Assembly (NCBI GenBank): GCA_035651655.1
Contig: DASRFG010000009.1
Location: 1-37,046 of the forward strand
Direction of reading: 5' to 3'
Source: Terriglobales bacterium
GTDB taxonomy: Bacteria > Acidobacteriota > Terriglobia > Terriglobales > Acidobacteriaceae
DNA: 37,046 bases
A model generated the notes under the pieces. It saw only the letters and a list, made by a program, of their open reading frames with translations, had not been told where the DNA came from and ran no database searches. The position numbers and the translations under genes were made by a program. Of the stretch, positions 1-37,046 are shown piece after piece. The stretch's first letter is position 1. Every line of letters begins with the position of its first letter.

Positions 1-742
1 CGATGCTGTCGTGTCTGGTGCGACCTCTTCTCACGTTCTTAGAGTAGTCCGGCAAACGGTCAACGGGGAATTCCGTGACCCCATTTCGCTCCAGAGATTC
101 GATTGGGCGCAGCTGTGAAGCAGATTTGACCGTGTCTGCCGACGTGGCGGTGCCACCTGAGCCCCCGCCAATCGCGTACTGAGAATTCATTAGACAGGTG
201 TTCGCTGGTGACCGTACTGGCGGCTCTGCTGCGGTGGAAATTTCCACGAAACTGGATGGTATCCGGTACGAAACAAGACAATCTGCTCACTATTGACCAG
301 TCAGGAAAACGCTGGCTTCGCAGAGGGAAGCGCAGGATAGTGCTCGGTATCGCCTTTCAGGGGTATTCGTGCGCAGAGTATAAGGCTTGGTCTCACGTTC
401 GCATGTGTTCAGACACGGTCTTTCGCAACATTGCGATTCAACTCGGTGCTGGAGTTGCCCTTCACGACGTATCCGCTCGCGCCAGCCGCGATTGCCTCCC
501 TCGAAATGGCGCAGAGTCGGACTGGCTCACGAGCGAGAATCAAGGTCGCTGAACTCAGGAAAGGCGTCCATGCCGGAGCATATTACCGCAAGGAATTCAT
601 TATCAGTTCTGTTCGTCAAGCAAATGGACGATTCTAAAGCTCTCCGATCTCTACAAGTCGCGAGCATTCAGAAGGGCACACACATCCGAAACTCGTCAAC
701 GACTAGTTTCCTCAGTGAGAATCGGTGGCGCTCGTTGGGAGA
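1..742. other. Left-hand stretch with no recognisable gene
   Basis: Several overlapping open frames occur here (for example 208-552, 387-914 and 431-637 on the plus strand), but they overlap one another, their translations look like no family I know, and none has a clear ribosome binding site. I read this as degenerate or non-coding DNA at the left of the mobile element. A 14-bp perfect palindrome lies at 234-247, but one or two of that length are expected by chance in a window of this size. Confidence 0.5.
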
Positions 743-1453
743 TTATGTCAGTTCAGATAGGGTGACGATTATAGGAGTGTGGTCGGAAGGCTTTTCCTGT
801 CCGCGAGGTTCCTTGTCGATTTCGCAGCCTTCCAGACGATCTGCCAGCGCTGGAGATAATAAGAAATGGTCGATCCTTATGCCTCGATTGTTTTGGAACG
901 CCTGCCGGAAGTAATCCCAAAATGTGAAATGTCCTGTTTCGCCCACGTGCAACGAGCGGAACGCATCCGTATATCCGATGTCCAACATGGCACGATAGCA
1001 GGCACGCGGCTCCGGCTGGAATAAAGCATCGTGCGCCCATGAAGACGGCTTGTGGCAGTCGATGTCCTCAGGAATCACATTGAAATCACCGCCTATTAGC
1101 GTCGGCACACCGTCCTGTTTCCATCGAATCATTTGCTGAGTCAGCCGATCCATCCAAGACAACTTGTACGCAAACCTTTCACTTCCTACCGGATTGCCAT
1201 TCGGAGCATAGACGTTGACGATCCAAATGTCCCTGATGATCACCTCCAAGAACCGGGCATGACTGTCGGAGTCGTCTCCGACGAGAGCCTTAGCAATCGT
1301 CTTCATCGGATCGCGCGAGAGGATCGCAACACCGTTGTATGCTTTCTGCGTCACGGCTACGCTCTCGTAGCCGAGCGCACACGTCAGGTATCCGAACCTT
1401 CTTCGCTCGCTTCTCGCCGAATGGGCAAAAAGCCGCACACCGGTTGAGTTCAT
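743..1453 (-). pseudogene. Exonuclease III (AP endonuclease) remnant, 5' end missing
   Basis: The C-terminal three quarters of an exodeoxyribonuclease III of the Xth family is clear: the segment ending YNGVAILSR, then NVYAPNG, then IGGDFNVIPEDID, and finally RIDHFLLSP and SDHTPI, which contains the catalytic Asp-His pair. Homology starts near position 1375 with ALGYESVAV. The first 25 or so residues of the frame do not look like the family, and the normal N-terminal 50-60 residues, with the Asn of the NVNS motif and the metal-binding Glu of QETK, are absent. I read the minus strand beyond 1453 in all frames and did not find them. The intact enzyme is about 255-270 residues and repairs abasic sites in DNA. 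This copy should lack metal binding, so I call it a 5'-truncated pseudogene cut by a rearrangement in the mobile region. Confidence 0.8.
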
Positions 1454-2204
1454 CGACGGCTGTTCCTTTATTCACTATCCAGGTATTGTCATTGACCTAT
1501 CATCCGCGCGTGAGCACCTTCACCTTTCATGGGGCACTCGGAACTTCAAGAATGATCCTGCCGTTTGCTTGGTCCAAGGTGGTGGTGAAAGAAATCGCAG
1601 GGGTGCATCAGGCGATTCATGTCAGGTCCAAAGAAGGTCCGAGCTATACGATCAGCCGGCAGTTTCGCGACAAAGTACGCCAACCAGAACTTGAGAAGGC
1701 AAAAGAGCAATTCTTGAAGTGGCACGAGCGGCAGACGATAGTGCACGTATGTTTTGCGCATGCGTTCTATGCATTCACCTTCGCGGGCAAAATTGTGGAG
1801 GGCGCCGAGCCTTGGGTGATTAAGCCGCTGAACCAGACAAGTGTTCTCGTTGTCTCATTCGATTCTATTATCTGTAGAGTGCGAATGGATGCACCGCGAT
1901 CTGTACGCCTCGCGCGTCTACCGACAGAGACGACAATAGATGTCTCCGAAGAACACATACAACCCAGCGCACTCGCTCTGGTAGGCGCACTCGTGATGAT
2001 CGCATTCGGGAGACGCACGATGCGAGAAGAAGCTCTCCACCGAAAACTGGCTGGCCTTAAGAACCAACAAGATACCTCGTGTGCCCGGATTCAGGACAAC
2101 GAGAGGGCAGCCAGTCGCAAGCTTGTTGTTCATCCAGCTGCGAAGCAGCCTTGGAGTGGCTGGTGGCGGATTGAACGCTCGAGGATGCTGAGCAATTTGC
2201 ATAC
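1454..2204. other. Stretch with only a doubtful ORF
   Basis: A plus-strand frame stays open from 1339 to 2208. Its first 115 bases are antisense to the exonuclease remnant, so any real start would be later, for example the ATG at 1552. The translation resembles no family I know and has no RBS that decides a start. It could be a decayed gene, since the minus strand also keeps several medium-length frames open here. I do not call a gene. Confidence 0.4.
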
Positions 2205-2987
2205 ATGAAAACGCGAACAGGTATGAGGTTCTCGGAACGAAAGGAACATGAACGTAGGATCATCGAAACTGCCCGGCGAAGAAGTCTTATATTTCCAGCC
2301 GGAGAGCTGATTCCAGATGAAAGGCCTGATTGGGTGATACCCACGGCCTCGCTCGCCATCGAAGTGAGCGAGTTGCTTCCGGCAAAGCGCGCGGGTGCGA
2401 AGTTCTCAGGCCCGCAGGTTTCGTCTTTTCAGGAAGCCGTCGTGACCGCGGCCCAGCAGCACTACTACTCCTCACCTGATGCACCACCTGCCGACGTGCT
2501 GGTGTTTTTTAGGAATGATTGGACCCGGAAGCGCGATGTGGAAGTAATGGCCCAAGCCCTCGCCAGCTTTATTCGCTCCAACTATCCTTCTGGTGATAAA
2601 GATTGCGTCACGCTTCAGTCCGTCAGCCGTGGCGTTCGTGACTGGGTTGATGGCCTGAGCGTCGTGCGCATCTTGCGGGCTTCTGGCCCTTGGCAGGCCG
2701 GCGGAGCGGGAGAGATTCAGAGCGTCACCTATGACTATCTCGCTCAACGGATTGCGGACAAAGATCTGCTGTTACCCCAATACCGCAGGCGCTGGCCGGG
2801 GTTTCAGATGTGGTTGCTGCTCTCGACAAGAATCCAGGTGCTGCACAGCGTCTATATTCCCCACGATATCAATGCCTCGCAATTTAAAACCGGCTTCGAC
2901 AAGGTGCTCATCTCGTGCTCGGACAATGGCGTCCTTGAGCTTCAACACAACCTTTTTTCCTCAACATCCACAGCCTTACCTGATTGA
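2205..2987 (+). CDS. Hypothetical protein, possible PD-(D/E)xK-like fold
   Basis: The protein has 260 residues, no signal peptide and no membrane segment. I do not recognise it with certainty. An early stretch has a Glu/Arg-rich helix (residues 10-25), then RPDWVIP (about 40-46) followed by SLAIEVSELLP (about 49-59). This layout of helix Glu, PD, and a hydrophobic strand carrying ExS resembles the active-site core of PD-(D/E)xK nuclease-like proteins, but the usual Lys after the Glu is absent, so it may be inactive or only a loose likeness. The ATG at 2205 is preferred; a second ATG six codons later is possible. It lies 146 bp before the next same-strand gene with a hairpin between them, and both look like cargo of the mobile element. 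Confidence 0.6.
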   Translation: MKTRTGMRFSERKEHERRIIETARRRSLIFPAGELIPDERPDWVIPTASLAIEVSELLPAKRAGAKFSGPQVSSFQEAVVTAAQQHYYSSPDAPPADVLVFFRNDWTRKRDVEVMAQALASFIRSNYPSGDKDCVTLQSVSRGVRDWVDGLSVVRILRASGPWQAGGAGEIQSVTYDYLAQRIADKDLLLPQYRRRWPGFQMWLLLSTRIQVLHSVYIPHDINASQFKTGFDKVLISCSDNGVLELQHNLFSSTSTALPD

Positions 2988-3060
2988 CAAATCTTTCAAG
3001 TGCCGCGCATCATACGCGCCGCAACGAGCCTGGATAGCTGGCGGCCCGATCACCGCCAGT

Positions 3061-3090
3061 GAAAGGGCGGTACTTCTCGGCCGCCCTTTC
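3061..3090 (+). terminator. Strong hairpin after the 2205-2987 gene, terminator-like
   Basis: Perfect 10-bp inverted repeat: GAAAGGGCGG at 3061-3070 and CCGCCCTTTC at 3081-3090, with a 10-nt loop. It lies 74 bp beyond the stop of the 2205-2987 gene and 44 bp before the next start. No T-tract follows, only a short A/T-rich stretch, so it may be a weak terminator or an mRNA-end hairpin. Confidence 0.45.
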
Positions 3091-3133
3091 CAGGAAATTT
3101 GAAATTCGAGAAGGTCACACGGGAAGGTGACCG

Positions 3134-4225
3134 ATGCCGAAGTGCGACACGTCCTCAGCCAGCGGAACTAGCAAAGCGTTTTCCATTGAAGCGTCGGAAA
3201 ATGCGAAGCACCGTGTATCCGACGCACACTCGATTAAGACCTTAATCGATGCGCTGGAAGTGATGCACAAGAGCCCAGCTCTCGCCCGAATCCGGAAAGC
3301 TTTGTCCGAACATCGCGACGCACATCATAAAGGCTTCTTCTACATCTGCCCGGGATCACCTTGTTCGCAGTTTGAAGAGTACGTTAGGACATATGTTGAA
3401 GCTGCTCAGAATGAAATTGACGCTCCTGAAGCTGTTCAAAAGCTCGAGCAAGCAATCGAAAACCGAGCCCAACTATTGGCGGCCAGTAAGGCTAAGCATG
3501 CGGACGAGAGTAGCCATCCTATCAACTGGCTCGAATCACCCTTCGATCCTGTACGAGTGTGGAATGAAAAATATCCTGGGCTAGATTTCCATCGCGGTCC
3601 ACATAAGAATGCAGATCCTGCAATCTCAGCCAAGTACTACGTGAGGTTCTGTGAAACCGGGAGTGAAGAAGTACTCTTTGACTTTATGGATGCACATCGC
3701 CTCGAGTTTGAGTGCTCTGGATGGGCTGTGAAAGCGCTCGGGAGAAGGTTGCTGGGACAGGAAGGACGGACACCCCACCAACCAGGAGCACTATTCCGAA
3801 AATGCTGGAAATACTTAAAACGGCAGGCAGGCCCACCTACAGTTCCCCAGGTTCCCCAGCTGTTCGTATTGGCTATAGCAGATACAGAAAACGCCAGATT
3901 CTCTAGAGACCATCGAACACATTTTGGCCAGGCTGCAATGTGGGTCACCAAAAAGCGTCGACCATCTAATTCTCTTGCGATGTTTCGGAAAGATTACCCT
4001 AATGCCTGCAAATGCACCGATGACATCGACTTTAAGTCACTCGAGGAAGCGGGTTGGAGATGTCAGGAGTGGTCTCGCGACGGCAACACGTACAAAGCCA
4101 ACGTGCTGCAAGAATACGTCGGAATAGTGTGCGGCGTGTCTAGCAAAACGCTAAGAAATTGGCGTTCCCGTCTGAAAGGCACCAAACGCCGGGTTCAACG
4201 GACCAAATCAGCTCGCCATAGGTAA
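3134..4225 (+). CDS. Hypothetical protein with HTH-like C-terminus
   Basis: The protein has 363 residues, is soluble and has no family I recognise. The first third is helical with charged residues and includes a Cys pair in CPGSPC (about residues 73-78). The middle has many aromatic residues. The last 40 residues hold a short HTH-like segment (VCGVSSKTLRNWRSRL) and end in a very basic tail, which suggests nucleic-acid binding. The ATG at 3134 follows a purine-rich AAGGTGA stretch that can serve as a ribosome binding site. Together with the 2205-2987 gene it forms a two-gene block inside the mobile element. Such blocks often carry accessory functions, including defence, but nothing in the sequence proves that. 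Confidence 0.6.
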   Translation: MPKCDTSSASGTSKAFSIEASENAKHRVSDAHSIKTLIDALEVMHKSPALARIRKALSEHRDAHHKGFFYICPGSPCSQFEEYVRTYVEAAQNEIDAPEAVQKLEQAIENRAQLLAASKAKHADESSHPINWLESPFDPVRVWNEKYPGLDFHRGPHKNADPAISAKYYVRFCETGSEEVLFDFMDAHRLEFECSGWAVKALGRRLLGQEGRTPHQPGALFRKCWKYLKRQAGPPTVPQVPQLFVLAIADTENARFSRDHRTHFGQAAMWVTKKRRPSNSLAMFRKDYPNACKCTDDIDFKSLEEAGWRCQEWSRDGNTYKANVLQEYVGIVCGVSSKTLRNWRSRLKGTKRRVQRTKSARHR

Positions 4226-4403
4226 CAATTCGTCATTCTCCTTCCTGAAGTTTTTTGCTGCCTTACTCCTCAATAGCATACGCCTGGCTGTGTTCCGGGT
4301 AGAGCTGCGTTCTAGCCTATATTCACGAGAAGCAGCAAGATTGCCGTAGCTAGGCGTTTCACGCACGCTAAAGCGTTGACCCCATCGGTTTCACGGAATT
4401 TCT

Positions 4404-4742
4404 ATGCGTATACGTGTTTTCTCGCACGACTCCAATCCAGCCGTTGATCCTCCTCTGTGCCACAAGTCTGAAGCCTACGTTCTGGACCTCCTCAAGAAAC
4501 TGCGGGCATTCCGCATTGACGACCGCTCGGTGCAGCTCTATCCCCCGGATGAGCACTCAGGTTGGGTACCGCGCGTGATCAATCGGCCGCGGCACTGGCA
4601 ACCCATACGCGGCGTTTTGCAGTTTGTTGAGGGCGACATTGAGGGACGAAAGGGGAAATTTTCTTATCCGATTCCGGCATGCGGCGCGCGCACGCGTCCA
4701 GTGAACGTGTGGGAAATCAATGGCCGGCCACGGCCGGCATAG
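4404..4742 (+). CDS. Small hypothetical protein
   Basis: The protein has 112 residues with no signal peptide or membrane segment and no family I recognise. Visible features are an early CHKSEAYVLDLLKKL helix, several Trp and Pro residues in the middle, and a second half rich in Gly and Arg. The stop lies only 25 bp before the start of the XRE-type gene, so the two may be co-transcribed. Overlapping minus-strand frames (4368-4556 and 4557-4778) are shadows. Its place between cargo genes and the phage-type replication genes suggests an accessory phage or island protein. Confidence 0.5.
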   Translation: MRIRVFSHDSNPAVDPPLCHKSEAYVLDLLKKLRAFRIDDRSVQLYPPDEHSGWVPRVINRPRHWQPIRGVLQFVEGDIEGRKGKFSYPIPACGARTRPVNVWEINGRPRPA

Positions 4743-4767
4743 GAATTTATTTACGGAAGGAGGAAGA

Positions 4768-4992
4768 ATGGAAATCAAAGACTTACGAAAGTTGGCCGAT
4801 CTAACCCAGTTTCAACTCGCACAACGATCCGGCGTAAGCCGAATGAAGCTCAGCCTAGCCGAATGCGGCCAGCTTGAACTTAGATCCGAGGAGGAAACCG
4901 CAGTCCGCAAAGTGCTCTTGGACCACATTGCTAGCAGGGCAAACCAACTTAAGGGCGTGCTTTCCACCAAGGGACCTGCACTAGCAGTTTAA
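4768..4992 (+). CDS. XRE-family helix-turn-helix regulator, small
   Basis: The protein has 74 residues, almost entirely one Cro/C1-type HTH domain: DLRKLADLTQFQLAQRSGVS (about residues 4-23) is the typical helix 1-turn-recognition helix pattern, followed by SLAECGQLELRSEEE in the place of the fourth helix. The frame stays open to 4720, but the ATG at 4768 is chosen because GGAAGGAGGAAG sits at an ideal distance before it. It probably binds operators of the mobile element as a repressor or Cro-like switch. There is no dimerisation or peptidase domain, so it is not a full CI-type repressor. It is followed 47 bp later by the secreted-protein gene. Confidence 0.8.
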   Translation: MEIKDLRKLADLTQFQLAQRSGVSRMKLSLAECGQLELRSEEETAVRKVLLDHIASRANQLKGVLSTKGPALAV

Positions 4993-5039
4993 GTAGAACG
5001 CACTTTCAAGCCTAGCTTCTAACACAAAGGACAATCCCC

Positions 5040-5552
5040 ATGTTTAGACGGCTCATTACCGCGTGCGCAGTGGTGTTTATGGCCGCAGCCTCGTTAGCTC
5101 AGGACCGTGGAACCATCATCCAGATCCAGAACGCCGGGACCACGATTGGGACATTCGTAAAATACCTGCGCCTGAACTGCGATGCGGGAAGTACCTGCAC
5201 GCTATCCAGTGGGACAGTCAACATCACGGCAGCTGCGGGCGCGGCACCACGTATCGATCAGGTGACGGACCCCACGGCCAACAAGTCGTTTGACATGACG
5301 ACCCGCACCCTGAACTTCAATTTCACCGGCGACTGGGGAGCGGGATTCGGCTACAGGCTTGTCTGGTGCCCGGCCGAGCTGCTGCCAGAGCGATCGCGCA
5401 CGCTGTCTTTCAAGCGCTTCTCTGATCACATTAGCGCGCACCATCGCAATCTGAGTCGGTTACATTCCGCCGCGCGATCCAACCTTCTGATGAGGACCAC
5501 ACGGCTTTGCTCCTTGGGGATCCTATCTCCGGATCGGAGTTACCGTGAGTAA
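5040..5552 (+). CDS. Secreted protein, apparently shortened; phage-tail-like N-terminal part
   Basis: The protein has 170 residues. The N-terminus is a clear signal peptide (MFRRLITACAVVFMAAASLAQ) with likely cleavage after LAQ. Residues 22-115 are rich in Thr, Asn and Gly, including IDQVTDPTANKSFDMTTRTL and NFTGDWGAGFG, of the kind seen in tail-fibre or structural proteins from phage-like regions. After residue 115 the composition changes sharply to Arg, Ser and Leu, with no sign of the same fold, as expected if a deletion or frameshift joined the true N-terminal part to unrelated DNA. Its stop overlaps the start of the YdaU-like gene by 8 bp. It may be a remnant; the likeness to tail proteins is pattern recognition only. 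Confidence 0.5.
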   Translation: MFRRLITACAVVFMAAASLAQDRGTIIQIQNAGTTIGTFVKYLRLNCDAGSTCTLSSGTVNITAAAGAAPRIDQVTDPTANKSFDMTTRTLNFNFTGDWGAGFGYRLVWCPAELLPERSRTLSFKRFSDHISAHHRNLSRLHSAARSNLLMRTTRLCSLGILSPDRSYRE

Positions 5553-6399
5553 TCCATGGAGTCCTTTTTATTGGCGCGATTACATCGGTGACACCGGGCA
5601 CCTGTCCTTGGTGGAACACGGCGCCTATCTGCTACTCATGGCGCATTACTACATGACCGGTGCGCCTCTTCCTGCGAATGCAGAGCAATTGCATCGGATT
5701 TGCCGGGCGTTTGCGGCTGCAGAACGGGATGCATGTCAGTCGGTGCTCAATCAGTTTTTCAGTCGCGATGGCGATGTCTACCGAAATGCTCGCGCGGATG
5801 CAGAAATCAAAAAAGCAAAGAAAATCAGTGAGGTACGCTCAAACGCGGCGAAATCTCGGCATGCAAATGCTGATGCAAATGCACCCGCAAAAGCTGAGCA
5901 AATGCACACACAACCACAACCACAAGCACATAGACAACTGCAGAAACAAGGGGGAGCGGCTTCGCCGCAAATCGTCCCCTCTCAAGCAATTCCTCCGAAT
6001 GTTCCAAGTGGAACGTCGGAACGAGTAGCCGAGGAATGTGCAACGCCCGAAGGGTTGACTCAGGTCGAGTATGGCCGCCGCCTGCTCGATGACCTAGGTC
6101 TTCCCGCATCCGGGAATCTCGTGGTGGTCGCGCAAACCATATCCGCGGATGCGAAGAAATTTGGTATCAGCAAAGCCGAGTCCTTTGAGGTCATTCGGCG
6201 CCAGGCTCTCAGCGATCAGGAAGCGGGGATCGAGATCAATCGGTTTTACTTCACGGATGCAAAATTTCGCACGAAAGCAGGACGGAATGGAAACAATCGA
6301 GCACAACAGCGACAAACTGACACTATCAACGCAGTCGAAGAAGCCAAAAGAATCATGGCTGATCGAGCAACTCGGACTGATAGCAGTGCGGCTGGGTGA
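5545..6399 (+). CDS. YdaU/DUF1376-family phage replication protein
   Basis: The protein has 284 residues. The first 90 match the DUF1376 (YdaU) domain typical of prophage replication modules: PWSPFYWRDYIGDT, then SLVEHGAYLLLMAHYY, then PLPANAEQLHRICRA. A Gln/Ala/Lys-rich linker (about residues 105-150) leads to a second helical region (about 165-235). The start is the GTG at 5545, which has CGGAG before it and gives the expected family N-terminus. The last 113 bp overlap the next gene in another frame, so the two are probably translationally coupled. Members of this family sit beside helicase loaders and are thought to help start phage DNA replication. Here it gives the element a phage-like replication module. 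Confidence 0.8.
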   Translation: MSNPWSPFYWRDYIGDTGHLSLVEHGAYLLLMAHYYMTGAPLPANAEQLHRICRAFAAAERDACQSVLNQFFSRDGDVYRNARADAEIKKAKKISEVRSNAAKSRHANADANAPAKAEQMHTQPQPQAHRQLQKQGGAASPQIVPSQAIPPNVPSGTSERVAEECATPEGLTQVEYGRRLLDDLGLPASGNLVVVAQTISADAKKFGISKAESFEVIRRQALSDQEAGIEINRFYFTDAKFRTKAGRNGNNRAQQRQTDTINAVEEAKRIMADRATRTDSSAAG

Positions 6400-7087
6400 G
6401 ACCGTCACCGCGGAGCGGCTGGCGCTGTATGTCGATGATCTAGCCGACTTATCGCTGGAACAACTCGAGCGCGCATTGTGGCGAGCCCGCCGCGAACTGA
6501 ATTTCTTCCCGAAGATCGCCGAGATTCGTGAACGGGCCGGCGCGGATCCGGAAGAATGCCAGGACGCAGAAGCGCACAGAGCCTGGGGTGTAGTGGTGCT
6601 TTATTCAGATAAGTGGGTCCATGCTGATCCACAGGGCTGCTACGTACCACAGCAAGGTTGCCGCTCAGGCCAACCTCCGCAACTAGATCAGCGCACTCTT
6701 GACTGCGTCCGCCTTCTCGGCGGATGGAAACGGCTCAAAACTGCCAGTGAAGATGACGTCCCATTCCTAAAGAAGGATTTCATCGAGGAGTACAAGCGCT
6801 GGGATGCCGTTGCCCGCATTGACATCGCACACCTGATTGAAGCGGTTCCGGAGGTTAAGCGACTAGTTGCCAAACCGATTAACCTGCCAACACCTGCAGC
6901 GCCACAAGAACAGCGTCAGAGGTCGAAGATCAAACCGGTGGACGAGCCACTAACCCCGGTGCAGATCCGCGATCGTCGCGAAATGCTTCGTCAGCAAGCC
7001 ATCGTCGCAGCGGCACGATTTCGAAAAATGGGTGACGGTGTTCCAGAAACCCAGAGCTCTGTGGCAAACCCAAGTTGTTGTGATTAG
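6287..7087 (+). CDS. Phage-type replication protein, helicase-loader-like
   Basis: The protein has 266 residues with the start at the ATG at 6287, which has GGACGG upstream; the frame is open to 6149 but that part is antisense-like. The N-terminal helical block ends in AERLALYVDDLADLSLEQLE and FFPKIAEIRERAG (about residues 35-80), a pattern shared with small phage proteins that bind or load replicative helicase, such as those of the G39P type. The rest has two Cys-containing stretches and a basic Pro-rich tail. It overlaps the DUF1376 gene by 113 bp, an overlap common in phage replication cassettes. I am fairly sure it belongs to the replication module, less sure of the exact role. Confidence 0.6.
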   Translation: METIEHNSDKLTLSTQSKKPKESWLIEQLGLIAVRLGETVTAERLALYVDDLADLSLEQLERALWRARRELNFFPKIAEIRERAGADPEECQDAEAHRAWGVVVLYSDKWVHADPQGCYVPQQGCRSGQPPQLDQRTLDCVRLLGGWKRLKTASEDDVPFLKKDFIEEYKRWDAVARIDIAHLIEAVPEVKRLVAKPINLPTPAAPQEQRQRSKIKPVDEPLTPVQIRDRREMLRQQAIVAAARFRKMGDGVPETQSSVANPSCCD

Positions 7088-7101
7088 GTAGTCGAAACAC
7101 G

Positions 7102-7389
7102 ATGGCCAATGCGTTCGACAAACAAATGATCTCGGAACACAAAAGCGGGGACCCACAGCCAGAATGGCTCGATCTCAAAGCCCTTCGGCGCTATGCCTGC
7201 ATCTCGGAGCACACCCTCCGCGACTGGATTCATCGCGTAGTCGATCCGTTGCCGGCCGTCCGAGTGGGAACTAAAATTTTGATCCGCCGTAGCGTTTTCG
7301 ATCGTTGGTTGGAAGCCCACCAGGTCAAGACTGTTGACGTACAGTGTATTGTGGAAGACCTCGTGAGCGGAGTCATGGAACGGGTCTAA
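7102..7389 (+). CDS. Excisionase-family HTH protein
   Basis: The protein has 95 residues. Residues 23-72 hold a MerR/excisionase-like winged HTH: WLDLKALRRYACISEHTLRD, then LPAVRVGTKILIRRSVFDRW, the usual layout of proteins such as Xis or AlpA that bend DNA at att sites and direct excision. Its stop codon overlaps the integrase start (TAATG at 7387-7391), so the two are co-translated, which supports a recombination-directionality role. It could instead only regulate integrase expression. Confidence 0.75.
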   Translation: MANAFDKQMISEHKSGDPQPEWLDLKALRRYACISEHTLRDWIHRVVDPLPAVRVGTKILIRRSVFDRWLEAHQVKTVDVQCIVEDLVSGVMERV

Positions 7390-8675
7390 TGGGCGTGAAA
7401 ATTCGCAAACGCGGTGGTAAATGGTACCTGTTCGTGAACTATCACGGACGGCGCAAAGCGAAGTGCGTCGGCACGAGCCGGGAACTCGCAGAGCAGGTAC
7501 GGCGCCAAGTCGAAGCCAAGCTCGCCCTCGGGGACCTCGCGCTCTTTGACGGCCCCGAAAAATCCGAGAGCTTCGGTTCCTACGCGGATAAGTGGCTGAG
7601 GGACTATGCCCGAGTGGAATGTAAAACTTCGACCGCTGACGGATACGAGGGAATCATCGAGCAGTACCTCCGGCCTCGGTTCGGGAACCGCCCGCTCGAT
7701 CAGATCAAGCGCGACGACATCAAGGCGATGATTAGCGCGCTGATCGAGAAAGAACTATCGCGCAACACGGTCAGGAACGCACTAGGTGTGATCCGGGGGA
7801 TATTCAACGAGGCGATGGAGGCGGGTATCGTCGAAGTGAATCCCGCTGCGCGCCTCGGTCGTTTCACGCGGACCGCGAAGACCACGGAGATCAAGGGAAT
7901 CTCTTTGGCGCCGGCTGAAGCCGAGCAATTTCTCCAGGCAGCGAGAGAGATTTGCCCTGAGTATCACCCGCTCTTTCTGATGGCATTGCGAGCAGGTCTG
8001 CGTCGCGGCGAACTGGTTGCCGTGCGGTGGGGAGACATCCAGTTCGGGAAAGACGAGCAGGATGCGAATCGCTACATCGTCGTTCGGCACAACTATGTGC
8101 GCCGCGAGCACACCACAACGAAGAGCAAGAAGAGCCGACGTGTTGACCTGTCCCGCGACTTGCGGAGGGCGTTGATTGAACGGCGAGATCAGCACCTTCT
8201 GGAGGCGTTCCTGAAGGGTAAGCATGACATTTCGGACGATCTGGTCTTCGCATCGCCGGAGGGCACGATCCTCGATCCCGACAACCTCTACCATCGCTAT
8301 TTTCGGCCAGTTCTCACGAAGGCTGGGCTTCGGAAGATCAGGCTTCACGATCTCCGGCACACGTTCGGCTCGCTGCTGATCCAGAGCGGGGCGTCGATAG
8401 TGTACGTGAAAGAGCAGATGGGCCACAGTTCGATCCAGGTCACCGTCGACATTTACGGGCACCTGATCCCAGGAGCAAACGTCTCGTTTGTGGATCGGCT
8501 AGATCTGGCCGAAAAGAGCGACGAAAAGGCTGAAGAGGGCCAGCAACAAAACGCAACCCAGGCGCAACTGGCCGGCGAGACTGAAACTGAAATTCCTTCC
8601 GAAGTTGTTGATTTGACTGGTGGCGGCGGTTGGACTCGAACCAACGACCTACGGATTATGAGACCGTCGCTCTAA
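7389..8675 (+). CDS. int: Tyrosine recombinase (phage-type integrase)
   Basis: The protein has 428 residues with the start at the ATG at 7389, overlapping the stop of the excisionase-like gene. An N-terminal arm-binding region (1-60) and a SAM-like core-binding domain (about 60-165) precede the catalytic domain. All catalytic residues are visible: Arg205 in GLRRGEL, Lys245 in TKSKKS, His320 and Arg323 in HDLRHTFGS, His346 in MGHSS, and Tyr356 in VDIYGHL. The enzyme should integrate and excise the element at the adjacent tRNA-Met. The last 18 residues (about 411-428) and the stop lie inside the tRNA-Met gene read antisense, so the reading frame crosses the attachment site. The C-terminus after about residue 375 is a poorly conserved tail. 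Confidence 0.93.
   Translation: MGVKIRKRGGKWYLFVNYHGRRKAKCVGTSRELAEQVRRQVEAKLALGDLALFDGPEKSESFGSYADKWLRDYARVECKTSTADGYEGIIEQYLRPRFGNRPLDQIKRDDIKAMISALIEKELSRNTVRNALGVIRGIFNEAMEAGIVEVNPAARLGRFTRTAKTTEIKGISLAPAEAEQFLQAAREICPEYHPLFLMALRAGLRRGELVAVRWGDIQFGKDEQDANRYIVVRHNYVRREHTTTKSKKSRRVDLSRDLRRALIERRDQHLLEAFLKGKHDISDDLVFASPEGTILDPDNLYHRYFRPVLTKAGLRKIRLHDLRHTFGSLLIQSGASIVYVKEQMGHSSIQVTVDIYGHLIPGANVSFVDRLDLAEKSDEKAEEGQQQNATQAQLAGETETEIPSEVVDLTGGGGWTRTNDLRIMRPSL
8618..8660 (-). other. Putative attachment site (att) in the tRNA 3' half
   Basis: The integrase gene runs into the 3' end of tRNA-Met, the usual layout when an element has inserted into a tRNA by its 3' half. The crossover should lie within the T-arm and anticodon region (about 8618-8660). 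I looked for a second copy of the tRNA 3' half in the left part of the window and saw none, so the partner att site is probably outside it or decayed. Confidence 0.55.
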
Positions 8676-8694
8676 CCACCTGAGCTACACCGCC
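8618..8694 (-). tRNA. tRNA-Met (anticodon CAT)
   Basis: The minus strand folds as a full tRNA. The acceptor stem is GGCGGTG paired with CGCCGCC (one G-U pair), the D-arm starts GCTC, the anticodon stem is ACGGT/TCCGT-type with loop CTCATAA, and the T-arm is GTTGG TTCGAGT CCAAC. The CCA is encoded at 8618-8620. Anticodon CAT means Met, although a lysidine-modified Ile isoacceptor cannot be excluded from sequence alone. The 3' half is the attachment site of the neighbouring integrase. Confidence 0.95.
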
Positions 8695-8791
8695 ACGGCG
8701 CGCGCTAACGAGGGAAGACGGAGGCTGAAACCAGCCTCGTTCTCGGGAGGCTTTGCAGGCGCGGCGAACCGCGTCCCGCGCCAACTGTTTG

Positions 8792-8820
8792 ATTCTAAGG
8801 TCCTCACAGAGGGGTGTCAA
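8792..8820 (-). promoter_or_regulatory. Sigma-70-type promoter for tRNA-Met
   Basis: On the minus strand, a perfect -35 TTGACA (8820 to 8815) is separated by 17 bp from TAGAAT (8797 to 8792), a 5/6 match to the -10 consensus. Transcription would start near 8785 and give a leader of about 90 nt before the tRNA 5' end at 8694. Confidence 0.75.
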
Positions 8821-8894
8821 ACGCGCTACTCGGCGGGTTGCGCGCGCTAATCCTGCTTGAAAACCTGGTTGGCAAAAATTAACACTAGCAGACG

Positions 8895-9620
8895 ATGAAA
8901 GCGACCGCCGTGATCCCGGCGCGGCTCGAATCTACCCGGCTGCCGCGAAAAGCGTTGCGAGAAGTTGCCGGGGTGCCGCTGGTGGGAGTCGTTTACCGGG
9001 CGGTGCGCAAGTCAGATCTGCTCGATGACGTGGTTATCGCGACCGACTCGGAAGAAATCATGGACGTGTGCCGGCGAAATGGGTGGCATGCCCGGCTGAC
9101 CTCGTCGGCCCACCGGAGCGGCACCGAGCGCGTGCACGAGATTACCCAGTCCATCAGCGCGGACATTTATGTGAATGTGCAGGGCGACGAGCCGCTTATC
9201 CGTCCCGAACATATCAGCACGCTGTTGGCAGTTATGAAGGACGCAGAGGTTGGGACTCTGAAAACGCCAGCCGCGGCCGAGGATGTCGAGAATCCTAACG
9301 CGGTGAAAGTCGTGACAGACCTGCACGGGCGGGCATTGTATTTTTCCCGCGCCACCATTCCGCATGATCGGGACGGCCGACGAGAAGCGCGTTACTACAA
9401 GCATCTGGGACTGTATGCCTACCGCAAGCCCGCGCTCGACCGCTTCGTTTCCCTGCCTGAATCATCCCTGGAGCGCAGCGAGCGGCTGGAGCAACTGAGG
9501 TTTTTGGAAAACGGGATCGCGATCTATGTTGCCGAAACGCCGTACGATACGATTGGCGTGGATACGGAAGAAGACCTCAAGCGGCTGAAAGCAATCCTCG
9601 GCTCGCGTGCTGGAGGGTAA
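8895..9620 (+). CDS. kdsB: 3-deoxy-manno-octulosonate cytidylyltransferase
   Basis: The protein has 241 residues, the usual length. It activates Kdo as CMP-Kdo for the lipopolysaccharide inner core in the cytoplasm. Family landmarks: VIPARLESTRLPRKAL (nucleotide-binding start, residues 6-21), VVIATDSEEI (about 46-55), YVNVQGDEPLI (about 92-102), NAVKVV (about 133-138), IPHDRD (about 154-159) and YKHLGLYAYR (about 167-176). The start is the ATG at 8895; no strong RBS precedes it, but a TTGAAA/TAACAC pair with 17-bp spacing lies just upstream (8857-8885), so a short leader is possible. It shows the host makes Kdo-containing lipopolysaccharide and is a Gram-negative diderm. Downstream is the interspersed-repeat array rather than an operon partner. 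Confidence 0.95.
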   Translation: MKATAVIPARLESTRLPRKALREVAGVPLVGVVYRAVRKSDLLDDVVIATDSEEIMDVCRRNGWHARLTSSAHRSGTERVHEITQSISADIYVNVQGDEPLIRPEHISTLLAVMKDAEVGTLKTPAAAEDVENPNAVKVVTDLHGRALYFSRATIPHDRDGRREARYYKHLGLYAYRKPALDRFVSLPESSLERSERLEQLRFLENGIAIYVAETPYDTIGVDTEEDLKRLKAILGSRAGG

Positions 9621-9626
9621 ACCCAA

Positions 9627-10000
9627 GATCCCTCGACTCCGCTTCGCTCCGCTCGGGATGACAGAGTGGCCCTTAGTCCCTCGACTCCGCTTCGCTTCGC
9701 TCGGGATGACAATGGGTTCACGGCATTCATGGGTATGCGGGGGAAAAGCTAGATCCCTCGCTCCGCTCAGGATGACAGAGTGGCCCTTAGTCCGTCCACT
9801 CCGCTTCGCTCCGCTCGGGATGACAATGGGTTCACGGCATTCATGGGTATGCGGGGGAAACCTAGATCCCTCGCTTCGCTCGGGATGACAATGGGTTCAT
9901 GGCATTCATGGGTATGCGGGGGAAATCTAGATCCCTCGCTCCGCTCGAGATGACAGAGTGGCCTTAATCTCTCGACTCCGCTTCGCTTCGCTCGGGATAA
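9627..10000 (+). repeat. Array of seven interspersed GC-rich repeats
   Basis: Seven copies of a TCCCTCG...CTCGGGATGAC element lie in one direction, at about 9627, 9677, 9752, 9791, 9865, 9930 and 9968. Two length forms are seen: a longer one with an extra ACTCCGCTTCG block (copies 1, 2, 4 and 7) and a shorter one (copies 3, 5 and 6). Two spacer types separate them: a short AGAGTGGCCCTTAGT type and a longer AATGGGTTC...CATGGGTATGC type that occurs three times. The array fills the gap between kdsB and the next gene. Peptides it encodes in any frame are artefacts. Confidence 0.9.
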
Positions 10001-10169
10001 AAGAGTGGCCCTTAAACGCACCCTTATCGCAAGCTTATTGCATTCATGTGAGAAGTGCAGAATAGAAGACCGTAAAGAGGTGACCCGTGTCGTCCACCGA
10101 GTGCTAGTGTTGCAACATGAGCAAAATACGCCTGAGTCTGGAGCGCGTTGGTTTTCGGTCGGAGTGCTT

Positions 10170-10775
10170 ATGACTGCGACCATGAGTGCAATCACGGCCG
10201 TGGGTCAAATCTTACCACCGGTTTCGGGGGTAGCGCCGGAACGGGAGGCGAGGAATGCTCGCTTATCATCCTGGAAGGAAATTGCGGCGTACCTCGACCG
10301 GGGCGTGCGCACGGTGCAGCGATGGCACGCGGACTTACAGCTTCCTGTGCATAAGTTAACGGCAAGCCCAAAGTCGCCAGTTTTCGCGTACAAGGAAGAA
10401 GTAGACCGCTGGCTGCGTCAATGCGCACAACGTGAGGCGGCGTGCTCTGAACGGACAACGGACTGTCAAGATATTGTCAGCAGACCGGTAAGCAAACAAG
10501 CATCAGTTGTCTCAAGAAGCGAATCGATTCGGGAGCGACTCAGGCAGACCGCGTTCGGCTTTTTGTTGACAGAGGCAGGATTGGCATTGACGCTGGTCCG
10601 GATCGCTGCCCGGAGTGCCGACGCAGGTGAGAGAGATCGCAGGCAGCAGCAAGCGCTACGCGCCTATGAAACCATTCATCGATTCGCAGGACTGTGGGCC
10701 ATCAGTGAAGCTCAGCGTGTACGCGTAGCTCATCAGCTTGCAATCGTCAAGGCAGAATTAGACAAGCTAGGATAG
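10170..10775 (+). CDS. Helix-turn-helix domain protein
   Basis: The protein has 201 residues. Residues about 31-75 form an HTH of the type common in Acidobacteriota: SSWKEIAAYLDRGVRTVQRW, then LPVHKL and PVFAYKEEVDRWLRQ. In larger relatives it sits in front of TPR or sensor domains; here it is followed by a variable linker and a helical region (about 120-201) without a known domain. The frame is open upstream to 10005, but the ATG at 10170 has GGAG at the right spacing and the earlier part is repeat-array sequence; an ATG 12 bp later is possible. It is probably a DNA-binding regulator with unknown targets. It converges on the DUF2891 gene with a 31-bp gap. Confidence 0.7.
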   Translation: MTATMSAITAVGQILPPVSGVAPEREARNARLSSWKEIAAYLDRGVRTVQRWHADLQLPVHKLTASPKSPVFAYKEEVDRWLRQCAQREAACSERTTDCQDIVSRPVSKQASVVSRSESIRERLRQTAFGFLLTEAGLALTLVRIAARSADAGERDRRQQQALRAYETIHRFAGLWAISEAQRVRVAHQLAIVKAELDKLG

Positions 10776-10806
10776 GTCCGTCACCCGCTCGGCTATCGTT
10801 ACTACG

Positions 10807-11904
10807 TTACTGCTGCAGCGAAATCCCGCGTCGGGTCACGAGGTAAACCGCAAAGCTTCCCAGCCAGTGTCCGCCTTCGTAATGTTCGCCTGTTACGGCT
10901 GCCAAACCGGCGCGCCTGTGCGCCTCCGCAACCGCCATGATCGACCGGACTCGACTGTCGCCTTTGGGCAAGCCCGCAGCGATTCCTTCCAGCATCCACG
11001 CCCGGCTGAGATTGAGACCGTCCAGATGCGCCAGCTTTGGATCGCTTGGGTCGGGCGATACCACGGGCTGCAACCATCTGTTCCCGCCCGTCGACGGAAT
11101 CTGCGGTAAGCAAGTTCTCAGCCACACGGCAAAATCGCGGGTCGAGAGCACCCGCCGCATCAGGTCGGCTTCAGCGAGGCAAGGCGAAAGGAAGTCCTCG
11201 CCCGACGGCTCGTATGTCAGCGGACAGCTCTTGTCGTTCAGGTAGAAGTGCCGCGATTTCGAAACGACGAGTTCTGCAAACTTCTCATTCCTGCTGCCCC
11301 GGGCATAGTCGAGCATGAGTCCCAGAGCAAAGGCAGTCTGGTCGTGCTCGCCAATTCGCACGGGATTCGATAGCTTGGGCAACCAGTCGTTCAGTCGTTC
11401 AAGCGCCACCTGCTCCAAGGGATTCAGGTTGGCAGCCATCTCCCTTGCCTGGGAATCATCCCATTCGCGGAGCTCTGCGAGCAGTTGCAGGAACCAACCC
11501 AATCCGTACGGACGTTCGAAGCTCGCCCGTCCTTTGCCTCTGAGATACTCGGCCTCGTGCTTGAGGTTTTCCGCAGTCAAGCTCTGCCGCAATGCTTCGC
11601 GTGCATTCTGAACAAACGGCGCATCAGGAAACGTCCTGACTAGCCGCACCAGCAGCCAGTGGCCGTGTACGGAAGAATGCCAGTCGTAGCAACCATAGAA
11701 CGCAGGCGTCAGCGTGCGTGGCGGAGCCACGTCGGCATCGCTGTTCAAGGTATGGCTTATGTGGTTTGGATACTCTTTGTGAACGCATGCCAGGGCCAGG
11801 CTGGCGAACCGCTCGGCAGCCTTGGTGTCAAAGCCTGAATCAGTGGGACCGGCAAACGCGGTGTTCGAGAGGAGAGCGATGATGACTGCCGCGATGAGTT
11901 TCAT
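10807..11904 (-). CDS. DUF2891-family exported protein
   Basis: The protein has 365 residues with an N-terminal signal peptide (MKLIAAVIIALLSNTAFAGP). The rest matches the DUF2891 family: LACVHKEYPNHISHTL, then PAFYGCYDWHSSVHGHW, then FERPYGLGWFLQLLAELREW, and near the end ALAVTGEHYEGGHWLGSFAV-like sequence. Proteins of this family look like all-helical alpha/alpha barrels similar to glycan-processing enzymes, but no activity is proved. The conserved Trp, His and Tyr residues in the YDWHSSVHGHW motif are the likely active site. It should act in the periplasm. It stands alone with no operon partner. Confidence 0.8.
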   Translation of the reverse strand: MKLIAAVIIALLSNTAFAGPTDSGFDTKAAERFASLALACVHKEYPNHISHTLNSDADVAPPRTLTPAFYGCYDWHSSVHGHWLLVRLVRTFPDAPFVQNAREALRQSLTAENLKHEAEYLRGKGRASFERPYGLGWFLQLLAELREWDDSQAREMAANLNPLEQVALERLNDWLPKLSNPVRIGEHDQTAFALGLMLDYARGSRNEKFAELVVSKSRHFYLNDKSCPLTYEPSGEDFLSPCLAEADLMRRVLSTRDFAVWLRTCLPQIPSTGGNRWLQPVVSPDPSDPKLAHLDGLNLSRAWMLEGIAAGLPKGDSRVRSIMAVAEAHRRAGLAAVTGEHYEGGHWLGSFAVYLVTRRGISLQQ

Positions 11905-12034
11905 TCGCAGCTACTGTAGACGAATCGCGTCCGGTGTGGCCAGAGTTGCTGAACCACACGCCGGCGGGACAAGATCGCTAGCGCTGCAAATCCCAACAGG
12001 GTGTCCTACTGCGCCGGATGCTCAGCGCCAAAAC

Positions 12035-12083
12035 GATGGGGCGAGTCGACGTCCCAGCGTACTGCGGACTAACTCGCCCCATC
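12035..12083 (-). terminator. Terminator-like inverted repeat
   Basis: Perfect 12-bp inverted repeat: GATGGGGCGAGT at 12035-12046 and ACTCGCCCCATC at 12072-12083, with a 25-nt loop. Read on the minus strand it follows the stop of the 12159-13160 gene by about 75 bp and is followed by GTTTTGG, a short T-run, as in a weak intrinsic terminator. Confidence 0.5.
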
Positions 12084-12158
12084 ATTGCCGTGCATACAGT
12101 TCGCTTGTGAGATCCCTGAACTGTAAGGCCTAGAATTGACCACCTTCTTGAAAATGGA

Positions 12159-13160
12159 CTAGCGAAATTCGACCAGGTTCGCAACTGGTGTTAGGCAGTC
12201 GTTAGCCGCTTCGAAGTCAATAATAAGGTAATAGAGTCCAGTCGCAAGACTCGTTACATCGTGCGCCGTGTTGTCCCAAAGTTGCTGCACGGGGGCTCCG
12301 CGCATACCATTCCAATCGCTGTCTGCATTGGTCGCGCCGGGGCCAGCGTGGAGAACGCTATTGATTGTGGTGGTTTCTACGGAAGCAGCACTGTCGGCCA
12401 CGGAGGCCCCCACTTGACCATCGGCTCCGATGTTGTGCCAGATGGTCTTGCCGGTTACGGTGCTGGAGAGGTACAGCCAGTAGTCAAGAGAAGTTTGGAA
12501 CGTCTGCCCCGACAAGGCAGAGTATCCGTTGACCGATTGATCGAACACCTTGACCGTTCCATTGCCCGTTCCAATGAAGGCCAGGGACGCGCCTTCAAAG
12601 AGGGGGAATGTGGTGGTCGAAGCCCAAGGATCTGCGCCATCGGTTCGGCCAGAAGCGCCGGGTTTCAGTTGCACTTTGTATACGCCATTTCCCAGCGCGA
12701 CTGTGCTGGTGGAAAGTGCGGCCCGGTATACCAGTATTTGCGCACCTGACCAGCAAGGGGACGCGCCCTTGCCCACGAGCGTACCGACGACGGCTTGACT
12801 CGCAGGCACACCGGTGACGATCGGCCATAGCCGCGTAACGGTTAGCCCCTTCACGGGCGTCGGAATTGTTGTCGTTGATGTGATAACGGCCCAATAAACA
12901 TAGGCTGCTTGCATCGGCGTGGTGACGCCGCTGATCGTGATTGCTCCATTCCTCTGGCTGCGCAATCCGACGCCTCCGGTTGCAAGCGAAGCGGTATAGT
13001 AAGTGGCCGAAGGCAAGATCCAGGTAAGAGACGCGTTGGGTTGAACATTGATCATGACATCAGCACTACTCGTGCCGAGAGCGCCTTGAGCAACAGCAGC
13101 GGGCGCGGCTAGCACAAGGGTCAGCGCCACACCTAAGCATGCAAGAATGACTTTCTTCAT
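12159..13160 (-). CDS. Secreted protein of unknown function, beta-rich
   Basis: The protein has 333 residues. The ATG at 13160 is chosen because AAAGGAGG lies just before it on the minus strand; an in-frame start 18 bp earlier would spoil the signal peptide. Residues 1-25 are a signal peptide (VILACLGVALTLVLAAPA core). The mature part is Thr, Ser, Gly and aromatic rich, with strand-like segments such as MQAAYVYWAVI (about 85-95) and VPVQQLWDNTAHDV-like sequence near the end. This recalls surface or pilus-like isopeptide and adhesin proteins, but I recognise no firm family. Two Cys residues (one in PCWSG, one near the C-terminus) could form a disulfide. Its upstream region is unusually full of dyads, so it may be tightly regulated. 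Confidence 0.6.
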   Translation of the reverse strand: MKKVILACLGVALTLVLAAPAAVAQGALGTSSADVMINVQPNASLTWILPSATYYTASLATGGVGLRSQRNGAITISGVTTPMQAAYVYWAVITSTTTIPTPVKGLTVTRLWPIVTGVPASQAVVGTLVGKGASPCWSGAQILVYRAALSTSTVALGNGVYKVQLKPGASGRTDGADPWASTTTFPLFEGASLAFIGTGNGTVKVFDQSVNGYSALSGQTFQTSLDYWLYLSSTVTGKTIWHNIGADGQVGASVADSAASVETTTINSVLHAGPGATNADSDWNGMRGAPVQQLWDNTAHDVTSLATGLYYLIIDFEAANDCLTPVANLVEFR

Positions 13161-13226
13161 ATTTCCTCCTTTCGTCACTCTTGTGGCGGACTAGTTAAGT
13201 GGTTTTCACAACCAGCGAAGTATCCG

Positions 13227-13388
13227 AACGGTCACAATTGCCGCCTGGGACGTTAGTTGCGAGGGAAGCGTTTTGTCAGTCGTTGACATCATCTGTGACC
13301 GTTGCTGGCAAAATCGGTGACCGATGCAGGTATTTTTGGGGTTTCAAATTGAAACTGTTCCCACTTCAAAACAGTTTTTAAGTGGGAA
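13227..13388. promoter_or_regulatory. Dense cluster of dyad and repeat motifs upstream of the 12159-13160 gene
   Basis: The 540-bp gap 13161-13701 has no convincing gene. It holds several ordered motifs. A pair of similar 18-mers, at 13291-13308 and 13313-13330, agree at 15 of 18 bases and are 22 bp apart; both contain GTGACCG. AACGGTCAC at 13227-13235 is an exact inverted match to GTGACCGTT at 13295-13303. Then come the dyads ATCGGTGACCGAT (13313-13325), GTTTCAAATTGAAAC (13341-13355), and a 9-bp inverted repeat TTCCCACTT/AAGTGGGAA at 13358-13388. Together they look like operators of one or more regulators acting on the minus-strand gene that starts at 13160. Confidence 0.5.
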
Positions 13389-13701
13389 TACCGTTGGGTG
13401 GGTAATCTGCCTACCGATCGCGAGGCGGAAGCTGGGAGGGGCTTATCCCGTCTGGCGAGGGCACAGCAAGGAGATCTACTACATCGGAACTGAGGTCTCT
13501 AGGTTGCGGAGGTGAACACCACCGGGCGCAGACTTTGAACTAGGGCATGTGCGTCCGCTGTTCCGACCGGCTATACGGCGCCACTTGGTATTCCGTAAAG
13601 CCACTACAAACGGCCAGCGGTTCGTTCTCGCAACTCTTCCAGAAGGTGCCCCCACGTTGCTCGTACTCGTAGCAAACCGGGCCGGCGACCTGAAGAAATA
13701 C

Positions 13702-15396
13702 TTACTGCTCTCCTCCGGACGAATTGCTGCCCCACATCGCATTGCTACCCCACATGGCGTTGCTGCCCCACATCGCGTTATCGGACCAGACAGTGCTGAA
13801 CCCATCTGAGGTGCTCGAGCCCCACATGGCATTGCTGCCCCACATGGCATTGCTGCCCGACGTGCCCGATGACGAAACGAGGAACTGAGAATTCCCCCAG
13901 ACGGCCGAATTAGACCAGGTGGAGGACGTGTTCCACACCGCCGAAGGGTCGCTGGTTAAGAATGTCTGCCCCGAACTGAAATCGAAGACCGCAGCCGGAG
14001 ACATCGCCGTCCCGGCGGCCACGTCGGTGCTGCTCAGAGCAGCGTCCACATCCAGGTAGCCGGCGCCTACGGTGAACAAGTCGTATTGCGAAGTATAGGT
14101 TATTCCGGTGGCCGGATCACTTACGCTGCTGCTGGCGGGAAATGACTTCCACGCAGTCTTCATCAGCCGCGCCTTCACCTGATCTGGATTCAGCGAGGGA
14201 CTTTTTTGCAGCAGATCCGCCACGGCGCCGCTTACCACGCCGGCCGCCATGCTAGTTCCGCTCAAGCTGAAGTATGAGCTCGACGGCAAACTGCTGCCGC
14301 CCATCACGTAGTAGCTGTACGGAACGCGGTTGCCGGGATATTGGTTGTACAGGGTCCCTTGCGCTTCGAGGGATACCAGCAAGTTGCCCGGAGCAACGAC
14401 GTCTGGCTTTACGAAGTGATCAAGCGCCGTCGGACCTTTTGAGCTGTAGCTCGCGATTTGGTCGTCATTGCGGGTCGGCGTTCCCATCGGCTTCATCGCG
14501 CCCACGGTGATCACATAGGGATCATTGCCTGGAGACGTGATGGTGGCATAGCCATTGGTCGGCAGATAACGCCCATTGTTTCCTGCAGCGACAACCACCA
14601 CGATGCCGTTCTTCCAAGCTGCCTCGACCGCCTGACATACCGGATCAAGCTTGTAAGTTTCGTATACCGGCCGTCCTAACGAGAGATTCATTACCCGGAT
14701 GTTGTAAAAACCCTTCAGCGCAATCGCCTGGCTGATGGCGGCAATCACGGCGCTGTCACTTCCCATGCCGTTCTGGTCCAGCACGCGCAAATTGATCAGG
14801 TTAGCTTTTGGCGCGATGCCCTGGAAGGAGCGCAGATACTTCCAGCCTTTCGAACTTGCGCCATTTCCGGCAATTAATCCCGCAATGTGAGTTCCGTGAC
14901 CGTATTGGTCCGCCGTACTCCAGGTTCCGGGGACGAAGCTTTGGCTGTATACAACGCGCGACGTGCCCAAGAAGCCACCGTTCAAATCCGGATGACTGTT
15001 AATTCCACTATCAATCACAGCAACGCCGACGCCGGCGCCCGTGTAGCCGGACTGCCAGGCTGAAAAAGCATTGACGGCGGGGGCTGCATTGCTGAGAGTC
15101 GGGCTTAGCGGCCGATCCAGACTTATGTACTTCACGTTGGCCTGGTCCGACAGCGAGAGAATATTGGCGATGGGCAGATCGGCTACTACCGCGTTTACGA
15201 GCGGCAGTGCATTGACGATCGAGTTTACGAGGCCCAGTAAACTTCGAAGATCAAGCAGGCTAGGCGGCTGGCTATATTGCACGATAACCCTGGCCTGCGA
15301 ACCGGAGTAATTCTGGAGATCGGGTGACAGTTTGGATACATCGGCATGTACCAGCGTCACAGCAGCCAGCAGAAATACGATTAAGATCTTCTTCAT
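13702..15396 (-). CDS. Secreted subtilisin-like serine protease (S8) with NAMWG-repeat tail
   Basis: The protein has 564 residues with the start at the ATG at 15396, just before a clean signal peptide (MKKILIVFLLAAVTLVHA); the frame is open further but the extra part is not signal-like. Residues about 30-100 resemble an inhibitor-type propeptide. The S8 catalytic domain spans about 115-455 with the triad Asp129 (VAVIDSGI), His167 (YGHGTHIAG) and Ser382 (GTSMAAGVVSG), and the oxyanion Asn273 (AAGNNG). It cleaves peptide bonds outside the cytoplasm. The C-terminal 80 residues carry NAMWG repeats, listed separately, which may anchor or display the enzyme. It is transcribed away from the HD-GYP gene, sharing a 307-bp gap. 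Confidence 0.9.
   Translation of the reverse strand: MKKILIVFLLAAVTLVHADVSKLSPDLQNYSGSQARVIVQYSQPPSLLDLRSLLGLVNSIVNALPLVNAVVADLPIANILSLSDQANVKYISLDRPLSPTLSNAAPAVNAFSAWQSGYTGAGVGVAVIDSGINSHPDLNGGFLGTSRVVYSQSFVPGTWSTADQYGHGTHIAGLIAGNGASSKGWKYLRSFQGIAPKANLINLRVLDQNGMGSDSAVIAAISQAIALKGFYNIRVMNLSLGRPVYETYKLDPVCQAVEAAWKNGIVVVVAAGNNGRYLPTNGYATITSPGNDPYVITVGAMKPMGTPTRNDDQIASYSSKGPTALDHFVKPDVVAPGNLLVSLEAQGTLYNQYPGNRVPYSYYVMGGSSLPSSSYFSLSGTSMAAGVVSGAVADLLQKSPSLNPDQVKARLMKTAWKSFPASSSVSDPATGITYTSQYDLFTVGAGYLDVDAALSSTDVAAGTAMSPAAVFDFSSGQTFLTSDPSAVWNTSSTWSNSAVWGNSQFLVSSSGTSGSNAMWGSNAMWGSSTSDGFSTVWSDNAMWGSNAMWGSNAMWGSNSSGGEQ
13726..13851 (-). repeat. SNAMWG hexapeptide repeats in the protease C-terminus
   Basis: Five copies of NAMWG, two then three in groups of period six residues (18 bp), lie in the last 50 residues of the protease, with degenerate forms (AVWN, AVWGNS, TVWSD) before and between them. 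At DNA level the unit is CCCCACATGGCATTGCTG-like. Short repeats with regularly spaced Trp could stack into a beta structure or serve as a surface-binding tail. Function is unknown. Confidence 0.85.
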
Positions 15397-15528
15397 CGTG
15401 AAACAGCTCCAGTTAAGCGGCAACCGACCACACACCTGGCGGGAGTGCCGTTGAGGATTGCAACAGTACTGCCGTACTGCCCGTTGGTTTGTACTCAACA
15501 ACTTACGTGCGGTTAGGGCGGAAGAACG

Positions 15529-15574
15529 GGACAGATTGTCCGCCCAATTTGGGTCGCCAGCCGACAGATTGTCC
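15529..15574 (+). promoter_or_regulatory. Paired operator-like dyads upstream of the HD-GYP/GGDEF gene
   Basis: The 12-mer GACAGATTGTCC occurs twice, at 15530-15541 and 15563-15574, 33 bp apart (about three helical turns). The first copy extends to GGACAgatTGTCC, a dyad. They sit in the divergent gap 130-175 bp before the preferred ATG at 15704. If translation began earlier in the same frame, the two copies would encode repeated DRLS peptides, so a coding explanation is not fully excluded. Confidence 0.45.
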
Positions 15575-15703
15575 AGGCAACCTAAAGATCTGGGGGATGT
15601 CGAAGGAACTCCAGCTACATCATCAGGTTACGAGGAAAACCTTAGTAACCTATCGGTTCCTTTTTGGGCCGACAGCAGGCCTCTCTTCCAGCAAAATGCT
15701 GAC

Positions 15704-18130
15704 ATGACGTCCAGCGGCCAACTTGGCGCGAAGCTCTATGTTGCCGGCCTATCGGCACTCGCCCTGGGCTGCTTCGCCGCGGGTTTCAGCCATTGGCAGT
15801 CCGCCGACCCTATTAAATTTGTTTGTTATCTGGCACTCGCCATCGCCGCTTCCTTTTTGAAAATCAAGTTGCCGGGCGTTAACGGCACGATGTCGGTCAA
15901 TTTCCTGTTCATCCTCCTTGGGGTGCTGGAGCTGAGTTTCGGCGAGACATTGCTGCTCGGGGTGGCTGAGGTTTTTGTCCAATCGCGCTGGGGTTCTTCG
16001 AAAAACCTGAAACCGGTCCACGTCATTTTTAACGCTTCACAGTTTTCGGTTGGCACTGCTGTCGCGTGGAGCGTCTACAGGCTGGTCACTGCCCACGTGC
16101 TCCACGGAACCGGACCCCTTGCATTGCTGGTGGTAGCGATCGCGTACTTTGCCTTTAACACACTTGCGGTGGCTGTCATCGTCCGGCTCACTGAGGGCAA
16201 GCCAATCCTGAAAATCTGGTCCGACGGATATTTCTGGTCATTTCCTTATTACGTCGCGGGAGCAGCCGTTACCGGGCTGGTGAGTTTTCTAAACCGGCAC
16301 ATCGGCTGGCAGTCGTCTCTGCTGGTTTTCCCGCCGGTGTATCTCATGTACCGCTCCTACCGGCTGTATCTAGGAAAGCTGGAAAACGAGAAGCGCCACG
16401 CGGAGCAGGTTTCGAGAATTCACCTGCGCACCATCGAAGCGCTTGCCCTGGCAATCGAAGCCAAGGACCACACCACCCACGATCACCTGCAGCGGGTCCA
16501 GGTCTACGCCATGGAGCTGGCCAAAGAACTCCGCTTGAGCGAGGACGAAACCGAAGCGCTACGTGCCGCTGCGGTATTGCATGACATCGGAAAGCTGGCC
16601 GTGCCCGAGCACATCATTTCGAAACCGGGAAAGCTGACTCCAGAAGAATTCGAAAAGATGAAGATGCACCCGATTGTCGGCGCTGAGATTCTCGAACAGG
16701 TGGATTTCCCGTATCCCGTGGTGCCGATTGTTCACTCTCATCACGAAAAATGGGACGGCAGCGGCTATCCCGATGGCCTGAAGGGTGAGGCTATTCCGAT
16801 AGGCGCCCGGATCCTCGCAGCGGTGGATTGTCTGGATGCACTGGCCTCGGATCGCCAGTATCGGCGCGCTTTGCCATTGGACGAAGCCATGGCACGAGTC
16901 GTGGCTGATGCCGGCAAGAGCTTCGATCCACGCGTTGTCGAAATCCTCCAGCGCCGCTACGTGGAACTGGAGCAGATGGCAAAGGCGGAGCCAGTAAAGA
17001 CCGCGCCAAAGTTGTCGACCGAAGTGAAAGTCGAACGCGGCCTCGCCCCAGCGGCCGGTTTTGAAGAATCCGAGAAGCCTGCCACTCAGCAGCGTGAAGC
17101 CAAGCAGGATTACGTCTCTTCGATTGCGGCCGCACGGCAGGAGGGTCAAGTCCTGTTTGAGCTTAGCCATGAACTGGGCACGTCGCTTTGCCTGGATGAC
17201 ACGTTGTCCATGCTTTCCGTCCGCCTGAAGCGCCTGGTGCCGCATGAATCAATGGCAGTTTACGTGGTGAGAGGCGACCTGTTGGTGTCCGAGTACGCCA
17301 GCGGGGACAACTATCGCCTGTTTTCGTCCTTGAAGATTCCGGTCGGAGAGGGGCTTTCCGGCTGGGTGGCGCACAACCGGAAACCAATCCTGAACGGCAA
17401 TCCTTCGGTAGAGCCTGGCTACATGAACGACCCAACCAAGTACAGCACGCTGCGTTCCGCGCTCGCCGTACCTCTGGAAGGAGCGTCCGGCGTGGTGGCG
17501 GTGCTCGCGCTGTATCGCGCGCAGCAGGACAGCTTCACCAAGGACCATCTCCGCATTCTCCTGGCTATTGCCTCAAAGGCGGGATTCGCAATCGAGAACG
17601 CGCTTAAGTACAAGCTCGCGGAGGATTCGGCGAACATAGATCACCTGACCGGCCTTCCCAGTGCGCGATCTTTGTTCCTGCACCTGGATCGCGAAGTTGC
17701 TCGATGCCAGCGAGAGAAGGTCCCGCTCACCGTGTTTGTTTGCGACCTGAAAGGCTTAAAGCGTGTGAATGACTCCTTAGGCCACAGCAAGGGGGACATA
17801 CTGCTGCAGACCTTCGCGACGGCACTGAAGGATTCATGTCGCCAATACGACTACGCGGCGAGAATGGGAGGCGACGAATTCGTGGTGGTCGCGCCTCGCC
17901 TGGCTGACCAAGACTCGACTCGCATGGTGCGGCGCTTGGAAGACTTGGCAACCGGTGTGGCAAAGACCATCTGCGGCGAAGCATTGGTGTCGCTGAGCGT
18001 CGGCCAAAGCTGCTATCCCGCCGACGGTGAGAATGCGGAGCAGTTGCTCGCTGCCGCTGATCGTCGGCTGTACGCCGTTAAGAACGCTCAACCTACTCGC
18101 GCGACGAGCGCCACCGCAGGCGCTTCCTGA
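15704..18130 (+). CDS. Membrane-bound c-di-GMP enzyme with HD-GYP, GAF and GGDEF domains
   Basis: The protein has 808 residues. The N-terminal 225 form about six membrane segments, MASE-like. An HD-GYP domain follows (about 240-425): H293-D294 in LHDIGKL, and HHEKWDGSGYPDG at 346-358, the full motif for c-di-GMP hydrolysis. A GAF-like sensor (about 484-634) leads to a GGDEF domain (about 640-800) with an intact GGDEF at 722-726. An RxxD inhibitory site (RQYD, 713-716) lies five residues before it, as in feedback-controlled cyclases. Both synthesis and breakdown of c-di-GMP are therefore possible in one protein. The ATG at 15704 is preferred; the frame is open to 15458 but the extra 82 residues look non-coding. 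It ends 3 bp before the convergent PQQ dehydrogenase stop. Confidence 0.9.
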   Translation: MTSSGQLGAKLYVAGLSALALGCFAAGFSHWQSADPIKFVCYLALAIAASFLKIKLPGVNGTMSVNFLFILLGVLELSFGETLLLGVAEVFVQSRWGSSKNLKPVHVIFNASQFSVGTAVAWSVYRLVTAHVLHGTGPLALLVVAIAYFAFNTLAVAVIVRLTEGKPILKIWSDGYFWSFPYYVAGAAVTGLVSFLNRHIGWQSSLLVFPPVYLMYRSYRLYLGKLENEKRHAEQVSRIHLRTIEALALAIEAKDHTTHDHLQRVQVYAMELAKELRLSEDETEALRAAAVLHDIGKLAVPEHIISKPGKLTPEEFEKMKMHPIVGAEILEQVDFPYPVVPIVHSHHEKWDGSGYPDGLKGEAIPIGARILAAVDCLDALASDRQYRRALPLDEAMARVVADAGKSFDPRVVEILQRRYVELEQMAKAEPVKTAPKLSTEVKVERGLAPAAGFEESEKPATQQREAKQDYVSSIAAARQEGQVLFELSHELGTSLCLDDTLSMLSVRLKRLVPHESMAVYVVRGDLLVSEYASGDNYRLFSSLKIPVGEGLSGWVAHNRKPILNGNPSVEPGYMNDPTKYSTLRSALAVPLEGASGVVAVLALYRAQQDSFTKDHLRILLAIASKAGFAIENALKYKLAEDSANIDHLTGLPSARSLFLHLDREVARCQREKVPLTVFVCDLKGLKRVNDSLGHSKGDILLQTFATALKDSCRQYDYAARMGGDEFVVVAPRLADQDSTRMVRRLEDLATGVAKTICGEALVSLSVGQSCYPADGENAEQLLAAADRRLYAVKNAQPTRATSATAGAS

Positions 18131-18133
18131 AGG

Positions 18134-19726
18134 TCAGGGAAGCCCGAAGGCGAACAGCGAACTTCCCGCGGCAATAACGATGTACTCTTTGCCATTCACC
18201 GCGTAGGCCATTGGCGACGCGTAAACTGCTCCTCCCATTTGGAAGTGCCATAGGGCCTTTCCGCTGGCCGCATCGAGAGCAATAAAATTTCCTTCGGCGT
18301 CACCTGTGAACACGAGCCCTCCGGCGGTGGATAACACGCCAGACCAGGTCGGAGAGGGATGCTGGAATTCCCATTTCATTTGGCCCGTGGCAGGGTCAAT
18401 GGCACGCAAAGCCCCCGAATAGGGCTCGGCTTCGTCGGAAGGGAAATAGGCGCTTCCGAAATAGGCATGCCCGGCCTCGTAAGGCTGCGGCGCGGTGCTG
18501 AAGATGTCGCACTGGTCGCGGGCCGTCACGTAAAAGAGCCCCGTTTGCGAATCGAAGCTGGGCGACATCCAGTTGGTCGCGCCAAGCGCGCCCGGACACA
18601 CGGTGTGACCGTTGGGAGTCGGCGAACTTCCCGGCTTGGCGGCGGGACGGCCCTCGGCATCCTTGCTGTCGCTCCAGGTAATCCTGGCATACGGGCTTGC
18701 GGACACGAGTTTGTGCGTGCCGCGATCCAGCACATAAAAGAAACCGTTTCGATTAGCTTGCGCGATCAGGTGCTTGTCGCCGGAGTTGATCAGAATCGGA
18801 ACTTGCGTCGCATCCCAGTCGTGTTCATCGTGCCTGGTAAATTGGAAATGCCAGTTCAGCTTTCCCGTGTCTGGATTGAGTGACAGAAGAGTGTTGCTGT
18901 AAAGATTGTCACCGGCGCGGCCTTCCCCACGATTACTTGGCGAAGGATTCCCTGTGGGCCAGAACAGTTGATTCGTCTCCTGATCGTACACACCGGTGAT
19001 CCAGGCCGGCGCGCCTCCGATCTTCCAGGAATCACCTTCCCAAGTGTCGTGCCCGGGCTCGCCCGGTCCGGGTGTTGTATAGAACCGCCATTTGCGCTTG
19101 CCAGTATCGGCATCGTACGCGTCAATGAAGCCACGAATTCCATACTCGCCGCCCGAGACCCCGACAATGGCGGAATTCTTTATGGCCAGCGGAGCCAGGG
19201 TGAAGCTGTAGCCTTTGGTGTAATCGACAGCTGCAACATCCCACACAGTGTTGCCGGTCTTCGCGTCCAGTGCTATGACGCGCGCGTCGAGCGTAGCGAG
19301 AAATACCTTGTCTCCCAATATCGCAACGCCGCGGTTCACTCGCCCGCAGCAAGGCCGAATGTCTCCGGGCAACTGGTGTTGAAATAACCAGATCGGCCGC
19401 CCCGTGCGGGCATCCAGAGCGAATGCGCGGTCGTCGGGCCCAGTAGCGTACAGGATGCCATCGGCGACCAGCGGCGTGGTTTCGAACTTGCCGGTTGCGC
19501 CCGTCTGGTAGACCCACTTCACCACCAGCGTCCTGGCATTTGCCGCGTTGACCTGATCCAGTCCGCTATAACGGCGGCCGGCGTAATCTCCCGAATACAT
19601 GAGCCAGTTCTGCGGCTCCTTCGCGGCGTTCAGCAGCCTCTCGAACGAGACTGGCAAACGCGCTTCCGCCGCGAACACCGCCGTAACCAGCAGGAACATC
19701 ACTGTTGTTGCGCGCGAGCGGCTCAT
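18134..19726 (-). CDS. PQQ-dependent alcohol dehydrogenase-like protein
   Basis: The protein has 530 residues with an N-terminal signal segment (about 1-20) and an eight-bladed propeller pattern of repeated W-type motifs such as ALDARTGRPIW and ALDAKTGNTVW. Visible cofactor features are the vicinal disulfide Cys126-Cys127 in RPCCGRVNRG, the metal ligand Glu194 in SGGEYG, Asn260 in GNPSPSN, and catalytic Asp303 with a second Asp305 in HDWDAT. The Asp at +2 marks lanthanide-dependent members. It should oxidise an alcohol in the periplasm and pass electrons to cytochrome c. It lacks the fused C-terminal heme domain of some relatives. Its start overlaps the stop of the diheme cytochrome gene by 4 bp (ATGA), so the two are co-translated. 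Confidence 0.88.
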   Translation of the reverse strand: MSRSRATTVMFLLVTAVFAAEARLPVSFERLLNAAKEPQNWLMYSGDYAGRRYSGLDQVNAANARTLVVKWVYQTGATGKFETTPLVADGILYATGPDDRAFALDARTGRPIWLFQHQLPGDIRPCCGRVNRGVAILGDKVFLATLDARVIALDAKTGNTVWDVAAVDYTKGYSFTLAPLAIKNSAIVGVSGGEYGIRGFIDAYDADTGKRKWRFYTTPGPGEPGHDTWEGDSWKIGGAPAWITGVYDQETNQLFWPTGNPSPSNRGEGRAGDNLYSNTLLSLNPDTGKLNWHFQFTRHDEHDWDATQVPILINSGDKHLIAQANRNGFFYVLDRGTHKLVSASPYARITWSDSKDAEGRPAAKPGSSPTPNGHTVCPGALGATNWMSPSFDSQTGLFYVTARDQCDIFSTAPQPYEAGHAYFGSAYFPSDEAEPYSGALRAIDPATGQMKWEFQHPSPTWSGVLSTAGGLVFTGDAEGNFIALDAASGKALWHFQMGGAVYASPMAYAVNGKEYIVIAAGSSLFAFGLP

Positions 19727-20571
19727 TTCGCAGCCACGCTGATCAGGTAGGCGATCACGTCGTGCATGTCCGCGTCACTTAGGAGGCTTGGACTGTAAGA
19801 AGGCATGAGCGAATGCCGGGACTTCGTTATGGACCTCAATTCATCTTTGTCGAAGAAGTGGATTGTTTCAGAGGTGTCCATCATTTGAATCGTGAAGCTA
19901 TCCTCGTTCAGGGTTACGCCTTTGATCTGCTCGCCCTTGGCCGTGACCACAGTTACGGTTTCGTATTCCTGGGGGAATTCTTTCGTCGGCTCGGTTAAGC
20001 CCCAGGCGAGCCGCTGGCTGGGTTTTCGGATTGCCTCAATCAGGGCGTCGACCCTTCTGGTGCTTCCCACGTTGCTCAGGTCTGGGCCGATGTGGCCGCC
20101 TTTGCCGCCCACCATGTGACATGAGGAACAGTTCGCGTCGCCATAGAACAGTTCCTTTCCGTGAGCGGCGTTGCCGATCGGCTTTGCCGGCGCCTTCACC
20201 TCAATGCTGCGGATATATGTAATGATTTCCCAAATTTCTTCCTCGGTCATCCCGACACCCTGTCCGTTTGTTCCATTGGCCGGCATGACGGTGCCCGGAA
20301 TACCGCTGCTGACGATCTGGAACAACTCCGCGTCTGAATTTCCATGGCGCTTATGGGCGACAGTGAGATCGGGACCACGTCCGCCACCGCGGGCGCCGAG
20401 GCCATGGCAGAGAGCGCAGTTGATACGGAACTCGTATTCGCCGGCTTTCGCCGCCTTAGCGCTTCCGGCAAACGGGTTTCGAGTTTGGGCAAAGCTCGGA
20501 ACTGCCAAGGCGCAGGCGAGACAGAGCCATTGTGCCCATTTATTGTTTTGCAGGAGACGGCTGTAGGGCAT
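19723..20571 (-). CDS. Diheme cytochrome c, partner of the PQQ dehydrogenase
   Basis: The protein has 282 residues; the ATG at 20571 gives a signal peptide (cleavage after about PSFAQ), and a start 36 bp earlier seems less likely. Two c-type heme sites are seen: CALCH in the first domain and CSSCH in the second. Met ligands are probable in GTVMPANG and SLMPSYSP. The last 130 residues (KGEQIKGVTLNEDSFTIQMM, then DADMHDVIAYL) resemble the heme-binding domain found in large cytochromes of Planctomycetes and Acidobacteria. It should carry electrons from the PQQ dehydrogenase to a terminal acceptor or to the neighbouring multiheme proteins. It overlaps the dehydrogenase start by 4 bp. Confidence 0.88.
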   Translation of the reverse strand: MPYSRLLQNNKWAQWLCLACALAVPSFAQTRNPFAGSAKAAKAGEYEFRINCALCHGLGARGGGRGPDLTVAHKRHGNSDAELFQIVSSGIPGTVMPANGTNGQGVGMTEEEIWEIITYIRSIEVKAPAKPIGNAAHGKELFYGDANCSSCHMVGGKGGHIGPDLSNVGSTRRVDALIEAIRKPSQRLAWGLTEPTKEFPQEYETVTVVTAKGEQIKGVTLNEDSFTIQMMDTSETIHFFDKDELRSITKSRHSLMPSYSPSLLSDADMHDVIAYLISVAAK

Positions 20572-20682
20572 GATCGCGGTCACGAAGTGCCGCGCATGAT
20601 AGCACACGATTTTGGGTATAGATGGGAGAAATGCCGAGAGGGACGGTGGAAATCAGGTCGTCATGCAAAACAAAGTAACGGA

Positions 20683-20775
20683 TGTCATCCCGAGCGGAGC
20701 GAGGGATCCGGGTTCCTGCCGGCCTTATCGCGACGTCGAGAAAAACCTAGGTCCCTCGCTCCGCTCGGGATGACA
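20683..20775. repeat. Inverted pair of the interspersed repeat with 24-bp arms
   Basis: Arms at 20683-20706 and 20752-20775 are perfect reverse complements over 24 bp with a 45-nt spacer. The arm is the same element as the array at 9627-10000, in both orientations. It can form a strong hairpin in RNA from either strand and sits in the 338-bp gap (20572-20909) between the stop of the electron-transfer operon and the cytochrome/PQQ pair, where it may end or stabilise transcripts. Nothing else was found in the gap. Confidence 0.9.
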
Positions 20776-20909
20776 ACAAGCTCTGGGGCAGCTTGGGAGT
20801 AAATCGAAACGTCTGTGGTTGGCCCACTTGCGGCCTAGATCATCGGGCGCGGGTTCCAGGGGTTGATTTGTTTCTCGCAATTGATTGCGATACGGAACCC
20901 TGAGAATTC

Positions 20910-22280
20910 CTAAGCGTTGGCAAACTGCGCTTTTACCAGTTGTGCCTGCTTGACCTCTTTGCTTGCCTCAGCGGTAATGTCCCTCATGCCGAATTGCAGG
21001 CCGATCTTCTTCAAGAAATCGTAAGGTGGCGTGCCTCCGGCGAATACCCAGACAAAGTCATTGGGAATCTCTTCCTTGGCCCCGTTTACTTCCAGGATGA
21101 CCGACTCGGGTTTGATCTCGACCGGAGCTGAGTTGAACAACACTTTGATCTTGCCGCTGCGCATGCACTCGTCAATGCGCTTTGAGTTCCTTTCCTTGAT
21201 GCGGCTGAATTGTTCCTTGCGGTATGACATTGTGACCTGATTGCCGATTTGATTGGCGAGTCCCATAGCGGCTTCGACGGCGCTGTCCCCACCGCCCACC
21301 ACGAGAATGCGCTTGTTCACGTAGTGGTCGGCTTCGATCAGGCGGTACATGACTTTGGGCAGTTCTTCTCCTTTGACGCCAAGTTTGCGCGGGGTGCCGG
21401 TTCTGCCGAGGGCGAGAATTACCGACCGGGTGCGATAGCGGTTATTCGCGGTGACGACCGTGAAAATTCCATCGGCCTCTTTCTTGATGTCGTCCACCTT
21501 TTCACCGGTCCGGACATTGAAGTCGGCGCGGTTCAGAACCATGTCCCAGAACGCCAGCAGGTTCTCTTTCGACAGCTCCGTCTTTTTGAATTTTCCGTAG
21601 GTGGGAAACTGCACGGGACTAGTCATCACCAGCTTCTGCTTCGGATACTTGGCTACGGTTCCGCCGACCTCGTCCTGCTCGAGCGTAATGTACTTCAGCT
21701 TGTGTTCGATGGCGCGCAGCGAAGCGCTTATCCCTGCAGGTCCGGCGCCCACGACCAAAACGTCGAAGGTGTCAGCGGAAGCAGGAGGACCGCCGCCAAG
21801 GCGAGCCGCAATGGTGTCGACACAGTCACGTCCATGATTCACGGCGTTCTTGATCAGGGCCAGGCCGCCCAGTTCTCCGGCAATAAAGAGGTTGGGAATG
21901 CTGGTTTCATGTTCCGGAGTCATGAACGGCATGTCGGCGCCCATGCTCGGACTCGCCATGACCATGGTGATGGCGCCCACGGGACATGCGTCCGCGCAGA
22001 GTCCGTGCCCAATGCATTTGTATCCATTCACGATAGCCGCTTTGCCCCCGAGCATGGCCAAAACATCTCCCTCAGGACACACTGTCGTGCATGTAGCGCA
22101 GCCGATGCATTGCGCATTGTCGATGTGGGGGTGCTGCGACTTCGGGCCCTCGGAAAACGTTTTGCCTTTTTCCGCAGCGGCTCGCGCTCGCGCGTCTCTG
22201 GTTCGCAGACTCTTCAGGTAGCCGCGGAGAAAGAAGGCGGTGAGCAGTGCGGTGATGGCGAGGGCGATGAGTGTGTCCAT
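20910..22280 (-). CDS. Ferredoxin-domain flavoprotein, NAD(P)-binding oxidoreductase
   Basis: The protein has 456 residues. A membrane-like N-terminal helix (about 3-20) is followed by a two-cluster ferredoxin domain (about 50-110): C58, C61, C64 and C68 (CIGCATCTTVCP), then C89, H92, C95 and C99 (CIGHGLCADACP), where His replaces the second Cys. Next come the segment NLFIAGELGGLALIKNAVNHG (about 130-150), which is usually at the C-terminus of this flavin fold, then the FAD-binding VVGAGPAGI (about 176-185) and a NAD(P)-binding VVGGGDSAVEAA motif in the second half. There is no CxxC of thioredoxin reductase, so it resembles YpdA-type proteins. It lies 2 bp after the membrane cytochrome b gene, suggesting a complex that links NAD(P)H or ferredoxin to the membrane. 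Confidence 0.82.
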   Translation of the reverse strand: MDTLIALAITALLTAFFLRGYLKSLRTRDARARAAAEKGKTFSEGPKSQHPHIDNAQCIGCATCTTVCPEGDVLAMLGGKAAIVNGYKCIGHGLCADACPVGAITMVMASPSMGADMPFMTPEHETSIPNLFIAGELGGLALIKNAVNHGRDCVDTIAARLGGGPPASADTFDVLVVGAGPAGISASLRAIEHKLKYITLEQDEVGGTVAKYPKQKLVMTSPVQFPTYGKFKKTELSKENLLAFWDMVLNRADFNVRTGEKVDDIKKEADGIFTVVTANNRYRTRSVILALGRTGTPRKLGVKGEELPKVMYRLIEADHYVNKRILVVGGGDSAVEAAMGLANQIGNQVTMSYRKEQFSRIKERNSKRIDECMRSGKIKVLFNSAPVEIKPESVILEVNGAKEEIPNDFVWVFAGGTPPYDFLKKIGLQFGMRDITAEASKEVKQAQLVKAQFANA

Positions 22281-22282
22281 GG

Positions 22283-23227
22283 CTATGACATGTACCCCAT
22301 CATCATCACCACTACGATATGAATGAGAGCCAGAACGGCGAATGTGTAGCTGAAAGGCTTGTGGACCACGTGCCAGAGGTTAAATACCTTTTCCGATCGT
22401 GACAGGAACAGGATGCGTTTCGATAGCGCGGCTTCGCTGGAAGCGACATCAATAGCGCGCTCCAGCGCGCCGTTTCGGGTGCGAAACAATCCGAAAAACG
22501 TGGTGAGGTATTCGCCTCCGCGCAGCGCGTGACGGCGTACCTTGGCTACTCGGAAGATGCGTGCCAGGTCGAGCAGCATCATGTAGACAATCGCAATCGC
22601 GATGGGCATGCGTTCCACCGTTTCAGGTCTCGGGAGCCGCAGCATTTCCCGCAAATCAGCTTGCGGGAGCAATCGCTGCTGAGACAACTCGGCAGACATC
22701 TGGGCCTGCAGGTCCTGCATTTCCTTGCGGGTCAATTCGGCGGCATTGACTCGCCGCGGGATCTGAGAATAGAGATACCGGCCCACCACCCCGCTGGCAG
22801 ATACGGCTGCCATTATCCAGAACGCAATTCCGGCGAAGCCCTGGAATTTGAACGATGAGTGAAAAGAAATGATGAATGGCGCGGAGAGGCCTAGCAAAAC
22901 GTGGATGTCGAGCCAATGCCGCGTGCTGCCCAGCCGCATCAGCCAGGGCCAGTGCTTGCGAATCGGGTATAGAAAGATTGAAAAGAATATGGCCAATCCC
23001 AGGAACCCGAGCTTCAGTCCGATGACGCCACTGGGCTTCAAAAGATGGTGTTTTGGAGAAAAAGGCCGCTGGACAATATCCAGCGTGTAGTAGTCCCACC
23101 CGTACACCGCAAGCGCGACTAAAAGAAGGATCGCGATCACATAGCCGGTAACCAGGCGTATGCGGTGCGCTCGTTCGCCGTTGCGGACTGCCGGGATAGC
23201 GTGCGCCGAAGCGATGGCTGTGCTCAT
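22283..23227 (-). CDS. Membrane b-type cytochrome-like protein
   Basis: The protein has 314 residues with about six membrane segments (about 23-45, 66-90, 105-125, 130-152, 207-226 and 288-311). His residues that could bind heme are H104 and H109 (RHWLDIH), H123 (SFHSSF), H286 and H289 (LWHVVHKP), and H303 (LIHIVVV), spaced across the membrane as in small b-type cytochromes or ferric-reductase-like proteins. A hydrophilic loop lies between 153 and 206. It should take electrons from the flavoprotein or from quinol. Its stop is 2 bp before the flavoprotein start and its start overlaps the previous gene by 4 bp (ATGA), so the three genes are translated as a unit. Confidence 0.78.
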   Translation of the reverse strand: MSTAIASAHAIPAVRNGERAHRIRLVTGYVIAILLLVALAVYGWDYYTLDIVQRPFSPKHHLLKPSGVIGLKLGFLGLAIFFSIFLYPIRKHWPWLMRLGSTRHWLDIHVLLGLSAPFIISFHSSFKFQGFAGIAFWIMAAVSASGVVGRYLYSQIPRRVNAAELTRKEMQDLQAQMSAELSQQRLLPQADLREMLRLPRPETVERMPIAIAIVYMMLLDLARIFRVAKVRRHALRGGEYLTTFFGLFRTRNGALERAIDVASSEAALSKRILFLSRSEKVFNLWHVVHKPFSYTFAVLALIHIVVVMMMGYMS

Positions 23228-24072
23228 TTGTTTGCGACCTGCTCCTCTGTGCTGACCGAGAATCGCTTGTAGTCAGAAAATTTGTGGGTATTACGCCAAT
23301 GCTGCCGTGGTGTTTGCACTTCCACCACAGCCTCCTGCGGAAACCAATACGTGCTTAGCTCCTTGCCGAACCGCACAGGACCATATTCAACTTCGGACCG
23401 CAGGCTCTTCATTCCGATGTCCTCCACCCCGCGATCGATGCCGGCATTGATTTTCGCAATCAATCCGGTTGCGGGATCTATCCATGCCGTTCCAGAGAGT
23501 TCGAGAGGATATTCGCGTCCTCGTACCGCGAGCGCCGCAACTGACTTGGTGTTTGGAATGTGGTCGAAATGGAGCTTCAGAAGCTGTTTGCCGGCGATCG
23601 TCTCACTGCCCAGCGATGCGAACTGGAAGCTCCCGGCATAATAAGGATGAAAGATAAGAAACAGCGTGGCGAAGCCGTTGCTGATCAGCAAGGGCGCATT
23701 CTGGTTCTTCTTTGCCGCGGCCGGCTCTTGCATCGCCAGACGCGACTCGTCGAGGCTGAGCTCACCGCCGGTATTGGTCAGGATGACCAGATAGTCGAAG
23801 GTTGATTCCGCCCTGCGTTCCGGCTTTTCCTCTTTTCCAAACTTCTCCTGCGTCACGTGCTCAGTGCATTTAACTTCCGAAAACTGCTCAACGAATTCAG
23901 CCACCTGTTTGCTGGTGCGGGCCAGCACGTCGTCCAAGGGCTTGTCTTGGGCGCTAACCCGGCCAGGTGTGATTCCGCACATCAGCGTGAGCGCGAACGC
24001 CGCGAGGGGGACAAACCGACCTGCCACGCGGGGGCGGAATAACTTAGCCCAGCGCTTCAGGGCTGGGATCAT
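23224..24072 (-). CDS. Exported protein of unknown function
   Basis: The protein has 282 residues with a signal segment (about 15-42, LAAFALTLMCGITPGRVSA). The mature part includes VKCTEHVTQEKFG (about 68-80) and long beta-rich stretches, and looks like an acidobacterial outer-membrane lipoprotein-sorting-like fold. There is no lipobox, only one Cys, and no heme site. Its start overlaps the end of the upstream barrel gene by 29 bp and its stop overlaps the cytochrome b start by 4 bp, which ties it to the operon. It may help assemble the outer-membrane proteins. I do not recognise a known name. Confidence 0.65.
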   Translation of the reverse strand: MIPALKRWAKLFRPRVAGRFVPLAAFALTLMCGITPGRVSAQDKPLDDVLARTSKQVAEFVEQFSEVKCTEHVTQEKFGKEEKPERRAESTFDYLVILTNTGGELSLDESRLAMQEPAAAKKNQNAPLLISNGFATLFLIFHPYYAGSFQFASLGSETIAGKQLLKLHFDHIPNTKSVAALAVRGREYPLELSGTAWIDPATGLIAKINAGIDRGVEDIGMKSLRSEVEYGPVRFGKELSTYWFPQEAVVEVQTPRQHWRNTHKFSDYKRFSVSTEEQVANK

Positions 24073-26983
24073 GCCGGACCAATAAGTCCCGGAGGGACGA
24101 CATAGGACAATAGTTTTCCTTTTTTTCCCCCCGGTGCCAGGAGTCGAAGCGATACCCGAACGTGGTGAACCACTGGTCGTAATTCATGGTGCCGCCGCGG
24201 TTCCAGGTCCAACCGCCTTGTAGGAAATAATGTGGGCCAATCGGCGCTTCGAGATTGGCATTCACGAAATGCGACTTGTTGCTGGTCGCGAGCGTCGACG
24301 TATATGCCTGCTGCCCGGCCAGCAATTCCCAGCGGAAGTTGTCACGGAAATTGCGCGATAACGAAAACGCCTTGTAATCTCCATTGCCGTAAGAGCTATT
24401 GAACCGTGAGTAGCGCAGGTCCGCGCGAAACTTGTAAGGCAACTCGCCGAACGTGATCCCGTAAAGCTGGTTTAAGGACGACTTGGCCTCGCCCGATCGG
24501 CTGCTTTTGCCGAGCGTGGCATACACCCAGATCTTCTTCAGGACTTCGATGCGCGGCCCGGCACTGAATCCCTGGAACAAATATTTGTCCAGCAGCCCGG
24601 TCCCGATCAGCTGCGGATCGAAATTCGGCACGTCACGGGAGTAGGTGTGGTTCACGTCAAACTCGAAGCGCTCGATGGGCTGGATTCGCAGTGTGGTGAA
24701 CGCACGGCTGACACCGGCTCCGGGGGACGTGACCGCCGGATTGCTGGCCGGCCGGTCCGCCTGCACTGCGCTGTAGATCGAAAAAATTCGCTTGTAGAAC
24801 AATCCGTTTTCGAAGAACAGGAAGGGGCGGTTGATTTTCCACTTCAGCATCTGCACGCCCGTCCCGGACGTGCTGGTGTATCGAAAATTGTCGAAGCTCC
24901 CGCCTTCGAAGTTGACGAACATCCCCCCCATCTGCTGGTCGGGCGCATAGCTCCATGAGGTCGGGTCTGGGGTGGAGCCGGCGAACAAGCCGACAGTCAT
25001 TCCGGTTCCCACGCGCCGGCCGAAGTAGCCGCCATCAATGGTGTCGAGACTCGTGGCCCACGGCAGGTAAAGACGCCCTACGCCTGCAACCCAGCGCGAT
25101 TGCGGGTTGTCGTAAGTGAGCGCGAGGTGATACGTGCGGTTGATGAGGTCCTGCAGGGTAGGGGTGGTGGAAGACGAGTTTTTTGTAAAGCGGCCGCGCC
25201 AGTAGCCACTCATGTTCCAGTAGCTCCCGCCGATGCGGCTGATATCGGTGCGGACAACCATGCCAATATTGGAACTCGTAGAGCCGACCGCGCCATGGCT
25301 GAAAATGCCCGAGTAGTCGACGCCAACGCGGCCGCGCGCACGATTGACTTCCGGCAACGGCGGGCGCGGAACTTCTTCCCGAGCCTCTTCCTCGAGAGGG
25401 TCTCCTTCGGTGAAGGAAATTACTGTGGGGTACTTCCGCGTCGCGCTCAGGGAACGCTGGGCCACCAGCGCCTGTGTGTCTTCCGACGAAAGATATGCCA
25501 AGTCCCCCGGCTTCACGTCTCGCTTGGGCTGGATGATCTCGGTGACCGCGGAGGTTTCGGCGATCGAGATCACCTTCAGTTCAGCCACCGTTTGGAGTCC
25601 GTCTTCATTTCCGGTGTCCATCTTCGGCGCGGATGGCTGCGTGTCGCGCACTTCCAGCTTCATGCCCTCGATCAATCCGGAACTTCGTCCGGCGTCGAGG
25701 TAGGCAGCGCCCTCGGCTACATACTTCACCTTGAAAGCGGTGCGAACGTCAGCGTTGGGCTGGCGCGAGCTCAGCACCGGAAGCATTCCATCGCGATCGG
25801 AGTTAGAAGGCGTACTGGCTGCAGCGACCGTAGAAGGACTCGAAGCACTCGCAACCGCGGCCGTCGAAACTGGATTGGACGGTTGTGGCGCGGTCACAAG
25901 CGGCGCAGCCGCGACCGGCTTTTGAATCTCAGCGGCTGAAGGCTTACCAGCCTCGGGCGGCTGCAGGGATGCCACTGCAATCATCCGACTAGCACTGACA
26001 GCCACAGCGGGTGCTTGAATCGGCGCTGGCGAGGATAGGGGCGGAGTTTGAATGTTTGGCTGCGCTGACGCAGCAGTGTGAACAGGCGCTTGTTTGATTT
26101 CGGTCCCGGAGACTGCATCCTGCTGCACTGGCTTTGATACAGAGGCAGCCGGCGTAACCACCATTGCCACTGTGGCAGTCGGCATAGTAGCGGGAGGCTC
26201 TCCTACCCGGGCCGACTCGGGCACCGCAGCAGCGCCACCAGTGCTGTCGGAGCGCTGGTTGCCCGCATTTTCTCCCGCGGCCCGCGGCACAACTCCGGTA
26301 CCCGGCGCCCCGATGCCCGGGAACACCGTGCCCTGCTGCAGGCTACCGTAGTTCGGGTGCGCAGCCGTCGGACTCGCTGCGACTGCAGGTGCTGATGCAT
26401 TCGCCTGTGAGGCTTCCTGTGAATCGGGAAACTTCAGAGGCGGGCGCGAAGTACTTGGGGGAGGGACCGGAGCAGGTGAAACTTCAACCGATACCGAAGC
26501 GACCGGATTCCGGCGGCGACGTAGCCTGCCAAACAAGGGAACGCCCGCAGCGCCCGGCGCGCCGCTGCCGCCGCTTGAAGTCGAGGCAAGCGCCGATGGC
26601 AAGACGGTCAGCGTTACCTTGTTCCCATCTCTCGACAGGCCATAGGGGCGGGCGGCGTCCAGGTCAATGACGACCCGGCTGACGGGCGGGTTTTGGCTGG
26701 TTAAGCCGACCCGCACTGACTTAATGCCGTCCTGACCAAAGGCGATGTGCTGCTGCTTGGCGCCAGCAAGCGTATTCGCGAATTCAAGAACCAAGCGGGG
26801 CGGGTTTTCCGCAATGATGACCTTGGGATCGACGGCCGCGCTGATCGTGACTTCTACCTGGGTACCGTTCGCAGCGCGTGTAATGTCAACCTGGCGGATT
26901 TCGCCGGGAGCGTTGCCTTGTGCTCGGGCCAGGGCGCCGGCGCCGAACATCAAGAGGAGGAGAATTGCTTGCACTCTTACCAT
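24044..26983 (-). CDS. AMIN-domain protein with predicted C-terminal outer-membrane beta-barrel
   Basis: The protein has 979 residues; the ATG at 26983 begins a signal peptide (VRVQAILLLLMFGAGALARA). An AMIN domain follows (about 28-128; VEVTISAAVDPKVIIAEN, then RVVIDLDAARPYGLS), the peptidoglycan-linked domain also found in secretins such as PilQ. Residues about 135-410 are an Ala/Pro/Ser-rich linker. A domain like the SH3-type part of FlgT (about 435-535: AAYLDAGRSSGLIEGMKLEV, later DVKPGDLAYL) precedes a region of about 390 residues with alternating hydrophobic strands, many aromatic girdle residues and a strand-like C-terminus, as expected for a porin. Beside two multiheme cytochromes it could be the porin of an electron conduit. 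It overlaps the next gene by 29 bp. Confidence 0.75.
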   Translation of the reverse strand: MVRVQAILLLLMFGAGALARAQGNAPGEIRQVDITRAANGTQVEVTISAAVDPKVIIAENPPRLVLEFANTLAGAKQQHIAFGQDGIKSVRVGLTSQNPPVSRVVIDLDAARPYGLSRDGNKVTLTVLPSALASTSSGGSGAPGAAGVPLFGRLRRRRNPVASVSVEVSPAPVPPPSTSRPPLKFPDSQEASQANASAPAVAASPTAAHPNYGSLQQGTVFPGIGAPGTGVVPRAAGENAGNQRSDSTGGAAAVPESARVGEPPATMPTATVAMVVTPAASVSKPVQQDAVSGTEIKQAPVHTAASAQPNIQTPPLSSPAPIQAPAVAVSASRMIAVASLQPPEAGKPSAAEIQKPVAAAPLVTAPQPSNPVSTAAVASASSPSTVAAASTPSNSDRDGMLPVLSSRQPNADVRTAFKVKYVAEGAAYLDAGRSSGLIEGMKLEVRDTQPSAPKMDTGNEDGLQTVAELKVISIAETSAVTEIIQPKRDVKPGDLAYLSSEDTQALVAQRSLSATRKYPTVISFTEGDPLEEEAREEVPRPPLPEVNRARGRVGVDYSGIFSHGAVGSTSSNIGMVVRTDISRIGGSYWNMSGYWRGRFTKNSSSTTPTLQDLINRTYHLALTYDNPQSRWVAGVGRLYLPWATSLDTIDGGYFGRRVGTGMTVGLFAGSTPDPTSWSYAPDQQMGGMFVNFEGGSFDNFRYTSTSGTGVQMLKWKINRPFLFFENGLFYKRIFSIYSAVQADRPASNPAVTSPGAGVSRAFTTLRIQPIERFEFDVNHTYSRDVPNFDPQLIGTGLLDKYLFQGFSAGPRIEVLKKIWVYATLGKSSRSGEAKSSLNQLYGITFGELPYKFRADLRYSRFNSSYGNGDYKAFSLSRNFRDNFRWELLAGQQAYTSTLATSNKSHFVNANLEAPIGPHYFLQGGWTWNRGGTMNYDQWFTTFGYRFDSWHRGEKKENYCPMSSLRDLLVRHDPSPEALG

Positions 26984-27021
26984 GAATATCTTTTTCAAAC
27001 GCCAGTTGCGCGCTCGTGGGC

Positions 27022-28698
27022 CTATCCCCCCTTGTGGCACTGGTAGCAATTAATGCTGTTGTAGACATATCCGCCCACTCCCTGGTGGTTCGAATCAGTC
27101 TCCGATTTCGTGTGACAGTTCGTACACGTAAAAATCTTGTAGTTACTGGGATTGGTGTGGCACGTCGCGCATACCCCATTCGCATTGCCGTGGTTCACGG
27201 GGAAGAAGGTATGGTTCCAGTTCGCCGGAATCCAGGCAGTCGTGTTGTGACAGGTGGCGCACGTAGTCGGAAACGCGGCGGCGATGTGGTTCGGGCTGGT
27301 AGTCCCGTTGTAGTCAGGCTTGTGGCAGGAATAGCAGTCTGTCGGCACGGTCGTGTAGTTGTTGTTGACGTGACAGCTGGCGCACGGGACCTTGGTGTGA
27401 AATCCGGTGAGCGGGAACGCCGTGTTGTTGTGATTGAAGCTGGACGGAATCCAGGCAGTCGTGTTGTGGCACACCTCACATTGCTGCGGGAATCCAGAGG
27501 TGATGTGATTCGGACTGGTGGTTGCCTGGAAATCCTTCAAATGGCAGGTCACGCATGCGGTACTGGTCAGGTTGTAGTTGTTGTTGACGTGGCATTGAGC
27601 GCATTGCACCGTGGCGTGAAACCCGGTCAGCGGGAATCCGGTTGCAGCATGGTTGAAGGTCGCAGTCAGCCATGACGTGGTGTTATGGCAGACCTCGCAC
27701 TGCTGCGGGATGCCTTGCTGCACGTGGTTGGGATTAGTCGTGTTCTGGTAAGTCTTCAGGTGACATGAAACGCACGTTTTGGTCGTCAGGTTGTAATTCC
27801 CATTCACGTGACATTGGCTGCACTGCACCGTGGCATGGGCGCCGGTGAGCGGGAAGCCGACCAGGTTGTGATCGAAGCTGGCCGGCTGCCAGGCGTTAGT
27901 CGAGTGACACTGCTGGCAGTTCTGCGGGAATCCCGCCGCAACGTGGTTCGGATTTGTAGTCTTCTGGTAATCGGGCAAGTGGCAGCCCACACAATTGGCG
28001 GACGTGCCTTTATATTTGCCGCCGATGTGGCACGCGGTGCAGTCCAGCGTGGCGTGCATGCCGGTCAAAGCGAAGCCGGTGAACTTCAGGTGATCGAAGC
28101 TCGCGCCGAACCACGTGTTCATGGTGTGGCACAGCTGGCAACTGGTGCTGAAGCCGGTTGCCATGTGGCTGGGACCAGTAGTCCGCTGGAACGTCTGCGC
28201 GTGGCAGGAGTAGCACTCGGTCGACATCGTGGTGAAGTTGCTCAAAGCACCATTTTTGTGACACGCGGTGCAGTCCAGCGTCGCGTGGGCTCCCATCAGC
28301 GGGAACCGATTGTTGTGGTTCTGAATCGCTTTAACAGATACGTTCCAGCCATTCACCGTGTGACACTGTTCGCATCGTGCACCCATCTTGGCGCGATGGA
28401 TGTCGGCGTGGCAGTCGGCGCACTTGGTGCCCACGTTGGAAAACACGGGCTTGGTATGGCACTGGGTGCACATCACTCCCTGGTGCATGCCGCGCAACGG
28501 GAAGCGTGTCTGGTTGTGATCAAACTCAGGCATGCCGCGAATCGGTTTCCATCCCAGCGAGGTGTGGCAATTGGTGCAAGCCATGTTGAGCGGTCCATGC
28601 GGACTTCTGGTCTGCGCTGACACCTGTGCCTGGCCGGCAGGAACGCCCAGCGACATCAGAATCAGATTGATCAGAATGGTCGAAAGCAATCTGCCCAC
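27022..28698 (-). CDS. 22-heme c-type cytochrome
   Basis: The protein has 558 residues with a signal segment (about 1-24) and 22 CxxCH heme sites, counted one by one. Hemes 4-18 lie in five successive three-heme units of 73-78 residues, each with the pattern CxxCH, FxH, GFPLTGxHA, CxxCH, CxxCH and PNHxxxGFP; His residues between the CxxCH motifs can be distal ligands. Four more hemes follow, including CATCH, CTNCH and CYQCH near the end. The start is a GTG at 28698. Such wires carry electrons over long distances, probably across the periplasm to or through the outer membrane. It is followed 38 bp later by the barrel gene. Confidence 0.92.
   Translation of the reverse strand: MGRLLSTILINLILMSLGVPAGQAQVSAQTRSPHGPLNMACTNCHTSLGWKPIRGMPEFDHNQTRFPLRGMHQGVMCTQCHTKPVFSNVGTKCADCHADIHRAKMGARCEQCHTVNGWNVSVKAIQNHNNRFPLMGAHATLDCTACHKNGALSNFTTMSTECYSCHAQTFQRTTGPSHMATGFSTSCQLCHTMNTWFGASFDHLKFTGFALTGMHATLDCTACHIGGKYKGTSANCVGCHLPDYQKTTNPNHVAAGFPQNCQQCHSTNAWQPASFDHNLVGFPLTGAHATVQCSQCHVNGNYNLTTKTCVSCHLKTYQNTTNPNHVQQGIPQQCEVCHNTTSWLTATFNHAATGFPLTGFHATVQCAQCHVNNNYNLTSTACVTCHLKDFQATTSPNHITSGFPQQCEVCHNTTAWIPSSFNHNNTAFPLTGFHTKVPCASCHVNNNYTTVPTDCYSCHKPDYNGTTSPNHIAAAFPTTCATCHNTTAWIPANWNHTFFPVNHGNANGVCATCHTNPSNYKIFTCTNCHTKSETDSNHQGVGGYVYNSINCYQCHKGG
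27262..28374 (-). repeat. Tandem three-heme repeats in the 22-heme cytochrome
   Basis: Five successive coding units start at Cys109, Cys187, Cys261, Cys334 and Cys407 of the protein. The last three are exactly 73 residues (219 bp) apart and close in sequence (for example CEVCHNTTSW and CEVCHNTTAW), while the first is more diverged. This points to growth of the protein by duplication of a three-heme block. Confidence 0.85.
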
Positions 28699-29079
28699 CC
28701 TTTTAAGCCCGATTCAACTGCTCAGTCGAAATTCGATAAGGACGCGAAGAAAAGTTACGACAGTCTTTCGGGCACGAGTGGCGATTCGTTATCTCAATTA
28801 GCTGCAGCAATTCTCTAGCCACTAAGATTACTCGGGAGGACACGTTTCAAACACGTTACGCAAGGCCGTGTTCATGCGGACATTCGCTGCTGTCTAAATT
28901 TCTGTCGTGCGATGTATATATTTTTGTGAGTAACTTCTTCAGGCGGGATTCCGCACAATTTACCTGTTGATTCTACGGTTCAAAAATTTTGACTGATGAA
29001 CCCACGCAGTTGTCCAGAAATCCGCACAAAACGCGGCCTGGATACGCGCCCCTGAAAGGCGGCGGCGCGGCTGCGCAAT
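28699..29079. other. Non-coding gap between the two cytochrome genes
   Basis: 381 bp without a gene. It is A/T-rich in the middle, with TATATATTTTT at about 28915-28925. A direct repeat ACACGTT occurs at 28840-28846 and 28851-28857, 11 bp apart. A weak promoter-like pair reading toward the 22-heme gene, TTGAAC at 28983-28978 and TAAATT at 28962-28957, has a spacing of only 15 bp. I see no clear terminator. The gap suggests the 22-heme gene and those after it can be transcribed separately from the 23-heme gene. Confidence 0.4.
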
Positions 29080-31074
29080 CTAGCTCCCAGCGCGCTTTTC
29101 AGGCCCGTGACAGGCAGCGCATTCCTTCGGAGTGGGCTTGTAAAACAGGACAGATTTGCCGCTCACCATCTGTGTGTTCTTGTGACAAGCCGCGCAGCGC
29201 ACATTCTGGTGCGCTCCTTTCAGTGAAAAAGTGGTCCGCCGTTCGTGGTCAAACAGTGATGGCTTCCATCGCAAGCTGTTGTGGCAATCGGCACAAGGAG
29301 TGATATTCGCGGCGTTCGCGAATTGCGGCCCGTGAATGTTCTCGTGACACTGCTCGCACTTGGTGGGCGCTGCCTTGAAATCCGCATTGACTAACTTCGT
29401 TCCCAGGTCTGGCGGTTTGTGGCAGTCAATGCATGCCGTTCCCCGGTGCGCTCCCAGCAACGGAAACGACGTCCTGGAATGGTCGAACTTTCGCAGGTCA
29501 CGCCACGAATCAGTGTTGTGACACGTCTCGCAACCGGTCCCCGTCTGCTGCATCCGGTCCTTGAACTGGCCCTTGTGCGGGTCCTGGTGGCAAACGGTGC
29601 AGGAGCGGTTTTCGAAGTGATAAATCGCGGTATTCCGCACTTGCGGTGCAGCCGTGGCACGCGCTTCTCCCTTGAGATCTGACGCCGGCTTATGACAATC
29701 CGCGCAGGGTGTTGCCATGTGGCCGCCGGTGAGTTGGAACCGTGTTTGTTTATGTTTCGCCAGGCTGAACGTGGAGGGGCGGTAGCCTTTCAGATCGTGA
29801 CATTGCTCGCATCGGTTGAAGTAGGGAGCGGTGGCGAACTGGCTCTCGTGCTGGTCTTTGTGGCAGTCCGTGCACTGTCCAAACTTAAGACGGTAGAGTG
29901 TGTCCTTGCCCTTCGGTATGTGGCACTTCGCGCAGTCGACTGTGGCGTGCTTTTGCAGCAGCGGGTACGCCGAGCTGGCATGTTCCTTCACGCCGTAGGT
30001 CGTCGGCTTGAAACCCTGAACGCTGTGGCACGAAGAACATTCTCCTTTGTCAGCGCGCTTAATGAACTGTCCGTTGTGCTGGTCCCGGTGACAGTCCGTG
30101 CATTTCTGGAATGCCAGGGGTTTCTTAAAGTCGCCGCCAGTGTGGCAGCGCAAACAATCGACTGCCTGATGTTTGCCTTCCAGAGGGTATTTGGTTTTGG
30201 AGTGATCGAACTTCTGGCTTACCGCCTGCAGGGAGACCTTTTTCCATCCGCCCGTGTTATGGCATGACTGGCAACCTTGCGGCGCAAAGCTGCCGTGATG
30301 CGGATCAGAGTGACAATCCGAGCAGGCGCCGAATGCGAGTCCAGTCCATCGTGGCTTGTTGTCCGTACCGGGCGTGTGGCACTTCTGGCAATTGACGTTG
30401 GCGTGCAGGCCAGTCAGCGGATACCGTGTCTTGCCGTGATCGAACTGTGAAGTATTTTTCCAGTCCTCAAAATTATGGCACTGCTGGCAGTTCTGCCCGA
30501 GCCGCCCGTTGTGTTCGTCCTTGTGGCAGTTCACGCAATTACGGTCGACTCCAAGGAAGGTGCGGTTCTTGTCGCGGACCTGGATGGAGAACATTTCGGT
30601 CCGGGCGATGTGCTCCGGGGTGTGGCAGCGGTTGCACTGCAGTCCGGCGTGTTTACCCGCCAGGGTATACCCAGTCTTGCTGTGGTCGAATTCCGCCGGT
30701 GTTGGAGTCCACTTAACAATCGGGAAGTCGACGCCGTTGTGCTCGGAATGGCACCGGGCGCATTCCTGGCTGGAGTCGGCTTTCAGTTCATACGAGGCGT
30801 GCAGCCCACGTCCAGCCCGTAACCGGGAGGCGATCTCGTTGTGACACTCGAGGCACTTCAGCGTGCGCACGGCGCCGAGTTTGTGACAGGAGGTGCAATT
30901 TACCGCGCTGTCCAGAGTTTTATGCGCTCGGGAAAGCGGTCCGGGAGATATCTGTGATGTCGCAGCGCCCGCAAACAGCCATAGAAGAGAGAGCAAAGCC
31001 GCGACTCGCGCACAGGCCGTGTAACACGACGCTCTACGACGGGCGGGTATTAGCTGCTCAAGGACGTCTTGCAT
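29080..31074 (-). CDS. 23-heme c-type cytochrome
   Basis: The protein has 664 residues with a signal anchor (about 22-42, AALLSLLWLFAGAATS) and 23 CxxCH sites, counted one by one. A recurring unit is FDHSKTxYPLxGKH, CxxCH, CxDCHxDxHxGQF and CxxCH; the unit size is looser than in the 22-heme protein. His residues in FDH, GxHA and DxHxG can be the sixth ligands. It is likely periplasmic or exposed and would form a long heme chain with the other cytochrome. It is the first gene of the minus-strand redox locus, transcribed divergently from mnmE across a 237-bp gap. The many plus-strand ORFs inside it are shadows. Confidence 0.92.
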   Translation of the reverse strand: MQDVLEQLIPARRRASCYTACARVAALLSLLWLFAGAATSQISPGPLSRAHKTLDSAVNCTSCHKLGAVRTLKCLECHNEIASRLRAGRGLHASYELKADSSQECARCHSEHNGVDFPIVKWTPTPAEFDHSKTGYTLAGKHAGLQCNRCHTPEHIARTEMFSIQVRDKNRTFLGVDRNCVNCHKDEHNGRLGQNCQQCHNFEDWKNTSQFDHGKTRYPLTGLHANVNCQKCHTPGTDNKPRWTGLAFGACSDCHSDPHHGSFAPQGCQSCHNTGGWKKVSLQAVSQKFDHSKTKYPLEGKHQAVDCLRCHTGGDFKKPLAFQKCTDCHRDQHNGQFIKRADKGECSSCHSVQGFKPTTYGVKEHASSAYPLLQKHATVDCAKCHIPKGKDTLYRLKFGQCTDCHKDQHESQFATAPYFNRCEQCHDLKGYRPSTFSLAKHKQTRFQLTGGHMATPCADCHKPASDLKGEARATAAPQVRNTAIYHFENRSCTVCHQDPHKGQFKDRMQQTGTGCETCHNTDSWRDLRKFDHSRTSFPLLGAHRGTACIDCHKPPDLGTKLVNADFKAAPTKCEQCHENIHGPQFANAANITPCADCHNSLRWKPSLFDHERRTTFSLKGAHQNVRCAACHKNTQMVSGKSVLFYKPTPKECAACHGPEKRAGS

Positions 31075-31311
31075 CGGTCGGACAGTCCTATGCTTGTTTG
31101 TCGACAGCGATTGTCATGTAGGCGCGAACGGTTGCAGTCTAGCACCGGCACGTGGAATGCCAGACAGACAGAAGTGCAACCCCCAAAGTTTGCGCCTGCG
31201 CGTCAGCTTTCCTGGTCACGGTGTACGAACTTATGGACAGTGTTCTGAAAACAGACACCCGCGGTTCCTCTCCGCTTGCAAGTTCTGCCCAGAAAACTCG
31301 AAACTGTTGGT

Positions 31312-32709
31312 GTGAACCTGGACGACACCATCGTCGCAATCGCCACACCTGCGGGACGAGGCGGCTTGGGCGTTGTGCGCCTTGCCGGGCCTGAGGCCCG
31401 CGCCATTGCCGCGCCGATGCTGCGGCTGAATCATCCGCTCGAACCGGGGCGCGCCCTGTTCGGAGAATTGATCGAGCCTGAGGGAAATTTTTTGGCGAGT
31501 GGCAGTTCTGCGGACCAAAAGGCCAGTGACCGCATTGATGAGGTGGTGGTCACCTACTTTCAGAAGCCACATTCCTACACGACGGATGACATAGTCGAGA
31601 TTTCGGCGCATGGTTCGCCGGTCGTGCTACGCCACATCCTGGAACTTGCGCTCGATCGCGGCGCCCGCCTTGCCGAGCCGGGCGAATTCACCATGCGAGC
31701 GTTCTTGAATGGCCGCATCGACCTGACCCAGGCGGAAGCGGTTCGTGACCTCATCGAATCGCAAACGTTATTTCAGGCAAAGGTGGCAGCCCAGCAACTC
31801 GAAGGCGCTCTCTCCAAACGGCTGCAGCCTATCAAGCAGAAACTGGTCGAATTGATTGCGCTGCTCGAGGCGGGCATAGACTTCGCGGAAGATGATGTGT
31901 CCGTGCTCCCCGCCGAGCAAATTCTCAAACACATAGGCGAAGTCCGGGCCCCGCTAGAGCAATTGGCGGGCACGTTCGCCTACGGGAAAGTCGTTCATGA
32001 AGGATTCACGCTTGCCATAGTCGGCCGGCCGAATGTCGGAAAGTCCAGCCTGTTCAATCGCCTGGTCGAGCGGGAGCGCGCTATTGTCACCTCCACGCCA
32101 GGAACCACGCGCGATCTGGTGAGCGAAACGGTTTCACTCGAGGGTATCCCTGTAAAGCTTGTGGACACAGCTGGGATCCGCCGTGCGTTGGACGAAGCCG
32201 AAAGTATTGGTATCCGCAAATCGATGGAAGCACTCGCCGACGCGGACATGGTTGTGGTTGTAGTGGACTCGTCTCAGCCCCCAAGCGACGAGGATCGCGA
32301 ACTGCTGGCGCAAGTGGCTGGACGGCCTTCGGTGGTTGTGGCGAACAAGAGCGATCTGGGGCCTTCTCGGTTCTCGCCTCCTACTTCGGACGTGGCCCTC
32401 GTGCGCACGTCGGCTCTGTCGGGCGAAGGAATGCCCGAGTTGCGCTCTCTAATTTTGCGGCAGATCGGAGGGGATTCACTGGGCCGCGCGGAAACGGGGT
32501 TCCTGACTAACGTGCGGCACCAGAGCCTTGTACGCGATTCGCTGAGCGGCTTGCATCGCGCAGTCGAAGCCGTGCACAACCGCGTTCCCCATGAAATGCT
32601 GCTTCTCGATCTTTATAGCGCCTTGCGCCCCCTGGACGACATCACGGGCGCTACCACCACGGACGACATTCTGAACCTGATCTTCAGCACCTTCTGCATA
32701 GGAAAGTAG
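31312..32709 (+). CDS. mnmE: tRNA modification GTPase MnmE
   Basis: The protein has 465 residues if started at the GTG at 31312 (VNLDDTIVAIATPAGRGG), which matches the family N-terminus; a TTG at 31276 is also possible and there is no ATG choice. The N-terminal tetrahydrofolate-binding domain (about 1-120) is followed by a helical domain, with the G domain inserted: GRPNVGKSSLFN (G1), DTAGIR (G3), NKSD (G4). The C-terminus ends with CIGK, the conserved Cys-containing tail. With MnmG it places the cmnm5/nm5 group on U34 of certain tRNAs in the cytoplasm. The distance of the start to an RBS is poor, so translation is probably modest. Confidence 0.95.
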   Translation: MNLDDTIVAIATPAGRGGLGVVRLAGPEARAIAAPMLRLNHPLEPGRALFGELIEPEGNFLASGSSADQKASDRIDEVVVTYFQKPHSYTTDDIVEISAHGSPVVLRHILELALDRGARLAEPGEFTMRAFLNGRIDLTQAEAVRDLIESQTLFQAKVAAQQLEGALSKRLQPIKQKLVELIALLEAGIDFAEDDVSVLPAEQILKHIGEVRAPLEQLAGTFAYGKVVHEGFTLAIVGRPNVGKSSLFNRLVERERAIVTSTPGTTRDLVSETVSLEGIPVKLVDTAGIRRALDEAESIGIRKSMEALADADMVVVVVDSSQPPSDEDRELLAQVAGRPSVVVANKSDLGPSRFSPPTSDVALVRTSALSGEGMPELRSLILRQIGGDSLGRAETGFLTNVRHQSLVRDSLSGLHRAVEAVHNRVPHEMLLLDLYSALRPLDDITGATTTDDILNLIFSTFCIGK

Positions 32710-32816
32710 AACTAGCGAACCAGTTCGAAGCAGTTGGATGTCGCACGCGGTCGAGCTCCGTATTCTTAGTTGACTCAGACCGTGTTACATTTCTCCCAAG
32801 GCTTAGGGGCGAGAAT

Positions 32817-33110
32817 ATGTCTGTCGTAGTGAAACTCGAGGATGAATTGGGTGAGCAGGGTGAGTGGGTGATCTTGCACGAGGTGATCCCGTCCCGAGAT
32901 GAAGCCGATTTTCCTCTGTTGCGCGGGATCGACCCCTACGGCAACACCGTTTTTAATCACCAGCAGATGGGCACCTTTCTCGAGGAATGGGAACGCGTAC
33001 GCGATCGCGCCCGCGATGAATCTCAAAAAGAGGCCTGGCAAAAAGTAAAACAGATGGCCGAGAGATGTCAGGCCGACCGCGACCTCTATATCCGCTTTGT
33101 GGGGAACTAA
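32817..33110 (+). CDS. Small hypothetical protein, acidic, helical
   Basis: The protein has 97 residues starting at the ATG at 32817, preceded by GGGGCGAG. The first half looks like strands (VVVKLEDELGEQGEWVIL, then IDPYGNTVF) and the second is a long charged helix (FLEEWERVRDRARDESQKEA). There is no signal peptide, membrane segment or Cys cluster. I do not recognise the family. It lies 107 bp after mnmE on the same strand and could be transcribed with it. Confidence 0.6.
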   Translation: MSVVVKLEDELGEQGEWVILHEVIPSRDEADFPLLRGIDPYGNTVFNHQQMGTFLEEWERVRDRARDESQKEAWQKVKQMAERCQADRDLYIRFVGN

Positions 33111-33150
33111 CGCTTATCCCTGAGAGTTGCAGCGGTGTACAGACTTCGGC

Positions 33151-33708
33151 TTAGCGGTGCACGTGCGGACTTTGGGCAGGATTGCGGCGCGCGGGCCGCG
33201 GGGCCTTGGTGACTCTCACTTCAAATTTTACGGGCAAAGTCTTGGGGGGATAACAGGCAGCCTTGTCGCAAGCCTGATACCGGAGTTGCCCGTGAATCAT
33301 GTATTTGGTCGGCAGCACGGTGTGCAAAGGCCGCACCAGCACGGAAACCCCAAATGTTCCACTGTAGACGCTCAGCTTTTCGTCGGGCGCAAAAGGAAAG
33401 GTCATCTCCTGCCCCTTGGGATAGCTTATGCGGCCAATCACGATATCGGTGGGCGCATCCAGTTTCAGCGAAGTGGGTAAGAGGAACTCGGATTTTGGCG
33501 CGTTGGAATTGATATGGAAGCCAGGTGTAATGCGGAAGCGCAATTCGACGGAGCCGGGCTTACCCGGCCTTATGCTGAGCAGCGGCGCAGGGGCCATGCT
33601 GACGGACGGAGCTTTGGCCGCCCCGATTATCTGGCCAGATGCAGCGACCGCGGCCAGCACAATCAAACTGCCGAGTTTTCGTAGCTGCCACATAGCATGC
33701 GAAAGCAT
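33151..33708 (-). CDS. DsbD N-terminal-domain-like exported protein
   Basis: The protein has 185 residues. The signal segment (about 6-27) is followed by an immunoglobulin-like domain of the DsbD alpha (nDsbD) type. The key motif is LRYQACDKAACYPP, with the two Cys spaced as in the redox pair of nDsbD. In DsbD this domain receives electrons from the membrane part and passes them to periplasmic thiol proteins. Here it stands alone, 76 bp after a TlpA-like gene and in one operon with ccdA. The ATG at 33708 is chosen; a second ATG 15 bp later is possible, and neither has a strong RBS. Confidence 0.75.
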   Translation of the reverse strand: MLSHAMWQLRKLGSLIVLAAVAASGQIIGAAKAPSVSMAPAPLLSIRPGKPGSVELRFRITPGFHINSNAPKSEFLLPTSLKLDAPTDIVIGRISYPKGQEMTFPFAPDEKLSVYSGTFGVSVLVRPLHTVLPTKYMIHGQLRYQACDKAACYPPKTLPVKFEVRVTKAPRPARRNPAQSPHVHR

Positions 33709-33784
33709 CGTGCTGCGACACGGTAAAGGTACCGTCAATCGCCGATTTCCACCACGTTACTTCTGAGCTTGTCCGGAAAGCTGT

Positions 33785-34345
33785 TTAGAGGCCGCTCTGG
33801 GCCACGTGACCCCTGGCTAACGCTGCCTTGACACTGTCTTCGATTTCGCCGCGGCTCTTCAGGCCAAACACGCGATCCACGATCTTGCCATCCCGGTCGA
33901 TGAAGAACGTCGAGGGTAGAAATTGCACTCCGCCGTAGGCATCCCCGACCGATTCTTTTCCGACCAGGATCGGATAGTTCACGCCCAGTTCCTTTGCAAA
34001 TTTCGCGATTTCGTCCTTCGAGGCGTCATCCATGGCAATTCCGACCACCTGCAGGCCTTGCGGACCATACTGCCGCTGCAACTCCTCGAACCATGGCATC
34101 TCGATCTTGCAGGGCTGGCACCACGTGGCCCAGAAGTTGAGCAGGACTGCCTTGCCGCGGTAGTCGGAAAGGTGAAGGGTTTGACCGTCGAGCGTCTCCA
34201 GAGAGAAATCAGGGGCCGGCTTGCCTTTTAGCTCAGTGGCGGGATTGTCGATACTCGCTCTCCTCTTCGAAAGATAGGGAGCGAATGCCAGCATCACAGC
34301 TACAGCCACCACGATGACGATCCAAACTGCAGTATTACGCTTCAC
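33785..34345 (-). CDS. Membrane-anchored thioredoxin-like protein, TlpA/ResA type
   Basis: The protein has 186 residues. The GTG at 34345 is chosen because GAGGCGGA lies at good spacing before it on the minus strand; a TTG 21 bp earlier is less likely. One N-terminal membrane helix (about 5-23) anchors a periplasmic thioredoxin fold with the active site WATWCQPC, the cis-Pro stretch FLPSTFFIDRDG, and the insert typical of TlpA/ResA (DDASKDEIAKFAKELGVNYP). It should reduce disulfides outside the cytoplasm, for example in apocytochromes before heme attachment. It starts 10 bp after the ccdA stop. Confidence 0.85.
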   Translation of the reverse strand: MKRNTAVWIVIVVAVAVMLAFAPYLSKRRASIDNPATELKGKPAPDFSLETLDGQTLHLSDYRGKAVLLNFWATWCQPCKIEMPWFEELQRQYGPQGLQVVGIAMDDASKDEIAKFAKELGVNYPILVGKESVGDAYGGVQFLPSTFFIDRDGKIVDRVFGLKSRGEIEDSVKAALARGHVAQSGL

Positions 34346-34355
34346 GATTCCGCCT

Positions 34356-35078
34356 CTAGAGAGCAAAACGATTCAAGAAAGACAGATAGTTCGAGATCAG
34401 GGTAAACCGTCCCAAAACCAGAAGAGCACCGAGGCCGATCAGCAGGACACCACTCGCCACTTCCACGGCGTGCATGTGAGTGCGGAAGCGGCTGTAAAAC
34501 TTCAGAAAGCGTTCTACACCCAGCGACGTGAGCAGAAACGGCACCGCCAATCCCAACGAATAGATGGCCAGCAGAATAATGCCTTTTGCTACCGAATCCT
34601 GCTCCGCGGCAAAACCAAGAATCACCGCCAGTATAGGGCCGACGCACGGGGTCCAGCCAAAGGCGAAGGCAAAGCCGATCACGAATGCTCCCCAGGGCGA
34701 GCTTCCTCCCTTTATGTGATGCAGGCGTTTGTCTGCCAATAATGCCTTGATCTGAAAGACACCGGTCAGATGTAAGCCAAAAATGATGATTACGACTCCA
34801 GCGACTACCGACAGGCGGCTCTTGTAAACGGCAAGCAACTGGCCGATTCCAGTTGAAAGAGCTCCCAGGGTGACGAAAACAATGCTGAATCCAAAGATAA
34901 AAAGGATGGAGTTCAACATCACCCGGCGCATCAGCTGAGCTTCGTCCGACTTAAGCTCCTCGACGCCTACTCCAGAAATGAGCGACACGTAGCCGGGCAC
35001 CAGCGGCAGGACGCAAGGCGACAAGAACGAAATCACGCCCGCAAGAAACGCGGCTATCGGAAGCGGCAGAGTGGACAT
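34356..35078 (-). CDS. ccdA: CcdA-type thiol-disulfide transporter
   Basis: The protein has 240 residues and about six membrane segments. The CcdA pattern is intact: one Cys in SFLSPCVLPLVPGYVS (about 19-34) and a second in FGWTPCVGP (about 140-148), the pair that moves reducing equivalents from cytoplasmic thioredoxin across the inner membrane. It is first in an operon with the TlpA/ResA-like and nDsbD-like genes. In other bacteria CcdA supplies electrons for c-type cytochrome maturation, which fits the heme-rich locus next door. The ATG at 35078 gives the expected N-terminus. Confidence 0.9.
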   Translation of the reverse strand: MSTLPLPIAAFLAGVISFLSPCVLPLVPGYVSLISGVGVEELKSDEAQLMRRVMLNSILFIFGFSIVFVTLGALSTGIGQLLAVYKSRLSVVAGVVIIIFGLHLTGVFQIKALLADKRLHHIKGGSSPWGAFVIGFAFAFGWTPCVGPILAVILGFAAEQDSVAKGIILLAIYSLGLAVPFLLTSLGVERFLKFYSRFRTHMHAVEVASGVLLIGLGALLVLGRFTLISNYLSFLNRFAL

Positions 35079-35189
35079 CGGCTTTATTTTACCCGGCGCG
35101 GCGATGTATCAGGACCAATTAGAAAGATGCTGCTTACTGCCGGAATGTTACAAAGCCTTTTGCATTGGCTCCCTGACCCAGCTCGCTAC

Positions 35190-36260
35190 CTATTTCGGGC
35201 GTGGCTTGTTCTTGCGCGGCTTAGGCGGAGGCATCGGCGCCGGCGCTGGCGGCTCGGCCGCTCCCGGAGCCAACTCCGGCGGTGGTTCCGTCAAGACCTT
35301 GCGGATGAACCCGGGAGACAGCACCGCAGTCAGCACCGCACGGCGGTCGTGCTGAGATATTTTCAGGCTGTCGAAGAACTGCTTGATATCGGAGTCCCCG
35401 CTGCCGCTCGCCGGCGTCAACTCGGCACTCTGAAAGATATTAAGGACGGTGGAAGCCTGGGTAGCCATGCGTTTGGCATCATCTTCGGAATCGGCAATCG
35501 CCTCCGCACGAAGGTGAAGGGCGCGCAGATATCGCGCGGACAGAACCAAGGTCGCAGGCTTCTGAAACAACAACGACCAGATTCCATTCGAGAGCGGAAA
35601 GCGGGTGTCACTGCCAGGTACACGGACGATGGCCCAAGCCAGGCTCACCAGGGGCACATCCTTATAGTAGTGGCGCAGAAGCGCGGGTCCGGCAAACGGG
35701 GATGCCAACTTCCGTGACCGGTCGATAATTCCCCGGATCACGCTGGGATCATCGCTGTTTGAGGCGGCAACCGTGTCCACCCCGAGGATTACCACCCGCA
35801 AGGTTCGATCTTCGAGCTTGATATTGAAAATTTCAACCGAACGGTAAAGGTCAACTGAGGCCGCCGACTTCCGCAGGTAGGGAACCAGCTTCTCGGCATG
35901 GATATTCCCCTCGAACACCTCGGAAAACCGCGGCTCCTGCGTCTTTGACCCGGTAGTCAGGCCACCCCAGCTCACGGGGTAATGGACGGCGAAGGCGGCT
36001 CGATCCAAGTCGCGTTCGAACTGGATTCCGGTCTCCTGGATGAACTTCTCGTACTCGGGATCGTGCGAAACGGGCGGCAGTTCCTTGATGGCGCCGAAGC
36101 GTCTCACCCATTGGAGATTCACATAGAGGAAGGCATCGGCGCCGGGCAGCAGGCGGGCAGCTTCCGGTGGGGCATGCTTCCGCAATTCCACGACGATTGC
36201 TACCGCCGCCACGAGTACCAGGACGCCAACTACTATTGGAAGACGCCGTCGTATGCGCAT
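35190..36260 (-). CDS. Membrane-anchored protein of unknown function with Pro-rich tail
   Basis: The protein has 356 residues from the ATG at 36260, with one N-terminal membrane helix (about 8-27, IVVGVLVLVAAVAIVVEL). The outer part has LLPGADAFLYVNLQWVRRFG (about 38-57), a motif I have seen in acidobacterial proteins without a known role, and long mixed alpha/beta stretches. The last 30 residues are very Pro, Lys and Arg rich (about 326-356). It has no heme site and no Cys. It lies 111 bp before ccdA on the same strand, so it may share a promoter with that operon. Confidence 0.6.
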   Translation of the reverse strand: MRIRRRLPIVVGVLVLVAAVAIVVELRKHAPPEAARLLPGADAFLYVNLQWVRRFGAIKELPPVSHDPEYEKFIQETGIQFERDLDRAAFAVHYPVSWGGLTTGSKTQEPRFSEVFEGNIHAEKLVPYLRKSAASVDLYRSVEIFNIKLEDRTLRVVILGVDTVAASNSDDPSVIRGIIDRSRKLASPFAGPALLRHYYKDVPLVSLAWAIVRVPGSDTRFPLSNGIWSLLFQKPATLVLSARYLRALHLRAEAIADSEDDAKRMATQASTVLNIFQSAELTPASGSGDSDIKQFFDSLKISQHDRRAVLTAVLSPGFIRKVLTEPPPELAPGAAEPPAPAPMPPPKPRKNKPRPK

Positions 36261-36412
36261 CAAGCAGGCTTGGGCCGCACCCGGGGTGCGGCATTCTTCA
36301 CCCTGTGCCTCGAAGCGCTACATCATAGCACCCGGGCAGCGGAGCCATAGAAGCTACTGCCTGGTCCCTGATGGCTGATCGATGGTAAGACTTTGAAAAT
36401 GAGGGCCCTCGG

Positions 36413-36441
36413 TTGCACGTGGAGTACCCTTGTGATAACTT
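36413..36441 (+). promoter_or_regulatory. Possible sigma-70 promoter for the tRNA-Thr/tRNA-Tyr pair
   Basis: TTGCAC (36413-36418), a 17-bp spacer, then TAACTT (36436-36441), with a TG upstream of the -10 region at 36431-36432. It lies 72 bp before tRNA-Thr. The -10 match is only partial. Confidence 0.35.
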
Positions 36442-36513
36442 AGAAAATTGTCCCGGACATAATGAAGGGATCAGGAGGACCTTTCGCGCCTGAAGGGCGG
36501 AAGAGTCTAGTTT

Positions 36514-36589
36514 GCTGGCGTAGCTCAGCTGGTAGAGCATCTGATTTGTAATCAGAGGGTCGGGGGTTCGAATCCCTTCGCCAGCTCCA
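36514..36589 (+). tRNA. tRNA-Thr (anticodon TGT)
   Basis: The acceptor stem GCTGGCG pairs with CGCCAGC; the D-arm is GCTCAGCTGGTAGAGC, the anticodon loop is TTTGTAA, the T-loop is TTCGAAT, and CCA is encoded at 36587-36589. Antisense reading frames over it give the well-known spurious peptide TPDPLITNQMLYQLSYAS. Confidence 0.97.
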
Positions 36590-36820
36590 GGAACGGTTTC
36601 CGGAAACGCAGGGCGCAAGCGGGCAAGGCAGGCGGCAATACCGCAGCAGGATTATCAGAAGCACTCCATAAGGAATCTTTCCGGCAGGTAGTGAGCCTCG
36701 GTGCGGAAGTATGTTCGCACGAGTCTCGATTTCCTTTCGATGTGCGGCCCCTCGGATCTTCTGCACCGGACGTCAGCCCCGGCAAGAGCTGGGCGAATCG
36801 AATAAGAGAGAGCGGCTTCT

Positions 36821-36909
36821 GCACAGGTGGCCGAGTGGTTAATGGCAGCAGACTGTAAATCTGCCGCTCCTTGCGAGCTACGGAGGTTCGAATCCTCCCC
36901 TGTGCACCA
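36821..36909 (+). tRNA. tRNA-Tyr (anticodon GTA)
   Basis: The acceptor stem GCACAGG pairs with CCTGTGC; the anticodon stem is GCAGA/TCTGC with loop CTGTAAA, there is a long variable arm as expected for Tyr, the T-loop is TTCGAAT, and CCA is at 36907-36909. It lies 231 bp after tRNA-Thr, so the two may share a transcript. Confidence 0.97.
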
Positions 36910-36921
36910 TTTGGTTTGGTT

Positions 36922-37046
36922 GTGAATCGTCTAGCGATTGCATTATCGGTCTACTTAATTCTGGGCGTGCTGGCGTGGAGCACGTTGAGCGACAGCAGAG
37001 TTCGAATGGTGACATTCGCTATCCTGGGATTGTTTGCGGTGAAGAC
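36922..37046 (+). CDS. Start of a small membrane protein, cut by the window edge
   Basis: A GTG at 36922 opens a frame that runs to the edge of the window without a stop. The 41 residues visible are two hydrophobic stretches, RLAIALSVYLILGVLAWSTL and VTFAILGLFAV, joined by a short charged turn, as in a membrane protein with at least two helices. The start lies 12 bp after tRNA-Tyr and has no clear RBS, so another start further right is possible. No family is recognisable from the visible part. Confidence 0.5.
   Translation, partial: MNRLAIALSVYLILGVLAWSTLSDSRVRMVTFAILGLFAVK

Follow-up and report, generated by a model that had tools for sequence, protein, structure and literature searches.

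What does a run of eight genes with two giant multiheme cytochromes do in a Terriglobales bacterium? The run lies in a stretch of 37,046 nucleotides of contig DASRFG010000009.1 (the window), and a sequence-only reading had proposed it as a candidate extracellular electron-transfer locus whose gene set matched no described conduit that it knew of. Yet PCC3, a porin–cytochrome system predicted in Proteobacteria, with hosts including Sideroxydans and Leptothrix, has, in the parts of its description consulted, a porin, two very large multiheme cytochromes and an inner-membrane protein of about 300 aa, probably a diheme b-type cytochrome (He et al. 2017, PMC5566968). From the gene set and its motifs, we consider it fairly probable that the locus encodes an electron conduit of PCC3 type across the cell envelope, equipped with an entry protein linked to NAD(P)H or ferredoxin.

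Layout and conservation of the locus

The ORF listing places eight consecutive genes at 18134-31074, all on the minus strand (Table 1), and motif counts confirm the two large cytochromes first noticed there. Tight junctions of 2-4 bp had also been described, and the coordinates give three: 4-bp overlaps between the genes for the 282-aa protein and bcyt and between the diheme and PQQ genes, and a 2-bp gap from bcyt to FdFl. Because gaps of 381 bp, between the two giant cytochrome genes, and 302 bp, between FdFl and the diheme gene, interrupt the run, the eight genes are probably not a single transcription unit; promoter- and terminator-like sites were rarer than in shuffled sequence. Inside the 302-bp gap lies a REP-like inverted repeat with 32-nt arms, which likely marks where the locus ends. 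The conserved system comprises six of the eight genes and leaves out the PQQ dehydrogenase and diheme cytochrome.

Table 1. Features of the locus in window coordinates.
Feature	Position	Strand	Description
cytA	29080..31074	-	664 aa, exported-type, 23 CxxCH, hydrophobic stretch at N terminus
cytB	27022..28698	-	558 aa, c7-type triheme repeats, 22 CxxCH
Outer-membrane-type barrel protein	24044..26983	-	likely ATG 26983; ORF extends to 27049
AMIN domain of barrel protein	26615-26893	-	Pfam-type match, 42.1 bits, cut-off 20.5
Barrel part of barrel protein	24104-25432	-	AlphaFold2 model
282-aa conserved protein	23224..24072	-	N-terminal hydrophobic stretch
bcyt	22283..23227	-	314-aa membrane protein, predicted diheme cytochrome b
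FdFl	20910..22280	-	N-terminal hydrophobic helix, two 4Fe-4S sites, YpdA/TrxR-like FAD/NAD(P) domains
REP-like inverted repeat	20683..20775	.	between FdFl and diheme gene
Diheme cytochrome c	19723..20607	-	2 CxxCH; outside the system
PQQ-dependent alcohol dehydrogenase-type protein	18134..19726	-	TIGR03075 match; outside the system

Conservation was followed in named acidobacterial loci, the best 80 of 354 confirmed stretches, which were picked by bcyt and so are enriched for it, and whose members are not independent relatives. Genes were called by a simple ORF picker, and the counts are lowered by genes cut at edges, by N runs and by frameshifts (L038/L109, L123). The common order is cytA, cytB, 22-strand barrel, 282-aa protein, bcyt, FdFl. 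Where at least 9 kb is available upstream (48 loci), cytA with at least 18 hemes occurs in 45, cytB in 46, and the barrel and the 282-aa protein in 47 each. Of the 61 loci with 3 kb or more downstream, 53 have FdFl after bcyt on the same strand and no further than 3 kb away, and 58 have it within 5 kb on either strand; at most 30 bp separate the two in 60 of 72 same-strand pairs, and in several loci FdFl is more distant or on the opposite strand. Across the phylum, 33 of 297 genomes have bcyt (E<=1e-30), all among the 36 with cytA (E<=1e-20). The clustering of barrel, giant cytochromes, membrane b-cytochrome and ferredoxin-flavoprotein thus holds in the gene-order comparison over Acidobacteriota that had been called for.

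By contrast, among the 54 named loci whose downstream sequence reaches 8 kb or more, 2 have a PQQ dehydrogenase homolog nearby and 1 has a homolog of the diheme cytochrome, and both genes were rejected as members of the system; the suggestion that periplasmic alcohol oxidation feeds the conduit, drawn from the adjacent dehydrogenase, is not borne out by these counts. The PQQ protein reaches 563.6 bits with TIGR03075 (cut-off 480) and falls under the cut-off of the acido-empty-quinoprotein model TIGR04528. Since the genome encodes PqqE (above cut-off), this enzyme may well function on its own.

The five-gene core is also present on a plasmid of Emticicia oligotrophica (Bacteroidota), where it adjoins a CcsA/ResB cytochrome c assembly gene; cytA there has exactly 23 CxxCH and cytB has 40. 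No further record came up when plasmids were searched with bcyt, FdFl and Emticicia's cytA. Two genomes carry the system split into a cytA/bcyt/flavoprotein module and a cytB/barrel module, and in both the 282-aa protein, for which Pfam and NCBIfam gave no match at the thresholds used, travels with the inner-membrane module. Strain AB60 has cytA-LP-bcyt-FdFl at one site and cytB (46 hemes)-barrel at another. That cytB adjoins the barrel even in a split locus points to a barrel-cytochrome pair.

Giant cytochromes, barrel and inner-membrane protein

Shuffled controls (2000 per protein) gave mean CxxCH numbers of 0.25 for cytA, 0.27 for cytB and 0.005 for the diheme cytochrome, with a maximum of at most 3, against 23, 22 and 2 observed. 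All 44 Cys of cytB sit inside CxxCH motifs and exactly 22 His lie outside them; cytA has 26 such His. Judged from these numbers, there would be enough His for bis-His ligation at every heme in both proteins. PDB sequence searches with cytA and cytB (E 0.001) gave nothing or chance matches.

Heme numbers were counted in 47 cytA and 52 cytB ORFs of the named loci (at least 10 hemes, clear of contig ends), 40 of these loci having an intact 23-heme cytA plus cytB; Emticicia and 21 distant loci were kept apart. cytA has 23 hemes in 42 of the 47, and cytB has 15-61, mostly in steps of three. The 15-heme cytB comes from L140, a locus that contains N runs and a second piece, so the smallest count to be trusted is 19. 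Distant acidobacterial loci do not always have 23 hemes in cytA (24 in L049, L060 and L068; 20 in L061). The cytB series beside a near-constant cytA offers a natural means of asking how wire length matters. Its repeat is a c7-type triheme unit of 73 aa, and the protein passes TIGR04257 (43.9 bits, cut-off 40). In a set of 51 cytB with 19 or more hemes, which includes the window's own, the nearest neighbour of a unit lies in the same protein for 106 of 445 units, and for none of the 51 first units. Unit sequences thus argue that recent duplication is real, yet not the rule.

For residues 540-982 of the barrel protein, AlphaFold2 predicts 22 strands (mean pLDDT 77). Outer-membrane barrels rank first in Foldseek, with TM-scores of only about 0.3-0.45, and lead in VIA-align (Z 13.3-16.6), so that the barrel proposed earlier is retained as a predicted 22-strand, outer-membrane-type structure; a PDB sequence search with the barrel profile (E 1) gave nothing or chance matches. 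Alignments of 63 full-length barrels kept 48 (A3) or 42 (A4). The wide profile contains seven distant barrels later found with it; the close-group profile matched those at E<=2e-13 and, alone, the Emticicia barrel at E 7.9e-25. The label 'AMIN-domain porin' suits the window's protein, but AMIN, a peptidoglycan-binding domain, occurs in 20 of 42 barrels scanned and was rejected as a defining feature.

The predicted diheme cytochrome b, bcyt, has W105-X3-H109-X13-H123, SGVVG at 145 and W285-X3-H289-X13-H303. The full pattern WX3HX13H-SGXXG-WX3HX13H is present in 39 of 39 bcyt in one alignment (A5, 39 of 81 bcyt), in 28 of 29 in an overlapping one (A1, which omits 4 of 33) and in Emticicia, against 0 of 20000 shuffles. 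Both HX13H pairs occur in every A1 and A5 sequence, with their TM3/TM5 placement taken from the model only. In that AlphaFold2 model, helices 17-47, 68-84, 102-123, 130-155 and 275-313 bear the motifs as published, with further helices between 163-273; because a hydropathy scan leaves 102-123, which holds the first His pair, unflagged and flags 204-222 weakly, the five membrane helices rest on the model. Membership of Pfam Ferric_reduct (PF01794) was rejected at 13.8 bits, far under the gathering cut-off of 28, with weak matches (E up to 5) in 34 of 39 bcyt and a best E of 0.0023. Foldseek found no match to the model at E<=0.001, and PDB sequence searches with bcyt and its profile (E 1) gave nothing or chance matches. 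The VIA list includes cytochrome b561 4o6y (Z 6.2, 127 aligned, 3.7 A) and STEAP1/STEAP4 (Z 5.6/5.5); it supports nothing by itself, because unrelated helical rows reach equal or higher Z.

Electron entry and direction of flow

FdFl is predicted to be the NAD(P)H/ferredoxin-linked entry. Among the 21 distant loci it occurs in 11, beside bcyt in 7, and an unrelated FNR-type protein (FAD/NAD/2Fe-2S) stands beside bcyt in another 7; no locus has both, and 3 have neither. This swap for an unrelated NAD(P)H reductase in some lineages suggests NAD(P)H or ferredoxin, not quinol, as electron source. FdFl, anchored at the cytoplasmic face, would oxidise NAD(P)H (or ferredoxin) and pass electrons through FAD and two 4Fe-4S clusters to bcyt, whose two b hemes, bound by the HX13H pairs, would move them across the inner membrane. 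From there the 23-heme cytA would carry them over the periplasm, and cytB, a triheme chain of strain-variable unit number, would work with the 22-strand barrel to bring them across the outer membrane and onto an external acceptor, for instance Fe(III) oxide or humic quinones. Gene set, synteny, heme and b-heme motifs, predicted barrel and modular split are sequence-based; heme loading, assembly, direction, donor and acceptor are what we infer. Tentatively, and at a little under even chances, we see here a quinone-independent wire of two b and some 42-84 c hemes, the flavoprotein oxidising NAD(P)H or ferredoxin and gain or loss of cytB triheme units tuning the reach.

The same conduit could be fed by quinol, bcyt being a quinone-active cytochrome b and the flavoprotein serving another step or reducing quinone. 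Such a feed is the hypothesis published for the inner-membrane proteins of PCC3 and PCC4 (PMC5566968), and the known bacterial entry proteins CymA, CbcL and ImcH are quinol oxidases (PMC6295460). We nevertheless hold it rather unlikely, given that 18 of the 21 distant loci have bcyt together with one of two unrelated NAD(P)H-type flavoproteins and none has both, and that FdFl lies so close to bcyt in the window and in most same-strand pairs. Electrons might also enter from outside: cytB would be reduced by extracellular Fe(II), by minerals, by humics or by partner cells, and FdFl would deliver the electrons to NAD(P)+ or ferredoxin. The original description of PCC3, from Fe(II) oxidisers, used such an inward model (PMC5566968); flow through Mto/Mtr conduits can indeed reverse (PMC10734462). 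Direct NAD(P)+ reduction, however, demands a strongly reducing donor by established thermodynamics, and acidobacteria are named among Fe(III) reducers (PMC6295460), which makes this direction improbable.

We give very little credence to an electron store or short-range redox buffer, in which the cytochromes would retain many electrons within the periplasm and the barrel would have a role in export or anchoring, not in transfer across the membrane. The very large heme numbers, up to 61, and the AMIN domain of many barrels would fit it, and a capacitor role has been raised for PCC3 cytochromes (PMC10734462), but cytB stays beside the barrel when the locus is split.

If true, the quinone-independent wire would turn PCC3, whose entry has so far been hypothesised as the quinone pool, into an NAD(P)H:extracellular-acceptor oxidoreductase complete in itself, which would act as a valve for redox balance in soil bacteria and pass between phyla as a cassette. 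Acidobacteria are abundant in soils, and such a direct link from NAD(P)H to the surface would matter for the redox cycling of iron and humics. With bcyt paired with two kinds of flavoprotein in acidobacterial and Emticicia loci, and with the modules split, the system is open to direct testing in apparently cultured hosts (Occallatibacter savannae AB23, strain AB60, E. oligotrophica DSM 17448).

Relation to PCC3 and other conduits

The match to PCC3 was made through published descriptions. The inner-membrane proteins of PCC3 share with those of PCC4 an SGXXG between two WX3HX13H motifs, and in PCC3 these motifs are placed on TM3, TM4 and TM5 of five transmembrane helices (PMC5566968). In distant loci such as L049, L052, L056, L063, L065 and L068, the order bcyt-cytA-cytB-porin equals that of Slit_1446-1449 (IMP, cyt-c_p, cyt-c_e, porin) in Sideroxydans (PMC12016527); FdFl is inserted after bcyt in L058, L059 and Emticicia, and in the window's own group the cytochromes and barrel come first. 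Because bcyt shares these motifs and distant relatives this order, the locus is most likely a PCC3-type conduit and not an undescribed kind. Both also have a porin, a periplasmic cytochrome of about 21 hemes, a repeat-rich second one of variable heme number and an inner-membrane protein of about 300 aa; by position and size, cytA would correspond to the periplasmic and cytB to the extracellular cytochrome. The window's 28.9 (cytA) and 25.4 (cytB) aa per heme fall within the 22-39 reported for PCC3 (PMC5566968). Differences lie in the hosts, Acidobacteriota and Bacteroidota; in the adjacent Fe-S flavoprotein or FNR-type reductase, beyond the four components as described; in cytA, mostly with 23 hemes against 21, 24 or 27 in Gallionellaceae (PMC10734462); in the barrel, with 22 strands and often AMIN against up to 42 reported transmembrane segments; and in the 282-aa protein added in the window's group. 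Among the literature matches listed, no title or abstract opening described the locus from either Terriglobia or Emticicia. To the extent of that search, the novelty lies in the hosts and in the flavoprotein partner, for which some lineages substitute an unrelated NAD(P)H reductase of FNR type.

PCC4 likewise has other redox proteins alongside, but 4-, 5- and 10-heme cytochromes in place of giant ones (PMC5566968). bcyt resembles the membrane domain of ferric reductases, NADPH oxidases and STEAP in its two HX13H pairs on TM3 and TM5 and its flavoprotein partner; it differs in its Pfam score under cut-off, in having the flavoprotein as a separate polypeptide and in presumably feeding cytochromes, not O2 or Fe directly. 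MtrCAB, MtoAB and PioAB also combine a barrel with multiheme cytochromes, but are decaheme and quinol-fed via CymA; the 42 barrels were compared with the MtrB/PioB family through Pfam models only, AMIN and FlgT_C being the sole matches among all models at E<=0.001. Geobacter 'nanowire' cytochromes such as GSU1996 consist of triheme c7 repeats like cytB, which differs from them in having 15-61 hemes and in being genetically tied to a barrel. The OmbB-OmaB-OmcB and Ext conduits of Geobacter share the porin-cytochrome layout, although, by description, octaheme OmaB and dodecaheme OmcB differ from the giant cytochromes here (PMC6344600). Within the Acidobacteria, MtrB- and ExtB/E-type PCCs are already reported in the genus Holophaga (PMC7399161). 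An unbinned contig from Trout Bog is described as carrying a putative PCC with a 51-heme cytochrome (PMC6344600), possibly a system of the same kind as ours.

Layout of the locus and its predicted proteins

The sequence-only reading had taken the locus for one run of eight genes. Eight ORFs are indeed present, all on the minus strand, but the run is broken by gaps of 381 bp between the cytochromes CytA and CytB and of 302 bp between the Fe-S/FAD flavoprotein FdFl and the diheme cytochrome/PQQ protein pair, so it is not one block. The high heme numbers claimed there were borne out: CytA, CytB and the diheme cytochrome display 23, 22 and 2 CxxCH motifs, far above shuffled sequences. In CytB, all 44 cysteines lie inside these motifs and the other histidines number exactly 22, for 22 hemes. 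Both large cytochromes match cytochrome c7/c3 models in profile comparison, and CytB passes a triheme ‘nanowire’ domain model.

Features of the window and of three relatives' loci (L-numbers)
Feature	Position	Strand	Remark
Eight-ORF locus	18134-31074	-	
CytA	29080-31074	-	
CytB	27022-28698	-	
Barrel protein	24044-26983	-	
LP	23224-24072	-	282 aa
b-cytochrome	22283-23227	-	predicted diheme
FdFl	20910-22280	-	
Diheme cytochrome c	19723-20607	-	
PQQ protein	18134-19726	-	
Diheme/PQQ pair	18134-20607	-	alcohol dehydrogenase-type; 4-bp overlap
REP-like inverted repeat	20683-20775		two facing copies
REP-like repeat region	9615-10014		7 matches at 9641-9999
Protease-like ORF	13702-15501		
Element-like region	5040-8675		
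Integrase-like ORF	7344-8675		
L123, damaged locus	6349-10942		
L171, Emticicia plasmid	5899-10521		
L075, small cluster	8857-12062		

The barrel protein carries an N-terminal AMIN domain and no other Pfam match; among 42 such barrels scanned, 20 have AMIN and 4 have FlgT_C. Its model (443 residues, mean pLDDT 77) forms 22 strands, the number found in TonB receptors, which a second structural aligner ranked first (PiuA, Z 16.6 over 353 residues). Foldseek returned 241 matches at E<=0.001, comprising outer-membrane barrels such as ushers, MOMP, AlgE and OprD, at low TM-scores of about 0.3-0.45.

LP and the b-cytochrome matched no family model at thresholds of E 0.001 and 0.01, and a structure search with the latter gave no significant fold match. 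Weak Pfam matches among 39 b-cytochromes concern Ferric_reduct (34), DUF4405 (33), PepSY_TM (16) and b561 (15). Five histidines, H109, H123, H286, H289 and H303, are invariant in an alignment of 29 relatives, and in the AlphaFold2 model (mean pLDDT 84) helix 102-123 bears one of the two HX13H pairs and helix 275-313 the other. By hydropathy, 20-49, 62-91, 130-149, 204-222 (weakly) and 290-314 stand out but helix 102-123 does not, so the number of membrane helices is a prediction. The segment 155-276, with 20 K+R for 13 D+E, probably faces the cytoplasm, where the flavoprotein could dock on it. FdFl itself consists of an N-terminal hydrophobic helix, two 4Fe-4S sites and a YpdA/thioredoxin-reductase-like FAD/NAD(P) region.

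The PQQ protein scores above the cut-off of the alcohol dehydrogenase subfamily TIGR03075 and reaches 508.6 bits with TIGR04528 ‘acido-empty-quinoprotein’, under that model's cut-off. It is probably a working PQQ enzyme, because the genome encodes PqqE over cut-off. The 302-bp gap harbors a REP-like inverted repeat of type CATCCCGAGCG..GAGGG; seven matches to the same repeat, with at most 3 mismatches, are grouped elsewhere, for 0.06 expected by chance over the whole window. Another ORF, which we take to be a subtilisin-like protease, ends in a NAMWGS-type repeat run, and one region looks like an integrated element, where a presumed tyrosine-recombinase-like integrase lies behind phage- or island-type genes.

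Distribution, gene order and heme numbers

Among 297 genomes of the phylum, the b-cytochrome is found in 52 at E<=1e-5, 33 of which reach E<=1e-30. CytA (E<=1e-20) occurs in 36 of the 297, including all these 33, and the close-group barrel profile (E<=1e-10) in 22, which share 19 genomes with the 33. In 20 listed members of the window's own family devoid of the b-cytochrome, CytA and barrel matches are also missing, making the system an accessory trait.

Named loci come from a b-cytochrome scan of named genomes, restricted to the best 80 of 354 confirmed stretches. The titles of these 80 are all acidobacterial (Acidobacteria, Terriglobia, Acidobacteriaceae, Bryobacterales and similar); two records not labelled MAG, strain AB60 and Occallatibacter savannae AB23, are presumably isolates. 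Within these best 80, the 48 loci whose upstream sequence spans 9 kb or more carry CytB in 46, the barrel in 47, LP in 47, and CytA with at least 18 hemes in 45 (exactly 23 in 41). FdFl lies on the same strand within 3 kb in 53 of 61 loci with at least 3 kb downstream, and on either strand within 5 kb in 58. Where the downstream sequence reaches 8 kb or more, PQQ and diheme homologs appear in only 2/54 and 1/54 loci. The LP and b-cytochrome genes overlap by exactly 4 bp in 47/76 pairs, and FdFl stands at most 30 bp from the b-cytochrome in 60/72 same-strand pairs.

Forty compared loci show two main orders: CytA-CytB-barrel-LP-b-cytochrome-FdFl in the window's relatives and b-cytochrome-[FdFl]-CytA-CytB-barrel in distant loci. 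Three loci (L051, L053, L061) have further arrangements, and L069-L076 are different clusters. In L069-L074, a flavoprotein fused to cNMP-binding domains accompanies a b-cytochrome relative, a 10-heme cytochrome with FHA domains, an HbpS-like protein and a 10-heme LVIVD-repeat cytochrome, as read from a domain scan of L073 only.

Still among the best 80, 42 of the 47 CytA ORFs that lie clear of contig ends encode 23 hemes; the remaining five (19, 19, 11, 12 and 21) include frame-split copies. CytB ranges from 15 (a fragment) to 61 hemes, and 40 of 52 counts equal 1 modulo 3, as expected from whole triheme units, which mostly recur at 73-aa spacing. Among the 40 loci, the window's included, in which neither gene is broken, 38 differ in CytB heme number from their closest relative by CytA; at CytA identity of at least 80% this holds for 5/5 pairs, by 3 to 18 hemes. 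CytA is thus nearly fixed while CytB changes length quickly. CytA is less fixed in distant loci: 23 hemes in nine, 24 in three with an FNR-type flavoprotein, 20 in one and 32 in one cut ORF. In L123, CytA is in two frames (11 + 12 hemes), CytB is absent and a 203-aa barrel remnant persists; this locus is apparently decaying or mis-assembled.

Modules, flavoprotein partners and a plasmid copy

Three split loci (L130 of strain AB60, L139, L146) read CytA-(LP)-b-cytochrome-FdFl, CytB and barrel being absent. In all three genomes the barrel is located elsewhere: in AB60 beside a 46-heme CytB, with a second barrel beside a 7-heme one; in the L139 genome as three barrels, each with a CytB (16 and 36 hemes, both contig-end cut, and 7); in the L146 genome within a second, cut locus, CytB-barrel-LP-b-cytochrome. 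CytA/b-cytochrome/FdFl and CytB/barrel can thus act as separate modules, CytB being the likely partner of the barrel. In L075, a b-cytochrome relative adjoins a 7-heme cytochrome and an FNR homolog, and no barrel-profile match was found there; it is perhaps a minimal form of the inner-membrane module.

FdFl is present in 11 of 21 distant loci, seven times beside the b-cytochrome and four times elsewhere in the cluster (L051, L056, L061, L065). In seven others an unrelated, FNR-type protein adjoins the b-cytochrome. Six of these (L048, L049, L057, L060, L062, L068) were scanned and all contain FAD_binding_6, NAD_binding_1 and Fer2; the seventh (L054) is truncated at a contig end and was recognized by BLAST homology. 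None of the 21 loci has both kinds and three have neither.

One of 72,556 plasmids carries the b-cytochrome, pEMTOL02 of Emticicia oligotrophica DSM 17448 (Bacteroidota); chromosomes outside Acidobacteriota were covered by the named-genome scan only, where the best 80 of 354 are all acidobacterial. Its order is CcsA/ResB-b-cytochrome-FdFl-CytA-CytB-barrel, with exactly 23 CxxCH in CytA and 40 in CytB, the full b-cytochrome motif and a barrel matching the acidobacterial profile at 7.9e-25. The CcsA/ResB cytochrome c assembly neighbor fits the predicted heme loading. Protein identities of 32-43% give neither date nor direction of any transfer. Divergent from the conduit genes, beyond a sigma factor gene, lie genes for a Rieske protein, a DUF5777 barrel, a YceI protein and a c-type cytochrome-domain protein (L171).

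Proposed electron path and relation to PCC3

The replacement of one NAD(P)H-type flavoprotein by another, unrelated one suggests that the cytoplasmic end runs on NAD(P)H (or ferredoxin). Electrons would pass from there to FdFl, then to the b-cytochrome, to CytA and, via CytB and the barrel, to an outside acceptor; outward flow is most likely. Alternatively, the conduit could be fed by quinones, and the inner-membrane protein of PCC3, a predicted porin-cytochrome system, has been proposed as a quinone-active diheme cytochrome b (PMC5566968). The conduit could also run inward, or its cytochromes could serve as electron storage.

Described in Alpha-, Beta- and Gammaproteobacteria, PCC3 comprises a porin and two cytochromes, of which the repeat-rich extracellular one has a median of 34 hemes (up to 85) and the periplasmic one a median of 21 (PMC5566968). 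It further includes an inner-membrane protein of ~300 aa and five helices; helix 4 bears SGXXG, and helices 3 and 5 each bear WX3HX13H (PMC5566968). In Gallionellaceae, the periplasmic PCC3 cytochromes have 21, 24 or 27 hemes and the extracellular ones 10-35 (PMC10734462). Porin-cytochrome conduits of other types have been reported in the acidobacterium Holophaga (PMC7399161), and putative EET systems in Chocolate Pots Acidobacteria MAGs (PMC6137239). Literature searches not naming PCC3 itself found neither a description of this locus in Acidobacteriota or Emticicia nor a flavoprotein tied to PCC3. The window's b-cytochrome carries the published inner-membrane-protein motifs, and the order published for Slit_1446-1449 of Sideroxydans (IMP, cyt-c_p, cyt-c_e, porin; PMC12016527) recurs in distant acidobacterial loci. 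By these motifs and gene order, rather than direct homology, we would file the locus as PCC3-like. Its flavoprotein is not among the PCC3 components in the part of PMC5566968 considered here. The locus represents a variant, new as far as the literature was searched, of a known but still predicted kind of conduit.
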